Shown piece by piece: positions 1-64,000 of a stretch of DNA of 64,000 bases; within the stretch, counting starts at the first letter, position 1, and every line of letters begins with the position of its first letter. The translations under genes and the position numbers were made by a program. The stretch comes from Streptomyces sp. NBRC 109706 (GTDB lineage Bacteria; Actinomycetota; Actinomycetes; Streptomycetales; Streptomycetaceae): contig NZ_BBOM01000005.1 of NCBI RefSeq assembly GCF_000974485.1, positions 62,001-126,000 on the forward strand, written 5' to 3'. Below the pieces are notes generated by a model. That model was not told the DNA's origin. It made no database searches and saw only the letters and a program-made list of their open reading frames with translations.

Positions 1-2
1 CG

Positions 3-467
3 GGCGCCCTGCTGGAGTTTCTCGACGTGCGCGAGGCGCTGGAGATCCAGGCGGTCACGCTCGCCGCCCGGCACGCGTCGCGTTCGGCCCTCCATGCCGC
101 CCAGTCCGCGCTGGACGGCATGGCCGAGGCCGCGGCGGATCTGTCGACCCCGGCCCAGGTCACGCGGTACCACCGGTGCGATGTGGCCTTTCACGAGTCC
201 CTCGCGCTCGCCAGCGGCAACCGCATGCTGGTCTTTCTCCTGGAGGGGCTGCGGGAGTCGCTGCGGCAGAGCTTCGAGCGCAGCCTGGAGGGCAACGCGC
301 TGCGCGGCCGGTCAGTCCAGGATGCCCTCACGACACATCGCGCCGTTCTCGCCCGGGTGCGGGCACGGGACGCGGGCGGCGCGGCCGAGGCCATGCGGGA
401 GTGCATCAGGGACGCGCGCGACGACCTGCGCGCCGCGCTGGCCCCCGCGCCCCGACCACGCCCCTGA
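3..467 (+). CDS. GntR-family (FadR-type) transcriptional regulator, C-terminal part
   Basis: The reading frame is open from the left window edge, so the N-terminal winged-helix domain lies outside. The visible 154 residues match an FCD ligand-binding domain: an all-helical fold with the metal/ligand histidine pattern seen in DVAFHESLALASGN and, later, THRAVLARVRARDAGGAAEAM. FCD proteins are usually metabolite-responsive repressors of nearby catabolic or transport genes. The convergent LysE exporter is the only neighbour seen, so the target is not clear. The end is secure (TGA at 465-467). The family call is strong, the ligand unknown. Confidence 0.85.
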   Translation, partial: GALLEFLDVREALEIQAVTLAARHASRSALHAAQSALDGMAEAAADLSTPAQVTRYHRCDVAFHESLALASGNRMLVFLLEGLRESLRQSFERSLEGNALRGRSVQDALTTHRAVLARVRARDAGGAAEAMRECIRDARDDLRAALAPAPRPRP

Positions 468-504
468 GCCGGCGCCCCGACGGGCGCCTCGGGGTTTCAG
501 GCCG

Positions 505-536
505 GCGCGGGCCTGAACCGGGGTTCAGGCCCGCGC
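505..536. terminator. Bidirectional hairpin between GntR and LysE genes
   Basis: Perfect 15-bp inverted repeat (505-519 and 522-536) with a 2-nt centre, arm GCGCGGGCCTGAACC. It lies between two convergent genes and overlaps the last codons of the LysE gene. Typical actinomycete U-less terminator geometry. Confidence 0.7.
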
Positions 537-1169
537 GGGTCGGGAGTTGTCCAGGGCCAGGTGCACCGCGAGGCCACCGAGCACCGTGCCCATGACATAC
601 CGCTGGGCTCGCAGCCAGCCGGGGCGCCGTCCGAGGAAGACCGCGATCGCCCCCGCCGCCACCACGAACAGCCCGTTCACGAGCACCCCGATGATCACCT
701 GGACGCCGCCCAGGAGGAATCCCTGCGCCATGACATTGCCCGCCTCGGGATCCACGAACTGGGGGATGAGGGAGAGGTACATCAGCGCGATCTTCGGGTT
801 GAGCAGGCAGGTCATCAGCCCCATGGTGAAGAGCCGTCGCGAGGACTCGGCCGGCAGGTCCTGACGGGAGAAGACCGAAACCCCGCCGGGGCGCAGCGTC
901 TTCCAGGCCAGCCACGCCAGATAGCAGGCGCCGGCCAGCTTCACCGCGACATACAGGCCGGGGACGACGGTGAAGACCACGGACAGGCCGAGGTTCGCCG
1001 CCGTCAGATAGGTCAGAAAGCCGAGCGCCACGCCGCTCAGCGACACCAGGCCGGCGGTTCGCCCCTGGGTGATGCTGCGCGACACCAGATAGATCATGTT
1101 GGGGCCCGGGGTCAACACCATCCCGAGGGCCACCGCCGCGACGCCGACTACCGCACCTGCTGTGATCAT
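525..1169 (-). CDS. LysE/RhtB family amino-acid exporter
   Basis: 214 residues from the ATG at 1169; an upstream in-frame start at 1202 would add 11 polar residues and is less likely. The N-terminal helix followed by GPNMIYLVSRSITQG is the family signature of LysE/RhtB translocators, and about six hydrophobic segments follow, with LLNPKIALMYLSLIPQF as the second conserved motif. These inner-membrane proteins export amino acids or related small molecules by proton exchange. Substrate cannot be told. The gene is convergent with the FCD regulator and preceded by an AT-rich palindrome. Confidence 0.88.
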   Translation of the reverse strand: MITAGAVVGVAAVALGMVLTPGPNMIYLVSRSITQGRTAGLVSLSGVALGFLTYLTAANLGLSVVFTVVPGLYVAVKLAGACYLAWLAWKTLRPGGVSVFSRQDLPAESSRRLFTMGLMTCLLNPKIALMYLSLIPQFVDPEAGNVMAQGFLLGGVQVIIGVLVNGLFVVAAGAIAVFLGRRPGWLRAQRYVMGTVLGGLAVHLALDNSRPARA

Positions 1170-1223
1170 CGGACCAGGATCCCCGATGCCACCGTGCAGC
1201 ACCAGCGAGATCCACTACCACCG

Positions 1224-1242
1224 ATGCTTAAGCATTACTTAA
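1224..1242. promoter_or_regulatory. AT-rich palindrome upstream of the LysE gene
   Basis: ATGCTTAAGCAT (1224-1235) is a perfect 12-bp palindrome and overlaps the inverted repeat TTAAG-N5-CTTAA (1228-1242). It is an AT island in GC-rich DNA, 55-73 bp upstream of the LysE start, so it could be that gene's operator or -35/-10 area. The binding protein is unknown. Confidence 0.4.
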
Positions 1243-1345
1243 ACGCCGCCCGGGCACCCCCCGAGCCGGGCCGGGGCCTCGGGCCTCGCCGGGTCGGTGA
1301 AAAGTGGTTGCCGCAAGGGAGTTGGCTGCTCCAGCATCGTCCGGC

Positions 1346-2140
1346 ATGGAGCGCACGCTGACCGAGCAAGAGGTCCGGGGGTTCGTCGAGCGGGGCTTTG
1401 TGCGGGTGGAGGCCGCGTTTCCCCGCGAGGTGGCGGAGGCCGGTCAGGCCGAGCTGTGGCCGTTGGCCGGGGTCGATCCGGCGGATCCGTCGACCTGGGC
1501 CAGCCCCGTGGTCCGGATCGACGGCTCGGCGGCCGAGCCGTTCCGGCGGGCCGCCAACACCGAGCGGCTCAGGGGCGCCTTCGACCAACTGGTCGGCGCG
1601 GGCCGTTGGTTGCCCCGGCTGGGCCTGGGCACCTTCCCCATCAGGTTCCCGCACCCCGAGGAGCCGGGGGACGACGGTTGGCATCTTGACGCCGGTTTCC
1701 TCGGCGACGACGGAGGTGAGTACCGGATCAATCTGCGCTCGCGGGGCCGGGCGCTGCTGATGCTGTTCCTCTTCACCGATGTCGGGGAGGACGACGCCCC
1801 GACCCGGATCAAGGTCGGTTCGCATCTGGACGTACCCCCGTTCCTGCGCGACGCCGGGGAGGAGGGTCACGGCTTTCTCGATCTGTGCCGGGCGTTGGAC
1901 GCGGCGGGCCGCCTGGACGCGCCCGACCGCCCCGTCGCGCTGGCGACGGGGCGGGCCGGAGATGTGTTCCTGTGTCATCCGTTCCTGATCCACGGTGCGC
2001 AGCCACATCGGGGCGAGCGGCCCCGGATCATCGCCCAGCCACCGCTGGAGCCGGTGGCGCCGCTGCAGTTGGCGCGGGCCGACGGGGCGTACTCCCCGGT
2101 CGAGGAGGCCGTCCGCCGTGGCCTCGGCCAGGCCGCTTGA
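1346..2140 (+). CDS. Phytanoyl-CoA dioxygenase-family 2OG-Fe(II) oxygenase
   Basis: 264 residues. The Fe(II) facial triad is visible: HLD in DDGWHLDAGF supplies the H-x-D pair, and the distal His is in HPFLIHGAQPHRG, followed by the 2-oxoglutarate-binding Arg in RPRIIAQ. The family hydroxylates diverse substrates; the substrate here is not evident, and no biosynthetic genes adjoin it. The ATG at 1346 lacks a good Shine-Dalgarno; a GTG at 1304 with a GGTG upstream is an alternative adding 14 residues. It is convergent with the subtilase gene. Confidence 0.8.
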   Translation: MERTLTEQEVRGFVERGFVRVEAAFPREVAEAGQAELWPLAGVDPADPSTWASPVVRIDGSAAEPFRRAANTERLRGAFDQLVGAGRWLPRLGLGTFPIRFPHPEEPGDDGWHLDAGFLGDDGGEYRINLRSRGRALLMLFLFTDVGEDDAPTRIKVGSHLDVPPFLRDAGEEGHGFLDLCRALDAAGRLDAPDRPVALATGRAGDVFLCHPFLIHGAQPHRGERPRIIAQPPLEPVAPLQLARADGAYSPVEEAVRRGLGQAA

Positions 2141-2163
2141 GGCCCGGCCGAGGCGGTGCCCGG

Positions 2164-2179
2164 CGGAGGTCTACCTCCG
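2164..2179. terminator. Short hairpin between convergent genes
   Basis: CGGAGGT (2164-2170), 2-nt loop, ACCTCCG (2173-2179). The stem sits between the oxygenase stop and the subtilase stop and overlaps the latter. Plausible bidirectional terminator, though short. Confidence 0.4.
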
Positions 2180-5100
2180 GTGCAGATAGGCGCGTTCCAC
2201 GGTCTGGCTGACCTGGTTGCCCGCCGCGTCGGTGGCGGTGACCCGCAGCGTGACGCGGGCGTCCGAGCGGATGTCGGTCGGCCGCTTCAGGGTGACCTGG
2301 AAGGCGTTGTCGCGGCGTTCCCTGATCCGTTGGGCGTCGACAAAGGTCTCGCCGTCGTCCCAGGACGCCTCGACATCGAGGGAGACCCGGCGGGGCGCGG
2401 CCAACCCGTCCTGGTGGCGGACCGCGATGTCGACGGTGTGCTGCCGTCCGCGCCCGACGGCGTTGTCGGTGTCCACGCCCAGGTCGTAGTCGAGTTGCAG
2501 CAGGGGCAGCGGCGTGCCCTCCGGGGCGCCGGTGTCGGAGCGGAACCGCCAGCTGGTCTCGGTCGCGGTGGCGAAGGTCCAGGCGTCGCCGCCCCTGGCG
2601 GTGCTGAGGTCGAGTCGGTAGTCGGCCGCCCCGGCCGGCACCGCGAAGTCGACGCTGCCGGAGTCGGCCTCGCCGATCAGCTCCCCGTCGCGGTGCAGGG
2701 TCGCGGCGATCCGGTCGCCCCCGATGGCCGGCCCGTGGTGCCCCTGGGCGTCGGTGAACTCGGGGATCCGCAGGGCGAGGGTGTCGCCGACGCGGACGCT
2801 GGGCCGGGCGTGTCCGGCCGGGATGGCGGGCCGGACGGGGCCGGCGAACCAGGACTCCGTCTCCCGTTCCCTGGCCCGGTAGGTGCGCTGTTCGCCACGG
2901 AGCGCGATGGCGGTGACCGGGAAGTCGTACTGCCAGGGCAGCACATAGTGCACAAAGTGCTGCCAGATGCTGTCGCCGCCGGTGATGTACTCGGTGCGCT
3001 CGGCGCCGGTGGCGACGTCGCGCGGCGAGTCGAGCAGGGCGACCGTCTGGTGCGGCCGCCAGCTGATCCGTTGCGCCGAGGCCCAGTTGGGGTCGCCGGT
3101 GTCGGTGTACCGGCTCTGGACGCGGGCCCCCTCGTGTTCGCGGACGGTGTGCACCACCCGGTCGGGGATATGCCCGGCGGACACCTGCAGCACGTCGTAG
3201 AGGTAGGGGCTCGCCGGCGTGCTCCGGAAGGTGACGGCGGTGCGGCGGGAGCCGGCGCGGTCCCGCAGCGCCTCGCCCTCCTCGTGGCTGATCCTGATCA
3301 GCGGCACCGCGGTTCTGGTGGTGCCGTTGGGGCGCCACCGCGTCCAGGCGGTCTGGTCCTCGGCGGCGACCATCACGACGCCGCGGGCTCCGGCCTCCTT
3401 CGCGCGTTCGGTGAAGGCGAGGTAGTCGCCCGGATCGCCCTGGACGAGCGCCAGCTTGCCGCGTACCCGGGAGAAGTCCGGCTCGCGGGCCGGCCCCGCG
3501 TCGACCACGTCGAGGCGGTCGCGGTCCTCGAAGAGCGAGGACATCGGCAGATAGTAGGGCCGCAGTTCGAGCCGGGTGCCGGGCACCTCGGCGGTGAGCA
3601 GCGGGGCGAGCAGCTGCCAGCGGGAGGCGAACTCGAAGCTGCCCTCCTCGACCGGCTCGGTGGGCGAGACCAGCAGATGCGCCTGCCCGACGGGATAGGT
3701 CACCGAGTGGGTCCAGCGGTGTCCCTCGTACTCGCGAGAGCTCTGGTAGCTGAACCAGTTGCGCTGCTCGGCCGGTCGTGGGGTGCGGATCTCCACCGGG
3801 GTGACCTCGCGCAGGTCGAGCGTGACCTCGGTGTCCCGGGTGACCTGGACCTCGGGCCGGTATACCGCGCGCAGTTGGGGCAGCCCGTCGTCGGGGTCCT
3901 GGCCGGACGAAGTGGTCTGGACGAAGGCGTAGCTGCCCTCCTCGACCTCGGCGGTCGCCGGGCCGCTGGTGTCGGGGGTGACAAAGCCCTCGGGGCTCCA
4001 GATCATCGGCCAGTGCCGGGTGCTGATCTCGCCGTCGGGCGTGATCACGGTCGGCGTGAGCGTGTGGGTGGGCCCGTTGACGGTGAGGCTGACGGTGGTG
4101 CGGACGGTGCCCGTGCCGTCCTCGGTGGTCGCCGTCAGGCTGCCGTAGTAGCGGCCGCGCGGGGCTTCCGCCGGGTCGGGGGTGAGGCTGACGGAGGTCG
4201 TCCCGCCGGGCCCGACCGTCACCGTGTCGGCGCTCAACGCCACCGCTTCGGCGGGGAGTTCGCGGCCGCCCGTGGTGGCGAGCGTCAGATCGAGGGCCAG
4301 GGTGACGGGCTCGTCGGTGGTGTTGGTGTGCTGGACGGTGACGGGCTCGCCCTGGTTCTCCTCGCCGGTGGTGAACGGCCCGAGGGCGACGGTGCCGGTG
4401 GCGGTGAGGCCGCCGGTGGCCGTGGCCAGATCGATGCGGCCGGCGCCCTGTTCGGTGATCCCGACCCCTTCGGCCGGCAGCGCGGTGGAGATCAGCGCGT
4501 CCTTCAGCCGGGGCGCGCTCCACTCCGGATGCGCCTGGGCCAACAGCGCGGCGGCGCCGGCCACATGGGGGCTGGCCATGGAGGTGCCGGAGGCGGCGGT
4601 GTGCCGCTCGTCCACCGGGCTGCCCATCGTGGTGCCGGCGGCCCGGGCCGCGACGATGCCCACGCCGGGCGCGGTGACATCGGGTTTGACGGCGCCGTCG
4701 CCGAAGCGCGGTCCCCTGCTGGAGAACGGCGCGAGGAGTTCGTCCCGGTCCACGGCGCCCACGGTGAGGGCGGCGTCGGCGACGCCGGGCGAGCCGACGG
4801 TGCGGGCGCCCTGCTCGCCCCGGTTGCCCGCGGAGACAACGAAGAGGGTGTCGGTCTCGGCGGAGAGCGCGTTGAGGGCCAGGCTCATCGAGTCGGTGCC
4901 GTCGCTGACGATGTCCGCGCCCAGGCTCATGTTGACGATGTCGGCGCCCTGTTCGGCGGCCCACTCCATGCCGGCGATCACCTGTGACTCGGAGCCGCTT
5001 CCGTTGTCCCCCAGCACCTTGCCGACCAGCAGCTCGGCCTCGGGCGCCACGCCCTGGCGGGCGCCGTCCGAGGCGGCGCCCGAGCCGCCGACGGTGGCGG

Positions 5101-5944
5101 CGACATGGGTGCCGTGGCCGTGCGCGTCATGGGTGCCGCCGCTGCCGGAGAAGTCCTCGGCGGCGGCGATCCGGCCGGCCAGGTCGGGGTGTTCGGCGTC
5201 CGCGCCGGTGTCCAGTACGGCGACGCGCACGCCGGCGCCGCGCAGTCCCGCGTCCCAGGCGGCGCCGGTGTTGATCTGCTCGACGCTGCGGTCCAGATCG
5301 GCGGTGACCCGGCCGTCCAGCAGGACCCGGGGCAGGGCACGGGCCCCGGCGATGCCCGGCTGCTCGTCCTGCGGGGCGAGTTCGGCCCAGAAGTCGGCCA
5401 GCCGGTCCTGGGGGATGTGCACCGACTGGGCGTCGATGCTGTCCAGGATGAACGAGGGCGCCGAGTCCTCATGCAGGGAGGTCAGTTCAGCGGCGGCCGA
5501 GGCGGCGACGCCTTCGGGGCGCACCACCAGCAGCGGCAGGGTGTCGGTGCCGGTGGTGTCGAGGCCCTGCTCGATCAGCGAGCCGACCTGGAACAGCCGC
5601 TGGTCCAGGGTTCCGGCGGCGACCAACGGCCAGGCGTCGTCGGGGAGCACGGTCAGCTCGCCGTCCAACTCCATGGTGTGGAAGGCGATGTCGTCCCGGC
5701 CGGCTGCCGGCTCGATCCGGGCGACCTGCCGGCCGCCGCCGACGTCCGACACGGTCACCGTGTCGCCGGTGACCAGCCGCACCGTATGCCCCTCGGGGAC
5801 CGGCTCGGCCCCGCCGGCTCCCGGTCCCGACAACGGCCCCGCCGGATCGCCCGGTTCGGCCGCCGCGGGCCCCACCGTGCCCGCCGCGAGCAGCAGTCCC
5901 ATGGCTATCGCCGCCGTTCGGCGGATCGACCATCTCATCAGCAT
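2171..5944 (-). CDS. Large secreted subtilisin-family (S8) serine peptidase
   Basis: 1257 residues. An Arg-rich, hydrophobic N-terminus ending near AAAE (about residue 30) is a Sec signal peptide. The catalytic triad is Asp245 (VAVLDTGAD), His277 (HGHGTHVA) and Ser455 (GTSMASPHVAG), with oxyanion Asn384 (SAGNRG). Residues about 40-230 form a pro-region; after the catalytic domain come several hundred residues of beta-rich Fn3-like segments and a PA-like segment (GARGVVMVAAEDQ). The length is about three times a plain subtilisin, as in large extracellular streptomycete subtilases. It is divergent from a LuxR-type regulator that probably controls it. An alternative ATG lies two codons downstream. 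Confidence 0.93.
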   Translation of the reverse strand: MLMRWSIRRTAAIAMGLLLAAGTVGPAAAEPGDPAGPLSGPGAGGAEPVPEGHTVRLVTGDTVTVSDVGGGRQVARIEPAAGRDDIAFHTMELDGELTVLPDDAWPLVAAGTLDQRLFQVGSLIEQGLDTTGTDTLPLLVVRPEGVAASAAAELTSLHEDSAPSFILDSIDAQSVHIPQDRLADFWAELAPQDEQPGIAGARALPRVLLDGRVTADLDRSVEQINTGAAWDAGLRGAGVRVAVLDTGADAEHPDLAGRIAAAEDFSGSGGTHDAHGHGTHVAATVGGSGAASDGARQGVAPEAELLVGKVLGDNGSGSESQVIAGMEWAAEQGADIVNMSLGADIVSDGTDSMSLALNALSAETDTLFVVSAGNRGEQGARTVGSPGVADAALTVGAVDRDELLAPFSSRGPRFGDGAVKPDVTAPGVGIVAARAAGTTMGSPVDERHTAASGTSMASPHVAGAAALLAQAHPEWSAPRLKDALISTALPAEGVGITEQGAGRIDLATATGGLTATGTVALGPFTTGEENQGEPVTVQHTNTTDEPVTLALDLTLATTGGRELPAEAVALSADTVTVGPGGTTSVSLTPDPAEAPRGRYYGSLTATTEDGTGTVRTTVSLTVNGPTHTLTPTVITPDGEISTRHWPMIWSPEGFVTPDTSGPATAEVEEGSYAFVQTTSSGQDPDDGLPQLRAVYRPEVQVTRDTEVTLDLREVTPVEIRTPRPAEQRNWFSYQSSREYEGHRWTHSVTYPVGQAHLLVSPTEPVEEGSFEFASRWQLLAPLLTAEVPGTRLELRPYYLPMSSLFEDRDRLDVVDAGPAREPDFSRVRGKLALVQGDPGDYLAFTERAKEAGARGVVMVAAEDQTAWTRWRPNGTTRTAVPLIRISHEEGEALRDRAGSRRTAVTFRSTPASPYLYDVLQVSAGHIPDRVVHTVREHEGARVQSRYTDTGDPNWASAQRISWRPHQTVALLDSPRDVATGAERTEYITGGDSIWQHFVHYVLPWQYDFPVTAIALRGEQRTYRARERETESWFAGPVRPAIPAGHARPSVRVGDTLALRIPEFTDAQGHHGPAIGGDRIAATLHRDGELIGEADSGSVDFAVPAGAADYRLDLSTARGGDAWTFATATETSWRFRSDTGAPEGTPLPLLQLDYDLGVDTDNAVGRGRQHTVDIAVRHQDGLAAPRRVSLDVEASWDDGETFVDAQRIRERRDNAFQVTLKRPTDIRSDARVTLRVTATDAAGNQVSQTVERAYLHRR

Positions 5945-6031
5945 GACGTCCTCTCTCCGTGCGACCCCCTGCTCGTACGCGCGTCCCGCTCCAGAATCGG
6001 GCCGCCCGGGCGGCGTGTCATCCGATCTCAG

Positions 6032-6047
6032 TGTCGCGATGGCGACA
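6032..6047. promoter_or_regulatory. Inverted repeat in subtilase/regulator divergent promoter region
   Basis: TGTCGC-GATG-GCGACA is a perfect 6-bp-arm repeat in the 208-bp gap between the divergent subtilase (start 5944) and LuxR-type regulator (start 6153). Its position suggests an operator for the adjacent regulator; no binding consensus is known to me. Confidence 0.35.
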
Positions 6048-6152
6048 TGTCAGTACCGCGCCAGCGCGGGTGATTTCGGGCCACATGGGATGATGGCGTC
6101 GACGGCGGGCGGGGGCGCGCGGTTGCCGAACTCCGCCGGGTGGGAGGCACGA

Positions 6153-7154
6153 ATGCTGGACGCGGCGGGACTCTCGGTGGACGAGGAGGCTGTCTACCGC
6201 TTGTTGGTGACGGTGTGGTCGGCCACCGCCGAGGAGGTCGCCGGGCGCTCCGGGCGTCCGGTCGAGGAGGCGGCCGAGGTGTTGGGCCGGCTGGAGCGCC
6301 GGGGGTTGGCGCACCGGGTCGAGCATCCGGCGGGCAGCTATGCCGCCAGTCCGCCCGATGTCGCGCTGCTGCCCGAACTCCAGCGCAAGTCCGTCGCGTT
6401 GGACCGGGCGCGGGCCGCCGTCACCGATCTGCTGGACACCTACCGCGACACGCTGCGCCGGCACGACCCCGACCAGTTGATCGAGGTCGTGACGGGCGCC
6501 GAGGCGCTGCGCCGGCGCATTCACCGGGTGCAGAGCGACGCACGCCACGAGATGCTGTGGTTCTGCAAGGCGCAGTACGTGGCGATGTCCTCGGAAAGCA
6601 ACACCACGGAGTTCGAGGCGCTGGCGCGCGGGGTGCGCTATCGGGTGCTCTACGAACGGGCGTACTTCGACGGTGCCGGCGCGGTGGACAGCCTGGTCGC
6701 CGGGGTGCGGGCGGGCGAGGAGGCGCGTTCGGTGCCGTCGCTGCCGCTGCGGATGGCCATCGCCGACCGGGAGTTGGCGATCTGCCCGCTGGTACCCGGC
6801 GGCCCCCAGGGCAGCCCGGAGCAGCCGACGGCCGCGGTGGTCAGGGGCAGCAGCCTCCTGGAGGCGCTGCTGGCGCTCTTCGAACGTTCCTGGGAGCACG
6901 GTGTCCCGCTGCGGGTCGACGCCTCGGGCGCGCTCCGCGGCACCACGGACGACGGCGCGGGCGAACGTCTCTCGGCCAGCGACCGGCATCTGCTGTCGCT
7001 GCTGGTCGCCGGCGTGACGGACAAGGCCATAGCGAGCCAGCTGCGGCTGAGCCAGCGGACGGTGCAGCGGCGGGTGCAGGGCCTGATGGTGGTGACCGGG
7101 GCCGCGACGCGGATGCAACTGGCCTGGCTGGCCGCCCGCAAGGGCCTGATCTGA
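6153..7154 (+). CDS. Helix-turn-helix regulator, TrmB-like N-terminus and LuxR C-terminus
   Basis: 333 residues from ATG 6153, preceded by GGGAGG at a good distance; the frame is open far upstream but only because it runs antisense to the subtilase. Residues about 1-70 form a TrmB-type winged helix (LSVDEEAVYRLLV, then VLGRLERRGLAHRV). The middle resembles the TrmB effector region with a PLD-like fold. The C-terminus (LSASDRHLLSLLVAG to SQRTVQRRVQGLM) is a LuxR-type HTH. Such proteins are common in Streptomyces next to secreted subtilases. There is no receiver domain. It likely autoregulates and controls the divergent peptidase gene. Confidence 0.85.
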   Translation: MLDAAGLSVDEEAVYRLLVTVWSATAEEVAGRSGRPVEEAAEVLGRLERRGLAHRVEHPAGSYAASPPDVALLPELQRKSVALDRARAAVTDLLDTYRDTLRRHDPDQLIEVVTGAEALRRRIHRVQSDARHEMLWFCKAQYVAMSSESNTTEFEALARGVRYRVLYERAYFDGAGAVDSLVAGVRAGEEARSVPSLPLRMAIADRELAICPLVPGGPQGSPEQPTAAVVRGSSLLEALLALFERSWEHGVPLRVDASGALRGTTDDGAGERLSASDRHLLSLLVAGVTDKAIASQLRLSQRTVQRRVQGLMVVTGAATRMQLAWLAARKGLI

Positions 7155-7174
7155 TCGCCCTCCATCCGATCAGG
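7145..7174. terminator. Possible bidirectional terminator
   Basis: CCTGATC (7145-7151) pairs with GATCAGG (7168-7174). The arms overlap the 3' ends of two convergent genes, so the match may be partly fortuitous. Confidence 0.3.
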
Positions 7175-7817
7175 TGCCGGCCAGGCCGTGGCGGATGGCG
7201 AAGATCGCCAGCCGGACCCGGGTGGGGCTGGCGGTCTTCCGCATCAGGCTGCCGATATGGGTCTTCACCGTGGTGAGCCCGACATGCATCCGGGCGGCGA
7301 TCTCCGCGTTGCTCAACCCGGCGCCCACGCAGGCCAGCACCTGGCGCTCCCGCTCGGTCAGCGCCGGCGGCCGCGCCGGCGGGCGTTCGGCGCGCCACGC
7401 GGTGGTGGCCTGGGCGACCACCCGGGCCAGCACCCGGGCGCTGAACGGGCTGCCGCCGGCCGCCGCCTGGCGGACGGCGTCGAGCAGTTCGTTGGGGGCG
7501 GCGTCCTTGGCGAGGAAGCCGCAGACGCCGGCGTCCAGCGCCGGGTAGAGATGATCGTCGTCGTCGAAGGTGGTCAGCACCACCACCCGGGTGGCGGGGC
7601 GCTCGGCGAGGATGCGTCGGGTGGCGCCGGCGCCGTCAAGTCCGGGCATTCTGAGGTCCATCAACACGACATCGGGCGTGGCCTCGGCGGCCAGTCGCAC
7701 GGCATCGGCGCCGTTGGCCGCCTCGCCCACGACGGTGATGTCCTCGGTGGACTCGCAGAGCATCCGCAGTCCGGCGCGCACCAGTTGCTGATCGTCCACC
7801 AACAGCGTGTGGATCAT
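7170..7817 (-). CDS. NarL/LuxR-family response regulator
   Basis: 215 residues. The receiver domain has the acidic pocket VDDQ, phospho-acceptor Asp54 (VVLMDLRMPG), Thr82/83 and Lys104 (GFLAKDA). The C-terminal HTH is a standard LuxR type (LTERERQVLACVGAG, then SNAEIAARMHVGLTTVKTH). It follows its cognate histidine kinase gene on the same strand with a 36-nt gap, so the two form one operon. Targets cannot be told; the family often controls exporters or envelope genes. Confidence 0.93.
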   Translation of the reverse strand: MIHTLLVDDQQLVRAGLRMLCESTEDITVVGEAANGADAVRLAAEATPDVVLMDLRMPGLDGAGATRRILAERPATRVVVLTTFDDDDHLYPALDAGVCGFLAKDAAPNELLDAVRQAAAGGSPFSARVLARVVAQATTAWRAERPPARPPALTERERQVLACVGAGLSNAEIAARMHVGLTTVKTHIGSLMRKTASPTRVRLAIFAIRHGLAGT

Positions 7818-7853
7818 GGCCGCTTCCCTTCTCCGTCGGCCGGGCCGCGCGTC

Positions 7854-9053
7854 TCAGCACGTCTCGCGTTCGGTCGCTCCCACCATCGGGGCGGGGGCGG
7901 GCAGGGAGGCGCGCAGCAGCCAGCCGTCTCCCTCGGGGCCCGCGGTGACCGTGCCGCCGAGGAGCGCGACGCGCTCCCGCAGCCCTTCCAGACCATAGCC
8001 GGACGGCAGCGGCGGCGGATCGGCGGCCGGCGTCCCGTCGCCCAGGTCGTGGATCTCGACCCGCGCCGCCCCCGCGTCGTAGGTCACCGAGATCCGGGCG
8101 TGGGTGCCGGCCCCCGCGTGTTTGGCGACATTGGTCAGGCCCTCCTGGACGACGCGCAGCACGGCCAGTCCGCGCAGCGCGTCCAGGCCCGCGATGCCGG
8201 GGTCGACCTGGGTCCGCAGCACCAGGCCGCCGCGGCCGCAGCGGTCCGCCACGCCGGCGACGGCGGCGGGGAGTTCGGCCGGCTCCACCAGCAGTGATCG
8301 CGTCGGGTCGGTCACCGAGGCCGGATCGCGCAGCACCCCGACCAGCCGCCGTAGATCGGCCAGCGCCGTGCTGGCGGAGGCGTGCACATCGTCCAGCACG
8401 GTGCGCACCTCGGGGCGCAGATCGGGCAGCACCTCCCTGGCCACCCCGACGCGCAGCGCCATGGAGGCCACATGGTGCGCGACCAGATCGTGCAACTCGC
8501 GGGCCAGCTCGGTGCGTTCCGCGAGCCGGGCGCCGAGCGCCGCGAGTTCGCGGCGTTCCTCGGCCTCGCGGGCGCGCGCCTGGGCCTGGGCCAGATGCTG
8601 GTTGGCCGAGCGCAGCCAGCAGCCGAGCAGCAGCGGCGCGGCGACCAGCACCACCAGCCGGTAGGCGATGGCCACCGGATCGGTGTGGTTCTCGTGGCCC
8701 GCCTGCACCAGGACATAGGCGCACACCAGCGGCAGCGCCCCGGGCAGCGCCAGCTTCGGCGGGCGGCGGGCGGCGAGTTCGACCAGCGCGACGGTGGCCG
8801 TCACCTTGGCGGCGACCGGCGTGGCGTCCGCCCACGGGTGCGCGAGCACCACGAGCAGCGATTCGACGGCCAGCACCGGCAGTGGCCAGACCCCGCCCGG
8901 CAGGAAGGCGAGGCCGGCGGCCAGGGTGAACGCCCAGTCGGCGAAGGTGGGTTGGTCGGGCTGTACGAAGAGCAGATAGCCGGGGCCGATCAGCAGCGGC
9001 AGCAACCGTACCGGTCCGGTCCGGTGGCTCGCCGCGTGCGTCAGCCAGTTCAT
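7854..9053 (-). CDS. Sensor histidine kinase, HisKA_3 family
   Basis: 399 residues from ATG 9053, which has GGAGGA upstream at good spacing; an ATG at 9059 overlaps that ribosome site. Residues about 15-140 contain four to six hydrophobic membrane segments with almost no extracytoplasmic loop. The dimerisation/phospho-acceptor box is ELARELHDLVAHHVASMA with His188. The HATPase domain shows the N-box VVQEGLTNVAKHA and the G-box GYGLEGLRER. DesK-like kinases of this layout sense membrane or envelope state. It pairs with the response regulator immediately downstream. Confidence 0.93.
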   Translation of the reverse strand: MNWLTHAASHRTGPVRLLPLLIGPGYLLFVQPDQPTFADWAFTLAAGLAFLPGGVWPLPVLAVESLLVVLAHPWADATPVAAKVTATVALVELAARRPPKLALPGALPLVCAYVLVQAGHENHTDPVAIAYRLVVLVAAPLLLGCWLRSANQHLAQAQARAREAEERRELAALGARLAERTELARELHDLVAHHVASMALRVGVAREVLPDLRPEVRTVLDDVHASASTALADLRRLVGVLRDPASVTDPTRSLLVEPAELPAAVAGVADRCGRGGLVLRTQVDPGIAGLDALRGLAVLRVVQEGLTNVAKHAGAGTHARISVTYDAGAARVEIHDLGDGTPAADPPPLPSGYGLEGLRERVALLGGTVTAGPEGDGWLLRASLPAPAPMVGATERETC

Positions 9054-9251
9054 CCGCATCCTCCGAAGGTAGCCCGCCGCCGGCCGGCCCGACTCCTGCG
9101 CGCGGACGACCCGGTCTCCTCCCGACGGTCGGTGGATCCGGCCGGCGCGCCGATGCCCGGCGCGCGCGTCAGGGCACAGACTGGCAACTGCCCGACCCGA
9201 CCCACCCCCTTCCGACCCCTTCCGGCCCCGCCCGATCAGGAAAAGAACGCC

Positions 9252-9914
9252 ATGCACCTCACCGCGACCGCCACCGACACCCGCCGCTCGTCCCGCGTGC
9301 TCTTCGCGCGGGAGTTTCTGCGCAGCCCGCTCCGCACCGCCTCGCTGCTGCCGAGTTCACGGACGCTGGGCGCGCGCATGGTGGCCGGGCTGCCGGCGAA
9401 CGGGAGCCCCGTCGTGGTCGAACTCGGCCCGGGCACCGGGGCGTTCACCGGCACGATCAGCGCCAGTCTGGGCGGTCGGGGGCGGCAGCTCGCGGTGGAG
9501 GTGAACGAACGCCTCGCGGCCGACCTGCGGCCGCGCCATCCGGACGTCGAGGTCATCACGGGGAGCGCCGACCGGCTGCCCGAGCTGCTGGCCGAGCGCG
9601 GCGTCGGCGCGGTGGACGCGATCGTCAGCGGACTGCCGTGGACGGTGTACTTCGACGGGCCCCGTCCGCTGGCCCGGGTGCTGGCCCAGGTGCTGGCGCC
9701 CGGCGGGGTGCTGACCCAGTTCAGCTATCCCTGGACGGCCTGGACGCCGCCGGCCCGCCGGCAACGGGCCGAGCTGCGCGCGGCGTTCGAGGAGCTGCTG
9801 GTGACCAGGACGGTATGGCGGAACGTGCCGCCGGCGCTGGTCTATGTGGCCAGGCGGCCGCGCTCCTCGGTGTCGGTCGTCGAGCCGTCGCCGCCGGTGG
9901 CCGCCCCGCGTTGA
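9252..9914 (+). CDS. Class I SAM-dependent methyltransferase (phospholipid N-methyltransferase-like)
   Basis: 220 residues. The SAM-binding glycine motif is VVELGPGTGAFT, followed by the acidic strand LAVEVNE and motif DAIVSGLPWTVYF. The N-terminal REFLRSPLRTASLLPSS pattern is characteristic of PmtA-like or rRNA-dimethylase-related phospholipid methyltransferases. Probable role is methylation of a membrane lipid headgroup or small amine, but no lipid genes adjoin it. AGGAAA precedes the ATG. The last 73 nt overlap the 3' end of the convergent MFS gene. Confidence 0.8.
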   Translation: MHLTATATDTRRSSRVLFAREFLRSPLRTASLLPSSRTLGARMVAGLPANGSPVVVELGPGTGAFTGTISASLGGRGRQLAVEVNERLAADLRPRHPDVEVITGSADRLPELLAERGVGAVDAIVSGLPWTVYFDGPRPLARVLAQVLAPGGVLTQFSYPWTAWTPPARRQRAELRAAFEELLVTRTVWRNVPPALVYVARRPRSSVSVVEPSPPVAAPR

Positions 9915-11185
9915 CGGGGGCGTTCGCGGTCCATCTCGCGCCATTCGGGGCGGATCCCGATGATCGGCGCCGACAGCAGGTAGAGCACTCCGCAGATGAT
10001 CAGCACGGGTCCGACGCCGAGGCCGGCGACCGCGAGCCCGCCGAGCATCCCGCCGAGCGGGATGCCGGCCCAGGCCAGCGAGCCGAACAGGGCGGTGACC
10101 CGGCCCAGCAGCGGGCGCGGCACCAGCTCGAAGGAGAGCGCGCTGATGATCGGGTTGAGGAAGCCGGCCCCGAGACCGCACACCGCGAAGACCACGGCGA
10201 GGGCCCAGAGCGGCAGTTGACCGGTGAGCGCCCAGGCCAGGGCGCCGTAGCGGGGGATGCCGCATATCGCCAGGCCGGCCACCAGCGCGGCGCGTCGGGG
10301 CAGTCGGGGTGCGAAGGTGGCCGCGATCACGCTGCCGAGGATGGCCGTCGCGCCCATGGAGGCGCCAAGCAGGCCGATCGCGGAGGGCCCGAACCCGGTC
10401 TTGTCGGCCCAGACCGGCAGCAGCACGGAGATCAGGGCGGCGTCCAGCAGGTTGGTGAGGGTGACCGTGCCGGCGATGGTCAACAGCAGCGGGGTGCGGC
10501 GCAGATGGCGGAAGCCCACGGCCAACCGGCGCCAGTAGCCCGGCTCGGCACCGTCCGGCGTCGGCTCCCTGGGCACCGGGCGGCCCATGCCTCCCGGCAG
10601 CGTCAGGCCGATGATCACCGAACCGAGCACGAAGCAGACCGCGTTGAGGCCGAGCCCGGCGAGCGGGCCGATCAGCGCGACCAGTCCGCCGCCGGCCAGC
10701 GCGCCGGCCGTGCCGGCCAGCCGCTCCATCGCGCCGGAGACTCCGGTGGCCCGTTCCAGCGGCACCACGGACCGTTCGGCGGCCTCGGGGATCATCACCT
10801 GCTTCGCCAGATCGCCGGGGCCCCTGGCGGTGCCGACGAGGGCGACCAGCACCAGCAGCATCGGGAAGGGCAGCGCGTCGGCGGCCTCCAACAGCGGGAC
10901 CAGGCCGATGGCCAAGGCGCTGACCAGGTCGGTCGTCCAGGAGACCAGCCGGGGCCCGAGCCGGTCGACGACCGGCCCGCTGAGCGCCTTGACCAGTACG
11001 TAGGGCGCCATCTCGCAGAACGCGACCAGCCCGGTCTGCGCGGCGCTGCCGGTGGACACCAGGACGAACCAGGGCAGCGCGATGGCCGCGATCCTGCTGC
11101 CCAGAATGGCGATGCCGTAGCCGGCCAACAACCCGACCAGCGGCCGGAGTCGACGGCTCCGGGACGCCTCGACGGGGCCGGTCAC
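9842..11185 (-). CDS. MFS transporter
   Basis: 447 residues with about twelve hydrophobic segments and the intracellular loop motifs of the MFS_3 (EntS-like) exporter group, e.g. GPVVDRLGPRLVSW after helix 2. Likely a proton-driven drug or metabolite exporter. Its start overlaps the stop of the upstream ArsR gene by 4 nt (ATGA), so the pair is translationally coupled and the transporter is presumably derepressed by the ligand of that regulator. Its 3' end overlaps the convergent methyltransferase. Confidence 0.9.
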   Translation of the reverse strand: MTGPVEASRSRRLRPLVGLLAGYGIAILGSRIAAIALPWFVLVSTGSAAQTGLVAFCEMAPYVLVKALSGPVVDRLGPRLVSWTTDLVSALAIGLVPLLEAADALPFPMLLVLVALVGTARGPGDLAKQVMIPEAAERSVVPLERATGVSGAMERLAGTAGALAGGGLVALIGPLAGLGLNAVCFVLGSVIIGLTLPGGMGRPVPREPTPDGAEPGYWRRLAVGFRHLRRTPLLLTIAGTVTLTNLLDAALISVLLPVWADKTGFGPSAIGLLGASMGATAILGSVIAATFAPRLPRRAALVAGLAICGIPRYGALAWALTGQLPLWALAVVFAVCGLGAGFLNPIISALSFELVPRPLLGRVTALFGSLAWAGIPLGGMLGGLAVAGLGVGPVLIICGVLYLLSAPIIGIRPEWREMDRERPRQRGAATGGDGSTTDTEERGRLAT

Positions 11186-11820
11186 GACGGCTCCTCCGGC
11201 TCGGGCCCGTCAAGACCGGGGAGCACATGCAGGACGAGAGAGACGCGCTTGGCGTCTTCCGGGGCCTCCTTGTCGGCCAGCTCGAATCTGCGGTACCGGC
11301 TGACCACCTCGGAGATCTCGCGGCGCAGCGACTTGGCCTCGTCGGGCGTGAGGCGCAGCAGGGCATCGCTGTACTCCACGATCTCGCGCCACCGTTCGGG
11401 CATGGTGTCCAACTCGTCGAGCGCCCGCTGGGCGAGCAGGGTGTGCGCGGCGATGACCGACCGCAGATAGCCGAGCGCGGCGTCCGACTCGCGGCTCGCG
11501 AGGTCGCGGTAGCGGAACGCGGTGGCCTGGTGCACCGAACGCCACCAGCGCTCCCGTCCGTTGCCTCGTTCGGTGTCCTCCTCGACGAAGCCAGCGGCGG
11601 CGAGTTGGCGCAGATGGTAGCTGGTGGCGCCGGAGGTGAGCCCCAGGCGCTGCGCCAAACGGGTGGCGGTGGACGGGCCGTGCATGCGGAGCAGCCCCAC
11701 CACCCGCACCCGCACCGGATGGGCCAGGGCACGCAGCCCCTTCGCATCCAACTGAACGTAGTTCGCGGGCAGTTCGGCATCAAAGGGCAAGACGGGGGAA
11801 TCGCCGTCCAGATCGGTCAC
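11182..11820 (-). CDS. ArsR-type winged-helix regulator
   Basis: 212 residues. The N-terminal third is a winged HTH of the ArsR/HTH_20 class (LRALAHPVRVRVVGLL, GLTSGATSYHLRQLAAAGFV). The C-terminal half is helical and charged and lacks the metal-binding cysteines of classic ArsR proteins, so the inducer is probably an organic molecule. It is first in an operon with the MFS exporter (4-nt overlap). A 38-bp imperfect palindrome begins 13 nt upstream of its start and fits autoregulation. Confidence 0.88.
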   Translation of the reverse strand: MTDLDGDSPVLPFDAELPANYVQLDAKGLRALAHPVRVRVVGLLRMHGPSTATRLAQRLGLTSGATSYHLRQLAAAGFVEEDTERGNGRERWWRSVHQATAFRYRDLASRESDAALGYLRSVIAAHTLLAQRALDELDTMPERWREIVEYSDALLRLTPDEAKSLRREISEVVSRYRRFELADKEAPEDAKRVSLVLHVLPGLDGPEPEEPS

Positions 11821-11832
11821 AGGACCAGCCTA

Positions 11833-11870
11833 GATTGCCAACACTTCTTTGCAAAGAGTTGTTGGCAATC
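11833..11870. promoter_or_regulatory. Operator palindrome of the ArsR-MFS operon
   Basis: GATTGCCAAC (11833-11842) and GTTGGCAATC (11861-11870) are perfect inverted arms; the core contains the perfect palindrome CTTTGCAAAG. The whole 38 bp is an almost continuous palindrome in an AT-richer stretch, immediately upstream of the ArsR start at 11820. Size and location fit binding of two repressor dimers. Confidence 0.7.
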
Positions 11871-11997
11871 TTTCTGACGTCCACCTTTACCTCTTCCAGG
11901 GTCCGCTTTGCCAGGTTTTTTGTTGACTCAGACAACGTCCTGGGGATCTCTTTGTTCTTATGCTCAGCACGAATTCCCGCCTGCGGAGGGCACGTTC

Positions 11998-12477
11998 ATG
12001 GTGACGCGGCGCACGCCACTGCCGGGCGTCGGTACCCAGTACGACCTCGCCACCCGGGACGGCCGCCATATCTCGGTGGTGGCCCATGACGACGGGCGCC
12101 GTTTCATCGGCTTCTACTCGTCGGACGACCCCGACGCCTGCCAGGGCACCGTCCCGCTGGACGCGCAGGAGGCCGCCCGACTGGCCTCGATCATCGCGCC
12201 CGACCACGCCGACCACGCCCTGCCCGGCGGGGAACTCGGCCTGGATCTGGTGACCGAGCGCATCCCCATCGGCCCCGACTCCCCCTACCGGGGACGCCCG
12301 TTGGGCGACACCAGGGCCCGCACCCGCACCGGGGCCTCCATCGTCGCCGTGCTGCGCAGGACCAGCACCCACCCCTCGCCCAGCCCGGACTTCCGGCTGG
12401 AGGCGGGCGACACGCTGCTGGTCGTCGGCACCCGCGAGGGCGTGGACGACCTCTCCGACATCATCGCCGGCGCGTGA
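11998..12477 (+). CDS. Cation:proton antiporter regulatory subunit (KhtT-like, TrkA-C domain)
   Basis: 159 residues from ATG 11998, preceded by GGAGGG. The C-terminal half is an RCK_C/TrkA-C domain (FRLEAGDTLLVVGTREGVDDL). The N-terminal half matches the regulatory-subunit domain (GTQYDLATRDGRHISVVAHDDGRR). Such proteins are cytoplasmic dimers that gate a partner CPA2 antiporter in response to nucleotide or pH. The antiporter gene follows 143 nt downstream, the same order as in khtTU loci. In-frame starts farther upstream would add non-conserved sequence. Confidence 0.88.
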   Translation: MVTRRTPLPGVGTQYDLATRDGRHISVVAHDDGRRFIGFYSSDDPDACQGTVPLDAQEAARLASIIAPDHADHALPGGELGLDLVTERIPIGPDSPYRGRPLGDTRARTRTGASIVAVLRRTSTHPSPSPDFRLEAGDTLLVVGTREGVDDLSDIIAGA

Positions 12478-12620
12478 CCGTCGGGCCGACGACGGCCCGC
12501 CTCCGCGCCGCGCCCGGTGCCGAACCCGCCCACCGCGCGGGCGACCACGCGCCGGAACCGACCACCGACGACACATGCGGCGCCCAGCGCGGCAGGGCGA
12601 ACTGAAAGGTGCGGTGACTC

Positions 12621-13838
12621 TTGCACGACACCACAACCATGCTGATCGAACTGGGGGCCGTCGTCCTGGGCCTCGGCCTGGTGGGGCGACTCGCCGGCCG
12701 GCTCGGTCTCTCCCCCATCCCGCTCTATCTGTTGGCAGGCCTCGCCTTCGGCAGCGGCGGACTGCTCCCGTTGGACACCACCGAGGGCTTTATCGAGGTG
12801 GGCGCCGAGATCGGCGTCATCCTCCTGCTGCTGATGCTGGGCCTGGAGTACACCGCGCCCGAGCTGGTGGACAGCCTCAAGACGCAGTACCCGTCCGGGA
12901 TCGTCGACCTCGTCCTGAACGCGACCCCGGGGGCGCTGGTCGGCTTCCTGCTGGGCTGGGGCCCGGTGGGGGCGCTGACACTGGCCGGCGTCACCTATAT
13001 CTCCTCGTCCGGGGTGATCGCCAAGGTGCTCACCGACCTCAACCGGCTGGGCAACCGGGAGACCCCGGTGATCCTGGGCATCCTGGTGATCGAGGACCTG
13101 ACCATGGCGGTCTATCTCCCGGTGCTCTCCACGGTGTTGGCCGGCGTCGGACTGGCCAGCGGCAGCGTCACCCTGGCCATCGCCCTCGGCACCGCCAGCG
13201 TCGCGCTCTATGTCGCGCTGCGGCACGGCCGCTGGATCAGCAAGGCGGTCTCATCGGACAACGCGGAGATGCTGCTGCTGGTCGTGCTCGGGCTGACGCT
13301 GCTGGTCGCCGGCATCGCACAGCGCCTCCAGGTGTCGGCCGCGGTGGGCGCCTTCCTGGTCGGCATCGCCCTCTCCGGCGAGGTGGCACACACCACCCGC
13401 CGGCTCTTCATGCCGCTGCGGGACCTCTTCGCCGCGGTGTTCTTCGTGTTCTTCGGGCTCTCCACCACACCCAGCGACATACCGCCGGTGCTGGTGCCGG
13501 CGCTGGTCCTCGCCGTGGTGACCGCACTCACCAAGATCGCGACAGGCTGGTACGCGGCCCGCCGTGCGGGCATCGGGCCGCGCGGCAGGCTGCGGGCCGG
13601 CGGTGCGCTGGTGGCGCGGGGCGAGTTCTCCATCGTGATCGCGGGTCTGGCCACGGCCACCGAGCCCAGGGTCGCGCCGGTGGCCACCGCCTATGTGCTG
13701 ATCCTGGTCATCGTGGGCCCGCTGGCCGCCCGTTGGACCGAGCCGGTGGCCCGCAACCTGATGGAGCGGCGCGCGGCGCGGCAGGCCGAGGTGGCGCTGG
13801 TGCACGAGGCACGCCCGGCTACCGAGGCCGGTTCCTGA
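12621..13838 (+). CDS. CPA2-family cation/proton antiporter (KhtU/KefB-like)
   Basis: 405 residues from a TTG at 12621, with GAAAGG upstream; an ATG at 12639 is the alternative. About twelve hydrophobic segments make up a Na+/H+-exchanger domain with conserved patches LLLLMLGLEYTAPEL, YISSSGVIAKVL, and RGEFSIVIAGLA. The soluble RCK domain of full Kef proteins is absent, because it is supplied by the preceding gene. The pair probably exports K+ or NH4+ in exchange for protons under alkaline or osmotic stress. Confidence 0.9.
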   Translation: MHDTTTMLIELGAVVLGLGLVGRLAGRLGLSPIPLYLLAGLAFGSGGLLPLDTTEGFIEVGAEIGVILLLLMLGLEYTAPELVDSLKTQYPSGIVDLVLNATPGALVGFLLGWGPVGALTLAGVTYISSSGVIAKVLTDLNRLGNRETPVILGILVIEDLTMAVYLPVLSTVLAGVGLASGSVTLAIALGTASVALYVALRHGRWISKAVSSDNAEMLLLVVLGLTLLVAGIAQRLQVSAAVGAFLVGIALSGEVAHTTRRLFMPLRDLFAAVFFVFFGLSTTPSDIPPVLVPALVLAVVTALTKIATGWYAARRAGIGPRGRLRAGGALVARGEFSIVIAGLATATEPRVAPVATAYVLILVIVGPLAARWTEPVARNLMERRAARQAEVALVHEARPATEAGS

Positions 13839-13851
13839 CCCTCCCACGGCA

Positions 13852-13879
13852 CGGCCGGGCCGGCAGCACGGCCCGGCCG
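13852..13879. terminator. Bidirectional terminator between antiporter and ArsR-SRPBCC genes
   Basis: Perfect 10-bp stem CGGCCGGGCC (13852-13861) / GGCCCGGCCG (13870-13879), 8-nt loop, in the 48-nt gap between convergent genes. Confidence 0.65.
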
Positions 13880-13886
13880 ACCGCCG

Positions 13887-14693
13887 TCAGCCCTCGGCGA
13901 GCGCCAGCGTCTCCCCCGTCTCCAACAGCGTCTTGAGGTTGGAGACGATCACCGGCCAGCCCTGGCTGACCGAATCGCGCATCTCGCTGACGGGCCCGAA
14001 CCCGTCGTGCGTCACGGTCAGCTTGGTGGCCTCGCCCAGCGGCTCGATCTCGAAGGTGACCCGCGAGATCGGCTCCTGCCGCAGCTCCGCGAGGCGTTCC
14101 TCGCTCCAGCCGAACATCTCGGCCATCTCCGGCCGGTATCCGTGCCAGGTGTAGCTCAGCAACCGGCCGGGCTCGGCCGCCAACACCCGCTGTCCCCAGT
14201 CCTCGTAGGGCTGCGCGGGATCCATCCGCCAGCGCACCGGCGAGCCCGGGCCCCAGTCGGACTCGGGTCCTGTGTCCTCGAAATAGCGCCGGATGAAGTC
14301 GGGTTCGGTCAACGCCTGCCACAGCCGTTCGGGTGTGGTGCGGATGACGGTCACATAGACAAAGGCGGGGTGGGCCATCTCGTTCTCCAGGGTGTCGCGC
14401 AGCTCGGCCAACGCCCGGAGCCCCGGGCGCCGGTAGCGGCCGATCCAGCGTTCGGCGATGTCGTCGATGGGGACCGCGTTGAGGTAGTGCAACTTCTCCC
14501 GCCCACGCCGCACCGTGGTGACCAACAGCGCCGCCTCCAGCACCGCCAGATGCTTGGCCACCGCCTGCCTCGTCATCCCCAACCCCGCGCCCAGCTCCCG
14601 CAGGGTCTGGCCGTCGCGGGCCCGCAGCCGATCGAGCAACCGCCGGCGGCTGTGGTCGGCGAGCGCCTTGAACACCTCGTCCATGGCCTCCAT
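13887..14693 (-). CDS. ArsR HTH - SRPBCC (AHSA1) fusion protein
   Basis: 268 residues from ATG 14693 (14684 is a second ATG three codons later). Residues 1-95 form an ArsR-type winged helix (DEVFKALADHSRRRLLDRL, MTRQAVAKHLAVLEAALLV). Residues about 110-260 form an AHSA1/START-like SRPBCC domain (VYVTVIRTTPERLWQALTE). This fusion is a known actinomycete architecture in which the hydrophobic cavity may be the sensory part. A palindrome just upstream suggests autoregulation. It is divergent from the FGGY kinase, which may be its target. Confidence 0.88.
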   Translation of the reverse strand: MEAMDEVFKALADHSRRRLLDRLRARDGQTLRELGAGLGMTRQAVAKHLAVLEAALLVTTVRRGREKLHYLNAVPIDDIAERWIGRYRRPGLRALAELRDTLENEMAHPAFVYVTVIRTTPERLWQALTEPDFIRRYFEDTGPESDWGPGSPVRWRMDPAQPYEDWGQRVLAAEPGRLLSYTWHGYRPEMAEMFGWSEERLAELRQEPISRVTFEIEPLGEATKLTVTHDGFGPVSEMRDSVSQGWPVIVSNLKTLLETGETLALAEG

Positions 14694-14708
14694 CCTGACC
14701 CCGACCAT

Positions 14709-14728
14709 AGGCAACCAATCAGTTGCCT
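14709..14728. promoter_or_regulatory. Putative operator of the ArsR-SRPBCC gene
   Basis: AGGCAAC (14709-14715) and GTTGCCT (14722-14728), 6-nt spacer, a perfect 7-bp inverted repeat 16 nt upstream of the regulator start and 72 nt upstream of the divergent kinase. Typical size and position for an ArsR-family site. Confidence 0.55.
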
Positions 14729-14799
14729 GTCCAGCCGGCGTCGCGCTGTGGGAGGAACCCGCGTCGTTAGCCCGAAGGGATGAGGCATGATTCGGAAAC

Positions 14800-16224
14800 A
14801 TGGGAATCGTCGCCGGCCTCGACAGCTCGTCCGCCTACACCCGCATCGTCGTCTGTGACGCCACGACCGGGGAGATCCTGCGTCACGGCCACGCGGAGCA
14901 TCCGACCGGCGAGGCCGCGCCCGAGTCCTGGCTGCTGTCCCTCGGCGAAGCCGCCGCCGACGGCATGCTGGAGGACGTCGCGGCGATCGGCGTCTCCGCC
15001 CAACCGCACAGCGTCGTCCCCCTGGACGCCGACGGCGCCCCGGTGCGGCCCGCGTTGGCCGGCGCCGACGACCGGGCGCGGTCCGCCGCGTTCAGCCTGA
15101 TCGACGCGCTCGGCGGCAAGGCCGCCTGGGCCGAGGCCGTCGGCTCCGTCCCGCAGCCCACCCATCCGGTGGCCCAACTCCGCTGGCTGGCCAGGGAGGA
15201 CCCGGACGCCGCCCGGCGCACCACCACGGTGCTCCAGCCGCAGGACTGGCTCGTCTGGCAGCTGCTGGGCCGCCCCAACCGCTGGACCACCGACCGGGGC
15301 GGCGCCTCCGGCACCGGCTACTGGTCGGCCGTCTCCGGCAACTGGCGCCACGAGCTGGCCGAACTCGCCATCGGCCACCCCGTCAGCCTGCCCGAACTCC
15401 TCGGCCCCGCCGAGGCCGCCGGCCGCACCCCCGAGGGCCTGCTGATCTCCGCCGGCACCGGCGAGACCATGTCCGCCGCGTTCGGCCTCGGCGTCGGCAA
15501 GGGCGACGCCGTGGTCTCCCTCGGCGCCTCGGGATCCGTCTGCGCCGTCCACCACGAGGCGCTGACCGACCCCTCCGGCACCATCACCGGCTACGCCGAC
15601 GCCACCGGCCACCATCTGCCCGTGGTCCGCACGCTCAACGCGACCCGGGTGCTGCGCGGCGCCGCCGAACTGCTCGGCCGGGACCTCACCGAACTCTCCG
15701 GACTCGCCCTCACCTCCACCCCGGGCGCCCATGGCCTCGTCCTCCTCCCCTACCTCGCGGGCGAACGCACCCCCGACCTCCCGCACACCGCCGGCACGCT
15801 GGCCGGCCTGCGGCGGGAGAGCATGAAGCCGGAGCACCTGGCCAGGGCCGCCTTCGAAGGCATGCTCTGCGGCCTCGCCGACGCGGCGGAGGTGCTGCGC
15901 CGACGGGGCGTGGTCATCGAACGCGTCTTCCTGCTGGGCCAGACCGCGTCCCTTCCGGCCGTCAAGACGTTGGCGCCCGCGCTGCTCGGTGCCCGCGTGG
16001 TCGTCCCTGAACCCGCCGACTACACGGCGCTCGGCGCGGCCCGCCAGGCCGCGTGGGCCCAGGGCGTGACGGAGGGCCACCTCACCGCCGACGAGCCGCC
16101 GGCCTGGCCGGAGGCCAAGGGCGAGATCTTCGAACCCGACGAGGAGGAGAGCGCGGTCGGCTCCGCCGTACGCCAACAGTTCATCGCGGTACGCGACGAA
16201 ACCCACCCCGAGGCGATGGCCTAG
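14800..16224 (+). CDS. FGGY-family carbohydrate kinase (xylulokinase-like)
   Basis: 474 residues. N-terminal phosphate loop GLDSSSAYTRIVV, the catalytic-Asp region LAGADDRARS, and C-terminal ATPase motif SLGASGSVCAVHHEAL followed by GLVLLPYLAGERTPD are the marks of FGGY kinases closest to xylulokinase. It would phosphorylate a ketose or polyol with ATP in the cytoplasm. No isomerase or sugar transporter adjoins it, so the substrate is open. No strong Shine-Dalgarno precedes the ATG. It is divergent from an ArsR-SRPBCC gene 106 nt away. Confidence 0.87.
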   Translation: MGIVAGLDSSSAYTRIVVCDATTGEILRHGHAEHPTGEAAPESWLLSLGEAAADGMLEDVAAIGVSAQPHSVVPLDADGAPVRPALAGADDRARSAAFSLIDALGGKAAWAEAVGSVPQPTHPVAQLRWLAREDPDAARRTTTVLQPQDWLVWQLLGRPNRWTTDRGGASGTGYWSAVSGNWRHELAELAIGHPVSLPELLGPAEAAGRTPEGLLISAGTGETMSAAFGLGVGKGDAVVSLGASGSVCAVHHEALTDPSGTITGYADATGHHLPVVRTLNATRVLRGAAELLGRDLTELSGLALTSTPGAHGLVLLPYLAGERTPDLPHTAGTLAGLRRESMKPEHLARAAFEGMLCGLADAAEVLRRRGVVIERVFLLGQTASLPAVKTLAPALLGARVVVPEPADYTALGAARQAAWAQGVTEGHLTADEPPAWPEAKGEIFEPDEEESAVGSAVRQQFIAVRDETHPEAMA

Positions 16225-16249
16225 CCGGCCCGGCCGAACAGCCGCCCAC

Positions 16250-16275
16250 GGCCGGTGCCTCCGGCCGGTGCCTCC
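16250..16275. repeat. 13-bp tandem duplication
   Basis: GGCCGGTGCCTCC occurs twice in direct tandem (16250-16262, 16263-16275), just downstream of the kinase stop. Confidence 0.8.
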
Positions 16276-16353
16276 GGCGGCGAGGCGAGACCACGGCCGA
16301 CGGCCACGGCACTCGGCCACGGCGCAGGCGGCGGCCCGGACCGGCCGTCAGGG

Positions 16354-16690
16354 GCGAACGTTCCGGCCGGAACGGGGGCGCGCCCACTGACGGTAGGAAC
16401 GCCCCGCACCGCCGGCTCTGCCGGCCGTCAGGGCGAACGTTCCAGCCCGGACTGAAGCACGACCGCCCGCCGACCACCAACCGTAGAAACACCCCACACC
16501 GCCGGGGCGAACCGCAGGCCCTGCCAGCCGTCAAAGCGAACGTTCCAGCCCGGACAGAGGCACGACCGCCCGCCGACCACCAACCGTAGAAACACCCCAC
16601 ACCGCCGGGGCGAACCGCAGGCCCTGCCAGCCGTCAAAGCGAACGTTCCAGCCCGGACTGAAGCACGACCGCCCGCCGGCAGGCCCTGCC
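16354..16690. repeat. 103-bp tandem repeats in the kinase-hrdA spacer
   Basis: The marker GCGAACGTTCC recurs at 16433, 16536 and 16639, a period of exactly 103 bp, with nearly identical sequence in between; a diverged 79-bp unit starts at 16354. Each unit contains the palindrome GAACGTTC. The repeats fill the centre of a 639-bp gap between convergent genes (16225-16863), in which I see no gene. The last unit is cut at about 16680. Confidence 0.9.
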
Positions 16691-16810
16691 GCCACCCCCG
16701 CGCCACTGGCGAACCGGCCCCGGGCCGGCCACTCTCCAACGCTCGGCCGCAAGCCCAGACGGCGGGAACGGTGCCGTTGACCGACACCGGGCGGCGGCGT
16801 GGCCCTGCCC

Positions 16811-16863
16811 GGGCTCGGGCTCGGCTCGGGCTCGGCTCGGGCTCGGCTCGGGCTCGGCTCGGG
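16811..16863. repeat. 11-bp tandem repeats abutting the hrdA stop
   Basis: GGGCTCGGCTC is repeated four times perfectly (16817-16860), flanked by partial copies, ending directly at the TAA stop (16866-16864) of the sigma-factor gene on the minus strand. Such microsatellites are slippage-prone. Confidence 0.9.
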
Positions 16864-17880
<1,017 letters not shown>

Positions 17881-17912
17881 GTGGACGACCTCCAGGGGGT
17901 CGCGGCGGGAGC

Positions 17913-17928
17913 GGAGCGGCACCGCTCC
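17913..17928. other. Small hairpin in the dnaG-hrdA spacer
   Basis: GGAGCGG-CA-CCGCTCC, a perfect 7-bp stem 33-48 nt upstream of the hrdA start. It lies in the hrdA leader or could attenuate read-through from dnaG. Confidence 0.35.
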
Positions 17929-18038
17929 CCAGTGTGAGGTACACCTGAGTCCGGCCACGAGATGCGTGCGACCACTATTTTCCCCGGCTTGGCGCGCGGA
18001 TCGCCCAGGCCCGGCGAGATGGCCCAAAAGGCCGGTGT

Positions 18039-19955
18039 TCAGGCGGAGTAGAGCGCCTCGACGCCGCGTTCCCTGAGGGCCGTGCGGTACTGCTCCAGCG
18101 TCCACAGCTCCTGGCGCACCTCGGCGGCCCTGGTGTTGCCCGACTGGGCCTCGGCGCGGCGCGCGTCGGACTCCAGCTGCTGGATCCGGCGGTTGACGGC
18201 GGCCAGCCGCACCTCGACAAGGCGCAGCCCCGCATAGCCGTCGACCTCGCGTTGTTTGCGGCGGGACACCTGAAGCGGCTCGACGGACAGCTCGTTGATC
18301 AGCACCCGCAGCGCGTCGTCGGGGGCGGCCTCGCGGACCCGGGCCAGATAGTCGTCGTCGGCCGAGACGACGCCGCCGGCGTCCAGGACGGCGCGGCGCA
18401 CCAGGGCGTACGGCGGGGCGGTGAACTCGTCCTCGCCGTAGGCGTCGAAGGCGGGGGCGACCAGCTCGGGGAACTGGAGCGCGAGCTTGAGCAGTTCGCG
18501 CTCCCCGGCATGCGCCGGGTTGCGGAGGTTCAACGCGGGGCCGGGGGCGGCGGAACGCGCGGGCTCGGCGGCCGGCGCGGACGGGCGGGCGGTGGGGCGT
18601 TGCTGCGCGCGGCCCCGGTTCCAGCGGGCCAGCTGGCCGATCCGGCGGACCACGAAGCCGGTGTCCTGGATGCCGACCAGCCCGGCGAGCCGGACCGCGT
18701 ACTCGTGTTGGATCGCGGCGTCCTTGATCTGGGCGACGATGGGCGCCGCATGTTCGAGCGCGGCCGATCTGCCCTCGGCGGTGTCCATGTTGTGGCTGGC
18801 GACGATCGACTGGATGGCGAACTCGAACAGCGGGGTGCGGGATTCGATCAGTTCCTTGACCGCCTGGTCGCCCTGGGCGATCCGCAGCTCGCAGGGGTCC
18901 ATGCCGCCGGGCGAGACGGCGACAAAGGTGTGCGCGGCGAACTTCTGGTCGTCCTCGAAGGCGCGCAGCGCGGCCTTCTGACCGGCGGCGTCCCCGTCGA
19001 AGGTGAACACCACCTCGCCGGCGCTGTGCGCGGTGGAGCTGTCCAGGAGCAGCCGGCGCAGGATCTTGACATGCTCGCCGCCGAAGGCGGTACCGCAGGT
19101 GGCGATGGCGGTGGTGATGCCGGCGAGATGGCAGGCCATGACGTCGGTGTAGCCCTCGACGACCACGGCGCGGTTGCTGTTGGCGATGTCCCGTTTGGCC
19201 AGATCGATGCCGTAGAGGACCTGGGACTTCTTGTAGATCGGGGTTTCCGGGGTGTTGAGGTACTTGGGGCCGTTGTCGTCGTCGCGGAGCTTGCGGGCGC
19301 CGAAGCCGACCACCTCCCCCGTGATGTCCCTGATGGGCCAGATCAGCCGGCCACGGAAGCGGTCGATCGGGCCGCGCCTGCCGTCCTGGGCGAGGCCGGC
19401 GAGCAGCAGCTCCCGGTCGGTGAAGCCGGCGCCGCGCAGATAGCGGACCAGATGGTCCCAGCCGACGGGGGCGTAGCCCACGCCGAAGTGCTCGGCGGCG
19501 GCCTGGTCGAAGCCACGCTCGGCGAGAAAGGCGCGGCCGATCTCGGCCTCGGGCGAGGCGAGACGCTCGGCGTAGAACCGGGCGGCGGCGCGGTGCGCCT
19601 CGATCAGCCGGGTGCGCTCGCCCTGCTGCCGGCCCGGACTGTATCCGCCCTGCTCATAGCGGAGCGTGACGCCGGCCTGGGCGGCCAGCCGCTCCACCGC
19701 CTCGGAGAAGGAGAGATGCTCCATCTTCATCACGAAGGCGAGGGTGTCCCCGCCCTCCTGGCAGCCGAAGCAGTGGAAGAGGCCCTTGCTCGGGCTGACA
19801 TGGAAGGAGGGGGACTTCTCGTCGTGGAAGGGGCAGAGGCCCTTGAGGTTGCCCCCGCCGCCCGGGCGCAGCTGCAGATACTCCGAGACCACGGCGTCGA
19901 TCGGGACCGCGTCCCGCACCGTCTTCACGTCGTCATCGTTGATCCTGCCCGCCAC
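18039..19955 (-). CDS. dnaG: DNA primase
   Basis: 638 residues, full length for actinobacterial DnaG. The N-terminal CHC2 zinc finger is present (Cys41, His44, Cys62, Cys65: [11 protein letters not shown] and HCFGCQEGG). The TOPRIM core carries the conserved [13 protein letters not shown] and [17 protein letters not shown] motifs for metal binding and primer synthesis. A proline/alanine linker near residue 465 separates the C-terminal helicase-interaction domain, which binds DnaB. Essential replication gene; it precedes hrdA in the same direction, reminiscent of the enterobacterial dnaG-rpoD order. Confidence 0.97.
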
Positions 19956-20098
19956 GACCGCAGTCTACGGCGCACCACCGACACTCCGACGGGCCCCCGT
20001 CAGCCGCCCGGCAGGCCGCGACATTGAGCCTTGTTTGTGACGTTCCGGGATAAATTGCCCAGTTGTCGGCAGGGACGTCCGAGAGGTGGTTGGTGGCC

Positions 20099-21841
20099 AT
20101 GGCCAAGCAGACGGTGGCGCAGCAGTTTGTGGAGATCCTGCTGCGGTCGGGCGTGAAACGGCTCTACGGGGTGGTCGGCGACAGCCTCAACCCGGTGGTG
20201 GACGCGGTGCGCCGCGCCAAGGGCATCGACTGGGTGCAGGTGCGGCACGAGGAGACGGCCGCGTTCGCCGCCGGCGCCGAGGCGCAGCTCACCGGCACGC
20301 TGGCCGCCTGCGCGGGATCCTGCGGTCCCGGCAACCTCCATCTGATCAACGGGCTCTTCGACGCGCACCGCTCCATGGCCCCGGTGCTGGCGCTGGCGTC
20401 CCATATCCCCAGCGCGGAGATCGGCACCAGCTACTTCCAGGAGACCCATCCGGACCGGCTGTTCCTTGAGTGCAGCCACTACTGCGAGCTGATCTCCAAC
20501 CGGGAACAGATGCCCAGGGTCCTCCAGACCGCCATCCAGCACGCGATCGGCCGGGGCGGGGTGAGCGTGGTGGCGCTGCCGGGGGACGTCGCCGACCAGC
20601 AGGTGCCCGAGCAGGCGGAGGAGCACGCGCTGGTCACCAGCCGGCCCACCGTGCGTCCGTCCGACGAGCAGATCGACCAGCTGGTGGAGCTGGTGGACCA
20701 GGCCCGGCGGATCACGCTGTTCTGCGGCGGGGGCGTCGCCGGCTCGCATCGGGAGGTGATGGACTTCGCCCAGCGGGTCAAGTCCCCGGTGGGCCACGCG
20801 CTGCGCGGCAAGGAGTTCATCCAGTACGACAACCCGTTCGACGTGGGGATGAGCGGGCTGCTGGGCTATGGCGCCGCCTATGAGGCCACCCACGAGTGCG
20901 ATCTGCTGATGCTGCTGGGCACCGACTTCCCCTACAACGCGTTTCTGCCGGACGATGTGCGGATCGTTCAGGTCGATGTCCGCCCCGAGCATCTGGGGCG
21001 GCGCTCCAAGCTTGACCTGGGGGTGTGGGGCGATGTCGGGGAGACGCTGCGCTGTCTGACGCCACGGGTCCAGGAGAAGAAGAACCGGCGCTTCCTGGAC
21101 CGGATGTTGAAGAAGCATGTGGACGCGCTGGAGGGCGTGGTGCACGCCTACACCCGCAAGGTGGAGAAGCACGTCCCGATCCATCCGGAGTATGTCGCCT
21201 CGGTGCTGGACGAGGAGGCCGCCGAGGACGCGGTGTTCACCGTGGACACCGGGATGTGCAACGTGTGGGCCGCCCGTTACCTCACGCCCAACGGCAAGCG
21301 CCGGGTGATCGGCTCGTTCCGGCACGGTTCGATGGCCAACGCGCTGCCGCAGGCCATCGGTGCCCAGTTCCTGGACCGGAAGCGTCAGGTGGTGTCCATG
21401 TCGGGGGACGGCGGGTTCACCATGCTGATGGGCGACTTCCTCACCCTGGTCCAGTACGACCTGCCGGTGAAGGTGGTGCTCTTCAACAACTCCGCGCTGG
21501 GCATGGTCGAGCTGGAGATGATGGTCGGCGGCCTGCCCGCGTACGGCACCAGCTACCGCAACCCGGACTTCGCCGCGATGGCCGAGGCCGTCGGGGTGCG
21601 GGCCAGCCGCGTGGAGAAGCCCAAGGAGCTGCGGCACGCCCTGCGCGACGCGCTGCGACACCGGGGCCCGGCGCTGGTGGACGTGGTGACCGACCCCAAC
21701 GCGCTCTCCATCCCGCCGAAGATCAAGGCCGAGATGGTGACCGGCTTCGCGCTCTCCGCCGGCCGGATGGTGCTGGACGGCGGGGTCGGCCGGATGGCCC
21801 AACTCGCCCGCTCCAACCTGCGGAACGTGCCCCGGCCATAA
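20099..21841 (+). CDS. Thiamine-pyrophosphate enzyme, pyruvate dehydrogenase (quinone)/PoxB-like
   Basis: 580 residues from ATG 20099; GTG 20093 and TTG 20090/20063 are alternative starts behind an AGAGGTGG site. The TPP-activating Glu is in RHEETAAFAAGAEAQL, the central FAD/UDP-like domain is present, and the C-terminal TPP/Mg motif is SGDGGFTMLMGDFLTL...NN. Length and the N-terminal pattern YGVVGDSLNPVVDA match pyruvate:quinone oxidoreductase (PoxB), which decarboxylates pyruvate to acetate and CO2 at the membrane. Acetolactate synthase is less likely. Divergent from dnaG. Confidence 0.87.
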   Translation: MAKQTVAQQFVEILLRSGVKRLYGVVGDSLNPVVDAVRRAKGIDWVQVRHEETAAFAAGAEAQLTGTLAACAGSCGPGNLHLINGLFDAHRSMAPVLALASHIPSAEIGTSYFQETHPDRLFLECSHYCELISNREQMPRVLQTAIQHAIGRGGVSVVALPGDVADQQVPEQAEEHALVTSRPTVRPSDEQIDQLVELVDQARRITLFCGGGVAGSHREVMDFAQRVKSPVGHALRGKEFIQYDNPFDVGMSGLLGYGAAYEATHECDLLMLLGTDFPYNAFLPDDVRIVQVDVRPEHLGRRSKLDLGVWGDVGETLRCLTPRVQEKKNRRFLDRMLKKHVDALEGVVHAYTRKVEKHVPIHPEYVASVLDEEAAEDAVFTVDTGMCNVWAARYLTPNGKRRVIGSFRHGSMANALPQAIGAQFLDRKRQVVSMSGDGGFTMLMGDFLTLVQYDLPVKVVLFNNSALGMVELEMMVGGLPAYGTSYRNPDFAAMAEAVGVRASRVEKPKELRHALRDALRHRGPALVDVVTDPNALSIPPKIKAEMVTGFALSAGRMVLDGGVGRMAQLARSNLRNVPRP

Positions 21842-21847
21842 GCGTCG

Positions 21848-23212
21848 TCAGCGGAGCCAGCGGGGCTCGTCCGCGCCCCAACGGCCCGAGGGGCGGGCCC
21901 AGTCGCTGGGCGCGCCGGCATAGTCGAGCGGCGTCCTGGCATGGTCCAGAACGCCATGCGGCGATGCGGTCCTGGTCAGCCAGGGCTCGACGGCGTAGGG
22001 GGCACCGTCCAACGGCTGCGGGGCGATACCGCGCAGCAGCCAGGACGCGGTGCCGGCGAGCGAGAGCCGCAGCCGGCGTCCGGCGCCGTCCGCCTGGCGT
22101 TCGGTCAGCGCGCGCAGCACGGCGGCGGCCAGCAGATAGCCGGTGCCGTGGTCCAGCGCCTGCGCCGGCAGCACCCCCGGCGTTCCGTCCGGCGCGGCCT
22201 CGACCGCGGCGATACCGCTGGCCGCCTGCACCAGGCTGTCGAAGCCCCGGCGCCCGGCCCAGGGGCCGGTCCAGCCCCAGGCGTTGAGCTGGGCGACGAC
22301 CAGCCCCAGGTGACGTTCCGACAGCGCCTCGGGGGCCAGGCCATGGCGGTCCAGCACGCCGGGACGGTAGCCGGTGACCAGCACATCGGCCGACGCCAGC
22401 AGCTCCTCGAAGCGCCGCAGGTCGGCCCGGGTCCCCAGGTCGAGCAGCGTGGAACGTTTGCCCATCCCGGTGTCGGCGTGCGCGTCCTCGTCCTCCCGCA
22501 GCCGGGGCGAGTCGACGCGCAGCACATCGGCGCCGAGCAGCGCGAGGCTCCGGGTGGCGACCGGGCCGGCGATCACCCGGGTCAGATCCAGCACCCGCAG
22601 CCCGGCGGCCGGCGGTCCTCCGTCCCGGCGCGCGGGCGCCGCGCCCGATCCGGCGGGCGAGGACTCGACCAGCGGGAGATCGGCCGGGCGTGGCCCGGGC
22701 GCCACCGCCACGGCGAGGCCGCCCTCGGCATAGACCGCCTCGCGCACCTCCGCCGCCCGCCGGCTCGCCAGCTCACCCCGCAGCCGCTCCACCAGCGCGG
22801 GCTCGTCCCCGCTGTCCTGGATGCCCAGCGCGTTCAGCAACCGGGCACGGTGATGTGGATAGTTGGCATGCGTCCGCACCCAGCCGTCCGCCGCCCGCCA
22901 GAAACCGGACAGCGGGGCGAACGACGTCGGCACCCGGCCGTCGACGCGCAGATGCCGCTCGCTGACAAACGCCGTCGCCACCGCGGCCTCCCGCACCCGC
23001 ACCGCCGGCACCGCGCCGCCCCCGCGTCGCGCCAGCAGTTCGGCGGCGGCGAGCGAGCAGACGCCGACCGTGGCCCTGGCCAGCTCCCGCACCGGAAGCC
23101 GGGCCGGCAGCACGCCGGCCGAGCCCTCGAAGGAGATCCGTTCCAGGAGTTCCGGTGGCCCGCCGATGGCGGCCCAGGCGTCGGCGGTCGCGCGGTCAAC
23201 CATGGTGTGCAT
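21848..23212 (-). CDS. CaiB/BaiF-type CoA transferase family protein
   Basis: 454 residues. The C-terminal 270 residues carry the class III CoA-transferase core: LRVLDLTRVIAGPVATRSLALLGADVLRVD at its start is diagnostic, then GMGKRSTLLDL and the late LDHGTGYLLAAA. The N-terminal 180 residues are a second, degenerate half, so the protein may be a partly duplicated form. Such enzymes swap CoA between carboxylic acids; the substrate is unknown. First visible partner upstream is the nitroreductase, 46 nt away on the same strand. It converges on the PoxB-like gene with only 6 nt between stops, so no terminator fits there. Confidence 0.8.
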   Translation of the reverse strand: MHTMVDRATADAWAAIGGPPELLERISFEGSAGVLPARLPVRELARATVGVCSLAAAELLARRGGGAVPAVRVREAAVATAFVSERHLRVDGRVPTSFAPLSGFWRAADGWVRTHANYPHHRARLLNALGIQDSGDEPALVERLRGELASRRAAEVREAVYAEGGLAVAVAPGPRPADLPLVESSPAGSGAAPARRDGGPPAAGLRVLDLTRVIAGPVATRSLALLGADVLRVDSPRLREDEDAHADTGMGKRSTLLDLGTRADLRRFEELLASADVLVTGYRPGVLDRHGLAPEALSERHLGLVVAQLNAWGWTGPWAGRRGFDSLVQAASGIAAVEAAPDGTPGVLPAQALDHGTGYLLAAAVLRALTERQADGAGRRLRLSLAGTASWLLRGIAPQPLDGAPYAVEPWLTRTASPHGVLDHARTPLDYAGAPSDWARPSGRWGADEPRWLR

Positions 23213-23284
23213 CCGGCCAGGTTCGCATCCGCCCGGTCGGCCGGAACAGCGCGGGGGTGGCAGCTGCCCGCCATGCCTCCCGGT

Positions 23285-24259
23285 TTACCGGATGTCCAGC
23301 ACCTGATGGACGGGCAGCCTGGGGGTCGCCTGGGCGGCGGCGCCATAGCCGAGACGCAGCACCACATGCGGGCGGCCCGCCGGGAGCAGCGGATCGCGGG
23401 CGATCCAACCCAGCTCCGTCCAGCCGGGCGAGGCCGAACTGACGGCGGCCGACAGCCCGTGCGCCGTGCCCACCAGCAGGGTGCGTTCCAGCGCCTGACC
23501 GGCGCGCACCCAGTCCGCCGGCCGGTCCTCCGCCGTGGACAGCAGCGCCAGCTGCGGCGGCGGTCCTTCGGCCCCGCCGGGCGGCGCCTCGACCGGCGCC
23601 TGCCGGCCGGCGAAGTCCCGCACCCGCACCGGCCGGTGCGCCGGCCCCTCGGCCGGCTCGCGGGGATCGTCGACATCCGTCCAGGCGGCCAGCTCGGCCA
23701 CCCGGCCCGGATCGGCGAAATCCCTGCCCTCCGCGTCCCGCACCAGATCGAGCACCGCCGTGGCATGCCAGGACGAGGCGAACAGCAGCTGCCCACCCTC
23801 CCGTTCGGCCGCCCGGCGCAGCTCGCCGCGCACCGGATCCGGCACCCGTTCCTCCGTATAGGGCTCGCGGTCGGTGTGCCGGCGGCCGATCTGCTCCGCC
23901 AGCGCCGCCAGCTCCGCCGCCCTTTGCGGATCGTCGCCGTCCGACGGCCGGGACAGCCGGACCGTCGCCAGCAGCCGCGGATCGTACGGATCGGGCAGCA
24001 CCGCGTGGTCCGGGCACCAGCCGGCGGCGGCCGCCGCGGCGCGCAGGTTGAGCAGCGCCGCGCCACAGCCCATGTGCAACGCGCGGCCGTCCGGATCGGA
24101 GTGCGGCAGCACCCGGTCCATCGCCGCGCGCAACTGGAGGATCCCGCTGTCGACCAGATAGTGGAACCGCCAGGGCTGCGCGTTGTGCAGCGAGGGCGCC
24201 GCCGTGGCGGCCTCGACCAGCGAGGTCAGGGTCCGCTCCGAGGGAATCTCCGTCCGCAC
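23285..24259 (-). CDS. Acg-like nitroreductase-family protein
   Basis: 324 residues from the GTG at 24259 (a GTG at 24280 is also in frame). N-terminal AATAAPSLHNAQPWRFHY is the conserved Acg/nitroreductase FMN-region signature, and PDGRALHMGCGAALLNLR is typical of the Acg (mycobacterial Rv2032-like) branch. The family is a diverged flavin reductase fold; mycobacterial Acg is thought to sequester FMN rather than reduce nitro compounds. It lies between a CoA transferase and a ferredoxin reductase gene on the same strand. Confidence 0.85.
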   Translation of the reverse strand: MRTEIPSERTLTSLVEAATAAPSLHNAQPWRFHYLVDSGILQLRAAMDRVLPHSDPDGRALHMGCGAALLNLRAAAAAAGWCPDHAVLPDPYDPRLLATVRLSRPSDGDDPQRAAELAALAEQIGRRHTDREPYTEERVPDPVRGELRRAAEREGGQLLFASSWHATAVLDLVRDAEGRDFADPGRVAELAAWTDVDDPREPAEGPAHRPVRVRDFAGRQAPVEAPPGGAEGPPPQLALLSTAEDRPADWVRAGQALERTLLVGTAHGLSAAVSSASPGWTELGWIARDPLLPAGRPHVVLRLGYGAAAQATPRLPVHQVLDIR

Positions 24260-24333
24260 CCTTGCCGCACCTCCGCCCACGCGCCCAGACGACGCCGGGG
24301 CCGCTGCTCGTCACGGCCCGCCATAGGGCCTTT

Positions 24334-25632
24334 CTAGCCCCCCGACGCCGATCGCGCCTCCTCGGCCGGCAGGTCGTCGAGCAGGGAGGTGAGCGGCACC
24401 GCCGGATCCGCCAGCGCCACCGGATCCACCGGCCGGCCCGAGCGCACCAGCCGCTGGATGGCGTCCGTCACCTCCCAGACGTTCATGTTCAGCCCGGCCA
24501 GCACCCGGTTCTCGCGCAGCCAGAACGCGACAAACGCCCGCCGCTCCACGTCCCCGCGCCACACCACCCGGTCGTAGTCGCCGGCCGGCGCCCAGCCCGA
24601 GTACTCCAGGCCCATGTCGTACTGGTCGGAGAAGAAGTACGGCACCCGGTCGAAGACCACCTCGCGGCCCAGCATGGCGCGCGCCGCCGCCGGTCCCGCG
24701 TGCAGCGCGTTGGCCCAGTGCTCCACCCGCCGCCGGTCCCGACCGGCGCCCAGCTCCTGCGCGGCCACGTCCCCGGCGGCGAAGATCCACGGATCGCTGG
24801 TGCGCAGCGAGGCGTCGACCGCGATCCCGCCCACCCCCTCGTCCGCCAGCTCAAGGCCGGCCGACGCGGCCAGCGCGGTGCGCGGCGCGGCGCCGATCGC
24901 CGCCAGCACGGCGCGGGCCGGCAGCCGCTCGCCCGCTTCCGTGCGCACCGCCGACACGATGCCGTCCCGCCCCTCGACGGCGGCCAGCCGGTCGCCGAAC
25001 AGAAACCGCACGCCGTGCTCGACATGCAGCCCCGTCAGCACCGCGCCGACCTCGGGGCCCAACACCCGGTGCAGCGGCCCTGGTGCCGGCTCCACCACCG
25101 TCACCGGCACGCCCAACTCCCTGGCCGCCGCCGCCACCTCAAGGCCGATCCAGCCGGCGCCGGCGATCACCAGCGGATCCTCGTCCCGACCGCCGCTGGT
25201 CAGCACGCCCCGCAGATGGTCCGCGTGGGAGAGCCGCCGCAGATGGTGCACGCCGGCCAGCTCGGTGCCGGGCACCCCGAGACGACGCGGCTCGGCGCCC
25301 GTCGTCAACAGCAGCGCGTCATACGGCAGCCGGGTGCCGTCGCCGAGCCGCACCTCGCGCCGCTCCCGGTCGATCGCCACGGCCGGCTGCCCCAGATGCA
25401 GCTCGACGCGGTTACGCGCATACCAGCCGGCCGGATGGACGAAGACGCTGTCACGCCCGGCCCGGCCGGCCAGATACCCCTTGGACAACGGCGGCCGCTC
25501 ATACGGCTGTTCGTGCTCGTCGCCGATCAGTATGACCCGCCCGGTGAAGCCCTCGGCGCGCAGCGTCTCCGCCGCCTTGGCACCCGCGAGCCCACCGCCG
25601 ATGATGACAAACGTTCGATGTGTCCCGTCCAC
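24334..25632 (-). CDS. FAD-dependent ferredoxin/rubredoxin reductase
   Basis: 432 residues from the GTG at 25632, preceded by GGGAGG. FAD-binding FVIIGGGLAGAKAAETLR, NAD-binding LVIAGAGWIGLEVAAAARE, and the second FAD motif IFAAGDVA are intact, with a reductase C-terminal domain. It resembles the NAD(P)H:ferredoxin reductases that feed P450s and dioxygenases; no such oxygenase is adjacent. The 74-nt gap to the Acg-like gene is compatible with cotranscription. Confidence 0.9.
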   Translation of the reverse strand: MDGTHRTFVIIGGGLAGAKAAETLRAEGFTGRVILIGDEHEQPYERPPLSKGYLAGRAGRDSVFVHPAGWYARNRVELHLGQPAVAIDRERREVRLGDGTRLPYDALLLTTGAEPRRLGVPGTELAGVHHLRRLSHADHLRGVLTSGGRDEDPLVIAGAGWIGLEVAAAARELGVPVTVVEPAPGPLHRVLGPEVGAVLTGLHVEHGVRFLFGDRLAAVEGRDGIVSAVRTEAGERLPARAVLAAIGAAPRTALAASAGLELADEGVGGIAVDASLRTSDPWIFAAGDVAAQELGAGRDRRRVEHWANALHAGPAAARAMLGREVVFDRVPYFFSDQYDMGLEYSGWAPAGDYDRVVWRGDVERRAFVAFWLRENRVLAGLNMNVWEVTDAIQRLVRSGRPVDPVALADPAVPLTSLLDDLPAEEARSASGG

Positions 25633-25758
25633 GAACCTGCCTCCCTGACCGGCGTCGAATCCACCCATCACGCCAAGGGAGCCTGCCCCACCCGACGCGG
25701 CACCGGAAGAGGGCGGTAACCGCCGGGACCCGCCAGGAGCGCCCCGACCGACGGGACG

Positions 25759-27066
25759 TCAGCCGGTGAGCCGCGCGTGCCGGGCCCGCGCGGCGCCGTC
25801 GGTCAACGCCGCTATCTGGTCGACGATCACCCGCAGCCGCTCCCCGTCCCCTCGCGCACCGGCGAACAACGCCCGGTACTGCGGATCGAGACCTTCGGGA
25901 GCACACCGCACCAGCGCGGCGCTCAACTCGGCCAGCAGCGCACGCTGTTCACCGCGCGCCCGCTCCTGCTCCGGACGCTGCATCACATGCACATCGGCCA
26001 CCGCCTTCAGCACCGCGCACTCCAGGCGGGTGCCCAGCGGCACCACCACATCCGCGGCGTACCGCCGCAGCCGGCCGGGACCGTACCGCTCCCTGGTCGC
26101 CCCCTCGGCCGCCAGACAGAACCGGCCGATCAGCTGGCTGGTCGCCCCCTTCAGCCGGGCCTGCGCCAACGCGCCGCCGTCGTAGTCATGCGGCCACCAC
26201 TCCTGCGCCAACAGCCGGTCCAACGCCTCGACCAGCGCGTCCCGCGACGTCCCCGCCGGGGCGTAGCGCCGCGCCGCCACCTCGAAGACGGCCTCCCGCT
26301 CGGGCCCCGCCAACAGCGCCTTCGGCGCCAGATGCCCGGCGTGCAGACCGTCCTCGACGTCATGCACCGAGTAGGCCACATCGTCCGCCCAGTCCATCAC
26401 CTGCGCCTCGAAACAGCGCCGCCCCTCCGGCGCCGAGGCCCGCAGCCAACGGAAGACCGGCAGATCGTCGTCGTACACGCCGTACTTCGGCGACCCCGGA
26501 TCGGCCTCGTTCCCGCCGCGCGGCCACGGGTACTTGGTGGCCGCGTCCAGGGTCGCCCTGGTCAGGTTCAACCCGAAGAACCGTGGTCCGGCGCCGTCCC
26601 GGTCGCCGTCCAGGTCGCCGTCGTGGCCGCCGTCCGCGCCGGTCAGATGCTTGGGCTCCAGCCTGGTCAACAGGCGCAACGACTGCGCGTTGCCCTCGAA
26701 CCCGCCACATCCGGCGGCCACCTCGTCCAGCACCCGCTCACCGTTGTGACCGAACGGCGGATGCCCCAGATCGTGCGCCAGACACGCGGCCTCCACGATG
26801 TCCGGATCACAGCCGAACGCGGCGCCCAGATCGCGGCCGATCTGCGCGCACTCCAACGAATGCGTCAACCGGGTCCTCGGCGCGGCGTCCCAGTCGGGCC
26901 GAACGGCGCTCTCGTCCAACGTGACCACCTGCGTCTTGCCGGCGAGCCGACGCAACGCGGAGGAGTGCTGCACGCGCGCCCGATCCCGCTGGAACGCGGT
27001 GCGACCTGGCCGCTTGTCCGGCTCCACGTCGAACCTTTCGGCGGCCTCCGGGGCATATCCACTCAT
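25759..27066 (-). CDS. dgt: Deoxyguanosinetriphosphate triphosphohydrolase
   Basis: 435 residues from ATG 27066. HD-domain motifs are complete: [16 protein letters not shown] and [18 protein letters not shown] provide the metal-binding His/Asp set. N-terminal [17 protein letters not shown] is conserved in Dgt. The enzyme hydrolyses dNTPs (classically dGTP) to nucleoside plus triphosphate and helps balance precursor pools. In Streptomyces it sits close to dnaG, as here. The upstream spacer is filled with G-rich repeats, so its promoter probably lies within or beyond them. Frames open farther upstream reflect that repeat DNA and are not coding. Confidence 0.95.
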
Positions 27067-27084
27067 GTCTCCGACGGTAGCCGC

Positions 27085-27540
27085 CGCGAAGTTGTTTCCC
27101 CCACCCACCCGCCCCTCTCGCCTGCCGGCGGGGAGCTGCCGGTGCCGCCGGCGCTCCGCGCCAGGGTTTTTCCCCCGCCCGCCCACCCCCGTTTTTTGCC
27201 TGCGGCGGGGTGCTGCCGCCACCGCGCCGCAGGCAAAGAAGCCAGCAGGTGCGCAACGCCCGAACCGTCCGCACACACAGCACTCCGCCACGGGCAAGGA
27301 GCCGGCAGGCGGGGAGAACCCCGGCCCGGCAGCGCCGGCAGGACTCGGCCGGCAGCACCCCGCCGCAGGCAAAAGGGTGGGTGGGTGGGTGGGGAGAAGA
27401 CCGGGCGCGGAGCGCCGGGTGGGCGCCGGCAGCACCCCGCCGCAGGCAAAGGGGGCGGGCGGGCGGGGAAAACAGCGGGCGCGGAGCGCCCGGCGCGCCG
27501 CAGGCAAGAAGGCGGGGTGGGTGGGGGAGAAAAGGACCGG
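27085..27540. repeat. G-rich repeat cluster, minor locus
   Basis: Between dgt and the chelatase gene, units built from a GCCGGCAGCACCCCGCCGC core, an AGGCAAA link and a run of GGGCGGGCGGG type recur. Left of about 27210 the units are C-rich on the plus strand; right of it they are inverted and G-rich (cores near 27350 and 27430). This is the same repeat family and the same head-to-head layout as at 46.06-47.4 kb. No gene is visible in the 480-bp gap 27067-27546. Confidence 0.85.
27195..27237. terminator. Hairpin at the inversion point of the 27-kb repeat cluster
   Basis: TTTGCCTGCGGCG (27195-27207) and CGCCGCAGGCAAA (27225-27237) form a perfect 13-bp stem with a 17-nt loop; a T-run (27192-27197) is on one side and A-rich sequence on the other. 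It could terminate transcription in both directions. Confidence 0.55.
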
Positions 27541-27546
27541 CCGGGG

Positions 27547-28278
27547 TCAGCTTGCCGTGGTGGCCAGGGCCGGCGCGGCCAGAGCGCTCCGCGCTTGGTC
27601 GTAGCGGTGCAGCAGGAGGCGGGCCAGGGCCGGGTGGTTGCCGAGGGGGGCCGCGGCCACGCCGGGGGCCTGTTCGGCGCAGCGGGTGGCGAAGCGTCCC
27701 GGGGCGGTGAAGCAGGAGGCGAGGGCGATCTCCCGGTGGCCCTGTGCGCGCAGCGCCGCGATGGCCTCGGGGACGGTGGGGCCGGCGGCGGAGGCGTAGG
27801 CGGGGAGGACGGGCACGCCGCCGAGGCGGGTGGCGAGCATGGCCGCCGTGTAGGCGGTGCCGGCGGCCGACTCGGGGTCGCGGGATCCGGCGGCGGCCAG
27901 GACGACGGCGGTGCCCGGCCGGTAGCCGGCCTCGACGAGCCGGCTGTGCAGGGCCTCGGCGAGCAGCGGGTGCGGCCCGAGGCAGCCGGCGACGGTGGCG
28001 CGCAGCCGGTGGGAGACGGCCGCGACGGCGGTGGGTATGTCGTGTTTGACGTGGTGACCGCGGCTGAAGAGCAGCGGCACCAGAACGGCGCTGCCGGCGA
28101 GCCGGGCGAGCGTGTCGTCGAGCAGGGGCCGGTCGATGTCCAGATGGCCGAGTTCGACGCGGACGCCGGGGCGGAGGGCGCGGACCAGTCGCAGCAGCGC
28201 GCGGACGGACGGCTCGGCGCGCGGGTCGGGGGACCCGTGGGCCACGGCGACCAGGGTGGGCAGGCTACGGTCGGTCAT
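27547..28278 (-). CDS. Sirohydrochlorin chelatase (CbiX/SirB-type)
   Basis: 243 residues, two CbiX-like halves. First half has the active-site His in VAVAHGSPDPRAEPSV and the conserved FSRGHHVKHDIP; the second half (LAAAGSRDP, YASAAGPTV) is degenerate. Such enzymes insert Fe2+ (or Co2+) into sirohydrochlorin. Placement back-to-back with nitrate reductase and close to nirB argues for siroheme supply to NirB. A GlnR-like site lies in the shared upstream region. Confidence 0.87.
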   Translation of the reverse strand: MTDRSLPTLVAVAHGSPDPRAEPSVRALLRLVRALRPGVRVELGHLDIDRPLLDDTLARLAGSAVLVPLLFSRGHHVKHDIPTAVAAVSHRLRATVAGCLGPHPLLAEALHSRLVEAGYRPGTAVVLAAAGSRDPESAAGTAYTAAMLATRLGGVPVLPAYASAAGPTVPEAIAALRAQGHREIALASCFTAPGRFATRCAEQAPGVAAAPLGNHPALARLLLHRYDQARSALAAPALATTAS

Positions 28279-28300
28279 GGGCCCAGCTTCGGGCCGCCGC

Positions 28301-28327
28301 GTTGCATACGTGTTGCCGAGGTGTCAC
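28301..28327 (-). promoter_or_regulatory. Possible GlnR site between chelatase and narB
   Basis: Read on the minus strand, GTGAC-N6-GCAAC (28327-28312) is followed after 6 nt by another GCAAC (28305-28301). The first pair fits the GlnR a-b half-site pattern GTnAC-N6-GnAAC. It lies 23-49 nt upstream of the chelatase start and 113-139 nt upstream of narB. The fourth half-site is missing, so this is tentative. Confidence 0.4.
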
Positions 28328-28439
28328 AGCCGTTCGTGCGGTTGCTCACGTTCCCGCGGTCGGCGGGCTGAGCGGTGCGCCCCCGCCGGGTAACGCGCGG
28401 CGCGCGGGGACGAAACACGCGCGTCGCACGATGGGCACC

Positions 28440-30569
28440 ATGACCGATGCCACGGATATCACCGATACGCACTGCCCGTACTGCGCGCTCCAGTGCGGGA
28501 TGCGGCTGGCGCCGAAGGAAGGCGCGGCGGGCGGTTCGGTGGTCGGGGTGGAGGTGCGGGAGCGCACGGAGTTCCCGGTGAACCAGGGCGCGCTCTGCGG
28601 GAAGGGCAGGACGGCGCCCGAGGTGTTGTCGTCGGCGGTGCGGCTGACGGAGCCGCTGGTGCGGGACGAGGCGACGGGCGAGCTGGTGCCGGCGTCCTGG
28701 GAGTCGGCGCTGGACCGGGTGGCGGCGGGGCTCGCCGGGGTGCGGGCGCGCCATGGCGCGGATGCGGTGGGGGTGTTCGGGGGCGGTGGGCTGACCAACG
28801 AGAAGGCGTACGCGTTGGGCAAGTTCACCCGGCTGGTGCTGGGCAGTTCGCAGATCGACTACAACGGCAGGTTCTGCATGTCGTCGGCGGCGGCCGCCGG
28901 CACCAGGGCGTTCGGCGTCGACCGGGGGCTGCCGTTCCCGTTGGCCGATGTGCCGCGCACCGGCTGTGTGCTGCTGGTGGGTTCCAACCTGGCGGAGACG
29001 ATGCCGCCGGCGCTGCGGTACTTCACGGAGCTGCGGGAGAACGGCGGCACGTTGATCGTGGTCGATCCGCGTCGCACGCGGACGGCCGAGCAGGCGGATC
29101 TCCATCTGGCGCCGCGTCCCGGCACAGATCTGGCGTTGGCGCTTGGGCTGCTGCATCTGGTGGTGGCCGAGGGCCGGGTGGACGAGGCGTTTGTCGCCGA
29201 GCGCACCTCGGGGTGGCCGGCGGCGCGGGCCGCCGCGATGGCGCACTGGCCGGAGTGGGTGGAGCGGATCACGGGGGTGTCCGTTCCCCAACTCAGGGCG
29301 GCCGTGGAGATGTTCTGCGCGCCGGAGGCGGCGATGGTGTTGACGGCGCGCGGTCCCGAGCAGCAGGCGAAGGGCACGGACACGGTGGGTGCCTGGATCA
29401 ATCTCTGCCTGGCGACGGGCCGGGCGGGGCGCCCGTTCTCCGGCTACGGCTGTCTGACCGGGCAGGGGAACGGGCAGGGGGGCCGGGAGCACGGGCAGAA
29501 GGCGGATCAGCTGCCGGGCTACCGGATGCTGGCCGATCCGGCGGCGCGGGAGCATGTGGCGGGGGTGTGGGGGGTGGCGCCGGAGTCGCTGCCGGGTCCC
29601 GGGCGCAGCGCCTACGAGCTGTTGGACGCGTTGGGGCGGGACACCGAGGACGGGGTGCGGGCGCTGATGTTGTTGGCGTCCAATCCGGTGGTCTCGGCTC
29701 CTCGGGCGGCGCATGTCGAGGAGCGGATGCGGGCGCTGGACTTCCTGGTGGTCTGCGATGTGGTGCTCTCGGAGAGCGCGCGGCTGGCGGATGTGGTGTT
29801 GCCGGTGACGCAGTGGGCCGAGGAGACGGGCACCCTGACCAATCTGGAGGGGCGGGTGCTGTTGCGGCGCCGGGCGGTGGATCCGCCGCCCGGGTGCCGC
29901 AGCGATCTGGAGGTGTTGCACGCGCTGGCGGCCAGGCTGGGGTGGGAGAAGGGGTTTCCCAGCGATCCGGCGGAGGTCTTCGACGAGCTGCGGCGTGCCT
30001 CGGCCGGTGGCAAGGCGGACTATTCGGGGATCACCTATGCGCGGATCGAGGCGGAGGATGGCGTTTTCTGGCCGTGTCCCGAGGAGGAGGGCGGTCCGCC
30101 GCATCCGGGGACGCCCCGGCTGTTCCTGGACCGGTTCGCGACCGAGGACGGTCGGGCCAGGTTCGCGCCGGTCAGCCACCGTCCCTCGGCCGAGGAGCCG
30201 GACGAGGAGTATCCGGTGCTGTTGACCACGGGGCGGGTGCTGGCGCAGTACCAGTCGGGTGCGCAGACCCGGCGGGTCGCGGAGTTGAACGCGGCGGCGC
30301 CCGGGCCCTTCGTGCAGCTGCACCCCCGGCTGGCGGGGCGTCTCGGGGCGGCGGAGGGGGACGCGTTGGCGGTGGTGTCGCGGCGCGGGCGGGCGGTGGC
30401 ACCGGCCCGGATCAGCACGGACATCCGGCCCGACACGGTGTTCATGCCGTTCCACTGGCCGGGTGAGGGGCGGGCCAACTCGTTGACCAATCCGGCGTTG
30501 GATCCGACGTCGCGGATGCCGGAGTTCAAGGTGTGCGCGGTGCGGGTGGAGCTGGCCGGGGGGTCCTGA
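28440..30569 (+). CDS. narB: Assimilatory nitrate reductase, catalytic subunit
   Basis: 709 residues from ATG 28440 (ATG 28431 is three codons earlier). CPYCALQCGM followed by LCGKG gives the four-cysteine [4Fe-4S] site at the N-terminus, with no twin-arginine signal, so it is cytoplasmic. The molybdopterin oxidoreductase domain (NGRFCMSSAAAAG, LTGQGNGQGGREHGQ) and the C-terminal molybdopterin-dinucleotide-binding domain (LLTTGRVLAQYQSG) are intact. It reduces nitrate to nitrite for the NirBD enzyme encoded 8 kb downstream. Divergent from the siroheme chelatase gene. The nas/nar name varies; narB follows Streptomyces usage. Confidence 0.93.
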   Translation: MTDATDITDTHCPYCALQCGMRLAPKEGAAGGSVVGVEVRERTEFPVNQGALCGKGRTAPEVLSSAVRLTEPLVRDEATGELVPASWESALDRVAAGLAGVRARHGADAVGVFGGGGLTNEKAYALGKFTRLVLGSSQIDYNGRFCMSSAAAAGTRAFGVDRGLPFPLADVPRTGCVLLVGSNLAETMPPALRYFTELRENGGTLIVVDPRRTRTAEQADLHLAPRPGTDLALALGLLHLVVAEGRVDEAFVAERTSGWPAARAAAMAHWPEWVERITGVSVPQLRAAVEMFCAPEAAMVLTARGPEQQAKGTDTVGAWINLCLATGRAGRPFSGYGCLTGQGNGQGGREHGQKADQLPGYRMLADPAAREHVAGVWGVAPESLPGPGRSAYELLDALGRDTEDGVRALMLLASNPVVSAPRAAHVEERMRALDFLVVCDVVLSESARLADVVLPVTQWAEETGTLTNLEGRVLLRRRAVDPPPGCRSDLEVLHALAARLGWEKGFPSDPAEVFDELRRASAGGKADYSGITYARIEAEDGVFWPCPEEEGGPPHPGTPRLFLDRFATEDGRARFAPVSHRPSAEEPDEEYPVLLTTGRVLAQYQSGAQTRRVAELNAAAPGPFVQLHPRLAGRLGAAEGDALAVVSRRGRAVAPARISTDIRPDTVFMPFHWPGEGRANSLTNPALDPTSRMPEFKVCAVRVELAGGS

Positions 30570-30614
30570 CGGGCGGCCCGGCGTCGGGTTGCGGGGCGCC
30601 GGCCGGCGGGCAGC

Positions 30615-30977
30615 ATGGAGGGCATGGACGACCTCACCCGGCTCGCGGACGAGCATCTGGCCCAGGCCCTGCAGGCCGATCACGGGCGCAGCGCGCATCT
30701 CTTCCTGCGGGACGGCCCGTTGCGGCAGAGCGTGATCGCGCTGGCCGGCGGGGCGCGTCTCGAGGAGCACGAGGCGCCGCCGGCGGCGAGCGTCCAGGTG
30801 TTGCGCGGCGAGGTGGTGATCCGCTGGGGCGCGGATCAGCTGGCGCTGCGCGCCGGTCAGCTGGCGCGGGTTCCGCAGGAGCGGCACGATCTGACGGCGG
30901 TGAGCGACGCGGTGGTGCTGCTCACCTCCGTGACGGCCAACCCCGAGCCGGTGGTCGTATACGACACTCGGCGCTGA
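30615..30977 (+). CDS. Cupin-domain protein
   Basis: 120 residues. A single beta-barrel with conserved cupin glycines (LQVLRGEVVIRWGADQ-like segment, then GQLARVPQERHDLTAV). The usual metal ligands are only partly present (EEHEAP, RHDL), so catalysis is doubtful. Small cupins of this kind follow nitrate reductase or stress genes in many streptomycetes. It starts 46 nt after narB and may share its transcript. ATG 30624 is an alternative start. Confidence 0.75.
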   Translation: MEGMDDLTRLADEHLAQALQADHGRSAHLFLRDGPLRQSVIALAGGARLEEHEAPPAASVQVLRGEVVIRWGADQLALRAGQLARVPQERHDLTAVSDAVVLLTSVTANPEPVVVYDTRR

Positions 30978-30982
30978 CGGTG

Positions 30983-31016
30983 ACTCCGGGTAGCGCCTGA
31001 GGCGCTGCTCCCCCGG
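30983..31016 (+). terminator. Terminator after the cupin gene
   Basis: Core stem AGCGCC-TGA-GGCGCT (30992-31006), extended by CCGGG and CCCGG arms, ending at AAAA. Located just after the cupin stop in a 154-nt gap. Confidence 0.6.
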
Positions 31017-31131
31017 AAAAACCCGTGGGTCCCTTCTGCCCTGTGTGCGGGGCGACTTCACCCTGTGTGCCGTTTGTCAGAGGGGCGCTATAGGGTGACC
31101 GCGAGCGACAAGCCGGGGGGCCAGGGACTTG

Positions 31132-32520
31132 ATGAACGAGCCGGAACAGCACGCGGAGACGAGTTCGCTTCCCCCTTGGCCGCCGCCGCTCCCGGCGGGC
31201 GTGGTCGCCGGGCCGCCCCCGGAGGTGCGGGCGGCGGTGGAGGAGCGGCTGGGCGGCCTGCTGTCGCCGCTGCGACTGCTCGGCTATGTGGTGCTGGTCG
31301 GGCTGATGTGCCTGGACGCCGCGTTCCTGTTGAACGCGCTGGACGCGAACGCGGCGGGCGACGACGAGCACGCGTTGATGTCGCTGCTCATCGGCATTCC
31401 GCTGCTGGCCGTGCTGACGGCCAGGGCGACGGTGCTGGTGCGCCGGAGCCATGCCGCCGACGCCTGGCTGACCGCGCGGCTGCGGGAGACCCCGGGGGCG
31501 GCGCCGAAGCTGCCGGGGCGCCGGGTGCTGTGGGCGCTGGTCTCGGTGGCCTCGGTGCTGCTCGGGCTGGTCTGCGGGATGACCGCCGTGCGGAACATGG
31601 TGTTCACCGGCCCGGATACGGACGACGGCTATGTGACGGCCGGGCTGGCGTCCTGGAGTGCGCTCTGCCTGGTCGCCGGGGTGTTGGGCCTGGTGCGTGC
31701 GCTGCGGCATCGGTCGCGCCGCGCCCCGGATGGCGCGGTCGCCGGGCCGTCGGGCCGGGGGCCGGGGCCGGCGGGCATACCTGTGCAGCCCTCCCCCTAC
31801 CCCCCGCACAGCTATCGGGGCCGGATGGCGCAGCTCTACTCCTCGTCCAAGACGCAGCGCGAGCCCATCGCTGTGCACCGGCTCAGCCGGCGGCTGAGCC
31901 GGTGGATTCCGACGCTCTCCCGCGCGAAGGTGTTGGCGCTGACCTGTCTGGGCTGCCTGCTCGCCGGTGCGTTGGCAGCGACGACGGCCGTGCTGCCGCC
32001 GCGCTACGGCGATCTGGCGATATGGCCGCTGCTGCTGCTCACCATCGGCTGTCTGGTGGCGCTGCTCCTGGAGTTGGTGCACTACGGCACCCACGGGGTC
32101 TATGGCGTGCTGATCGTGTTGGGCGGGGTGGCGCTGGTCATCATGGCCTGGCAGGGGTATCGGGAGCTGGCCCTCCGGGATCGGGGCGAGTGGATCACGG
32201 CCGAGGTGGTGGATCAGCGCAATCCACCGCGTGGCGGGGTCACCTGCGGGCTGCGCCCCCAGGGGGCGGACGACACGCTCTCGCAGCGGCTCTCGGGCTG
32301 TCGCGACATCCCGGTCGGCACCTGGATCGAGGTGTTCCACGATCCGGAGGACCGGGTGCCGCCGCTCCGTTCCGTGCCGGATCTCACGCTCCCCCGGTGG
32401 TTCGGCGGGATAGGCGCTTCGCTGCTGCTGGGGTCGTCGCTGCTCTCGGCGAACCATGGTCACAATCGGCGCCGGGAGCTCGATCTGGTGGGCCCGCCCC
32501 CGGAGAACGAACACGACTGA
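31132..32520 (+). CDS. DUF3592-type membrane protein
   Basis: 462 residues. A proline-rich N-terminus is followed by hydrophobic segments near residues 50-70, 85-105, 130-150, 165-190, then a polar linker and further segments at about 270-340 and 430-450. A soluble beta-rich part near residue 350-420 (RGEWITAEVVDQRNP, VGTWIEVFHDPEDRVPPL) is the DUF3592 fold. Function unknown; two copies of a membrane/DUF3592 module seem fused. It stands alone between terminators and the PAP2-kinase gene. Confidence 0.7.
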   Translation: MNEPEQHAETSSLPPWPPPLPAGVVAGPPPEVRAAVEERLGGLLSPLRLLGYVVLVGLMCLDAAFLLNALDANAAGDDEHALMSLLIGIPLLAVLTARATVLVRRSHAADAWLTARLRETPGAAPKLPGRRVLWALVSVASVLLGLVCGMTAVRNMVFTGPDTDDGYVTAGLASWSALCLVAGVLGLVRALRHRSRRAPDGAVAGPSGRGPGPAGIPVQPSPYPPHSYRGRMAQLYSSSKTQREPIAVHRLSRRLSRWIPTLSRAKVLALTCLGCLLAGALAATTAVLPPRYGDLAIWPLLLLTIGCLVALLLELVHYGTHGVYGVLIVLGGVALVIMAWQGYRELALRDRGEWITAEVVDQRNPPRGGVTCGLRPQGADDTLSQRLSGCRDIPVGTWIEVFHDPEDRVPPLRSVPDLTLPRWFGGIGASLLLGSSLLSANHGHNRRRELDLVGPPPENEHD

Positions 32521-32676
32521 CCCGGGGCCGGCAGCGGCCGACGTCGGCTGATCGTGTTCGACCGGGGCGCGTCGGTCCTCGTCAGCGCCCCGATCGTTCG
32601 GTTACGGAGTCGATCGGGCGGGTTCGGGTACGTTCGCTCGCAGTGACGCCTGCCGGCGGAAGGAGCGTGGCTGCGG

Positions 32677-34140
32677 ATGAGTGCCCTGGGGCGGTTGGAC
32701 CGACAGATCTTCGCGCGGGTGGCGGCGGCCGAACCACCGGGCGTCCAGGCGGTGTTGCCCCGGCTGAGCCGGGCGGCCAACCACAGCCGGCTCTGGTTGG
32801 CGTCGGCCGGCGCGATCGCCGCGCTCGGCGGCCGTCCCGGCCGGCGGGCGGCGGCCCGCGGTGTCGCGGCGCTCGCGCTGGCGTCGCTGACCAGCAACGT
32901 CTTCGTCAAGTACGCGGCCCGTCGGGAGCGTCCGCTGATCGACGGGGTGCCGCTGGCGCGCCGGCTGGCGAGCCCGCCGCGCAGCAGTTCGTTCCCCTCG
33001 GGCCATGCCGCCTCGGCCGCCGCGTTCGCCACCGGGGTCGCCCTGGAGTCCGGCCGGATCGGCGCGACCGTGGCGCCGGTCGCCGCCGCAGTGGCCGCCT
33101 CCCGGGTCTATGTCGGAGTGCACTATCCGGCCGATGTGCTGGTCGGCTGCGCGCTGGGCGTGGGCGCCGCGCTGATCACCCACCGCTGGTGGCCGCGCCG
33201 CCCCGCCGACACCGGCCTGCGGCACCACTCGGCGGCGGCACCCGCGCTGCCCGGGGGCGCGGGCCTGGTGGTCGTGGTCAACGAGAGCGCCGGGCAGGGC
33301 GGTTCGGACGCGGCGCGGCTGCGCGAGCTGCTGCCGGAGGCCGAGGTGCGGGAACGCACCGAGGACGGCGACCTGTTGGAGCTGCTGGACGAGGCGGCCG
33401 CGCTGGCGGCCGAACGCGGCGGTGCGCTGGGGATCTGCGGCGGCGACGGCAGCGTCAACGCGGCGGCGGCCAGGGCCGTCGCCCGGCGGGTGCCGCTGGC
33501 CGTCTTCCCCGGCGGCACGCTCAACCACTTCGCGTTGGACACCGGGATAGACAGCTTCGAGAACACGGTCGAGGCCGTGGCGGAGGGCCGGGCCATCGCG
33601 GTCGACCTCGCCAGGGTCCGCCCGGTGGGGCGGGCGACGGGCCCCACGACCCATTTCGTCAACACCTTCAGCATCGGCCTCTACCCCGAACTGGTCCGCG
33701 CCCGGGAGGCGTTGGAGGGCAGGATCGGCAAATGGCCGTCCGCCGTGGTGTCGTTGGCGCGGGTGCTGCGCACCGGGCGGCCGATCGAGGTGGAGATCAA
33801 CGGACGCCCCCAGCGGCTGTGGTTGCTGTTCGCCGGCAACGGCCTCTACTCCCCCGAGGGTTTCGCGCCCGCGCACCGCACCCAGCTCGACGACGGGCTG
33901 CTGGATGTGCGCACGGTGCGTGCCGACCGGCGGCTGGCCCGCACCCGGGTGGTGCTGGCGGCGCTGACCGGCACCCTGGGCAACTCCGGCGTCTACGCCG
34001 CCGCCCGGCTGCCCCGGCTGCGTCTCTCGGGCCTCGGCGAGGACAACGCGCTGGCCTACGACGGGGAGGCGGGCCCGGCCCCCGACGATCTGCTCGTCGA
34101 CAAGCACCCCCGCCCGCTCACCGTCTACCGCAGGCGCTGA
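32677..34140 (+). CDS. Bifunctional PAP2 phosphatase / diacylglycerol kinase-like protein
   Basis: 487 residues. Residues about 1-180 form a PAP2 acid phosphatase with all three motifs: KYAARRERP, PSGHAASAAAF and SRVYVGVHYPADVLVG. Residues about 195-480 are a diacylglycerol-kinase catalytic domain (GICGGDGSVNAAA, FPGGTLNHFAL). The fusion joins a phosphatidate-type phosphatase with a lipid kinase in one polypeptide, an architecture seen in actinomycetes, with likely roles in phospholipid turnover at the membrane. GGAAGGAG lies 12 nt upstream of the ATG. Confidence 0.9.
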   Translation: MSALGRLDRQIFARVAAAEPPGVQAVLPRLSRAANHSRLWLASAGAIAALGGRPGRRAAARGVAALALASLTSNVFVKYAARRERPLIDGVPLARRLASPPRSSSFPSGHAASAAAFATGVALESGRIGATVAPVAAAVAASRVYVGVHYPADVLVGCALGVGAALITHRWWPRRPADTGLRHHSAAAPALPGGAGLVVVVNESAGQGGSDAARLRELLPEAEVRERTEDGDLLELLDEAAALAAERGGALGICGGDGSVNAAAARAVARRVPLAVFPGGTLNHFALDTGIDSFENTVEAVAEGRAIAVDLARVRPVGRATGPTTHFVNTFSIGLYPELVRAREALEGRIGKWPSAVVSLARVLRTGRPIEVEINGRPQRLWLLFAGNGLYSPEGFAPAHRTQLDDGLLDVRTVRADRRLARTRVVLAALTGTLGNSGVYAAARLPRLRLSGLGEDNALAYDGEAGPAPDDLLVDKHPRPLTVYRRR

Positions 34141-34153
34141 CGGGGAACACGCC

Positions 34154-34648
34154 TCAGAGCGTCACCAGCATGGTGTCCGAGTCGCCCTCCCGCCCCACCG
34201 TGACAAAGCCGCGCGAGCGGTAGAGGGAGACGGCCGCGTTGCCGTCCTCCACGCTCAGGCTGAGCCGGGCCACGCCCTCCCGGCCGGCCCGCGCCAGCAG
34301 CGCGTCCAGCAGCGCGCCGCCGACGCCCCGGCGGCGGAAGGCGGGCAGCACGCCCAGCGTCAACTCCGGTACATCCGGCGCCACATGGCCGTAGCCGGGG
34401 TCGGTGGCCGGCAGCGGGCGGGCCCAGGCCGCGCCGACCGGGGCCCCCGTCGAGCCGTCCTCGGCGATCACGCCGAAGTCGCCGGGGCCCGGCCAGCCCG
34501 TCACATAGTGGGCGATCTTCGGGTCGGCGAGGGCCTGTTCGCGGGAGAACCGCGCCTCGCCCGTCCAGTTCATCGCCTCCAGCAGCATGTCGGTGAGGAA
34601 CGGCGCGTCCCCCGGCCCGGCGTCGCGGATCGACGGCTCGTGGGTCAT
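34154..34648 (-). CDS. GNAT-family N-acetyltransferase
   Basis: 164 residues from ATG 34648. The acetyl-CoA motif A is LGVLPAFRRRGVGGALLDAL, and the C-terminal SLYRSRGFVTVGREGD is typical of small-molecule GNATs. Its start overlaps the stop of the upstream AraC gene by 4 nt, so the two are translationally coupled. Substrate unknown. Confidence 0.87.
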   Translation of the reverse strand: MTHEPSIRDAGPGDAPFLTDMLLEAMNWTGEARFSREQALADPKIAHYVTGWPGPGDFGVIAEDGSTGAPVGAAWARPLPATDPGYGHVAPDVPELTLGVLPAFRRRGVGGALLDALLARAGREGVARLSLSVEDGNAAVSLYRSRGFVTVGREGDSDTMLVTL

Positions 34649-35601
34649 CGGGGCCCTCCGTGTCCGCTGGCCACCAGGGAGCGGTGGTCGCTGGGGGTGA
34701 CGCCGCGTTCCCGTTTGAACGCGGTGCTCAGCGCGAACGCGCTGCCGTAGCCCGCGCGTCGGGCGACGCCCTCGACGGTGAGGCCGGGGTCGGCCAGCAG
34801 CTCGGCCGCCAGGTCGAGGCGGCGGTCGGTGAGATAGGACATCGGCGGTCGGCCGACCAGCTCGGTGAAGCGCCGCGCCAGGGCGGCCCTGGAGACGCCG
34901 ACCTTCGCCGCCACCGAGGCCACCGTCCAGGGGTGCGCGGGGTGTTCGTGCAGCAGCCGGAGCGCCGGGCCGACCACCGGGTCGACATGGGCCCGGTACC
35001 AGCCGGGCGGCTCGCCGTGCGGCCGTTCGAACCAGGCGCGCAGCGCCGAGATCAGCAGCAGGTCCAGGACGCGGGCGAGCACCACGTCCTGCGCCGCCGC
35101 CTCCCTGGCGATCTCCTTGCTGAGCAGCGGCAGCAGGGCGCAGTCCCAGTCGCGTTCGCCCAGGGTCAGCATCGGGGGCAGCGCCTTGAGCAGCCCGCCG
35201 GAGACCCCGCTGGCCATCGGGTAGGTGCCGATCAGCAGTTCGTGGGGGCCGTCCTCGTCGGTGCCCCAGGTGCGGGTGCCCAGGGTGAGCCGCGCGCACA
35301 GATCGGTGCCGTCCGGGCCGATGCAGCAGCCGCCGGGCCTGATCTCCGCCTGGGGCTCGGTCGACGGATCGTCCGCCACCACATAGGGCGTGGGGCCGAG
35401 CAGCACCGCCACCCCGCCGGCGGTCAACTGCCGTGGCTCGCCCCCCTCCAGGGCCACCCAGACGGTGCCGCGCACCACACACACCACGGTCAGCGGCGCC
35501 TCGTCCCGCACCCTCAGGGACCATGGCGGGCTCATCAGGGCGCGCAGCAGAAAGGCGCCCCTGGCTCTGGGGCCCTCCAACAGGCTGGTCAGCGGGTCCA
35601 T
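34645..35601 (-). CDS. AraC-family transcriptional regulator
   Basis: 318 residues from ATG 35601. N-terminal cupin_6-type ligand-binding domain (VRGTVWVALEGGEPRQL, PTPYVVADDP) and C-terminal double HTH (WTVASVAAKVGVSRAALAR; GYGSAFALSTAFKRERG). Regulators of this subgroup often control adjacent oxidoreductase genes; the divergent NmrA-like gene 81 nt away is the probable target. Operon with the downstream GNAT. Confidence 0.9.
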   Translation of the reverse strand: MDPLTSLLEGPRARGAFLLRALMSPPWSLRVRDEAPLTVVCVVRGTVWVALEGGEPRQLTAGGVAVLLGPTPYVVADDPSTEPQAEIRPGGCCIGPDGTDLCARLTLGTRTWGTDEDGPHELLIGTYPMASGVSGGLLKALPPMLTLGERDWDCALLPLLSKEIAREAAAQDVVLARVLDLLLISALRAWFERPHGEPPGWYRAHVDPVVGPALRLLHEHPAHPWTVASVAAKVGVSRAALARRFTELVGRPPMSYLTDRRLDLAAELLADPGLTVEGVARRAGYGSAFALSTAFKRERGVTPSDHRSLVASGHGGPR

Positions 35602-35617
35602 GGCGGACAGCCTAGAC

Positions 35618-35637
35618 GCTCGCTTATGGCGGCGAGC
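35618..35637. promoter_or_regulatory. Inverted repeat in the AraC/NmrA intergenic region
   Basis: GCTCGC (35618-35623) and GCGAGC (35632-35637), 8-nt spacer, centred in the 81-nt gap between the divergent genes. Weak candidate operator. Confidence 0.3.
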
Positions 35638-35682
35638 CGATGAGCCATGTCCGCGCGGGCGCACCGCTGTTGGACTGGGCGT

Positions 35683-36531
35683 ATGACAACGAACAACACC
35701 CAGTCCCCGGCCCCGGCCCCGCACGAGATCCTGGTCGTGGGCGGCACCGGGAAGAGCGGACGCCGCGTCGCCGCCCTGCTGCCCGGCGCCCGGATCGGTT
35801 CCCGCTCCGGCGCGCCGCCGTTCGACTGGCGCCGGCCGGGCGGCTGGACGCCCGTCCTCGACGGCATCAGGGCCGTCTATCTCGGCTATCCGACCGATGT
35901 CGCCGCGCCGGGCGCGGCGGACGATCTCGCGGCCTTCGCCCGGCTGGCCCGCGAACAGGGCGTGGAACGTCTGGTGCTGCTCTCCGGGCGCGGCATGCCC
36001 TGGGCCGCCGATTCGGAGCGTGCGGTCACCGGCTCGGGGCTGGAGTGGACGGTGCTGCGCGGCAGTTGGTTCAGCCAGAACTTCAGCGAGGAGTTCCTGG
36101 CGGACGAGGTGCGCGCCGGCTCGTTCACGCTGCCGGTGCCGGCGTCGACCGCCGAGCCGTTCGTGGACCTCGACGATCTGGCGGAGGTGGCGGTCGCCGC
36201 CCTCACCCGCCCCGGGCACGCGGGTCGCGTCCACGAGCTGACCGGGCCCCGGGCGTTGACCATGACGGAGACCGCCGAGGTCCTGTCGAAGGCCGTCGGC
36301 CGGCCCGTCGCCTTCCACCCGGTGGGCGCCGACGACTACCGGGCGGCGCTGGTCGCCCAGGGCCTCCCTGCCGCGGAGGCGGATCTGCTGCTCCATCTCT
36401 TCACCGAGATCTTCGACGGCCGGAACACCCCGGTCACCGACGATGTTCCCACCCTGCTGGGCCGCCCCGCCCGGGACTTCACGGCCTACGCCGCCCGGGC
36501 CGCCGCCACCGGCGTCTGGGCGCCGGCGTAG
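35683..36531 (+). CDS. NmrA-like NAD(P)-binding oxidoreductase
   Basis: 282 residues from ATG 35683. The Rossmann motif is ILVVGGTGKSGRRVAALL, followed by SDR-like features (VERLVLLSGRGMPWAADSE, TVLRGSWFSQNFSEEF) of the NmrA/azoreductase-like NAD(P)H-binding family. Likely a cytoplasmic quinone or small-molecule reductase, or redox sensor. Divergent from an AraC regulator. Confidence 0.87.
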   Translation: MTTNNTQSPAPAPHEILVVGGTGKSGRRVAALLPGARIGSRSGAPPFDWRRPGGWTPVLDGIRAVYLGYPTDVAAPGAADDLAAFARLAREQGVERLVLLSGRGMPWAADSERAVTGSGLEWTVLRGSWFSQNFSEEFLADEVRAGSFTLPVPASTAEPFVDLDDLAEVAVAALTRPGHAGRVHELTGPRALTMTETAEVLSKAVGRPVAFHPVGADDYRAALVAQGLPAAEADLLLHLFTEIFDGRNTPVTDDVPTLLGRPARDFTAYAARAAATGVWAPA

Positions 36532-36550
36532 CGGAACGCCGCCCGAGCGA

Positions 36551-37087
36551 TCACCAGACGTCGCCGTCGCGCCAGTCGCAGACCAGCTCGGCGGTGAGGT
36601 CGATGGGGACCTCGGGCAGCGGGAGGACGAACACGCCGTCGTCGTCCTCCTCGGTGCGGGCGATGCCCAGCGGGGTGAGCGCCCAGGTGAGCCCCTGCCA
36701 GCGGCGCCAGCCCCGGTCGGCGTAGAAGCCCAGGGCCTCCTCCGTGGCGGAGAGGGCGCCCAGCTCGAAGCCGCCCCTGATCACCCGTTCCAACGCGGCC
36801 ATCAGCGCCGCGCCATGGCCCCTGCGGCGGCGGTCGGCGCGGACCACCACGCCCTCCACATAGCCGGTGCGCAGGGCCCGGCCGCCGTGCAGCACCCGCC
36901 GCTGCACCACCGAGGCGTGCCCGATCAGCTCGCCGTCCTCCCAGAGCAGGGCGTGGATGCCGCCGAGCGCGTGCTCCCAGTCCTGGTCGGTCATATCGCC
37001 GCCGAAGACCGTGTCGAGGAGGGTTCTCGCGGCGGTCAGCGTGACGATGTCCAGGTCAGCGGTGTGCGCGGTACGCAGCTCGGTCAT
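36551..37087 (-). CDS. aac(2'): Aminoglycoside 2'-N-acetyltransferase homologue, AAC(2')-I family
   Basis: 178 residues from ATG 37087 (GAGG at -9; ATG 37096 overlaps it). The sequence tracks the AAC(2')-I family along its full length: DWEHALGGIHALLWEDGEL, QRRVLHGGRALRTGYVEGV, acetyl-CoA motif RADRRRRGHGAALM, RGGFELGALSATEEA, and the terminal ELVCDWRDGDVW, which is almost the ending of the mycobacterial enzymes. The family acetylates the 2'-amino group of kanamycin/gentamicin-type drugs; in mycobacteria it is a chromosomal housekeeping gene. Divergent from the nitrite-reductase operon; no aminoglycoside biosynthesis genes are visible. Confidence 0.88.
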   Translation of the reverse strand: MTELRTAHTADLDIVTLTAARTLLDTVFGGDMTDQDWEHALGGIHALLWEDGELIGHASVVQRRVLHGGRALRTGYVEGVVVRADRRRRGHGAALMAALERVIRGGFELGALSATEEALGFYADRGWRRWQGLTWALTPLGIARTEEDDDGVFVLPLPEVPIDLTAELVCDWRDGDVW

Positions 37088-37367
37088 GTGTGCCATCCTC
37101 GCAGCCGCCACCGACCGCGCGGCAGGTCGCCGGGGGCGGGGCGTGCGCCCGGCGGCCGGTGCCGGCGCGGTGGCGGCGCCGTGTTGGGTCCCGCTCCGAC
37201 GGTGCGGGTGGGGTCGGTGGTGCCCGGTGGTCAAATGGTGGATCATCCTTCGACCCGGGTGAAGAGCGCCTTCGCGCCCGGGCACGCGGGGGAACGGGTG
37301 GCCGCGCCCCGATCTCACCACCTCGTTCGCCTGCTCACAGCGCCCCCGGCGGCCCGGGGAGCGCAGC

Positions 37368-37405
37368 GTTGCGCCCGGGAAACGGACGTGATGCGGTCGG
37401 GAAAC
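37368..37405 (+). promoter_or_regulatory. GlnR-binding site upstream of the nitrite reductase operon
   Basis: Four half-sites at exact 6-nt spacing: GTTGC (37368-37372), GAAAC (37379-37383), GATGC (37390-37394), GAAAC (37401-37405). This is the a-b-a-b layout of the actinomycete GlnR box (GTnAC-N6-GAAAC twice). It ends 22 nt before the start at 37428. The rest of the 340-bp gap 37088-37427 shows no gene. Confidence 0.8.
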
Positions 37406-37427
37406 AGCCGCCGCGCACGCTCGTGCC

Positions 37428-38681
37428 ATGAGGTCGAGATCCCGGGTCGTGATCGTCGGCGGCGGCATGGCCGGCGCGCGGCTCGCCCGCGCCCTGGGCG
37501 CGCATGGTCCTGACGCCCCCCGGGTGACGGTGGTCGCCGAGGAGCGGCATCCGGCGTACAACCGGGTGCTGCTGGCCGAGGTGCTCGCCGGGCACTACCC
37601 GGCCGAGGTGATCGAGCTGCCCGCCGTGGGCCCCGAGGTCGACTGGCGCGGCGGCACCCGGGTGTCCCGCATCGACCGCGAACGGCGCCTGGCGCACTGC
37701 GACGACGGTACGCGACTTCCCTATGACGCCCTGGTGTTGGCCACCGGCGGCAATCCGGTGCTGCCGCCGCTGCGCGGACTGACGCCGCCGGGCGGCGGCG
37801 AACTCCCCGACGGGGTACACGCGTTCAGGACCCTGGACGACGCCGTCGCGCTGGCCGACGAGGTCACCGACGGCGGTCCGGCCGTGGTCGTCGGCGGCGG
37901 GCTGCTGGGGGTCTCGGCCGCCAGGGCGCTGGCGGCCAGGGGCGCCAGGGTGGTGCTGGCGCAGCAGGGCGGGTCGCTGATGGAGCGGCAACTCGACGCC
38001 TCGGCCGCCGCGTTGCTCGCCGAGCATCTGACCGCCAGGGGCGTGGAGATCCACACCGAGTGCCGGGTGCGGGCGCTGCGCACCGAACAGGACGGCGCGC
38101 GTCGCCGGGTGCGGGCCGTGGAGCTGGCCGACGGTTTCCCGTTGGACGCCGATCTGGTGGTGCTGGCCTGCGGGGTGCGGCCCCGGGTCGGCCTGGCCGG
38201 GGACGCCGGCCTGACGCTGGGCGCGCGCGGCGGGATCGCCGTCGACGACCGGCTGGCCACCAGCGATCCCGCCGTGTACGCGATGGGCGACTGCGCGGAA
38301 CACGCGGGGCTGCTCTACGGACTCGCCGGGCCGGCGCAGGACCAGGCCGATGTCCTGGCGTCGGTGCTCACCGGCGGTTCGGCGCGCTATTCGGGCACCA
38401 GGGCGCTGACCAGGCTGACGCTGCCGGCCGCCACCGGCGGGCCGCTGGATCTGGCCGCCTTCGGCGTCACCTCGGCGGAGCCGGGCGACGACGAGGTGCG
38501 GCTCACGGACGCCACCAGGGGCGCCTACCGCAAGCTCGTGGTCCGTGGCGACCGGCTGCTCGGCGGGATCCTCGTCGGCGATCTGGCGAGCGTCGGCACG
38601 CTGGCCCGCGCCTGGGAGGGCGACGAGCCGCTGCCCGACACCCCACTGCTCCATCTGCTCACCCACGACGGAGGGTTGTGA
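37428..38681 (+). CDS. NirB-like FAD/NAD(P)-dependent oxidoreductase
   Basis: 417 residues. FAD motif VVIVGGGMAGARLARALG, NAD motif VVVGGGLLGVSAARAL, second FAD motif VYAMGDCAEH, then a NirB-type rubredoxin-like C-terminal domain (RGAYRKLVVRGDRLLGGIL). It equals the N-terminal reductase part of NirB without BFD or siroheme domains. As first gene of the GlnR-controlled operon it probably passes electrons from NAD(P)H to nitrate reductase or NirB. The nirB start follows 3 nt after its stop. Confidence 0.87.
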   Translation: MRSRSRVVIVGGGMAGARLARALGAHGPDAPRVTVVAEERHPAYNRVLLAEVLAGHYPAEVIELPAVGPEVDWRGGTRVSRIDRERRLAHCDDGTRLPYDALVLATGGNPVLPPLRGLTPPGGGELPDGVHAFRTLDDAVALADEVTDGGPAVVVGGGLLGVSAARALAARGARVVLAQQGGSLMERQLDASAAALLAEHLTARGVEIHTECRVRALRTEQDGARRRVRAVELADGFPLDADLVVLACGVRPRVGLAGDAGLTLGARGGIAVDDRLATSDPAVYAMGDCAEHAGLLYGLAGPAQDQADVLASVLTGGSARYSGTRALTRLTLPAATGGPLDLAAFGVTSAEPGDDEVRLTDATRGAYRKLVVRGDRLLGGILVGDLASVGTLARAWEGDEPLPDTPLLHLLTHDGGL

Positions 38682-38684
38682 CCC

Positions 38685-41300
38685 ATGTCCCACACCGCGA
38701 GCCAGGCGCAGCCGGGCGAGACCATCGTGGTGGTCGGCCACGGGATGGTCGGCCAGCGTTTCCTTGAGGAGTTGGTCGACCGTGGGGTCACCGAGCGGGC
38801 CGCGGTGGTGGTGCTCGCCGAGGAGGTGCGGCCGGCCTACGACCGGGTGCATCTGACCTCCTGGTTCAGCGGGACCAGCGCCGAGGAGCTGTCCCTGACG
38901 CCCGACGGCTTCATGGCGCGGCACGGCATCGAGCTGTGCCTGGGCGATCCGGCGGAGTCGATCGACCGGGCGGCACGCACGGTGACCACCCGCTCCGGGC
39001 GGGTGGTCGGGTACGACACCCTGGTGCTGGCCACCGGTTCCTACCCGTTTGTCCCGCCGGTGCCGGGCGCGGACGCGGACGGTTGCTTCGTCTACCGCAC
39101 CATCGAGGATCTGGAGGCGATCAGCGCGGCCGCGCGGTCGGCGCGGACCGGGGTGGTGGTGGGCGGCGGGCTGCTCGGACTTGAGGCGGCGGGCGCGCTG
39201 CGCGGCCTTGACCTGGACACCCATGTGGTGGAGTTCAACTCCCGGTTGATGGCCATCCAGGTGGACGAGGGCGGCGGCAGCGCGCTCCGCCGCACCGTTG
39301 AGGAAATGGGCCTCACCGTGCACACCGGGGTGGGTGCGCAGGAGATCACCGTCGACGGTTCGGGGGCCGTCGAGGCGATGGCGCTCTCCGACGGCTCGTC
39401 GGTGGCCACGGATCTGGTGGTGTTCTCCGCCGGGGTCCGCCCGCGCGACCAGCTGGCCAGGGAGGCCGGGCTGACGATCGGCCAGCGCGGCGGCATCGCC
39501 GTCGACGACCGCTGCCGCACCTCCGACCCCCGGGTGTTCGCCATCGGCGAGTGCGCGCTGGCCAGCGACGGGATGGTCTACGGGCTGGTCGCGCCCGGCT
39601 ACGAGATGGCCGCGACCGCCGCCGACGCGGTGGCGGGCCGGGACGGCGGCGCGACGTTCACCGGTGCCGACACCTCGACCAAGCTGAAGCTGCTGGGCGT
39701 CGACGTGGCCAGCTTCGGCGACGCGCACGGCCGCGCCGACGGATGCCTCGACGTGGTCTACGCGGACTCCAGGGCCGGCGTCTACAAGAAGCTGGTGGTG
39801 GGCCGGGACGGGACGCTGCTGGGCGGGGTGCTGGTCGGCGACGCCGACTCCTACGGTCTGCTGCGCCCGTTGACCGGCAGCGTGCCGCCGGCCGCGCCCG
39901 AGCAGCTGGTGCTGCCGGCCGGTCTGGCGCCCGCCGCCGCGCTGGGCCCGGCCTCGCTGCCGGACGCGGCGGTGGTCTGCAACTGCCACAACGTCACCAA
40001 GGGCGCCGTCCGGGCGGCCGTCACGGAACAGGGCTGTGGCTCGGTCGCGGCGGTGAAGTCCTGCACCAAGGCCGGTACCGGCTGCGGGAGTTGCGTCAAG
40101 GTGCTGGGGCATCTTGTGGACGCCGAGCTGGAGGCGAACGGGGTCAGCGTCGACCGTGGCCTCTGCGGCTGCTTCGCCCACACCCGCCAGGAGCTGTTCG
40201 AGATCGTGGCCAGCCTGCGGATCACCTCCTACCAGGCGCTGCTGGACGGACACGGGCGCCCGGCGGCTCGCGGCGGGGACGGTTGCGAGGTCTGCAAGCC
40301 GACGGTCGGCTCGATCCTGGCGTCGCTGGCGCCCAGCATCGGCGCCGACGGCCATGTGCTGGCCGGCGAACAGGCCGCGCTCCAGGACACCAACGACCAT
40401 TTCCTGGCCAATCTGCAACGCAACGGGTCCTACTCGATCGTGCCGCGGGTGCCGGGGGGCGAGATCTCCCCGGAGAAGCTGATCGTGATCGGCGAGGTGG
40501 CACGGGACTTCAACCTCTACACCAAGATCACCGGTGGCCAGCGGATCGACATGTTCGGCGCGAGCGTCGACCAACTGCCGGCGATCTGGGCACGGTTGGT
40601 GGAGGCCGGCTTCGAGTCCGGGCATGCCTACGGCAAGGCGCTGCGCACCGTGAAGAGCTGTGTGGGCTCCACCTGGTGCCGGTACGGGGTGCAGGACAGC
40701 GTGCGGATGGCGATCGATCTGGAGCTGCGCTACCGGGGGCTGCGCGCCCCGCACAAGCTGAAGTCCGCCGTCTCGGGATGCGCCAGGGAGTGCGCCGAGG
40801 CGATGGGCAAGGACTTCGGGGTGATCGCCACGGCCGGCGGCTGGAACCTCTATGTCGGCGGCAACGGCGGCGCCACGCCGCGCCACGCCGACCTGCTGGC
40901 CCAGGACCTCTCGGACGCCGAACTCGTCCGGCTGATCGACCGCTTCCTGATGTTCTACATCCGCACCGCCGACCGGCTGGAACGGACCTCGGTATGGCTG
41001 GAGCGCATCGGCGGCGGACTCGACCATGTGCGGGATGTGGTGGTGGACGACACGCTGGGCATCTGCGACGAGTTGGAGGCCCAGATGGCCACCCATGTGG
41101 CCAACTACCGCGACGAGTGGGCCCAGACGTTGAGCGACCCGGAGAAGCTGGCGCGCTTTGTCTCCTTCGTGAACGCACCGGGCACGCCGGACCCCTCGGT
41201 GCGCTTCGTCCAGGAGCGCGAGCAGCACAAGCCCGATCTGACCGTTCTGGCCGGGCCCACGCTCCCGGTCCGCACCCTGGAAGGAAGCACCCCCCGATGA
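38685..41300 (+). CDS. nirB: Assimilatory nitrite reductase, large subunit
   Basis: 871 residues. In order: pyridine-nucleotide/FAD reductase (1-310; VGGGLLGLEAAGAL), rubredoxin-like domain, BFD-like [2Fe-2S] site (VVCNCHNVTKGAV, then KAGTGCGSCVKVL) with a second cysteine-rich BFD-like stretch, and the siroheme/[4Fe-4S] domain with CVGSTWCRYG and SGCARECAEAMGKDFG as cluster ligands. It reduces nitrite to ammonium with NAD(P)H in the cytoplasm. Translationally coupled to nirD by a 4-nt overlap. Confidence 0.97.
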   Translation: MSHTASQAQPGETIVVVGHGMVGQRFLEELVDRGVTERAAVVVLAEEVRPAYDRVHLTSWFSGTSAEELSLTPDGFMARHGIELCLGDPAESIDRAARTVTTRSGRVVGYDTLVLATGSYPFVPPVPGADADGCFVYRTIEDLEAISAAARSARTGVVVGGGLLGLEAAGALRGLDLDTHVVEFNSRLMAIQVDEGGGSALRRTVEEMGLTVHTGVGAQEITVDGSGAVEAMALSDGSSVATDLVVFSAGVRPRDQLAREAGLTIGQRGGIAVDDRCRTSDPRVFAIGECALASDGMVYGLVAPGYEMAATAADAVAGRDGGATFTGADTSTKLKLLGVDVASFGDAHGRADGCLDVVYADSRAGVYKKLVVGRDGTLLGGVLVGDADSYGLLRPLTGSVPPAAPEQLVLPAGLAPAAALGPASLPDAAVVCNCHNVTKGAVRAAVTEQGCGSVAAVKSCTKAGTGCGSCVKVLGHLVDAELEANGVSVDRGLCGCFAHTRQELFEIVASLRITSYQALLDGHGRPAARGGDGCEVCKPTVGSILASLAPSIGADGHVLAGEQAALQDTNDHFLANLQRNGSYSIVPRVPGGEISPEKLIVIGEVARDFNLYTKITGGQRIDMFGASVDQLPAIWARLVEAGFESGHAYGKALRTVKSCVGSTWCRYGVQDSVRMAIDLELRYRGLRAPHKLKSAVSGCARECAEAMGKDFGVIATAGGWNLYVGGNGGATPRHADLLAQDLSDAELVRLIDRFLMFYIRTADRLERTSVWLERIGGGLDHVRDVVVDDTLGICDELEAQMATHVANYRDEWAQTLSDPEKLARFVSFVNAPGTPDPSVRFVQEREQHKPDLTVLAGPTLPVRTLEGSTPR

Positions 41301-41683
41301 CCGTCACCACCCTGTCGCCCCGCCCCACCGACACCGCCACCGGAACCGCGGTCGAGATCGCCGTGGAGGGCCGCTGGCTGCCGGTCTGCGCCCTGGCCGC
41401 GCTGACCCCGGGCCGGGGCGTGGCCGTACTGCTCCCCGACGGCCGACAGGCCGCCGTCTTCCTCGACCGACGCGGCGACGTCCACGCCGTCGACAACCGC
41501 GACCCGTTCACCGGCGCCTTCGTGCTGTCCCGTGGGCTGCTGGGCTCAACCGGCAACGACGGCCGCCCGTTCGTCGCCTCGCCGCTGCTCAAGCAGCGTT
41601 TCGACCTGACCGACGGCAGCTGCCTTGACGCCCCCGACGACCCCGCCAGGGCGCTGCCGACCTACCCCGTCCGGCTGCGCTGA
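41297..41683 (+). CDS. nirD: Nitrite reductase, small subunit
   Basis: 128 residues; start overlaps the nirB stop (ATGA). The fold is Rieske-like (LPDGRQAAVFLDRRGDVHAVDNRDP, then FVASPLLKQRFDLTDG), with the Rieske cysteines absent, as is normal for NirD. It completes the NirBD holoenzyme. Confidence 0.95.
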   Translation: MTVTTLSPRPTDTATGTAVEIAVEGRWLPVCALAALTPGRGVAVLLPDGRQAAVFLDRRGDVHAVDNRDPFTGAFVLSRGLLGSTGNDGRPFVASPLLKQRFDLTDGSCLDAPDDPARALPTYPVRLR

Positions 41684-41697
41684 CCCGCCGACCCCCG

Positions 41698-41725
41698 GCT
41701 GGGTGCCCCGTGCGCCCCACCCGGC
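41698..41725 (+). terminator. Possible terminator after nirD
   Basis: GCTGGGTG (41698-41705) pairs with CACCCGGC (41718-41725) with one G-U pair, 12-nt loop, 14 nt after the nirD stop. Confidence 0.35.
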
Positions 41726-41794
41726 TCGCCCCTCGGGACAAACCGCGCAACAGTGGGTGCGTAGGTCACTGCTGCCGGAACAGAGGGATGGCCC

Positions 41795-42694
41795 ATGACT
41801 CGCCCTGTCATCGTCGGCGTGGACGGCTCCCCGCAGAGCCGCGCCGCCGCGGAGTGGGGGGCCCGCGAGGCGGCGCGTCGCGGACTGCCCCTGCGCCTGG
41901 TGCACGCCTGGATCAACGAGCCGCTGTACGCGCCGCCGGTGCCGGACGAACCGGCCTCCCGGCAGCTGCTGGAGGACCACGAGCGCGAGGTCGCCGACCG
42001 CCACCCGGGGCTCACCGTCAGCACCGCGCTGCTGCCGGAGATGGCCACCGCCGGGCTGGTCGAACAGGCCGCGGACGCCGAGCTGTTGGTGCTGGGCACC
42101 CGGGGCCACGGCCCGCTGCTCGGCTTTCTGCTGGGCTCGGTCGGCCTGCCGGTGATCACCCACAGCACCCGCCCCGTCGTCCTGGTGCGGACCACCTCGG
42201 ACGCGGAGCCGGCCGACCAGGTGCCGGGGAACGGCGGCGAGGGCGACGAGATCGTGGTCGGGCTCAAGGACCTGGGCCAACCGGCGGCCACCCTCCTGGA
42301 GTTCGCGTTCACCACCGCTTCGGCACGCGGCGCCGCCGTACGCGCGGTACGGGCCTGGGGCGCGGCGCCCTCGCTGTTCGGCGCCAACCCGCCGGAGAAC
42401 CTGGAGGGCGAGGAGCGCGATCGCCATCTCGACCTGGAGAGCCGCCACGCCGAGGAGCTGGTCACCGTGCTGGCGCCCTGGCGACAGCGCTATCCGGGCG
42501 TCCCCGTGATCGAGCATCTGCGCTACGGCAACGCCTCCGAGGTGCTGCTGGACGCAGCCGCCGGCCAGGCCGCCCTGGTGGTCACGGGCCGCCGGGTCCG
42601 CCGTCCGCTGCTGAGCATGCGCGCCGGGCCCGTCACCCATGCCGCGATCCACCACGCCAGGCCGCCGGTGGCCGTGGTCCCGCACGAGGACTGA
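41795..42694 (+). CDS. Tandem-domain universal stress protein
   Basis: 299 residues with two Usp domains. The first begins VIVGVDGSPQSRAAAEWG and ends in the ATP-binding LGTRGHGPLLGFLLGSV; the second begins EIVVGLKDLGQPAA and ends VVTGRRVRRPLLSMRAG. The first has the G-2x-G-9x-G(S/T) nucleotide motif; the second is partly degenerate. Soluble stress/dormancy protein; GAGGGATGG precedes the ATG. Confidence 0.92.
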   Translation: MTRPVIVGVDGSPQSRAAAEWGAREAARRGLPLRLVHAWINEPLYAPPVPDEPASRQLLEDHEREVADRHPGLTVSTALLPEMATAGLVEQAADAELLVLGTRGHGPLLGFLLGSVGLPVITHSTRPVVLVRTTSDAEPADQVPGNGGEGDEIVVGLKDLGQPAATLLEFAFTTASARGAAVRAVRAWGAAPSLFGANPPENLEGEERDRHLDLESRHAEELVTVLAPWRQRYPGVPVIEHLRYGNASEVLLDAAAGQAALVVTGRRVRRPLLSMRAGPVTHAAIHHARPPVAVVPHED

Positions 42695-42711
42695 GCCCGC
42701 CCCTGGCGGGC
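42695..42711. terminator. Bidirectional terminator, Usp / GH65
   Basis: GCCCGCC-CCT-GGCGGGC, perfect 7-bp stem in the 19-nt gap between convergent genes. Confidence 0.6.
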
Positions 42712-42713
42712 CC

Positions 42714-45194
42714 TCACTCCTCGGGCAGCGCCAGCAGCGTGTCCTCGCCCGGCGCGATCTCCACCGTCCGGTCGGCCAGCACCACCCGCACCGAGCCCTC
42801 CTCCCAGGGCGGCACCCCGATCCACAGCTGCCCCGGCTTCATCCGCAGCCGCAGCCCCACCCCACGATGCCGCAACGAGAAGCCGAACTCCTGGAGTTGG
42901 GGCAGCGGCGACGGATCGAGCCAGAGCGCGCCCTCCCGGGAACCGAGCCCGGTGAGCCCGCGCTGCACCAGGTCCAGGGTGCCGGCCATCGCGCCCAGAT
43001 GGATGCCCTCGGCCGTGGTGCCGCCCTGCACATCGGCGACATCGCTGGCCAGCGCCTCCTTCACATGCTCCCAGGCATCCGCGTGCCGCGCCTGCGCCAA
43101 CACCCAGGCGTGCACCACACCGCTCAACGTCGAACCATGGCTGGTGCGCCGCAGGTAGTAGTCGACGGTGCACCGCCACTGCTCCTCCGTCAGCTCGTAC
43201 CCCATCCTGGCGAACTGCTCGGTGAGTTCGCCCGGCGGCAGCAGATAGCCCAGCATCAGCACATCGGCCTGCTTGGACGCCTGGTAGCGGTTGACGGAGT
43301 CACCCTCGGACTCCAGCAGCCGATCCAGCCGACGGATATCGCCATAGCGGCTCCGATACCCCTCCCAGTCCAGCTCGGCCAGCTCGCCATAGCCGTCGAA
43401 CTGGCTGATCACCCCCTGGTGGAACGGCACCCGCAGCCGTCGGGACACCTCGTCCCAACGCTCGGGCTCCCCGTCCACCAGGCCGACGGCGTCGGCCAAC
43501 TCACGGCGCCGCGAGGCCGGCAGGGTACGGGCCAGCTCGGCGGCCCTGGCCAGCGTCCAGGAGGCCATCACATTGGTGTACGCGTTGTCGTCGAGGCCGG
43601 CGCGCTCCGCGTCCGGATAGCCCTCGTGGTACTCGTCGGGGCCCACCACGCCCCGGATGCGGTAACGCCCCTCGGCCTGGTCGAACTCGGCGAGCGCCGC
43701 CCAGAAACGCGCGATCTGGGTCAGCATCTCGGCACCCTTGGTATGGGTGAACTCGGTGTCCCCGGTGGCCTGTCCATAGCGCCACACGTTGTAGGCGACG
43801 GCCGAACCCACATGGTGCTGCAACCGCGAGTTGTCCGGCAGCCAACGGCCCGAACGCGGGTTGAGATGCACCTCAGGCGTCTCCTCCCGACCGTCGCTCC
43901 CCGACTGCCACGGATACATCGCGCCCTCCCGACCGGCCTCGACGGCGGCCCGCAGCGCGGCGGGCAGCCGCCGGTGGCGATAGCCCATCAACGCCCGGGA
44001 CAGCTCGGGAAAGTGCAGATTCAGATAGGGCAGGACAAACAGCTCGTCCCAGAAGACATGCCCCCGGTACGCCTCCCCGTGCAGCCCACGCGCCGGCACC
44101 CCCACATCGAGATCCGCGCTGTGCGGGGACAGCGTCTGCAGCACATGGAACATGTGCACCCGCAGCACATGGCCCGGCTCCCCCGGCACCTCCAGATCGG
44201 CGCGCCGCCACAACCGCGCCCAGGCCGCCGCGTGTTCGGCCAACAACCCGTCGAAGTCAGGGGCGGTACGCACCGCGTCCAACGCGGCCGGCAGCGGCCC
44301 CGAGATCGCCCGGTCCTTCGACGTGTACAGCGCCACCACCTTCTCCACGGCCACCGGGCTCCCCGGCGTCAACGGCAACGTCACCCGCTGACCGACCTGG
44401 TAGTCGGCCAGCCTGGTGTGCACCGACTCCGGCGGCTGCTCGGGCCAGGTCCGCAGCCGGGCCGCCAGCACGATCCGCACATCCGACGTGCCCGTGCGGC
44501 ACCGCAACCACACCGCGCCCCCGTCCTCGCCGCCGGTACCCATCCGGGTCAGATGGTGACTGGCCAGATCCCGGTAGCGGGCCACCCCCGTATTGCCGAC
44601 CAGACCGTCGATCGCCGACTCGACCTCGATGCCACCCGACCAGTCCTCCGCGCTGAACTCCGTGCGCAGCGCCGCCAGATGGGGAGCGGCCATGCTCACC
44701 AGACGGGACTGGGTGATGCCCAGATGACGACCGAGCGGATCCCGGTACCGCACCTGGCGGGTCAGCACCCCGCGCTTGAGATCCAGCACCTGCCGGTACC
44801 GCAACAGCCCCTCGGGATGCTGGTCGGGATTGAACCACTCGCCGACCGGCCCCTCGTCCGGGTGGATACGGAACCGCAGCGGCAGCCAGTTCGGCAGGTT
44901 GACGATCTCCTCGTGCGGCAGCCGCCGCCCCGCGAGCGACGAGGTCAGCCGGTTGTAGAGGCCGGCGGCATAGGTCCCCGGATAGTGGGCGGGACCGGCA
45001 CTGACCTCGGGCGCCGCACCCCGGGTGGCGAAGTAACCGTTGCTCAACGTGCACAGCGCCTCGCGCAGCCGCTCCGCACGCGGGTCGTACCCCTCGTACT
45101 CCCACTCCCACCCGTCGAGTTGCCTGGTCCGGACCGCCCACTCGTCCCAGGTGTCCACCGGATCGGCCGCGTTCGCCCGCCTACGCCACCTCAT
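42714..45194 (-). CDS. Glycoside hydrolase family 65 protein (maltose/trehalose/kojibiose phosphorylase-like)
   Basis: 826 residues. N-terminal beta-sandwich, then an (alpha/alpha)6 barrel with RGHVFWDELFVLPYL and the catalytic-acid motif RGVVGPDEYHEGYPDAE (Glu after Asp), and a C-terminal beta domain. GH65 enzymes phosphorolyse alpha-glucosides, releasing beta-glucose-1-phosphate. The upstream beta-phosphoglucomutase-like gene, 6 nt away, would convert that product to glucose-6-phosphate. Hydrolytic members also exist, but the pairing favours phosphorolysis. No sugar transporter is adjacent. Confidence 0.92.
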   Translation of the reverse strand: MRWRRRANAADPVDTWDEWAVRTRQLDGWEWEYEGYDPRAERLREALCTLSNGYFATRGAAPEVSAGPAHYPGTYAAGLYNRLTSSLAGRRLPHEEIVNLPNWLPLRFRIHPDEGPVGEWFNPDQHPEGLLRYRQVLDLKRGVLTRQVRYRDPLGRHLGITQSRLVSMAAPHLAALRTEFSAEDWSGGIEVESAIDGLVGNTGVARYRDLASHHLTRMGTGGEDGGAVWLRCRTGTSDVRIVLAARLRTWPEQPPESVHTRLADYQVGQRVTLPLTPGSPVAVEKVVALYTSKDRAISGPLPAALDAVRTAPDFDGLLAEHAAAWARLWRRADLEVPGEPGHVLRVHMFHVLQTLSPHSADLDVGVPARGLHGEAYRGHVFWDELFVLPYLNLHFPELSRALMGYRHRRLPAALRAAVEAGREGAMYPWQSGSDGREETPEVHLNPRSGRWLPDNSRLQHHVGSAVAYNVWRYGQATGDTEFTHTKGAEMLTQIARFWAALAEFDQAEGRYRIRGVVGPDEYHEGYPDAERAGLDDNAYTNVMASWTLARAAELARTLPASRRRELADAVGLVDGEPERWDEVSRRLRVPFHQGVISQFDGYGELAELDWEGYRSRYGDIRRLDRLLESEGDSVNRYQASKQADVLMLGYLLPPGELTEQFARMGYELTEEQWRCTVDYYLRRTSHGSTLSGVVHAWVLAQARHADAWEHVKEALASDVADVQGGTTAEGIHLGAMAGTLDLVQRGLTGLGSREGALWLDPSPLPQLQEFGFSLRHRGVGLRLRMKPGQLWIGVPPWEEGSVRVVLADRTVEIAPGEDTLLALPEE

Positions 45195-45200
45195 CGGGCG

Positions 45201-45929
45201 TCACCTCCGCACGAGTTCGCCGAGATCCCCCACGACCACATCGGCACCGTGCTCCGACAGATCGTCGGCACCCTCGTCCGTCGCCGACCGGTTCACCCCG
45301 ACCACCAGCCCGAACCCGCCCCGGTGCCCGGCCTCGACCCCGGCCAGCGCGTCCTCCACCACGGCGGCCCCCGCCGGCTCACAGCCCAGCCGGCGCACCC
45401 CCTCCAGGAAGAGCGCCGGATCGGGCTTCCCCGGCAGATCGAGCCGGGCCATGTCATTGCCGTCCACCACCGTCCCCAGCAACGACCGCACCCCGGCCCT
45501 GGCCAGCAGATCCCTGGCATGCCGCGACGAGGAGACGGCGGCACACGGCACCCCCGCCTCGTGCAGCTTGTTCAACAGCCGGACGGTACCGGCGAACACC
45601 TCCACACCCCGCTCGTGGAGCCGGCGCATAAACGCCTCCTCCTTACGGGCCGCGACCTGACAGACGCTCTCGACGCCCGGCATGTCCTCCACATCACCGA
45701 CCGGCAGCTCGATCCCCCGAGCGGCCAGAAACGCGGCCGCACCGTCGAGGCGGGACTTGCCGTCCACATGCCGCCGGTAGTCCTCCCGCTCGTCGAACGG
45801 CGGATCGACACCGGGCACCTCGTCGAACGCCTCCTTCCAGGAGGAGGCATGCACCGAGGCCGAGTCGGTGATCACCCCGTCGGTGTCGAAAACCACCGCA
45901 TCGCACGCCCACAGATCCGGCACACTCAC
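45201..45929 (-). CDS. HAD-superfamily hydrolase, beta-phosphoglucomutase-like
   Basis: About 242 residues from GTG 45929 (GTG 45923 is equally possible; GGGAGG lies 12 nt upstream). HAD motif I is VVFDTDGVITDSASVH, motif II VPCAAVSSSRHARD, motif III GKPDPALF, motif IV VVEDALAGVEAG. The cap domain is of the beta-PGM/trehalose-phosphatase-like class. In operon with GH65. The frame stays open far upstream only because the repeat array there is stop-free. Confidence 0.9.
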   Translation of the reverse strand: MSVPDLWACDAVVFDTDGVITDSASVHASSWKEAFDEVPGVDPPFDEREDYRRHVDGKSRLDGAAAFLAARGIELPVGDVEDMPGVESVCQVAARKEEAFMRRLHERGVEVFAGTVRLLNKLHEAGVPCAAVSSSRHARDLLARAGVRSLLGTVVDGNDMARLDLPGKPDPALFLEGVRRLGCEPAGAAVVEDALAGVEAGHRGGFGLVVGVNRSATDEGADDLSEHGADVVVGDLGELVRR

Positions 45930-46059
45930 CGACCACCACCGCCTCCCTTGACGACCACGAGACCCCCGCGGCCCTCCCTCCATGGGAACCCCCGCACCCC
46001 TCCCCCGCAAACGGTGCCGGCACCCCGGCTGCGTCAAGCCACCGACCGGCACCGCACCG

Positions 46060-46460
46060 ACGCTCCACGCCGGGGTCTCCCCGCCTGCCCGCCCTCTCCT
46101 TTTGCCTCCCGACAAGGTTGCTGTGAGCGCTGCGCGCGGCTTCTTTTGCCCCCGCCCACCCGCCCCTTTCTGCCTGCCGGCGGGGTGCTGCCGGCGCTGC
46201 GCGCGGCTTCTTTTGCCCCCGCCCGCCCGCCCCTTTCTGCCTGCGGCGAGGTGCTGCCGGCGCTCCACGCCGGGGTTTCCCCACCACCCGCCCTTTTGCC
46301 TACCGGCGCGGTGTTGCCGGCGCTGCGTTCCCCGCCCACTCTTCACTCTTCTCGCCTGCGGCGGGGTGCGGTGAGCGCTCCGCGCGCGTTTTTGTCCCGC
46401 CCGCCCACCCCCTCGTCGGGGTTTCCTGCCCGTGCGCCCCTTGCCTGCGACGAGGTGTCG
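46060..46460. repeat. Left arm of the inverted G-rich repeat array
   Basis: About six units, C-rich on the plus strand, marked by TGCCT or CGCCT at 46103, 46171, 46238, 46297, 46353 and 46442 (period 56-68, last 89). Each unit reads roughly: TGCCTGC, GGCGGGGTGCTGCCGGCGC core, then a CCCGCCCGCCC run. It is the reverse complement of the units to the right. Confidence 0.9.
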
Positions 46461-46512
46461 CCCCCGGCCCCGGCGGGCGAGCTGCCGCGGCCTACCGGGC
46501 CGGGTCGCAGGC
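46443..46512. repeat. Inverted repeat at the centre of the array
   Basis: GCCTGCGAC (46443-46451) and GTCGCAGGC (46504-46512) are perfect inverted arms, marking the point where unit orientation flips. The 52-nt loop is itself C/G-rich. Confidence 0.7.
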
Positions 46513-46535
46513 TTGGAAATACCGAAGCCATGGCC

Positions 46536-47405
46536 CCAGGCAAAAAAGGCGGGCGGGGATAACAAAACCCGCGCGCAGCGCCCGCAGCACCCCGCCGGCA
46601 GGCAGAAAGGGGCGCGGACGGAAAACGCAACGCCGCGCACAGCGCCGGCGACACCGCGCCGCAGGCAAGAAGGGGCGGGTGGGCGGGGAAACCCAACGCG
46701 GAGCGCCGACAGCACCCCACCGCAGGCAAAAAGGGCGGACGGGCGGGAGAACCCGGCGCGGAGCGCCAGCCGCACCCCGCCGGCAAGCAAGAAGACGAGC
46801 GCGGGGAAGCCCCCGGGCACAGCGCCGACCGCACCCGGCCGCAGGCAAAAGGAGCGGACGGGAAACACAACGCCGCGCACAGCGCCAGCGGCACCTCGCC
46901 GCAGGCAAAAAGGGACGGGCGGACGGGGAAACCCCGCGCGGAGCGCCGACAGCACCCCGCCGCACGCGAATGGAGCGGACGGGAAACACAACGCCGCGCA
47001 CAGCGCCAGCGGCACCCCGCCGGTAGACGAAACGGGCGAACGACGCGCACAGCGCCAGCGACACCGCGCCGCAGGCAAAAAGGGACGGGCGGACGGGGAA
47101 ACCCCGCGCGGAGCGCCGACAGCACCCCGCCGCACGCGAATGGAGCGGACGGGAAACACAACGCCGCGCACAGCGCCAGCGGCACCTCGCCGGTAGACGA
47201 AACGGGCGAACGACGCGCGCAGCGCCGGCAGCACCTCGCCGCAGGCAAAAAGGGGCGGGCGGGTGGGGAAAAAACCGCGCGGAGCGGCGGCAGCACCTCG
47301 CCGCAGGCAAAAAGGGGCGGGCGGGCGGGGATAAAAGAACCCCCGCGGAGCGGGGGCAGCGCCCCGCCGGCAGGCAGAAAGGGGGCGGGCGGGCGGGGGA
47401 AAACC
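46536..47405. repeat. Right arm of the inverted G-rich repeat array
   Basis: About fifteen units with the link GCAGGCA (or a variant) at 46536, 46598, 46661, 46722, 46783, 46841, 46901, 46962, 47022, 47071, 47132, 47192, 47241, 47303 and 47370; period 58-63, two units of 49. Each unit is: link plus A-run, GGGGCGGGCGGGCGGGG-type run, A-run, GCGCGGAGCGCC hairpin core, AGCACCCCGCC. The guanine runs can form G-quadruplexes. The 1.5-kb gap 45930-47434 has no credible gene. Confidence 0.92.
46901..47240. repeat. 170-bp segmental duplication inside the array
   Basis: 46901-47070 and 47071-47240 differ at only about six positions. Each is a three-unit block (61, 60 and 49 bp), showing recent expansion of the array by whole blocks. 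Confidence 0.9.
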
Positions 47406-47434
47406 GCGTCAGGGCAGCCGGGCCCCCGGCACCG

Positions 47435-48067
47435 TCAGGTCAGCGTCACCCGACGCCCCGTAACCCGTTCGGGCTCCAGCCGGATCCACACGTCGCGCTG
47501 GCCGCCGGCCCACGGCTCGGGGAGGGCCGCGATCTCGGCCGGTTCGGTCACCCGCCGGGCGTGGCCCACCACCAGCACGCTCCAGCCGAGCCGTTGCGCC
47601 TCGTCCAGGTGGTCGACCTCGAAGGCCAGTTCTTCGGCCTCGGGCAGGAAGGAGGGGGACGCCTTGGGCGCGGTGCGGTAGATCACCGTGTGGTCGTCCA
47701 GCGCGTAGGTGACCGGCACGATCGCCGGACCGCCGGGGGTGGCGACGGCCACGCGGCCGACGCTGTGGCCGGCGAGCAGGTCCCAGCAGGTGGCCTCGTC
47801 CAGCGCCCGCAGCCCGTCCTTGTGGCTCACCTCGGGCGGTGCGCCGCCGGTCGGTCGGGGGGCGCCGCTCAGCTCGGCGACGGTGGTGTCGAGGGCGCGC
47901 GCCACTCGGGTGAGCGAGGCGTGGGAGGGCGAGGCCGGCCGCTCCTCCAGATAGCGCAGGTACTCGGGGGCGACGCCGGCACGTTCGGCGACGGTGGCCC
48001 GGTCGAGGCCCAGCTGTTCCCGCCGCAGCGCCACCCTGCGGCCCACGTCGGTGCGATGGTTCTCCAC
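47435..48067 (-). CDS. XRE-type HTH / pyridoxamine-phosphate-oxidase-like fusion
   Basis: 210 residues from the GTG at 48067. N-terminal XRE helix-turn-helix (GRRVALRREQLGLDRATVAE, APEYLRYLEERP), then a PNPOx-like split-barrel (LLAGHSVGRVAVATPGGPA, PVTYALDDHTVIYRT, EVDHLDEAQRLGWSVLVVG) that may bind FMN or F420. The fusion is a common actinomycete redox- or flavin-linked regulator. A GTG at 48148 would extend it by 27 poor-quality residues and overlap the CRP-like site, so 48067 is preferred. Confidence 0.82.
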   Translation of the reverse strand: MENHRTDVGRRVALRREQLGLDRATVAERAGVAPEYLRYLEERPASPSHASLTRVARALDTTVAELSGAPRPTGGAPPEVSHKDGLRALDEATCWDLLAGHSVGRVAVATPGGPAIVPVTYALDDHTVIYRTAPKASPSFLPEAEELAFEVDHLDEAQRLGWSVLVVGHARRVTEPAEIAALPEPWAGGQRDVWIRLEPERVTGRRVTLT

Positions 48068-48140
48068 CCTCCCAGCGTCTCCGCTCGGCCCGCCCCGCGC
48101 TCGTTGATCTCCGCCCAGCCCCGCCCCCCCCACCCGAGAC

Positions 48141-48156
48141 TGTGACACAGATCACA
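48141..48156. promoter_or_regulatory. CRP/FNR-family consensus site
   Basis: TGTGA-CACAGA-TCACA, a perfect symmetric TGTGA-N6-TCACA. It is in the gap between the divergent XRE-PNPOx gene and the GH43 gene, 92 nt before the latter. It matches the classical CRP consensus exactly. Confidence 0.6.
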
Positions 48157-48247
48157 TCGCCCACATCCCGCACATGGCAACTGTTCCGCACAGAGAAACC
48201 ACCTCGTTCCAAGAACACCCAACATCTCTCTAGGCGAGGAGAGTTCC

Positions 48248-49252
48248 GTGCGTCTCCGCTTGTCGAGCCGTGCCACGCCACGGCGGTCCCGGCGTGCCCT
48301 GTGGCGGGCCGGGCTGGCCACGCTGTTGGCCTTCGCGCTCAGCTGGCTGCTCTGGCAGCCCACCGCCGTCGCCTATCCGGCGCCGGGGCTGGTCACCGGC
48401 GATATCGGCATTCACGATCCGTCGATGATCAGAACCGATCAGGGCTATGTGGTCTACGGCTCCAACGATCTGTTGGAGGCGCGGATCTCAACGGACCGGA
48501 TCGCGTTCACCGACGCGGGGTCGGCGTTCACCGCGCCCGAGTCCTGGTGGGCGGAGATCTCGCCGGACCAGAACCCGTGGGCGCCGGATGTCTCGTTCCA
48601 CAACGGCCAGTACTACCTCTACTACGCGATCTCCAACTTCGGCCGGAACACCTCGGCCATCGGCCTGGCCACCAGTCCGACCGGGCTGCCCGGCAGTTGG
48701 GACGACCAGGGCGAGGTGCATCGCACCACTTCCGGTTCCGACTACAACGCGATCGACCCGAGTCTGCTGGTGGACGATGACGGTCGTTGGTGGCTCGCCT
48801 TTGGCTCCTGGTGGACCGGTATCAAACTGATCGAGATCGACCCGGCGACCGGGAAACAGCATCCGGACCATGCGCAGCGCTATGACCTGGCCTCCGCCGG
48901 CGGCGGTATCGAGGGGCCGACCCTGATCAAGCGCAACGGGTACTACTACCTGTTCAACTCCTATGGCACCTGCTGTGCCGGCACCGACAGCACCTACCGC
49001 ATCCGGGTCGGCCGGGCCACCGCCCCCACCGGACCGTTCCTCGACCGGAACGGCGTGGACCTGCGCGACAACGGCGGCACCCCCGTTCTGGAGAGCCACG
49101 GCCGATGGATCGGCCCCGGCGGCCAGAGCGTGCTGAACGATGTGGACGGCGATCTGCTCGTCTACCACTACTACGACGGCGAGGCGAACGGGGCGCCCAA
49201 GCTGGGGGTCAACCTGCTGGACTGGAGCAGCGGCTGGCCGGTCGCCTACTGA
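48248..49252 (+). CDS. Secreted GH43 arabinan endo-1,5-alpha-L-arabinosidase-like enzyme
   Basis: 334 residues from GTG 48248, with GAGGAGAG upstream. An Arg-rich N-terminus and hydrophobic stretch end at AVA (about residue 42), a Sec signal. The five-bladed propeller carries the three GH43 acids: Asp in IGIHDPSMI, Asp in YNAIDPSLL, Glu in GGGIEGPTLI. Strand NPWAPDVSFHNGQYYLYYA is typical of endo-arabinanases. It would cut arabinan side chains of pectin outside the cell. A CRP-like site upstream suggests catabolite control. Confidence 0.9.
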   Translation: MRLRLSSRATPRRSRRALWRAGLATLLAFALSWLLWQPTAVAYPAPGLVTGDIGIHDPSMIRTDQGYVVYGSNDLLEARISTDRIAFTDAGSAFTAPESWWAEISPDQNPWAPDVSFHNGQYYLYYAISNFGRNTSAIGLATSPTGLPGSWDDQGEVHRTTSGSDYNAIDPSLLVDDDGRWWLAFGSWWTGIKLIEIDPATGKQHPDHAQRYDLASAGGGIEGPTLIKRNGYYYLFNSYGTCCAGTDSTYRIRVGRATAPTGPFLDRNGVDLRDNGGTPVLESHGRWIGPGGQSVLNDVDGDLLVYHYYDGEANGAPKLGVNLLDWSSGWPVAY

Positions 49253-49287
49253 GCGGGAACGGGCACGGGAACGGGCACCGGCGGAAC

Positions 49288-49324
49288 GGGCCTGGGGCGC
49301 CACGCATTCCGGCCCCCCAGGCCC
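49288..49324. terminator. Terminator between GH43 and DedA genes
   Basis: GGGCCTGGGG (49288-49297) and CCCCAGGCCC (49315-49324), perfect 10-bp stem with 17-nt loop between convergent genes. Confidence 0.65.
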
Positions 49325-49358
49325 CGAGCCCCCGAGCCCTCAGGCCCGCGACCCTCGC

Positions 49359-50054
49359 TCAGCCGTTGTCCGAGCCGCGCCCCGACGAGGCCCGCCGCTT
49401 GCCACCGCCCGGCCTGGTCGCCCGGAAGATCAGGAAGCCGATCAGCACCACCACCACGATCACCAGGACGCCCTTGGAGTAGACGCTGACGAAGTCGGTG
49501 ACCTCCTCCCAGTTCTCCCCGAGGTGGTAGCCGGCCAGCACGAAGATCGTGTTCCAGATGGCGCTGCCCAGCGTGGTCAGCAGCAGGAACGTGCGCAGCG
49601 GCATCTTCTCCACACCGGCGGGTACGGAGATCAGACTTCGGAAGATGGGGATCATTCGACCGAAGAAGACCGCCTTGTTGCCATGCTTGGCGAACCAGGC
49701 TTCGGTCTTCTCGATATCCGAGATCTTCACCAGGGGAAGCTTTGCCGCGATGGCGAACAGCCGGTCCCGGCCCAGCAGTGCGCCGACCCAGTAGAGAGCC
49801 ACCGCGCCCACCACGGAACCGACCGTGGTCCACAGCAGCGCCGCCCACAGCTCCATCTCCCCCCGGCTGGCGGTGAACCCGGCCAGCGGCAGGATCACCT
49901 CGCTGGGCAGCGGGGGAAAGAGGTTTTCCAGGGCGATGGCCAGGCCAGCGCCGGGCGCTCCCATCGCCTCCATCAGGTCGGTGGCCCACCCGGCGATGCC
50001 GCCCGGGTCCTCGGCCGTAGCGGCGAGTTGGTGAGATGCGGAGGATACGATCAC
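49359..50054 (-). CDS. DedA-family membrane protein
   Basis: 231 residues from a GTG at 50054. Five or so hydrophobic segments with the family signatures ENLFPPLPSEVILPLAG and FGRMIPIFRSLISVPAG (conserved Arg and Pro). DedA proteins act in undecaprenyl-phosphate or phospholipid flipping and in envelope stress tolerance. Convergent with the GH43 gene and divergent from the histidine kinase. Confidence 0.93.
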   Translation of the reverse strand: MIVSSASHQLAATAEDPGGIAGWATDLMEAMGAPGAGLAIALENLFPPLPSEVILPLAGFTASRGEMELWAALLWTTVGSVVGAVALYWVGALLGRDRLFAIAAKLPLVKISDIEKTEAWFAKHGNKAVFFGRMIPIFRSLISVPAGVEKMPLRTFLLLTTLGSAIWNTIFVLAGYHLGENWEEVTDFVSVYSKGVLVIVVVVLIGFLIFRATRPGGGKRRASSGRGSDNG

Positions 50055-50167
50055 ACCTGAGACGCTACAAGTCCGCGGCCTCCCGGCGCCACGCGGTCCA
50101 CCCCCGAGCGCATCCTGCGGTTTTCCGCAGTACCGTCCCGGCGCCGTCTCGTCTAGCGTCCCCTCTC

Positions 50168-51280
50168 GTGCGACAACAGCTGCGCCGACGCCTGCGGGTG
50201 CTCGTCGGCCTCATCCTCGGCATCGGCACCGGGCTGTGCGCGCTGCCCCTGGCGCTGGTCGGCTGGCCGGCCCGGGCCCTGGTGCCCGGCGCGCCTCGCC
50301 GGGTGAGGCAAGTCTCAGCCCGGTTGGTGGCCCTGGACAGCCGGCGGCTGGCACGTTTTCTGAACATGGAGGTCGCCGACCGCTGTCCGCCCGGGCGAAC
50401 GCTGCCCTATCTCACCTCCCGGGTCGGGCTGGCCGCGCTGAGCGCGCTGGTGCTGGCCTCGCTGCTGGTCAGCGTTCTCTACGGCTCGCTGCTCGTCTGG
50501 GGCTGGGTGGTGTTCTCCCCGGTCGCCACCGTTCCGTCCGGCATCGGCGGCGCGTTTCTGCTGTTCCTCACGGTGCAGGGCGTCTCGGGGCTGGCCGGTT
50601 TCGAGGTGCGGCTGGCCCGCCGCTATCTCGGCCCCAGCGAGGAGGAGACGCTGCGCCGGCGCATCGCCGAACTGTCCGACAGCCGCGCCGGGGTGGTGGA
50701 GGCCATCTCCGAGGAGCGCCGCCGCATCGAGCGCGATCTGCACGACGGTGTCCAGCAGCGGCTGGTCGCCCTCGGCATGTCCATCAGCCGGGCCCAGCGT
50801 TATCCGCACCGTGCCGATGAACTGCTCAACCAGGCACGGCAGGAGGCCGCCCAGGCTCTGACAGAGCTGCGGGAAGTGGCCTGGCGGGTCTACCCCACCG
50901 TGCTCGACGAGGCCGGACTGCATGCCGCTCTGGAGACCGTCGCCGAACGTTCCCCGCTGCCCGTCCGGCTCAGCTACCGGCTGCGCGAGGCCCCCAGCAG
51001 CGCGGTGGGCACCGTCGCCTACTTCGTGGTCTGCGAGGCGGTGACCAACGCCGTCAAGCACTCCGGCGCCGAGCGGGTCACCATCGCGGTGTCCGAACGC
51101 GGGGACGACGCCGGTGGGATGGCGATACGGGTGACGGACGACGGCCGGGGCGGCGCCGATCCCGCCGGCGGCGGACTGCTGGGGCTGGCCCGCCGGGTCG
51201 CCGCGCTGGACGGCCACTTCGAGGTGGACAGCCCGACCGGCGGGCCCACCGTGATCGCCGCGGAGCTGCCATGCGCCTGA
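50168..51280 (+). CDS. Sensor histidine kinase, HisKA_3 family
   Basis: 370 residues from GTG 50168. Two N-terminal hydrophobic segments (about 10-32, 85-112) and a third at 125-145, then EERRRIERDLHDGVQQRLVAL with phospho-acceptor His192. HATPase N-box VVCEAVTNAVKHS and G-box GGGLLGLARRV are present. Ends 10 nt inside the response-regulator gene, so the pair is translationally coupled. Signal unknown. Confidence 0.92.
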   Translation: MRQQLRRRLRVLVGLILGIGTGLCALPLALVGWPARALVPGAPRRVRQVSARLVALDSRRLARFLNMEVADRCPPGRTLPYLTSRVGLAALSALVLASLLVSVLYGSLLVWGWVVFSPVATVPSGIGGAFLLFLTVQGVSGLAGFEVRLARRYLGPSEEETLRRRIAELSDSRAGVVEAISEERRRIERDLHDGVQQRLVALGMSISRAQRYPHRADELLNQARQEAAQALTELREVAWRVYPTVLDEAGLHAALETVAERSPLPVRLSYRLREAPSSAVGTVAYFVVCEAVTNAVKHSGAERVTIAVSERGDDAGGMAIRVTDDGRGGADPAGGGLLGLARRVAALDGHFEVDSPTGGPTVIAAELPCA

Positions 51281-51924
51281 TCCTGGCCGACGACTCGACC
51301 CTGCTCCGCGAGGGACTGGCCCGGCTGCTGACCGACGAGGGCCACCGGATCGCGGCCGCCGTCGGCGACGCCGAAGCGCTTCTCGCCGCGGTGGCCGCCG
51401 AGCCGCCCGATGTGGCGGTGATCGATGTGCGGATGCCGCCCGACCACCGGGACGAGGGGCTGCGCGCCGCCCTGGAGATCCGTCGCCGCTGGCCCTCGGT
51501 CGGGGTGCTCGTCCTCTCCCAGTATGTCGAACGCCGGTACGCCACCGAGCTGTTGACGGGCGCCGACGGCGCGCCCGAGGGCGTCGGCTATCTGCTCAAG
51601 GACCGGGTCGTGGAGATCGAGGAGTTCCTGGACGCCCTGGACCGGGTCGCCACCGGGCGCACCGCCTTCGACCCCGAGGTGGTCCGCCAGCTCCTCACCC
51701 GGGGCCAGGCCGCGCACCATCTGGACCGCCTCACCCCGCGCGAGCGCGCTGTGCTGGGCGAGATGGCGCAGGGCCATACCAACGCGGCGATCGCCACCCG
51801 GCTGCATGTCTCCCGCAGCGCCGTCGAGAAGCATGTCAACGCCATCTTCACCAAGCTCGATCTGACGTCCGCCGAAGGCCACAGCCGCCGGGTCCTGGCC
51901 GTGCTCCGCTACCTGGGCGTCTGA
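51271..51924 (+). CDS. LuxR/NarL-family response regulator
   Basis: 217 residues. Receiver: LADD pocket, phospho-acceptor Asp52 (VAVIDVRMPPDHRDEG), Lys in YLLKDRV. C-terminal LuxR HTH (LTPRERAVLGEMAQG, VSRSAVEKHVNAIFTKLDL). Cognate of the overlapping kinase gene. The RMPP-x-H-x-DEG motif is typical of the LiaR-like actinomycete subgroup. Confidence 0.93.
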   Translation: MRLILADDSTLLREGLARLLTDEGHRIAAAVGDAEALLAAVAAEPPDVAVIDVRMPPDHRDEGLRAALEIRRRWPSVGVLVLSQYVERRYATELLTGADGAPEGVGYLLKDRVVEIEEFLDALDRVATGRTAFDPEVVRQLLTRGQAAHHLDRLTPRERAVLGEMAQGHTNAAIATRLHVSRSAVEKHVNAIFTKLDLTSAEGHSRRVLAVLRYLGV

Positions 51925-51948
51925 TATCCGAGGGATACCCGAGGGATA

Positions 51949-51977
51949 CCCGGGGGCCTGAACCGGCGACCCCCGGG
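51949..51977. terminator. Terminator between response regulator and MarR genes
   Basis: CCCGGGGG (51949-51956) and CCCCCGGG (51970-51977), 13-nt loop, between convergent genes. Just upstream, the short direct repeat CGAGGGATACC is partly duplicated. Confidence 0.6.
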
Positions 51978-52014
51978 ACGCGTGGCGGCCTCGCCGGGAG
52001 GACGGAGGCGGGGT

Positions 52015-52506
52015 TCAGTCTCCGGCGCCGTCGAGCGCGTCGTCGGGGTCGGCCTCGGCGAGGGCGGTGGTGGCGTCGCGCAGCGCGGCGATGGTGCCGG
52101 AGAGCCAGCGGGCGACCGTTCCGAGTTCGGCTTCGGTGAGTTCGCCGGTGACCTTGGCCATGCCGTCCAGCAGCGGGGTCATCAGTCCCGACATGGCCTC
52201 GCGGTGCCTGGCGGTCGAGGTGAGGGAGACCCGGCGCCCGTCGGTGGCGTCGCGTTCCCGTGCGACATAGCCGAGTTGGACGAGGCGCTGGGTGATCTTG
52301 GTGATGGCGGCATGGCTCAGCCTGGTCTCCTCGGCGAGCCGGGTCGGGCTGACGCCGGGCTCGCGGCCGATGAGGCCGAGCACCTTGTTCTCGGTGGCGT
52401 TGAGGCCCAGTCGGGCGGCGACCGTCTCGTGGTACAGCACCACCCACAGGCTCAGCTGTTGCCCTAACGCGGCCCCGTCCGGCGGCGTTGCTCGTCGTTC
52501 TTCCAC
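52015..52506 (-). CDS. MarR-family transcriptional regulator
   Basis: 163 residues from GTG 52506. Winged helix: NATENKVLGLIGREPGVS, LAEETRLSHAAITKITQRL, and wing RERDATDGRRVSLTST. Typical MarR dimerisation helices flank it. Two identical-type palindromes lie in the gap to the divergent membrane-protein gene, so it probably represses both. Inducer unknown. Confidence 0.92.
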   Translation of the reverse strand: MEERRATPPDGAALGQQLSLWVVLYHETVAARLGLNATENKVLGLIGREPGVSPTRLAEETRLSHAAITKITQRLVQLGYVARERDATDGRRVSLTSTARHREAMSGLMTPLLDGMAKVTGELTEAELGTVARWLSGTIAALRDATTALAEADPDDALDGAGD

Positions 52507-52549
52507 GGAGAGGAGGCTACGTTCCCGCGCGGAGGCCAGGCCACAACTG

Positions 52550-52586
52550 TTCACGCAAGTGAAAAATATCCCTTCACTTTGGTGAA
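52550..52586. promoter_or_regulatory. Twin MarR operators
   Basis: Two copies of TTCAC-N4-GTGAA: 52550-52563 (spacer GCAA) and 52573-52586 (spacer TTTG), centres 23 bp apart. They lie in the 102-nt gap between the divergent MarR gene (start 52506) and membrane protein gene (start 52609). Confidence 0.75.
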
Positions 52587-52608
52587 ACACCTTGCTTCAA
52601 TTGCTCGC

Positions 52609-53199
52609 ATGACCACAACAGAACAACGCCCGCCCGGCGCCGTCGACCCGGTGCCGGGGACCGTCGTCGGCCGGGTCTATGCCGCGAGCCTGCTCGTCAA
52701 CCTCCCCGTCCTGGCTGTGCAGTTGCTGCCCCAGATGCGCAGCCGGGTGTCGTCGGAGACGACGATGGCGATCTGTGTGACCGCGCTGTTCGCGCTGGTC
52801 GTCGCCGCCGTGGTGGTCGCTCCCGAGGTCAGCGCGCGGGTCGCGCCCGGTGGTGAGCGGTGGCGGTTCGGGGACGCGCGGCGGCGGGTCCGCGCCCTGA
52901 TACGTCAGGACCGGGGCGGCTATGCCCGGCGGTTCGGCGAGCTGGTGGCGCTGTATGTCGCCGCTCAGTGCGTCGGCGGGATCATCGCCTGGATCACGCC
53001 GCATGTCCGGGAGAACCCGGACTTCGCCACCGATCCCACCGCCGACCGGTGGCTCTTCGACTATCCGGCCTTCGCCGCCCAGGCGGTCGGCATCTATCTG
53101 GTCATCTGCCTGGCCACCAGCTGGTACTCCTGCCGCCTCCGGCAACTCGCGCTCGTCACACCGGAGGCGGGGCGGTCAGCGGGCCGCCGCGCGCACTGA
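52609..53199 (+). CDS. Small four-helix membrane protein, function unknown
   Basis: 196 residues from ATG 52609. Hydrophobic segments at about 30-50, 60-80, 115-137 and 155-175; the N-terminus and C-terminus are polar and Arg-rich. I do not recognise a family. It is divergent from a MarR regulator across twin operators, so it is likely the regulated target, perhaps a stress- or drug-induced membrane protein. Confidence 0.75.
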   Translation: MTTTEQRPPGAVDPVPGTVVGRVYAASLLVNLPVLAVQLLPQMRSRVSSETTMAICVTALFALVVAAVVVAPEVSARVAPGGERWRFGDARRRVRALIRQDRGGYARRFGELVALYVAAQCVGGIIAWITPHVRENPDFATDPTADRWLFDYPAFAAQAVGIYLVICLATSWYSCRLRQLALVTPEAGRSAGRRAH

Positions 53200-53233
53200 C
53201 CGCCGCCCCGGGCAACGTCCCCCGGCCGGTCAG
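53196..53233. terminator. Possible terminator between convergent genes
   Basis: CTGACCG (53196-53202) pairs with CGGTCAG (53227-53233), a 24-nt loop that is itself GC-rich; the arms overlap both stop codons. Confidence 0.35.
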
Positions 53234-54612
53234 GCTTTGTCGAGGCCGGCGAGGCGCAGGAGGAGGGATTTGACGTCGGTGGCGGGGACCTCCTCGCCCG
53301 TGAGGGCCTCGGGGTCGGAGCAGATCAGCACCGGCTGGTCGCGGCGGTCGGTGGGGAGACGGCCGTGGCTGCCGCGGATCTGGGCGCCGTCCAGCGGGAT
53401 GACGTTCATCCGGTAGCGCAGGCCGACCTTCTTTCGCACCAGGGCGGCGCCGGCGCGGGCCTTGACCAGGCGGTCCTCCGGGTTGAAGAAGAGTTCGGCC
53501 GGGTCGTAGCCGGGCTTGCGGTGGATCTCGACCGTGGGCGCGAAGTCGGGGGCCACCGCGTCGTCGAGCCAGTAGTAGTAGGTGAACCAGGAGTCGGGAT
53601 CGGCGACGGCGACCAGATCGCCGGCGCGGGGGTGGTCGAGACCGTGGGCGGCCTTGCCCTCGTCGTCGAGGAGTTCGGCGATGCCGGGGAGGTCGGCCAG
53701 GGCCTCGCGGGCGGGGGCCAGATCCTCGGGGCGGCGGACATAGACATGCGCGATCTGGTGGTCGGCGACGGCGAAGGCGCGGGAGACCCAGGGGTCCAGA
53801 TACTCCATGCCGGCCTGGGTGTAGACCTCCAGCAGGCCCGCCTCGCGCAGCCGCCGGTTGATGTGGATCTGGCGGCTGACGGAGGTGATGCCGTACTCGG
53901 AGAGGGCCAGCACGGTGGCGTCCCGCTCGCGGGCGGCGTCCAGCAGCGGGCCCAGTTCGCCGTCGAGTTCGGCGGCGGCGGCGCGGGCCTGGGGGGAGTC
54001 GGGGCCGTAGCGCTGCAGGTCGTAGTCCAGATGCGGCAGGTAGACCAGGGTGAGGTCGGGGTCGCGGGTGGTGAGCACCCGGCGCGCGGCATGTGCGATC
54101 CACCGCGAGGAGTCGATGGCCGCCGTCGGCCCCCAGTAGGTGAAGAGGGGGAACTCGCCCAGCCGCGACGTGAGTTCGTCGTGCAGCTCGGGCGGCCTGG
54201 TGTAGCAGTCGGGCTCCTTCTTGCCGTCGGCGTGGTAGATGGGCCGGGGCGTCACCGTGTAGTCGGTGTCGGCGCCCATGGCGTACCACCAGCAGATGTT
54301 GGCCACGGTGTAGTCCGGGTCGACCTTCCGGGCCGCGTCCCACACCTTCTCGCCGCCGACCAGCGCGTTGTGCTGGCGCCAGAGCAGCACGTCGCCCAGC
54401 TCGCGGAAGTACCAGCCGTTGCCGACGATGCCGTGGCCCGAGGGCAGCTCGCCGGTGAGGAACGTGGCCTGGGCCGAGCAGGTGACGGCGGGCAGCACGG
54501 TGCCGAGGGGGGCCTGGGAGCCCCGGGTGGCGAGCGACTTCAGGGTCGGCATGTGGTCGAGCAGGGCCGGGGTGAGGCCCACGACATCGATGACCACCAG
54601 ACGGCGGGTCAT
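53230..54612 (-). CDS. Alkaline-phosphatase-superfamily (type I phosphodiesterase/nucleotide pyrophosphatase-like) enzyme of the Ebo cluster
   Basis: 460 residues. N-terminal metal ligand in VVIDVVGLTPALLDHMP, likely Thr nucleophile in LPAVTCSAQATFLTGELPSG, then YLPHLDYDLQRYG and LSEYGITSV supply further metal ligands. No signal peptide, so it acts in the cytoplasm. It would hydrolyse a phospho-monoester or diester of the pathway product. Last gene of the seven-gene operon, 19 nt after the EboE gene. A comparable phosphatase accompanies ebo loci in other bacteria. Confidence 0.85.
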   Translation of the reverse strand: MTRRLVVIDVVGLTPALLDHMPTLKSLATRGSQAPLGTVLPAVTCSAQATFLTGELPSGHGIVGNGWYFRELGDVLLWRQHNALVGGEKVWDAARKVDPDYTVANICWWYAMGADTDYTVTPRPIYHADGKKEPDCYTRPPELHDELTSRLGEFPLFTYWGPTAAIDSSRWIAHAARRVLTTRDPDLTLVYLPHLDYDLQRYGPDSPQARAAAAELDGELGPLLDAARERDATVLALSEYGITSVSRQIHINRRLREAGLLEVYTQAGMEYLDPWVSRAFAVADHQIAHVYVRRPEDLAPAREALADLPGIAELLDDEGKAAHGLDHPRAGDLVAVADPDSWFTYYYWLDDAVAPDFAPTVEIHRKPGYDPAELFFNPEDRLVKARAGAALVRKKVGLRYRMNVIPLDGAQIRGSHGRLPTDRRDQPVLICSDPEALTGEEVPATDVKSLLLRLAGLDKA

Positions 54613-54631
54613 GGCAGCGGCTCCTTTCGGT

Positions 54632-55816
54632 TCACGGCAGCTCTTTGAGGCCGAGGGCGGTCAACAGGTCGCGGGCCAGGGCGAGTTCGGCGGCGATGCC
54701 GTCGGCGAGCTGGTCGGCGTCGGTGGGGCGGAGCGCGGGCGGCAGCACCTGCCAGGTGTAGGTCTCCACCTCCAGGTGGTGGGTGAGCGGCCGGTCGCCG
54801 CCGACCAGCCGGGCGAGCGCGCGTTCCAGCACGGGAAGGGTGGTGGCCAGCGGCGCGGCCGGCTTCGCGTGCAGCGGGATGTGGTGGTGGACCCGCCACG
54901 GTCCCGTGGCGGGCAGCGGATGGACGCCGTCCAGCGCCTCGTCCAGATCGTCGCGGGCGGCGACGGTGCCGTCGGCGCCCCGTTCCCTGGTCTGGTGGAG
55001 GAACCGGTCCTCGACGAAGTCGGCGAGCGCGGCGCGCACTTCGGGCCGGTCCGGATGCTCGGCGTGCAGCGCGGCGGAGAGCTGCGCCTTGACGACGGGC
55101 ACCCGCTGCCCGGTGAGCCGGTCAAGCGCCTCGTCGGGGTCCTCGAAGGCGGTGGCCAGATGGCAGGTGTCCAGGCAGACGCCGACCCGGTGGGCGGGGG
55201 GCGCGTCGGGGCCGGTGAGGACCCGGACGGCCTGGGTCGTGGTCTCGACGACGCAGCCCGGCTCGGGCTCCAGGGCCAGCCGCACCGAACGCCCGGTGCG
55301 CTCCGCCAGCTGGTCCAACTCGCCGGCCAGCCGGCCCAGTTGGCTCATGGCACGGCCGGCGTCGGTGGCGTCGAACGGGGTGCGCCAGGCCAGCGGCAGG
55401 GTGGAGATGGTGCCGTCGGCGATGTCGTCGGGGAGCAGCCCGGCGAGCAGGGTGGCCAGTTGGCGGGTGTGTTCGCGGCGCTGGTCGGTGGTCCAGTCCG
55501 GTTGGTAGACGCGGTACTTGACCCTGGCGCCGCCGAACCCCCGGTAGGGGAAGCCGTTGAGGGTGACGACCTCAAGGCCCTCGCGGCGCAGCGCGTCGGC
55601 GAGGGTGCGGCGGGCGGCGAGGTCGTCGCCGAGCGCGGCGACCACGTCGGCGGCCAGCCACAGGCCGATGCCGAGGCGTTCACGGCCGAGCCGGCGGCGC
55701 ACCGGGGCGCAGTGTTCGGAGAGTTGGGCGAGCACCCCGTCCAGGGTCTCGGCGGGGTGCACGTTGGTGCAGTAGGCGAGGTGGACCAACTCGCCGCTGG
55801 GGTGGCGGAAACGCAC
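54632..55816 (-). CDS. eboE: EboE-type TIM-barrel protein (sugar phosphate isomerase/epimerase fold)
   Basis: 394 residues from GTG 55816, preceded by GAGGAC. N-terminal VHLAYCTNVHPAETLDGVL is the hallmark of EboE (metabolite traffic protein) domains. The xylose-isomerase-like barrel shows metal-ligand candidates LALEPEPGCVVE, VGVCLDTCHLATAF and VHHHIPLHAKP. The reaction is unknown. It starts 10 nt after the TatD-like gene. Confidence 0.87.
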   Translation of the reverse strand: MRFRHPSGELVHLAYCTNVHPAETLDGVLAQLSEHCAPVRRRLGRERLGIGLWLAADVVAALGDDLAARRTLADALRREGLEVVTLNGFPYRGFGGARVKYRVYQPDWTTDQRREHTRQLATLLAGLLPDDIADGTISTLPLAWRTPFDATDAGRAMSQLGRLAGELDQLAERTGRSVRLALEPEPGCVVETTTQAVRVLTGPDAPPAHRVGVCLDTCHLATAFEDPDEALDRLTGQRVPVVKAQLSAALHAEHPDRPEVRAALADFVEDRFLHQTRERGADGTVAARDDLDEALDGVHPLPATGPWRVHHHIPLHAKPAAPLATTLPVLERALARLVGGDRPLTHHLEVETYTWQVLPPALRPTDADQLADGIAAELALARDLLTALGLKELP

Positions 55817-55826
55817 GGTTGTCCTC

Positions 55827-56684
55827 TCAGCCGTCGATGGGGGTGCCGCGGCGCAGCACATTGCCGGCGTAGTCGTCGGCTTCGGGGCGTTCGCCGAGGT
55901 CGAGCCGTCCGGAGAGGGAGTAGAACGCGACCGGGTTGCGCCACAGCACGAGGTCGACGGTGTCCTCGTCGAAGCCGTCGGCGAGCATGGCGTCGGCGAC
56001 CTTGCGGGTCTTCAGCGGATCGCTGTTGCCCCAGTCGGCCGCCGAGTTGACCAGCACCTTCTCCGGGCCGTACTCGCGCAGCAGCCGGACCATCCGCTCC
56101 TCGTCCATCTTGGTGTCCGGATAGACGGAGAAGCCCAGCCAACAGCCGCTGTCCTTGGCGGCCTTGATCGTGGTCTCGTTGAGGTGGTCGAGCAGCACCC
56201 GCTCGGTGGGCAGCGCCGACTCGCGGACCACGTCCACGGTGCGGGTGACGCCGGCGGCCTTGTCCCGGTGCGGGGTGTGCACCAGCGCCGGCAGCTCGTG
56301 GTCGACGGCGAGCTGCAGCTGAGCGGCGAGCGCGGCGTCCTCGGCCGGGGTCATGGAGTCGTAGCCGATCTCGCCGACGGCGACCACGCTGTCCTTGCGC
56401 AGATAGCGGTCCAGCTCGGCCAACACCGGGACGCAGCGCGGGTCGTTGGCCTCCTTGGGGTTGAGGGCCAGCGCGCAGTGGTGGGCGATGTCGTACTGGG
56501 AGGCGCGGTAGGGCTCCCAGCCGAGGAGCGCGTCGAAGTAGTCGAGGAAGCTGCCGACGGAGGTGCGGGGCTGGCCGAGCCAGAACGAGGGCTCGACCAG
56601 GGCCCGGACGCCGGCGTCCCGCATGGCCCGGTAGTCGTCCGTGGTGCGGGAGGTCATATGGATATGCGGGTCGAAGATGCGCAT
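55827..56684 (-). CDS. eboB: TatD-family metal-dependent hydrolase (EboB-like)
   Basis: 285 residues. Metal-site motifs DPHIHMTSR (H-x-H), VVAVGEIGYDSM (Glu), LVHTPHRDK, LLDHLNE and NSAADWGNS trace the TatD amidohydrolase fold, although the barrel is diverged from nuclease TatD. The ATG shares one base with the EboA stop (TGATG), so the two are translationally coupled. In ebo loci this protein is conserved but its substrate is unknown. Confidence 0.87.
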   Translation of the reverse strand: MRIFDPHIHMTSRTTDDYRAMRDAGVRALVEPSFWLGQPRTSVGSFLDYFDALLGWEPYRASQYDIAHHCALALNPKEANDPRCVPVLAELDRYLRKDSVVAVGEIGYDSMTPAEDAALAAQLQLAVDHELPALVHTPHRDKAAGVTRTVDVVRESALPTERVLLDHLNETTIKAAKDSGCWLGFSVYPDTKMDEERMVRLLREYGPEKVLVNSAADWGNSDPLKTRKVADAMLADGFDEDTVDLVLWRNPVAFYSLSGRLDLGERPEADDYAGNVLRRGTPIDG

Positions 56685-57298
56685 CAGGACTCCTGGGGGT
56701 GCGGCGCGAGGGCGAGGGCGCGCGCGACATCGTCGGGTACGGGGCGGCCGGCCGCCCGGCGTTCGGCGGCGAAGTCGTCGAGCATCCGGGCGAGTTCGGC
56801 GTCGGCGCGGTCGGCGAGTCCGGCGACGGCGGTGAGCGGCACCCCGGTGAAGACGCATTTGAGGACGGCGTGCCGCCACTGGTGCGCTTCGAGATGGGCG
56901 GCGGCGTAGGGGCCGACGGCGGCCGCGATCAGCCGGTTGTCGTTGGCGCGCAGCGCGTCCTCGACGAGGGGGACGGCGTCGGCCCCGACCGGCAGCTCCG
57001 GCAGGGCGAGCAGCACGGCGCGGCGTTCGGCGGCGTCGCCCTGCTGGTAGAGGCGGTTGACGGTGGCCGCGTCGGGGGCGGCGGCGGCCAGCAGCAGGAT
57101 CCGGGCGGCGTCGGCCGCCGGCAGGCCGGTGCCGGGCAGCGGGCCCCGGCCGACGCGGCGGGCCGCGACGGCGAACGCCGCCTCCCAGCCCGGGCGGGCG
57201 GCGGGGTCGAGCGCGCCGGTCAGCCACGCGTCGGCCGGCGGGGCGAGATGGTCGGCGAGGGCGGCGCGCAGGGTGTCGAGCGTGTTGGGGGATGGCAT
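56684..57298 (-). CDS. eboA: EboA-domain protein
   Basis: 204 residues from ATG 57298. All-helical and alanine-rich; LPELPVGADAVPLVEDALRAN, the core NRLIAAAVGPYAAAHL and HQWRHAVLKCVFTGVPL are the conserved EboA features. Its molecular function is unknown. Start and end both show TGATG overlaps with neighbours. Confidence 0.85.
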   Translation of the reverse strand: MPSPNTLDTLRAALADHLAPPADAWLTGALDPAARPGWEAAFAVAARRVGRGPLPGTGLPAADAARILLLAAAAPDAATVNRLYQQGDAAERRAVLLALPELPVGADAVPLVEDALRANDNRLIAAAVGPYAAAHLEAHQWRHAVLKCVFTGVPLTAVAGLADRADAELARMLDDFAAERRAAGRPVPDDVARALALAPHPQES

Positions 57299-58170
57299 CA
57301 GACGACCTCCGCTCGGGCGGTTCCCCAGGCGCTCCGGAGGAACGCGTGGGATTCTGCGGCCAGTTGCGGGCCGGCGTGCGAGTGGCGGGGCAGTTCGACG
57401 GAGACCAGGCCCGCGTAGCCGGTGGCGTCCAGCGCGGCGAGCACCGGCGGGAAGTCGATCTCGCCGTCGCCGAACGGAAGATGCTCGTGGACGCCGCGCC
57501 GCATGTCCTCGATCTGCACATGCGCCAGCCAGGGCCCGGCGGCGGTGACGGTTGCGGCGACCGGCAGCGGCTCCAGGCACTGGCAGTGGCCGATGTCCAG
57601 GGTGAGGCGCAGCACCTCGGGGCCGCCCAGCGCCTGGCGCAGCCGGTGGAAGCCGGCGAGATCCTGGAGCAGATGGCCCGGTTCCGGCTCGACGGCGAGC
57701 GGGACGCCGGCCGCCTCGGCCGCCTCCACCAGCGGGGTGAACGCGTCGGCCAGCCGCGCCCAGGCCACCTCGTCCGGGGTGTCGGGCGGCCGGTGGCCGC
57801 TGAAGCAGTGCAGGGCGGTGGCGCCCAGGTCGGCGGCGATCCTGGTGGCTTCGGTGAGCAGGCCGATCCGGCGGGCGCGGGCGGCCGGGTCGGGATCGAG
57901 CAGGCTGGGCCCGTGTTTGGCGCGCGGGTCGAGAACGTAGCGGGCGCCGGTCTCCACGGCGACGGCCAGGCCGAGTTGGTCGAGCCGCTTGGCGACCTCG
58001 GCGGTGCGGCGGGCCAACTCGGGGGCGAGCGGGTCGAGATGCATATGGTCGAGGGTGAGCGCGACCCCCTGGTAGCCGAGGTCGGCGAGCAGCGCGAGGG
58101 CGTCGGCCAGCCGCAGGTCGGTGAGGCCGTTGGTGCCGTAGGCGAGCAGCGGCCCTGGTGGGGGGCTCAT
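57298..58170 (-). CDS. Sugar phosphate isomerase/epimerase (AP-endonuclease-2-like TIM barrel)
   Basis: 290 residues. Barrel motifs LLADLGYQGVALTLDHMHL, VAVETGARYVLDP, GVPLAVEPEPGHLL, LRLTLDIGHCQCLEP, VQIEDMRRGVHEHLPFGDGE and SVELPRHSH place divalent-metal ligands (Glu, Asp, His, Glu) as in myo-inosose and xylose isomerase relatives. Next to an inositol-phosphate synthase, an inosose- or cyclitol-type substrate is attractive but unproven. Overlaps the prenyltransferase stop by 4 nt. Confidence 0.87.
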   Translation of the reverse strand: MSPPPGPLLAYGTNGLTDLRLADALALLADLGYQGVALTLDHMHLDPLAPELARRTAEVAKRLDQLGLAVAVETGARYVLDPRAKHGPSLLDPDPAARARRIGLLTEATRIAADLGATALHCFSGHRPPDTPDEVAWARLADAFTPLVEAAEAAGVPLAVEPEPGHLLQDLAGFHRLRQALGGPEVLRLTLDIGHCQCLEPLPVAATVTAAGPWLAHVQIEDMRRGVHEHLPFGDGEIDFPPVLAALDATGYAGLVSVELPRHSHAGPQLAAESHAFLRSAWGTARAEVV

Positions 58171-59027
58171 GTGGGGGTCACCTTCCTCGACAGTCGGCGG
58201 GTGGCGGCCAGCAGGGTCAGCAGCACGGGGACGGAGCGGCGGGCGCCGGCCCTGGCGGCGAGCCCGGCCTGGAGCGGCACCAGCGCGGCCAGGCCGTCGA
58301 TCACGCCCTGTTTGGTGTGGTCGCCGGTGGGGTGCCGGGCGGCGCGGGCCAACGCCGGGGCGGCGGTGAGCAGATAGCCGGCGGCGCAGCCCTGGGCGGT
58401 GCCGGCGTCCGCGCCGGGGCGGGCGACGGCGGCGGCGACGCCGGCCGTGGTGGCGAGCGCGGCCAGCGGCGCGGCGCGCGAACCGCCGTCCACCTCGTGT
58501 CGGGAGACATGGGTGACGGCGGTGGTGTGGGCGGCGAGCAGCGCGGCGGGGGGCAGCGCGGCGCGCGGCACCCGGCCGCCGGCGGCCGAGCCCATCAGCA
58601 GGTCGAGGCCCCGGGCGGCGCCCATGGCGACCGGCCCGGCGGGGGTGTGCTTGAGCCCCAGGTCATAGGCCCAGACGGTGGCCGCCAAGGCGGTGGCGGT
58701 GGCGAGTTGGGCCCGGTTGGCGGCGCCGGCCAGGGCGAGCCCGGCGGCGGTGAGCCCCGCGGCGGCGCCGAAGGCGGCGGCGGGGTGGATCCGGCCCGAG
58801 GGGATCGGGCGGTGCGGCCGGTCGCGCGCGTCCTCGGCGCGGTCGGCCCAGTCGTTGAGCGCCATGCCGGCCCAGTAGAGGCAGACGGAGCTGCCCAGGG
58901 CGAGGGCGGCGTCGCGGCGGGGCACCCCGCCGGCGGCGGCGGCGCCGGCCAGGGTGTCGCCGGGCACGGTCAGCGCGGCCGGCCCGCGCACCAGCTCCAG
59001 CCAGGCGCGGGCCCTGCCGCCGGTCAC
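58167..59027 (-). CDS. eboC: UbiA-like prenyltransferase (EboC / SCO3242-type)
   Basis: 286 residues from GTG 59027. Polytopic, about eight hydrophobic helices. The first Asp-rich prenyl-diphosphate motif is NDWADRAEDARDRPHRP; the second is weaker. UbiA enzymes transfer prenyl groups to a polar acceptor at the membrane. Its start overlaps the upstream synthase stop by 4 nt (GTGA). Confidence 0.87.
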   Translation of the reverse strand: MTGGRARAWLELVRGPAALTVPGDTLAGAAAAGGVPRRDAALALGSSVCLYWAGMALNDWADRAEDARDRPHRPIPSGRIHPAAAFGAAAGLTAAGLALAGAANRAQLATATALAATVWAYDLGLKHTPAGPVAMGAARGLDLLMGSAAGGRVPRAALPPAALLAAHTTAVTHVSRHEVDGGSRAAPLAALATTAGVAAAVARPGADAGTAQGCAAGYLLTAAPALARAARHPTGDHTKQGVIDGLAALVPLQAGLAARAGARRSVPVLLTLLAATRRLSRKVTPT

Positions 59028-60145
59028 GATCGGCCAGCCAGCCGCTCGGCGAGCGCGAGCAGCTCGCGGTACTGCTCGGCCAGCCCCGGCGGTGGGGTGT
59101 CGGGGTCCTTGAAGAAGAAGCCGAGCCCCGGCACCGGACCGGAGATCCCCGACGCGTGGGCGCGGGCGACCAGTCGGGCGAGGTCGAGCACCAGGGGTGC
59201 GGCCAGTGCGGAGTCGCAGCCCTGCCAGATGGTCTGGAGCACCATCCGGGTGCCGAGGAAACCGTCGAAGGCTATGTGGTCCCAGGCGGTCTTCCAGTCG
59301 CCGAGCGCCGGCACATGGTCGATATGGGTGGTGCCCTCGGGGGTTTCGCCGAGGTTGTCGGCCAACGCCCTGGCCTTGCCGGCGTTCTTGGCGGCCGCCG
59401 CCTGCGGATCGGCGAGCGTGGCGCCGTCGCCGCCGCCCAGCAGGTTGCTGCCGGACCAGGCGCGTACGTTCAGCGCGCGCTGCGCGAACATCGGGGCGAG
59501 CACGGCGCGGAGCAGCGTCTGCCCCGTCTTGCCGTCGCGGCCGGCGTGCGGAAGGCCGGCGCGCGCGGCGCGTTCGGCGAGGCCGGGGGTGTGCATCCCG
59601 CTGGCGGGGGTGAAGTTGACATAGGAGCAGCCGGCCTCGATGGCCGCCGTCGCGTAGAGCGAGCTGGCGGGGGCGCGGGGGGCGTCGTCCGCCGGCACCG
59701 GCTCGGTGCTGGCCAGATGGACGACCACGGTGCGGGCGAGGTCGTTGCGGCGTTGGAAGGTGGTGATGTCGGCGGCGAAGGCGGCGATCAGCTCCTGGTC
59801 GTCGCGGGGATCGTCCGACTGGGGGCCGCCGGGCCGGATCTCGGCCTCGGCGCGGATGAGGGCGTCGGCGACGGCGACGGGCAGCCCGGGAGGCAACACC
59901 CCCGCCTCGGCGAGCTGTTCGGCGCGTTTCGGGAGAGGGGTGGGGGCGGTGTCGTGGCCGCCGAACACCAGGTGGTCCAGCGAGGGCAGTGCCGCCTCCG
60001 CGAACTCGGGCCCGGCGGTGACGAGGCCGGTGAAGGGGTGGAGGCCGGCGGCGAGGGCGGCATGGCCGGCGACCGTGGTGGTGGCGACCGAACCACGGGC
60101 GCCGATCAGCCAGACTCCGACGCGCTCCTGGGGTGCTGTTGTCAT
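59024..60145 (-). CDS. Inositol-3-phosphate synthase (myo-inositol-phosphate synthase)
   Basis: 373 residues from ATG 60145. NAD-binding GVWLIGARGSVATTTVAG, the conserved VNFTPASGM, DGKTGQTLLRAVLAPMF, SGSNLLGGGDG, and TAWDHIAFDGFLGTRM are MIPS hallmarks, including the catalytic Lys region. It cyclises glucose-6-phosphate to inositol-1-phosphate. First gene of the seven-gene operon, which gives it a specialised rather than a housekeeping context. Only a weak Shine-Dalgarno precedes it. Confidence 0.93.
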   Translation of the reverse strand: MTTAPQERVGVWLIGARGSVATTTVAGHAALAAGLHPFTGLVTAGPEFAEAALPSLDHLVFGGHDTAPTPLPKRAEQLAEAGVLPPGLPVAVADALIRAEAEIRPGGPQSDDPRDDQELIAAFAADITTFQRRNDLARTVVVHLASTEPVPADDAPRAPASSLYATAAIEAGCSYVNFTPASGMHTPGLAERAARAGLPHAGRDGKTGQTLLRAVLAPMFAQRALNVRAWSGSNLLGGGDGATLADPQAAAAKNAGKARALADNLGETPEGTTHIDHVPALGDWKTAWDHIAFDGFLGTRMVLQTIWQGCDSALAAPLVLDLARLVARAHASGISGPVPGLGFFFKDPDTPPPGLAEQYRELLALAERLAGRS

Positions 60146-60179
60146 GTCGCGGCTTTCTGTGCAGCTGCGGAAGGGAAGG

Positions 60180-60222
60180 GCGCGGGGCCCGGCCACGTGT
60201 GCGGCGTGGCCGGGCTCCGCGC
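60180..60222. terminator. Strong hairpin between the ThuA gene and the Ebo operon
   Basis: GCGCGG-G-GCCCGGCCAC (60180-60196) pairs with GTGGCCGGGC-T-CCGCGC (60206-60222), 16 bp with one mismatch. A second stem, CCGGCC-TTGC-GGCCGG, lies at 60270-60285. The 215-bp gap 60146-60360 holds these hairpins and no gene. Confidence 0.65.
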
Positions 60223-60360
60223 GGGCGGCGGCCGGGTGGGTTCGGCGTGTCCACCCGTGCCGCCGCCGGCCGGCCTTGCGGCCGGTCTCCGTCCGTGCCG
60301 CCCCTCGCGGCGTGGACGGGTCCTGATGGGGGTGTGGTTGTGGGGAATCGGGGGTGGGGG

Positions 60361-62322
60361 TTAGTCGGTCAGCTCCTGGATCCGGATGTCGCGGAACTGC
60401 ACGGTGTCGGCGTCGCCGTGGTTCTGCAGACCGATGTGACCTGCAAGGCTACGGCCCTCGTGGGTGTTGGTGAAGTCGTTGATCAGCACCTCGTTGAGGA
60501 AGATCTGGAGACGGTCGCCCTCGACCCGCAGCTCGTAGGTGTTCCACTCGCCGTTGGGGTTGAGCGCGGCGTCCCTGGCCTCGATGTCCGCCGACTGGAA
60601 GCCGTAGACGGCGCCGGTGGTGCGGTCGGGCTCGTCGGTGTCGTCGATCTGGATCTCGAAGCCCTGGTTGACGGCGTCCCAGGGGTCGTCGCTCGCCGGG
60701 GCGCCCACGAAGATCCCGGAGTTGGAGTCGCCCTCCTGGCGCCAGTCCAGCACCAGCGAGTAGTCGGTGTAGGCCGCGGCCTCGTAGTAGAAGAGGCCCA
60801 TCCCGCCGACGCTGGTGAGGGTGCCCTCCTCCTCGTCGAGCGCGAACTCACCGGGACCGGCCTGCGTCCAGCCCTCGGTGCCCGAGCCGTCGAAGATGGC
60901 GGTGTAGTCGGCGGCCGGGGTCAGTTCCTCGACGCTGATGTCGCGGAACTGGACGGTGTCGGCGTCGCCGTGGTTCTGGATCCCGATATGACCGGCCAGG
61001 GTGCGGGCCGGGTCGGTGTTGGTGAAGTCGTTGATCAGGGTGTCGTTGAGGAAGATCTGGAGACGGTCGCCCTCGACCCGCAACTCGTAGGTGTTCCACT
61101 CGCCGTTGGGGTTGAGCGCGGCGTCCCTGGCCTCGATGTCCGCCGACTGGAAGCCGTAGACGGCGCCGGTGGTGCGGTCGGGCTCGTCGGTGTCGTCGAT
61201 CTGGATCTCGTAGCCCTGGTTGACGGCGTCCATCGGGTCGTCGCTGACCGGGGCGCCCACGAAGATCCCGGAGTTGGAGTCACCCTCCTGGCGCCAGTCC
61301 AGCACCAGCGAGAAGTCGGTGTAGGCCGCGGCCTCGTAGTAGAAGAGGCCCATCCCGCCGACGCTGGTGAGGGTGCCCTCCTCCTCGTCGAGCACGAACT
61401 CACCGGGACCGGCCTGCGTCCAGCCCTCGGTGCCCGAGCCGTCGAAGATCGGGGTGCGGCCCGGGTCCGGGTCCTCGCCGCCGTCGACGGAGCAGTCGGC
61501 GTCGGTCTGGCCGGCGGCGTACTGGATGCCGCCCAGCAGGTGCTGCCGGAAGTCCTCCTCGGCGAAGGACTCGATGGTGTGGCCGCCGCCGGTGTAGAAC
61601 GCGAGGCCGCCGTCGTACTCCTTGCACCAGGCGATCGGATGGTCGCCGTTCATGTTGCCGCCCTCGTAGCTGGACTCGTCGAGCGAGGCCAGCACGCGGG
61701 AGGTTTCCCTGGGGTTGGTGCGGTAGTTGTACCACTCGTCGGTCCGGTCCCAGGTGTCGCCCAGGTGGGCGGTCGCCGGGTGGTCGTGGTCCTCGACGTT
61801 GATCGTGGCTTCCTGGATGTGCGGGTGCGAGTCGAAGAGCGCGCCGGCCAGGCCGTCGTACCACGCCCAGTCGTACTCGGTGTCGGCCGCCGCGTGCACG
61901 CCGACATAGCCGCCGCCGGACTGGATGTAGCTCTCGAACGCGGCCTGTTGGCCGTCGTCGAGCACATCGCCCGTGGTGGAGAGGAAGATCACCGCCTCGT
62001 ACTGGGCGAGGTTCTCCTCGGTGAAGGTGCCGGAGTCCTCGGTGGCGGTCACCGAGAAGTCGTTCTCCGCGCCGAGTTGGGTGATGGTCTCGATGCCGGT
62101 CTCGATCGAGTCGTGCCGGAATCCCGCGGTCTTGGAGAAGACCAGCACGTCGAACGGGTCGGCCGCGATCGACGTTCCGCCGTCGGCCGAGGGGCCGGAG
62201 TCGGTGGACGCGCTGGCGGCGACGGCGGGCAGCGCGGCGGCGGCGAGCACACCGCCGGCCGCGAGATAGCCGATGCGTCGCATACGGGTGGTGGGGGTGG
62301 TGCGGGTGGTCACTTTGCGCAT
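60361..62322 (-). CDS. Secreted ThuA protein with two 3-keto-disaccharide-hydrolase (DUF1080) domains
   Basis: 653 residues from ATG 62322, with GAGGAG at good spacing. Signal peptide to about residue 37. ThuA domain next (DVLVFSKTAGFRHDSIETGI, GYVGVHAAADTEYDWAWYD, YTGGGHTIESF). Then two DUF1080 lectin-like domains, each opening with IFDGSGTEGWTQAGPGEF and containing LDWRQEGDSNSGIFVGAP; period 184 residues, about 95% identical. ThuA and DUF1080 families are linked to 3-keto-glycoside turnover. It starts 5 nt after the sugar dehydrogenase stop. Confidence 0.9.
   Translation of the reverse strand: MRKVTTRTTPTTRMRRIGYLAAGGVLAAAALPAVAASASTDSGPSADGGTSIAADPFDVLVFSKTAGFRHDSIETGIETITQLGAENDFSVTATEDSGTFTEENLAQYEAVIFLSTTGDVLDDGQQAAFESYIQSGGGYVGVHAAADTEYDWAWYDGLAGALFDSHPHIQEATINVEDHDHPATAHLGDTWDRTDEWYNYRTNPRETSRVLASLDESSYEGGNMNGDHPIAWCKEYDGGLAFYTGGGHTIESFAEEDFRQHLLGGIQYAAGQTDADCSVDGGEDPDPGRTPIFDGSGTEGWTQAGPGEFVLDEEEGTLTSVGGMGLFYYEAAAYTDFSLVLDWRQEGDSNSGIFVGAPVSDDPMDAVNQGYEIQIDDTDEPDRTTGAVYGFQSADIEARDAALNPNGEWNTYELRVEGDRLQIFLNDTLINDFTNTDPARTLAGHIGIQNHGDADTVQFRDISVEELTPAADYTAIFDGSGTEGWTQAGPGEFALDEEEGTLTSVGGMGLFYYEAAAYTDYSLVLDWRQEGDSNSGIFVGAPASDDPWDAVNQGFEIQIDDTDEPDRTTGAVYGFQSADIEARDAALNPNGEWNTYELRVEGDRLQIFLNEVLINDFTNTHEGRSLAGHIGLQNHGDADTVQFRDIRIQELTD
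60370..61452. repeat. 552-bp internal duplication in the ThuA-DUF1080 gene
   Basis: 60922-61452 and 60370-60900 encode the two DUF1080 domains; stretches of well over 100 nt are identical. Recent duplication or gene conversion. Confidence 0.9.
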
Positions 62323-62327
62323 GGTGA

Positions 62328-64000
62328 TCACTCCTCACTGCCGGTGCTGAAGGTGAAGTCGTCCAGGTTGTACGAGCCTCCCGTGAAGGCGAGGTAGAGC
62401 GTCACGGTCCCGGACGGCTGGTTGGACAGCGTGGTGCTGACGTCCTCGTAGGTCTCCCAGCCGCCGGTGTCACCCACCTCGACGGTGCCGAGCAGTTCGC
62501 CGTCGGGGGCGTCCGCGCGGACCTCGATGGTGCCGCCGCCGCCCTGGGAGGCGACCCGTGCGGTGAACTCCTGGGCGTTGCCCAGCTGGTAGGGCTCGAA
62601 GGCGATCCAGTCGCCCGCGTCGATGAACGCGACCGCGTTGCCGCCGTGGGCCCCGGCCTGGCTCTCCACCTCGACGCCGGAGGAATCGCTGAAGTGCTCG
62701 GCCTGGCGCTGCTTGGTCTGGGAGACGACCTGGTCGCTCCCGGTCAGCGGCGGCGCGTCACCGGCGCCCGAGTCGGTGTACTCGGCGTTCCAGACCCCGA
62801 AGATGTTGGCGTTGGGGTCGTGTTCACCGTCGGCCAGCGTCTGCAGCGTGCCGGAGCAGCCGGTGGTGGAGGTCTGCGGGTGGCCGTGCGAGTCGTGGCC
62901 CAGGATGAAGGTCACGGTGACGTTGTCGCAGTTGATCTCCGCGTCCTCGGCGTCGGTGACCTCCACCTCGAAGGGCACCGCGTCGCCGAAGTCGACCAGG
63001 GCGCCGTTGCCCGGCAGCACGATGTTGACCTGGGGCGCGCTGTTGCCGACCGCGATCTGGACTGAGGCGCCGCCGGTGGCCCCGGAGGGGTTGGTCACCG
63101 TCAGTTCGGCGGTGTAGGTGCCGGTCTCCGTGTAGGTGTGGGTCGGGTTCGCCTCGTCCGAGGTGGCGCCGTCGCCGAAGTCCCACGCGTAGCTGAGGTC
63201 TGCGCCGCCGGGGTCGCGGCTGCCCTCGGAGCTGAAGTTGACCTCCAGCGGGGCGGGTCCTGAGTTCACGTCGGCCGATGCCTCGGCGATGGGCGACTGG
63301 ACGCCGCTGGTGTACTCGATGCGGTACAGGGCGCTGTTCTCGTCGCCGGAGAACCAGCCCAGGCCGTAGTCGAGCACATAGAGCGCGCCGTCCGGGCCGA
63401 AGGCGCTGTCCATGACCTGGGTGCCTTCCCAGAGGAAGTCATGGATGCCGTCGACGTTCCCGCTGCCGTCCATCTCGACGGCTTTGATCCACTGGCGGCC
63501 GAACTCGGTGGCGAAGAACGTGCCGTCCATGGACTCGGGGAACTTCACGGCCGAGTCGAGGTTCGGGTCGTAGTTGTAGACCGGTCCCGCCATGGGCGAT
63601 TCGGAGCCGCCGCCGAACTCCGGCACCGAGTTGCCGTCGTAGGGGATCCAGGCGGGCTGGGCCGGCGGCACCTCGGTCAGGCCCGTGTTGTTGCGCGAGT
63701 CGTTGACCGGGGCCGAGCAGTCGAAGGCGCTGCCGGAGCTGCCGCTGCCGAAGTCGTAGTCGATATAGGGCTGGTTGTCGCCGATGCAGTAGGGCCAGCC
63801 GAAGTTGCCGGGCTCGGTGATCCGGTTGAACTCCACCAGTCCGCCGGGCCCTCGGCCCGGGTCGGCGGTGCCGGCGTCGGGGCCGTAGTCGCCGACGTAG
63901 ACGACGCCGGTGGCCTTGTCCACGCTCATCCGGAACGGGTTGCGGAAGCCCATCGCGTAGATCTCGTCGCGGGCGCCTTCGGTGCCGGGCGCGAAGAGGT
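62328..64000 (-). CDS. Secreted PQQ-type sugar dehydrogenase with PKD and CBM6 domains (partial)
   Basis: The frame continues beyond the right edge, so the N-terminus is missing; about 556 residues are visible. First the C-terminal part of a glucose/sorbosone-dehydrogenase propeller (MGFRNPFRMSVDKATG, VGDYGPDAG, GNFGWPYCIGDNQPY). Then a PKD domain (LSYAWDFGDGATSDE), an Ig-like segment with two cysteines, and a CBM6 module (IDAGDWIAFEPYQLG, YLAFTGGSYNLDDF). It would oxidise a sugar outside the cell. Operonic with the ThuA gene. Confidence 0.9.
   Translation of the reverse strand, partial: LFAPGTEGARDEIYAMGFRNPFRMSVDKATGVVYVGDYGPDAGTADPGRGPGGLVEFNRITEPGNFGWPYCIGDNQPYIDYDFGSGSSGSAFDCSAPVNDSRNNTGLTEVPPAQPAWIPYDGNSVPEFGGGSESPMAGPVYNYDPNLDSAVKFPESMDGTFFATEFGRQWIKAVEMDGSGNVDGIHDFLWEGTQVMDSAFGPDGALYVLDYGLGWFSGDENSALYRIEYTSGVQSPIAEASADVNSGPAPLEVNFSSEGSRDPGGADLSYAWDFGDGATSDEANPTHTYTETGTYTAELTVTNPSGATGGASVQIAVGNSAPQVNIVLPGNGALVDFGDAVPFEVEVTDAEDAEINCDNVTVTFILGHDSHGHPQTSTTGCSGTLQTLADGEHDPNANIFGVWNAEYTDSGAGDAPPLTGSDQVVSQTKQRQAEHFSDSSGVEVESQAGAHGGNAVAFIDAGDWIAFEPYQLGNAQEFTARVASQGGGGTIEVRADAPDGELLGTVEVGDTGGWETYEDVSTTLSNQPSGTVTLYLAFTGGSYNLDDFTFSTGSEE

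Follow-up and report, generated by a model that had tools for sequence, protein, structure and literature searches.

What does an ebo operon make when an unrelated enzyme has taken the place of its usual ring-forming one? The most familiar ebo operons are those of cyanobacteria, which require them for a sunscreen pigment, and the question is raised here by a stretch of 64,000 nucleotides from Streptomyces sp. NBRC 109706 (the window, hereafter), in which open reading frames and family profiles reveal an ebo operon of seven genes at 53230-60145 on the minus strand. It is a variant of the known operon in which the ring-forming enzyme is exchanged, with a cyclase of the myo-inositol phosphate synthase (MIPS) family at its head. 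In gene order, the features are as follows.

60145-59024, minus strand: divergent MIPS family cyclase, 373 aa (PF07994 NAD_binding_5, 120 bits; PF01658 Inos-1-P_synth, 102 bits; both cut-offs passed)
59027-58167, minus strand: SCO3242-family UbiA-type membrane prenyltransferase, GTG start, 286 aa (UbiA, 84 bits; NF045897, 341 bits)
58170-57298, minus strand: xylose-isomerase-like TIM-barrel isomerase/epimerase, the partner of MIPS, 290 aa (PF01261 AP_endonuc_2, 154 bits)
57298-56684, minus strand: EboA, helical repeat protein, 204 aa (NF035938 EboA_domain, 170 bits)
56684-55827, minus strand: EboB-like TatD-family metal-dependent hydrolase, 285 aa (PF01026 TatD_DNase, 51 bits)
55816-54632, minus strand: EboE, TIM-barrel protein, GTG start, 394 aa (NF035939 TIM_EboE, 424 bits)
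54612-53230, minus strand: EboF-like type I phosphodiesterase/nucleotide pyrophosphatase, 460 aa (PF01663 Phosphodiest, 230 bits)

The first five genes overlap one another by 4, 4, 1 and 1 nt, and gaps of 10 and 19 nt precede EboE and EboF; this is exactly the arrangement of seven genes on one strand, with overlaps of 1 to 4 nt, that the initial annotation of this DNA had described. Of 29 other actinobacterial MIPS-type loci, 28 show the order MIPS-UbiA-TIM-EboA-EboB-EboE-EboF, the sole exception, L052, lacking the TIM-barrel gene only, and the operon is on that account not a chance assembly. Individual loci show minor irregularities: MIPS is present as a fragment in L047, UbiA appears in two pieces in L056, and L061 has an extra TIM match 3' of EboF.

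The assignment to ebo is borne out by the two proteins whose lack of a profile match would have spoken against the initial annotation, EboA exceeding the cut-off of the EboA domain model (170 versus 50 bits) and EboE that of TIM_EboE (424 versus 250). EboA falls under the cut-off of the full-length EboA_family model (69 versus 320), and by sequence neither it nor EboE (searched at E 0.1) returned a solved relative. The structure model of EboA (mean pLDDT 95.5, pTM 0.90) is helical almost throughout; Foldseek returned zero matches to it at E ≤0.001, and the maximum Z in VIA-align was 10.3 (184 residues, 5.2 Å rmsd), to HEAT-type repeats, a resemblance that in the model appears not to exceed the common helical-repeat arrangement and gives no function. 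The closest solved relative of EboB is AF_1765 (3guw, 95 bits), and the protein is putatively named from its TatD family and its position, the libraries searched having yielded no EboB-specific model. Each of the 32 other actinobacterial loci inspected has kin of EboF, at 55 to 74% identity.

No EboD was found among the open reading frames of the locus, as had been noted initially, and the genome as a whole gave zero EboD-like matches at E 1e-45; its one DHQ-synthase-family gene (PF01761) lies on a different contig from the operon. The same exclusivity extends to other genomes. Among 87 ebo loci with a full core, MIPS was found in 30, EboD in 52, neither in 5 and both in 0, MIPS being counted from 60 bits upwards (the fragment in L047 is therefore included). 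The 80 loci on genome contigs are no random sample, having been taken as the best 80 of at least 580 relatives in order of similarity to Gemmatirosa EboE; the full core was missing from 31, which stand outside the 87 (13 with EboD, 18 with neither cyclase, 0 with MIPS), and 10 of 48 plasmid records with EboE were taken for locus analysis. No cyclase lies near the core genes in L042, L082 or L098; the last two are from metagenome-assembled genomes (MAGs), whose bins, searched for EboD only, held none and whose flanking frames showed no third cyclase recognisable by eye. The Gemmatirosa plasmid, searched on its own, has 0 DHQ-synthase genes. A scan of viral contigs for EboE produced 16 pattern matches and zero relatives, and virus-borne ebo copies were accordingly rejected.

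In a search of 396 actinobacterial genomes, operon-type MIPS (at least 51% identity in the best piece, with at most five candidates scored per genome at a limit of E 1e-30) was present in 25 of the 26 whose EboE exceeded its cut-off; the remaining 370 had none, their top value being 45%. EboD at E 1e-45 or better occurred in a single genome, the sole EboE genome without operon-type MIPS. Since no genome holds both, an EboD hidden elsewhere in the MIPS-type genomes was discarded as an explanation, and the claim that MIPS stands in EboD's place gains from the lack of co-occurrence in loci and genomes alike. That claim needs amendment: what replaces EboD is a pair, for kin of the TIM-barrel gene (at least 150 bits) accompany 29 of the 30 core loci of MIPS type and 0 of the 52 of EboD type. 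Overall, the interpretation first given is supported: it largely holds and can be widened.

Might the MIPS merely supply inositol for mycothiol or phosphatidylinositol and sit in the operon by chance? Inositol phosphate is the product of the family and inositol is required by actinomycetes. Against this, the genome carries a second MIPS-family gene on another contig that exceeds the cut-off for mycothiol-type Ino1 (TIGR03450, 719 versus 638 bits) and is thus a canonical Ino1, from which it follows that the operon copy (49 bits with the same model) is a dedicated one. Together with the fixed gene order and the confinement of the operon type to genomes with EboE among the 396, the canonical Ino1 led us to reject a housekeeping role, to which we attach hardly any credence.

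The closest solved structure to the operon enzyme is archaeal MIPS (1u1i, 194 bits; 1gr0, 51 bits). Its K253, K257, K285 and K346 align with K274, K278, K306 and K367 of 1u1i, and these four active-site lysines are kept in all 39 rows of the MIPS alignment. Sixteen of the 39 rows, including the window, read AKNAGK, with other residues in place of two serines that precede active-site lysines; the remainder retain a serine or threonine before one or both. The replacement suggests that the substrate may have shifted. A MIPS family member diverted to secondary metabolism is the five-membered-cyclitol-phosphate synthase of PDB 6k96, from aristeromycin biosynthesis; it is much more distant from the operon enzyme (55 bits) than 1u1i and is not known to be associated with ebo genes.

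The second protein had been labelled UbiA-like, which stands in so far as it is a prenyltransferase of this type; by model, it belongs to the SCO3242_trans family (NF045897, 341 bits, cut-off 260) and misses the EboC cut-off (NF035940, 130 versus 250), as do the UbiA proteins of two EboD-type clusters, L036 and L037. Its first Asp motif reads NDWADRAED. The best solved match is the DGGGP synthase 6m31 (25 bits), and the prenylation of a polyol phosphate by this nearest solved relative lends support to a prenylated cyclitol. The acceptor with experimental support is of another kind. UbiA-297, an enzyme of EboC type and the one Ebo enzyme with an assay in the literature consulted, accepted 6 of 14 aromatic compounds for farnesylation, quinoline acids best (excerpts of PMC9235831); the panel was aromatic throughout and contained no cyclitol, so that an aromatic acceptor is the only one backed by assay. 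Its conserved operon (Flavobacteria, Saccharomonospora) likewise places a prenyltransferase in an ebo context, in an actinobacterial genus among others, but is described in those excerpts with EboD and with no mention of inositol (PMC9235831), unlike the MIPS-bearing operon of the window.

The reference eboA-F operon was reported from eustigmatophyte plastids, Bacteroidota and cyanobacteria by Yurchenko et al. 2016 (PMC5133447). As far as the excerpts of that paper extend, it shares with the window an EboA domain, a TatD hydrolase, a UbiA-type prenyltransferase, EboE, an EboF-like phosphodiesterase and a carbocycle-forming enzyme, and differs in that the window has MIPS and a TIM-barrel isomerase for EboD, a SCO3242-family prenyltransferase, and the order MIPS-C-TIM-A-B-E-F. 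A word search of its text found no 'inositol' and a single passage with 'Actinobacteria', on EboA fused to an isomerase. Such a fusion, reported there for various Actinobacteria, was dismissed as the usual form, the two genes sharing one frame at just 1 of 28 MIPS loci having both. In S. coelicolor, SCO3242, after which the prenyltransferase family is named, is listed as a 'putative transferase' and the next-numbered SCO3243 as a 'myo-inositol phosphate synthase', both within the CDA cluster (SCO3210-SCO3249) and, in the excerpts of PMC3610822, with ebo not mentioned; of a similar set placed by the initial annotation around SCO3237-SCO3243, these two genes alone could be matched to that source. 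In open-licence literature, among the matches listed, no description of MIPS in an ebo cluster was found.

MIPS-type clusters are not confined to actinobacteria, being found in Gemmatimonadota too, and it is these that bear on whether one pathway exchanged its cyclase. In a careful 37-row EboE tree, built from every one of the 19 thinned MIPS rows and from 18 hand-picked EboD rows, EboE of the Gemmatimonadota MIPS-type loci L035 and L216 groups with that of the EboD-type locus L073 (98/94), and their UbiA proteins group likewise (98, quick tree). Thinning at 78% identity reduced the broad EboE tree from 118 rows to 91, and thinning at 72% reduced the UbiA tree from 97 to 70, two short rows having been removed beforehand. 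The sharing of both clades in Gemmatimonadota is evidence for cyclase exchange within one pathway, with L073, a single 4.6-kb MAG contig with UbiA at its end, as the sole EboD-type member of those clades. The AU test nevertheless does not reject a single origin of all MIPS-type EboE (p 0.278), so the exchange may have happened once and been followed by transfer. L073 also disposed of the notion that prenyltransferase type strictly follows cyclase type, since it pairs EboD with a Gemmatimonadota-type UbiA.

A competing account is that MIPS was recruited in parallel, the shared genes constituting a general tool set for prenylated exported metabolites and the cyclase determining the one produced, so that the MIPS-type and EboD-type end products differ. 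MIPS and EboD have unrelated folds and, as families, act on different sugar phosphates; an extra TIM-barrel gene accompanies MIPS; actinobacterial MIPS-type EboE forms a separate clade (100/100 in the careful tree); and the prenyltransferases of actinobacteria stand apart in clade and in family (SCO3242 versus EboC). A point against cyclase exchange is that the product of the MIPS reaction retains its phosphate. EboD-family cyclases release theirs according to the excerpts of PMC5133447, and the products therefore differ unless other steps compensate. The mixed Gemmatimonadota clades of UbiA and EboE nevertheless suggest a shared downstream pathway (again through L073 as the EboD-type member). 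We regard parallel recruitment as possible but rather doubtful.

The reading that we prefer, at about even likelihood, is cyclase exchange: the MIPS-type operon would be the pathway core of cyanobacteria, Bacteroidota and Pseudomonadota, with EboD replaced by MIPS and the TIM-barrel protein, and its end product would be a prenylated cyclitol with a role outside the cytoplasm. The common core consists of EboA, EboB, the UbiA-type prenyltransferase, EboE and EboF. Gene content, cyclase exclusivity in the searched loci and genomes, the intact active-site lysines and the conservation of the neighbourhood are observations; the chemical steps, the product, its role and the export of the neighbouring proteins are inferred. 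MIPS would close the ring, giving a cyclitol phosphate from glucose 6-phosphate or a close relative of it; the TIM-barrel protein may adjust that ring by IolE- or IolI-like chemistry on a keto or epimeric cyclitol; the SCO3242-family enzyme would attach a prenyl chain to the head group at the membrane; and EboB, EboE and EboF may trim or rearrange that head group while EboA keeps the enzymes together. Such a natural swap of two unrelated carbocycle-forming enzymes would put a cyclitol at the centre of the ebo pathway and narrow the candidates for its product to structures to which both cyclases can lead, a matter now accessible in Streptomyces, with its routine methods of gene deletion and metabolomics.

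Where the product might act is suggested by the genes upstream of MIPS.

60361..62331, minus strand: ThuA and 3-keto-disaccharide-hydrolase domains, two stretches (PF06283, 272 bits; PF06439, 279 bits)
62328..64000, minus strand, start beyond the window: glucose/sorbosone-dehydrogenase-like (GSDH-like) propeller with PKD and CBM6 domains (CBM_6, 121 bits; PKD_4, 76; GSDH, 29; in-window part)

In the whole genome, the propeller gene gives a GSDH match of 119 bits (G000:C22:125783-126601). GSDH-like propellers lie near 18 of the 29 actinobacterial MIPS-type loci (a plain count, some of the loci being close kin) and near 12 of 25 EboD-type loci of Pseudomonadota, where 0.4 would be expected, with the phylum chosen after the matches had been seen and the loci treated as independent. 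The expectation uses a hand-derived rate of 0.91 per Mb (46 matches in 50.3 Mb from 11 genomes with such a neighbour); at the same rate, all 65 EboD-type loci (1.197 Mb) have 12 propeller neighbours against about 1.1 expected. None lie near the 40 EboD-type loci of other phyla or the 3 MIPS-type loci of Gemmatimonadota, and the propellers are thus not a general ebo partner. These propeller neighbours are a new observation for ebo loci; the oxidoreductases are probably exported, and their occurrence in two phyla offers a first lead to the site at which the product acts.

On a Streptomyces camelliae plasmid, a ScyD/ScyE-family gene lies directly upstream of MIPS, which recalls the periplasmic partner ScyE of the Nostoc punctiforme cluster for scytonemin export (PMC6282210). 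That cluster has its core genes in common with the window but is EboD-type, with EboD nearby in the opposite direction (PMC6282210). Such neighbours, adjoining many clusters as propellers or ScyD/ScyE-family proteins, together with the NCBI name of EboE, 'metabolite traffic protein', would also suit a device for export, with the UbiA-like protein as the carrier of other metabolites, or as its builder, and the cyclase contributing no more than the carrier's head group. The conserved order contains no transporter gene, though, and the enzyme families are biosynthetic, which makes this unlikely; it overlaps with a prenylated-cyclitol pathway and does not exclude one.

Under the preferred reading of cyclase exchange, the prenylated cyclitol would serve a process outside the cytoplasm together with the propeller oxidoreductases encoded next door. 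A bolder extension, which we think improbable, is that a single class of prenylated cyclitol is the product of both ebo types and serves propeller- or ScyE-type oxidoreductases outside the cytoplasm as carrier or redox partner, its partners being ScyE in cyanobacteria and glucose/sorbosone-dehydrogenase-like enzymes in Pseudomonadota and actinomycetes; with the ring built by either of two unrelated cyclases, the lipid-cyclitol and not the route to it would then be what is conserved. The genome of the window has nine ThuA and nine dehydrogenase matches, so neither is rare by itself. The ThuA gene, 215 nt upstream of MIPS in the window, is a conserved neighbour, with a match at 16 of 32 MIPS-type loci.

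The seven genes that the initial annotation had described as a single ebo-type operon were all found, with coordinates and junctions as claimed.

53230-60145, minus strand: MIPS, UbiA-type prenyltransferase, TIM-barrel protein, EboA, EboB, EboE, EboF

The assignment of EboA and EboE was borne out by profile searches (EboA domain, 170 bits against a cut-off of 50; EboE, 424 bits against 250). Six of the seven families are named by Pfam, EboA being recognised by the NCBIfam EboA models alone, and the parts can be regarded as already annotated, given that NCBI models name the EboA-domain, EboE, and SCO3242-family proteins. The prenyltransferase belongs to the NCBI SCO3242 family (341 bits versus a cut-off of 260) and falls below the EboC cut-off of the NCBIfam profile (130 of 250 bits); SCO3242-SCO3243 are assigned to the CDA cluster in PMC3610822. 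The reported lack of EboD from the operon likewise held, the one DHQ-synthase-family gene of the genome lying on another contig. Since EboD is absent and the EboC cut-off was not reached, the window operon differs from the canonical eboA-F operon and is not to be counted as one; in all likelihood, it would still work like one.

The window cyclase, a member of the MIPS family, is remote from the mycothiol type of actinobacteria, with 49 bits against a cut-off of 638. The genome has one other MIPS-family gene, on a different contig; with 719 bits it exceeds that same cut-off and is a canonical Ino1 of the mycothiol type. The closest solved structure is the archaeal 1u1i (194 bits), whose K274, K278, K306, and K367, which we take to be catalytic, align with K253, K257, K285, and K346 of the operon enzyme; at two of these sites, the same alignments show Ala in deposited variants of the 1u1i protein. 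All four were conserved as Lys in 39/39 aligned MIPS rows. Residues 252-257 read AKNAGK in 16 of the 39 rows, as is the case for most MIPS proteins of the window's genus, the remaining rows having Ser or Thr ahead of one or both active-site lysines of this stretch. This replacement of the serines serves as a warning that the window-genus substrate may be different from glucose 6-phosphate.

EboE exceeded the cut-off in 26 of 396 actinobacterial genomes, including 16 of 20 in the window's genus (its own genome included). The actinobacterial tabulation proposed at the outset upheld the link with MIPS: an enzyme at least 51% identical to the window's was present in 25 of the 26 EboE genomes and 0 of the other 370, 54 of which have MIPS matches, all at 45% identity or less. 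G301, the sole EboE genome without operon-type MIPS, was also the sole EboD carrier among the 396.

At the level of loci, 118 were gathered from plasmids (10, out of 48 EboE-bearing records found), the even draw of 396 actinobacterial genomes (28 loci in 26 genomes, the window itself left out), and GTDB contigs (the best 80 of at least 580 EboE relatives). A core locus, comprising EboE, EboB, EboF, and a UbiA-type gene, was recognised in 87, with MIPS in 30 (5 plasmid, 25 actinobacterial), EboD in 52 (5 plasmid, 1 actinobacterial, 46 GTDB contigs), and neither cyclase in five (L042, L068, L082, L098, and L128). The claim that MIPS replaces EboD withstood this comparison, as 0/87 core loci carry both. 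Among the five, the L128 genome encodes EboD at another site, the L068 cluster is damaged, and L042 is an additional ebo copy, the other one in its genome, L045, having MIPS. L042 (G123:C1:1889000-1908900) also has, at 12701-16808, two genes upstream of UbiA, one for an inositol monophosphatase family protein (PF00459, 194 bits) and the other for an FAD-dependent oxidoreductase. L082 (9766-15086) and L098 (9986-15215) are compact E-C-A-B-F clusters with no cyclase recognised nearby, and their genome bins lack EboD; after each of them comes an opposite-strand gene that, by reading of the sequence, resembles anmK. The MIPS at L047 (14779-15048) is a fragment only (72 bits); its genome, G335, has a further copy on a different contig, 72% identical to the window's.

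In Gemmatimonadota, EboE was found in 5 of 395 genomes, in one of them split. Three loci are MIPS-type (L216, L218, and L219), in the order EboB-EboF-UbiA-MIPS-TIM with EboE divergent and no EboA detected, while L217 has EboE alone. By content, L218 is the Gemmatirosa plasmid locus L035, and a search of that plasmid returned no DHQ-synthase gene. The EboD of L073, whose MAG is G396, is 55% identical to that of Mycetohabitans. A careful EboE tree clustered the MIPS-type L035 and L216 with the EboD-type L073 (98/94), these next joining L072, a Rokubacteria EboD-type cluster (97/94), and the MIPS-type EboE rows formed a single clade in 0/200 bootstrap trees; a quick UbiA tree likewise placed L035, L216, and L073 in one clade (98). 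These groupings suggest a cyclase exchange within the phylum. Against it counts the AU test, by which a single MIPS clade for EboE was not rejected (p 0.278). The operon MIPS enzymes of Gemmatimonadota and of actinobacteria are separate in the MIPS tree, on long branches. A non-exhaustive literature search found no published account of a MIPS/EboD exchange.

The protein families allow a step order in which MIPS would yield a cyclitol phosphate, to be reshaped by the TIM-barrel protein (weakly akin to sugar epimerases and inosose dehydratase) and prenylated by the SCO3242 prenyltransferase, for which the only relative of known structure at E 0.001 or better is DGGGP synthase. EboF, EboB, and EboE would work on the phosphate and head group, and the final product would function outside the cytoplasm. 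In the only assay known to us, described in PMC9235831, an EboC-type prenyltransferase farnesylated six of 14 aromatic compounds, which points to aromatic acceptors for this type of enzyme. Because MIPS and EboD swap while the other genes stay constant, the ring would be the central building block of the pathway, and the swap is the strongest evidence seen for this; the same had been proposed for EboD in PMC5133447.

The structure prediction for EboA (42 homologues) was confident and nearly all-helical, with mostly charged invariant residues (E91, R117, K147, R164, E179, R180, and R185; also F150 and A183), and structure comparison matched generic helical repeats only. The prediction agrees with, and does not prove, the scaffold role suggested in PMC6282210. 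Five EboE relatives forming one clade (L112, L117, L095, L104, and L138; Terrabacter, Nanopelagicales, and Pseudomonadota) had no other ebo genes within the DNA examined, up to 10 kb per side; EboE may thus be used outside ebo.

Neighbours of the window MIPS include a ThuA/3-keto-disaccharide-hydrolase protein and a propeller that resembles glucose/sorbosone dehydrogenases and carries PKD and CBM6 domains. Across 32 MIPS-type loci (window excluded), ThuA was present in 16, the propeller in 19 (weakly in L033), and an additional TIM-barrel protein in 16, several sequences having a twin-arginine-like leader. A profile built from the propellers detected them in 18/29 actinobacterial and 0/3 Gemmatimonadota MIPS-type loci, and in 12/25 Pseudomonadota and 0/40 other EboD-type loci, 19 of the latter cyanobacterial. 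For the Pseudomonadota, a phylum picked post hoc, about 0.42 loci would be expected to carry one (Poisson tail 4e-14), at the rate observed in 11 of the genomes involved, with 46 matches to the family over 50.3 Mb. The pair in L060 and L061 is on the opposite side of the operon from that in the window's genus, so common descent of one gene order is not the whole explanation. Family membership and leader-like starts suggest that the propellers are exported. On a plasmid of Streptomyces camelliae (L032), the gene at 3212-4414, immediately upstream of MIPS, belongs to the ScyD/ScyE family (243 bits against a cut-off of 80), and weaker kin are close to three cyanobacterial clusters; ScyE is periplasmic and, in PMC6282210, proposed to complete scytonemin once ebo-dependent export is done. 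Aromatic prenyltransferase and multicopper oxidase genes are located downstream of the L032 cluster, and the Ketogulonicigenium cluster (L036, 5768-7814 and 14205-15116) is joined by a pair of Gfo/Idh/MocA oxidoreductases and a sugar isomerase of its own.
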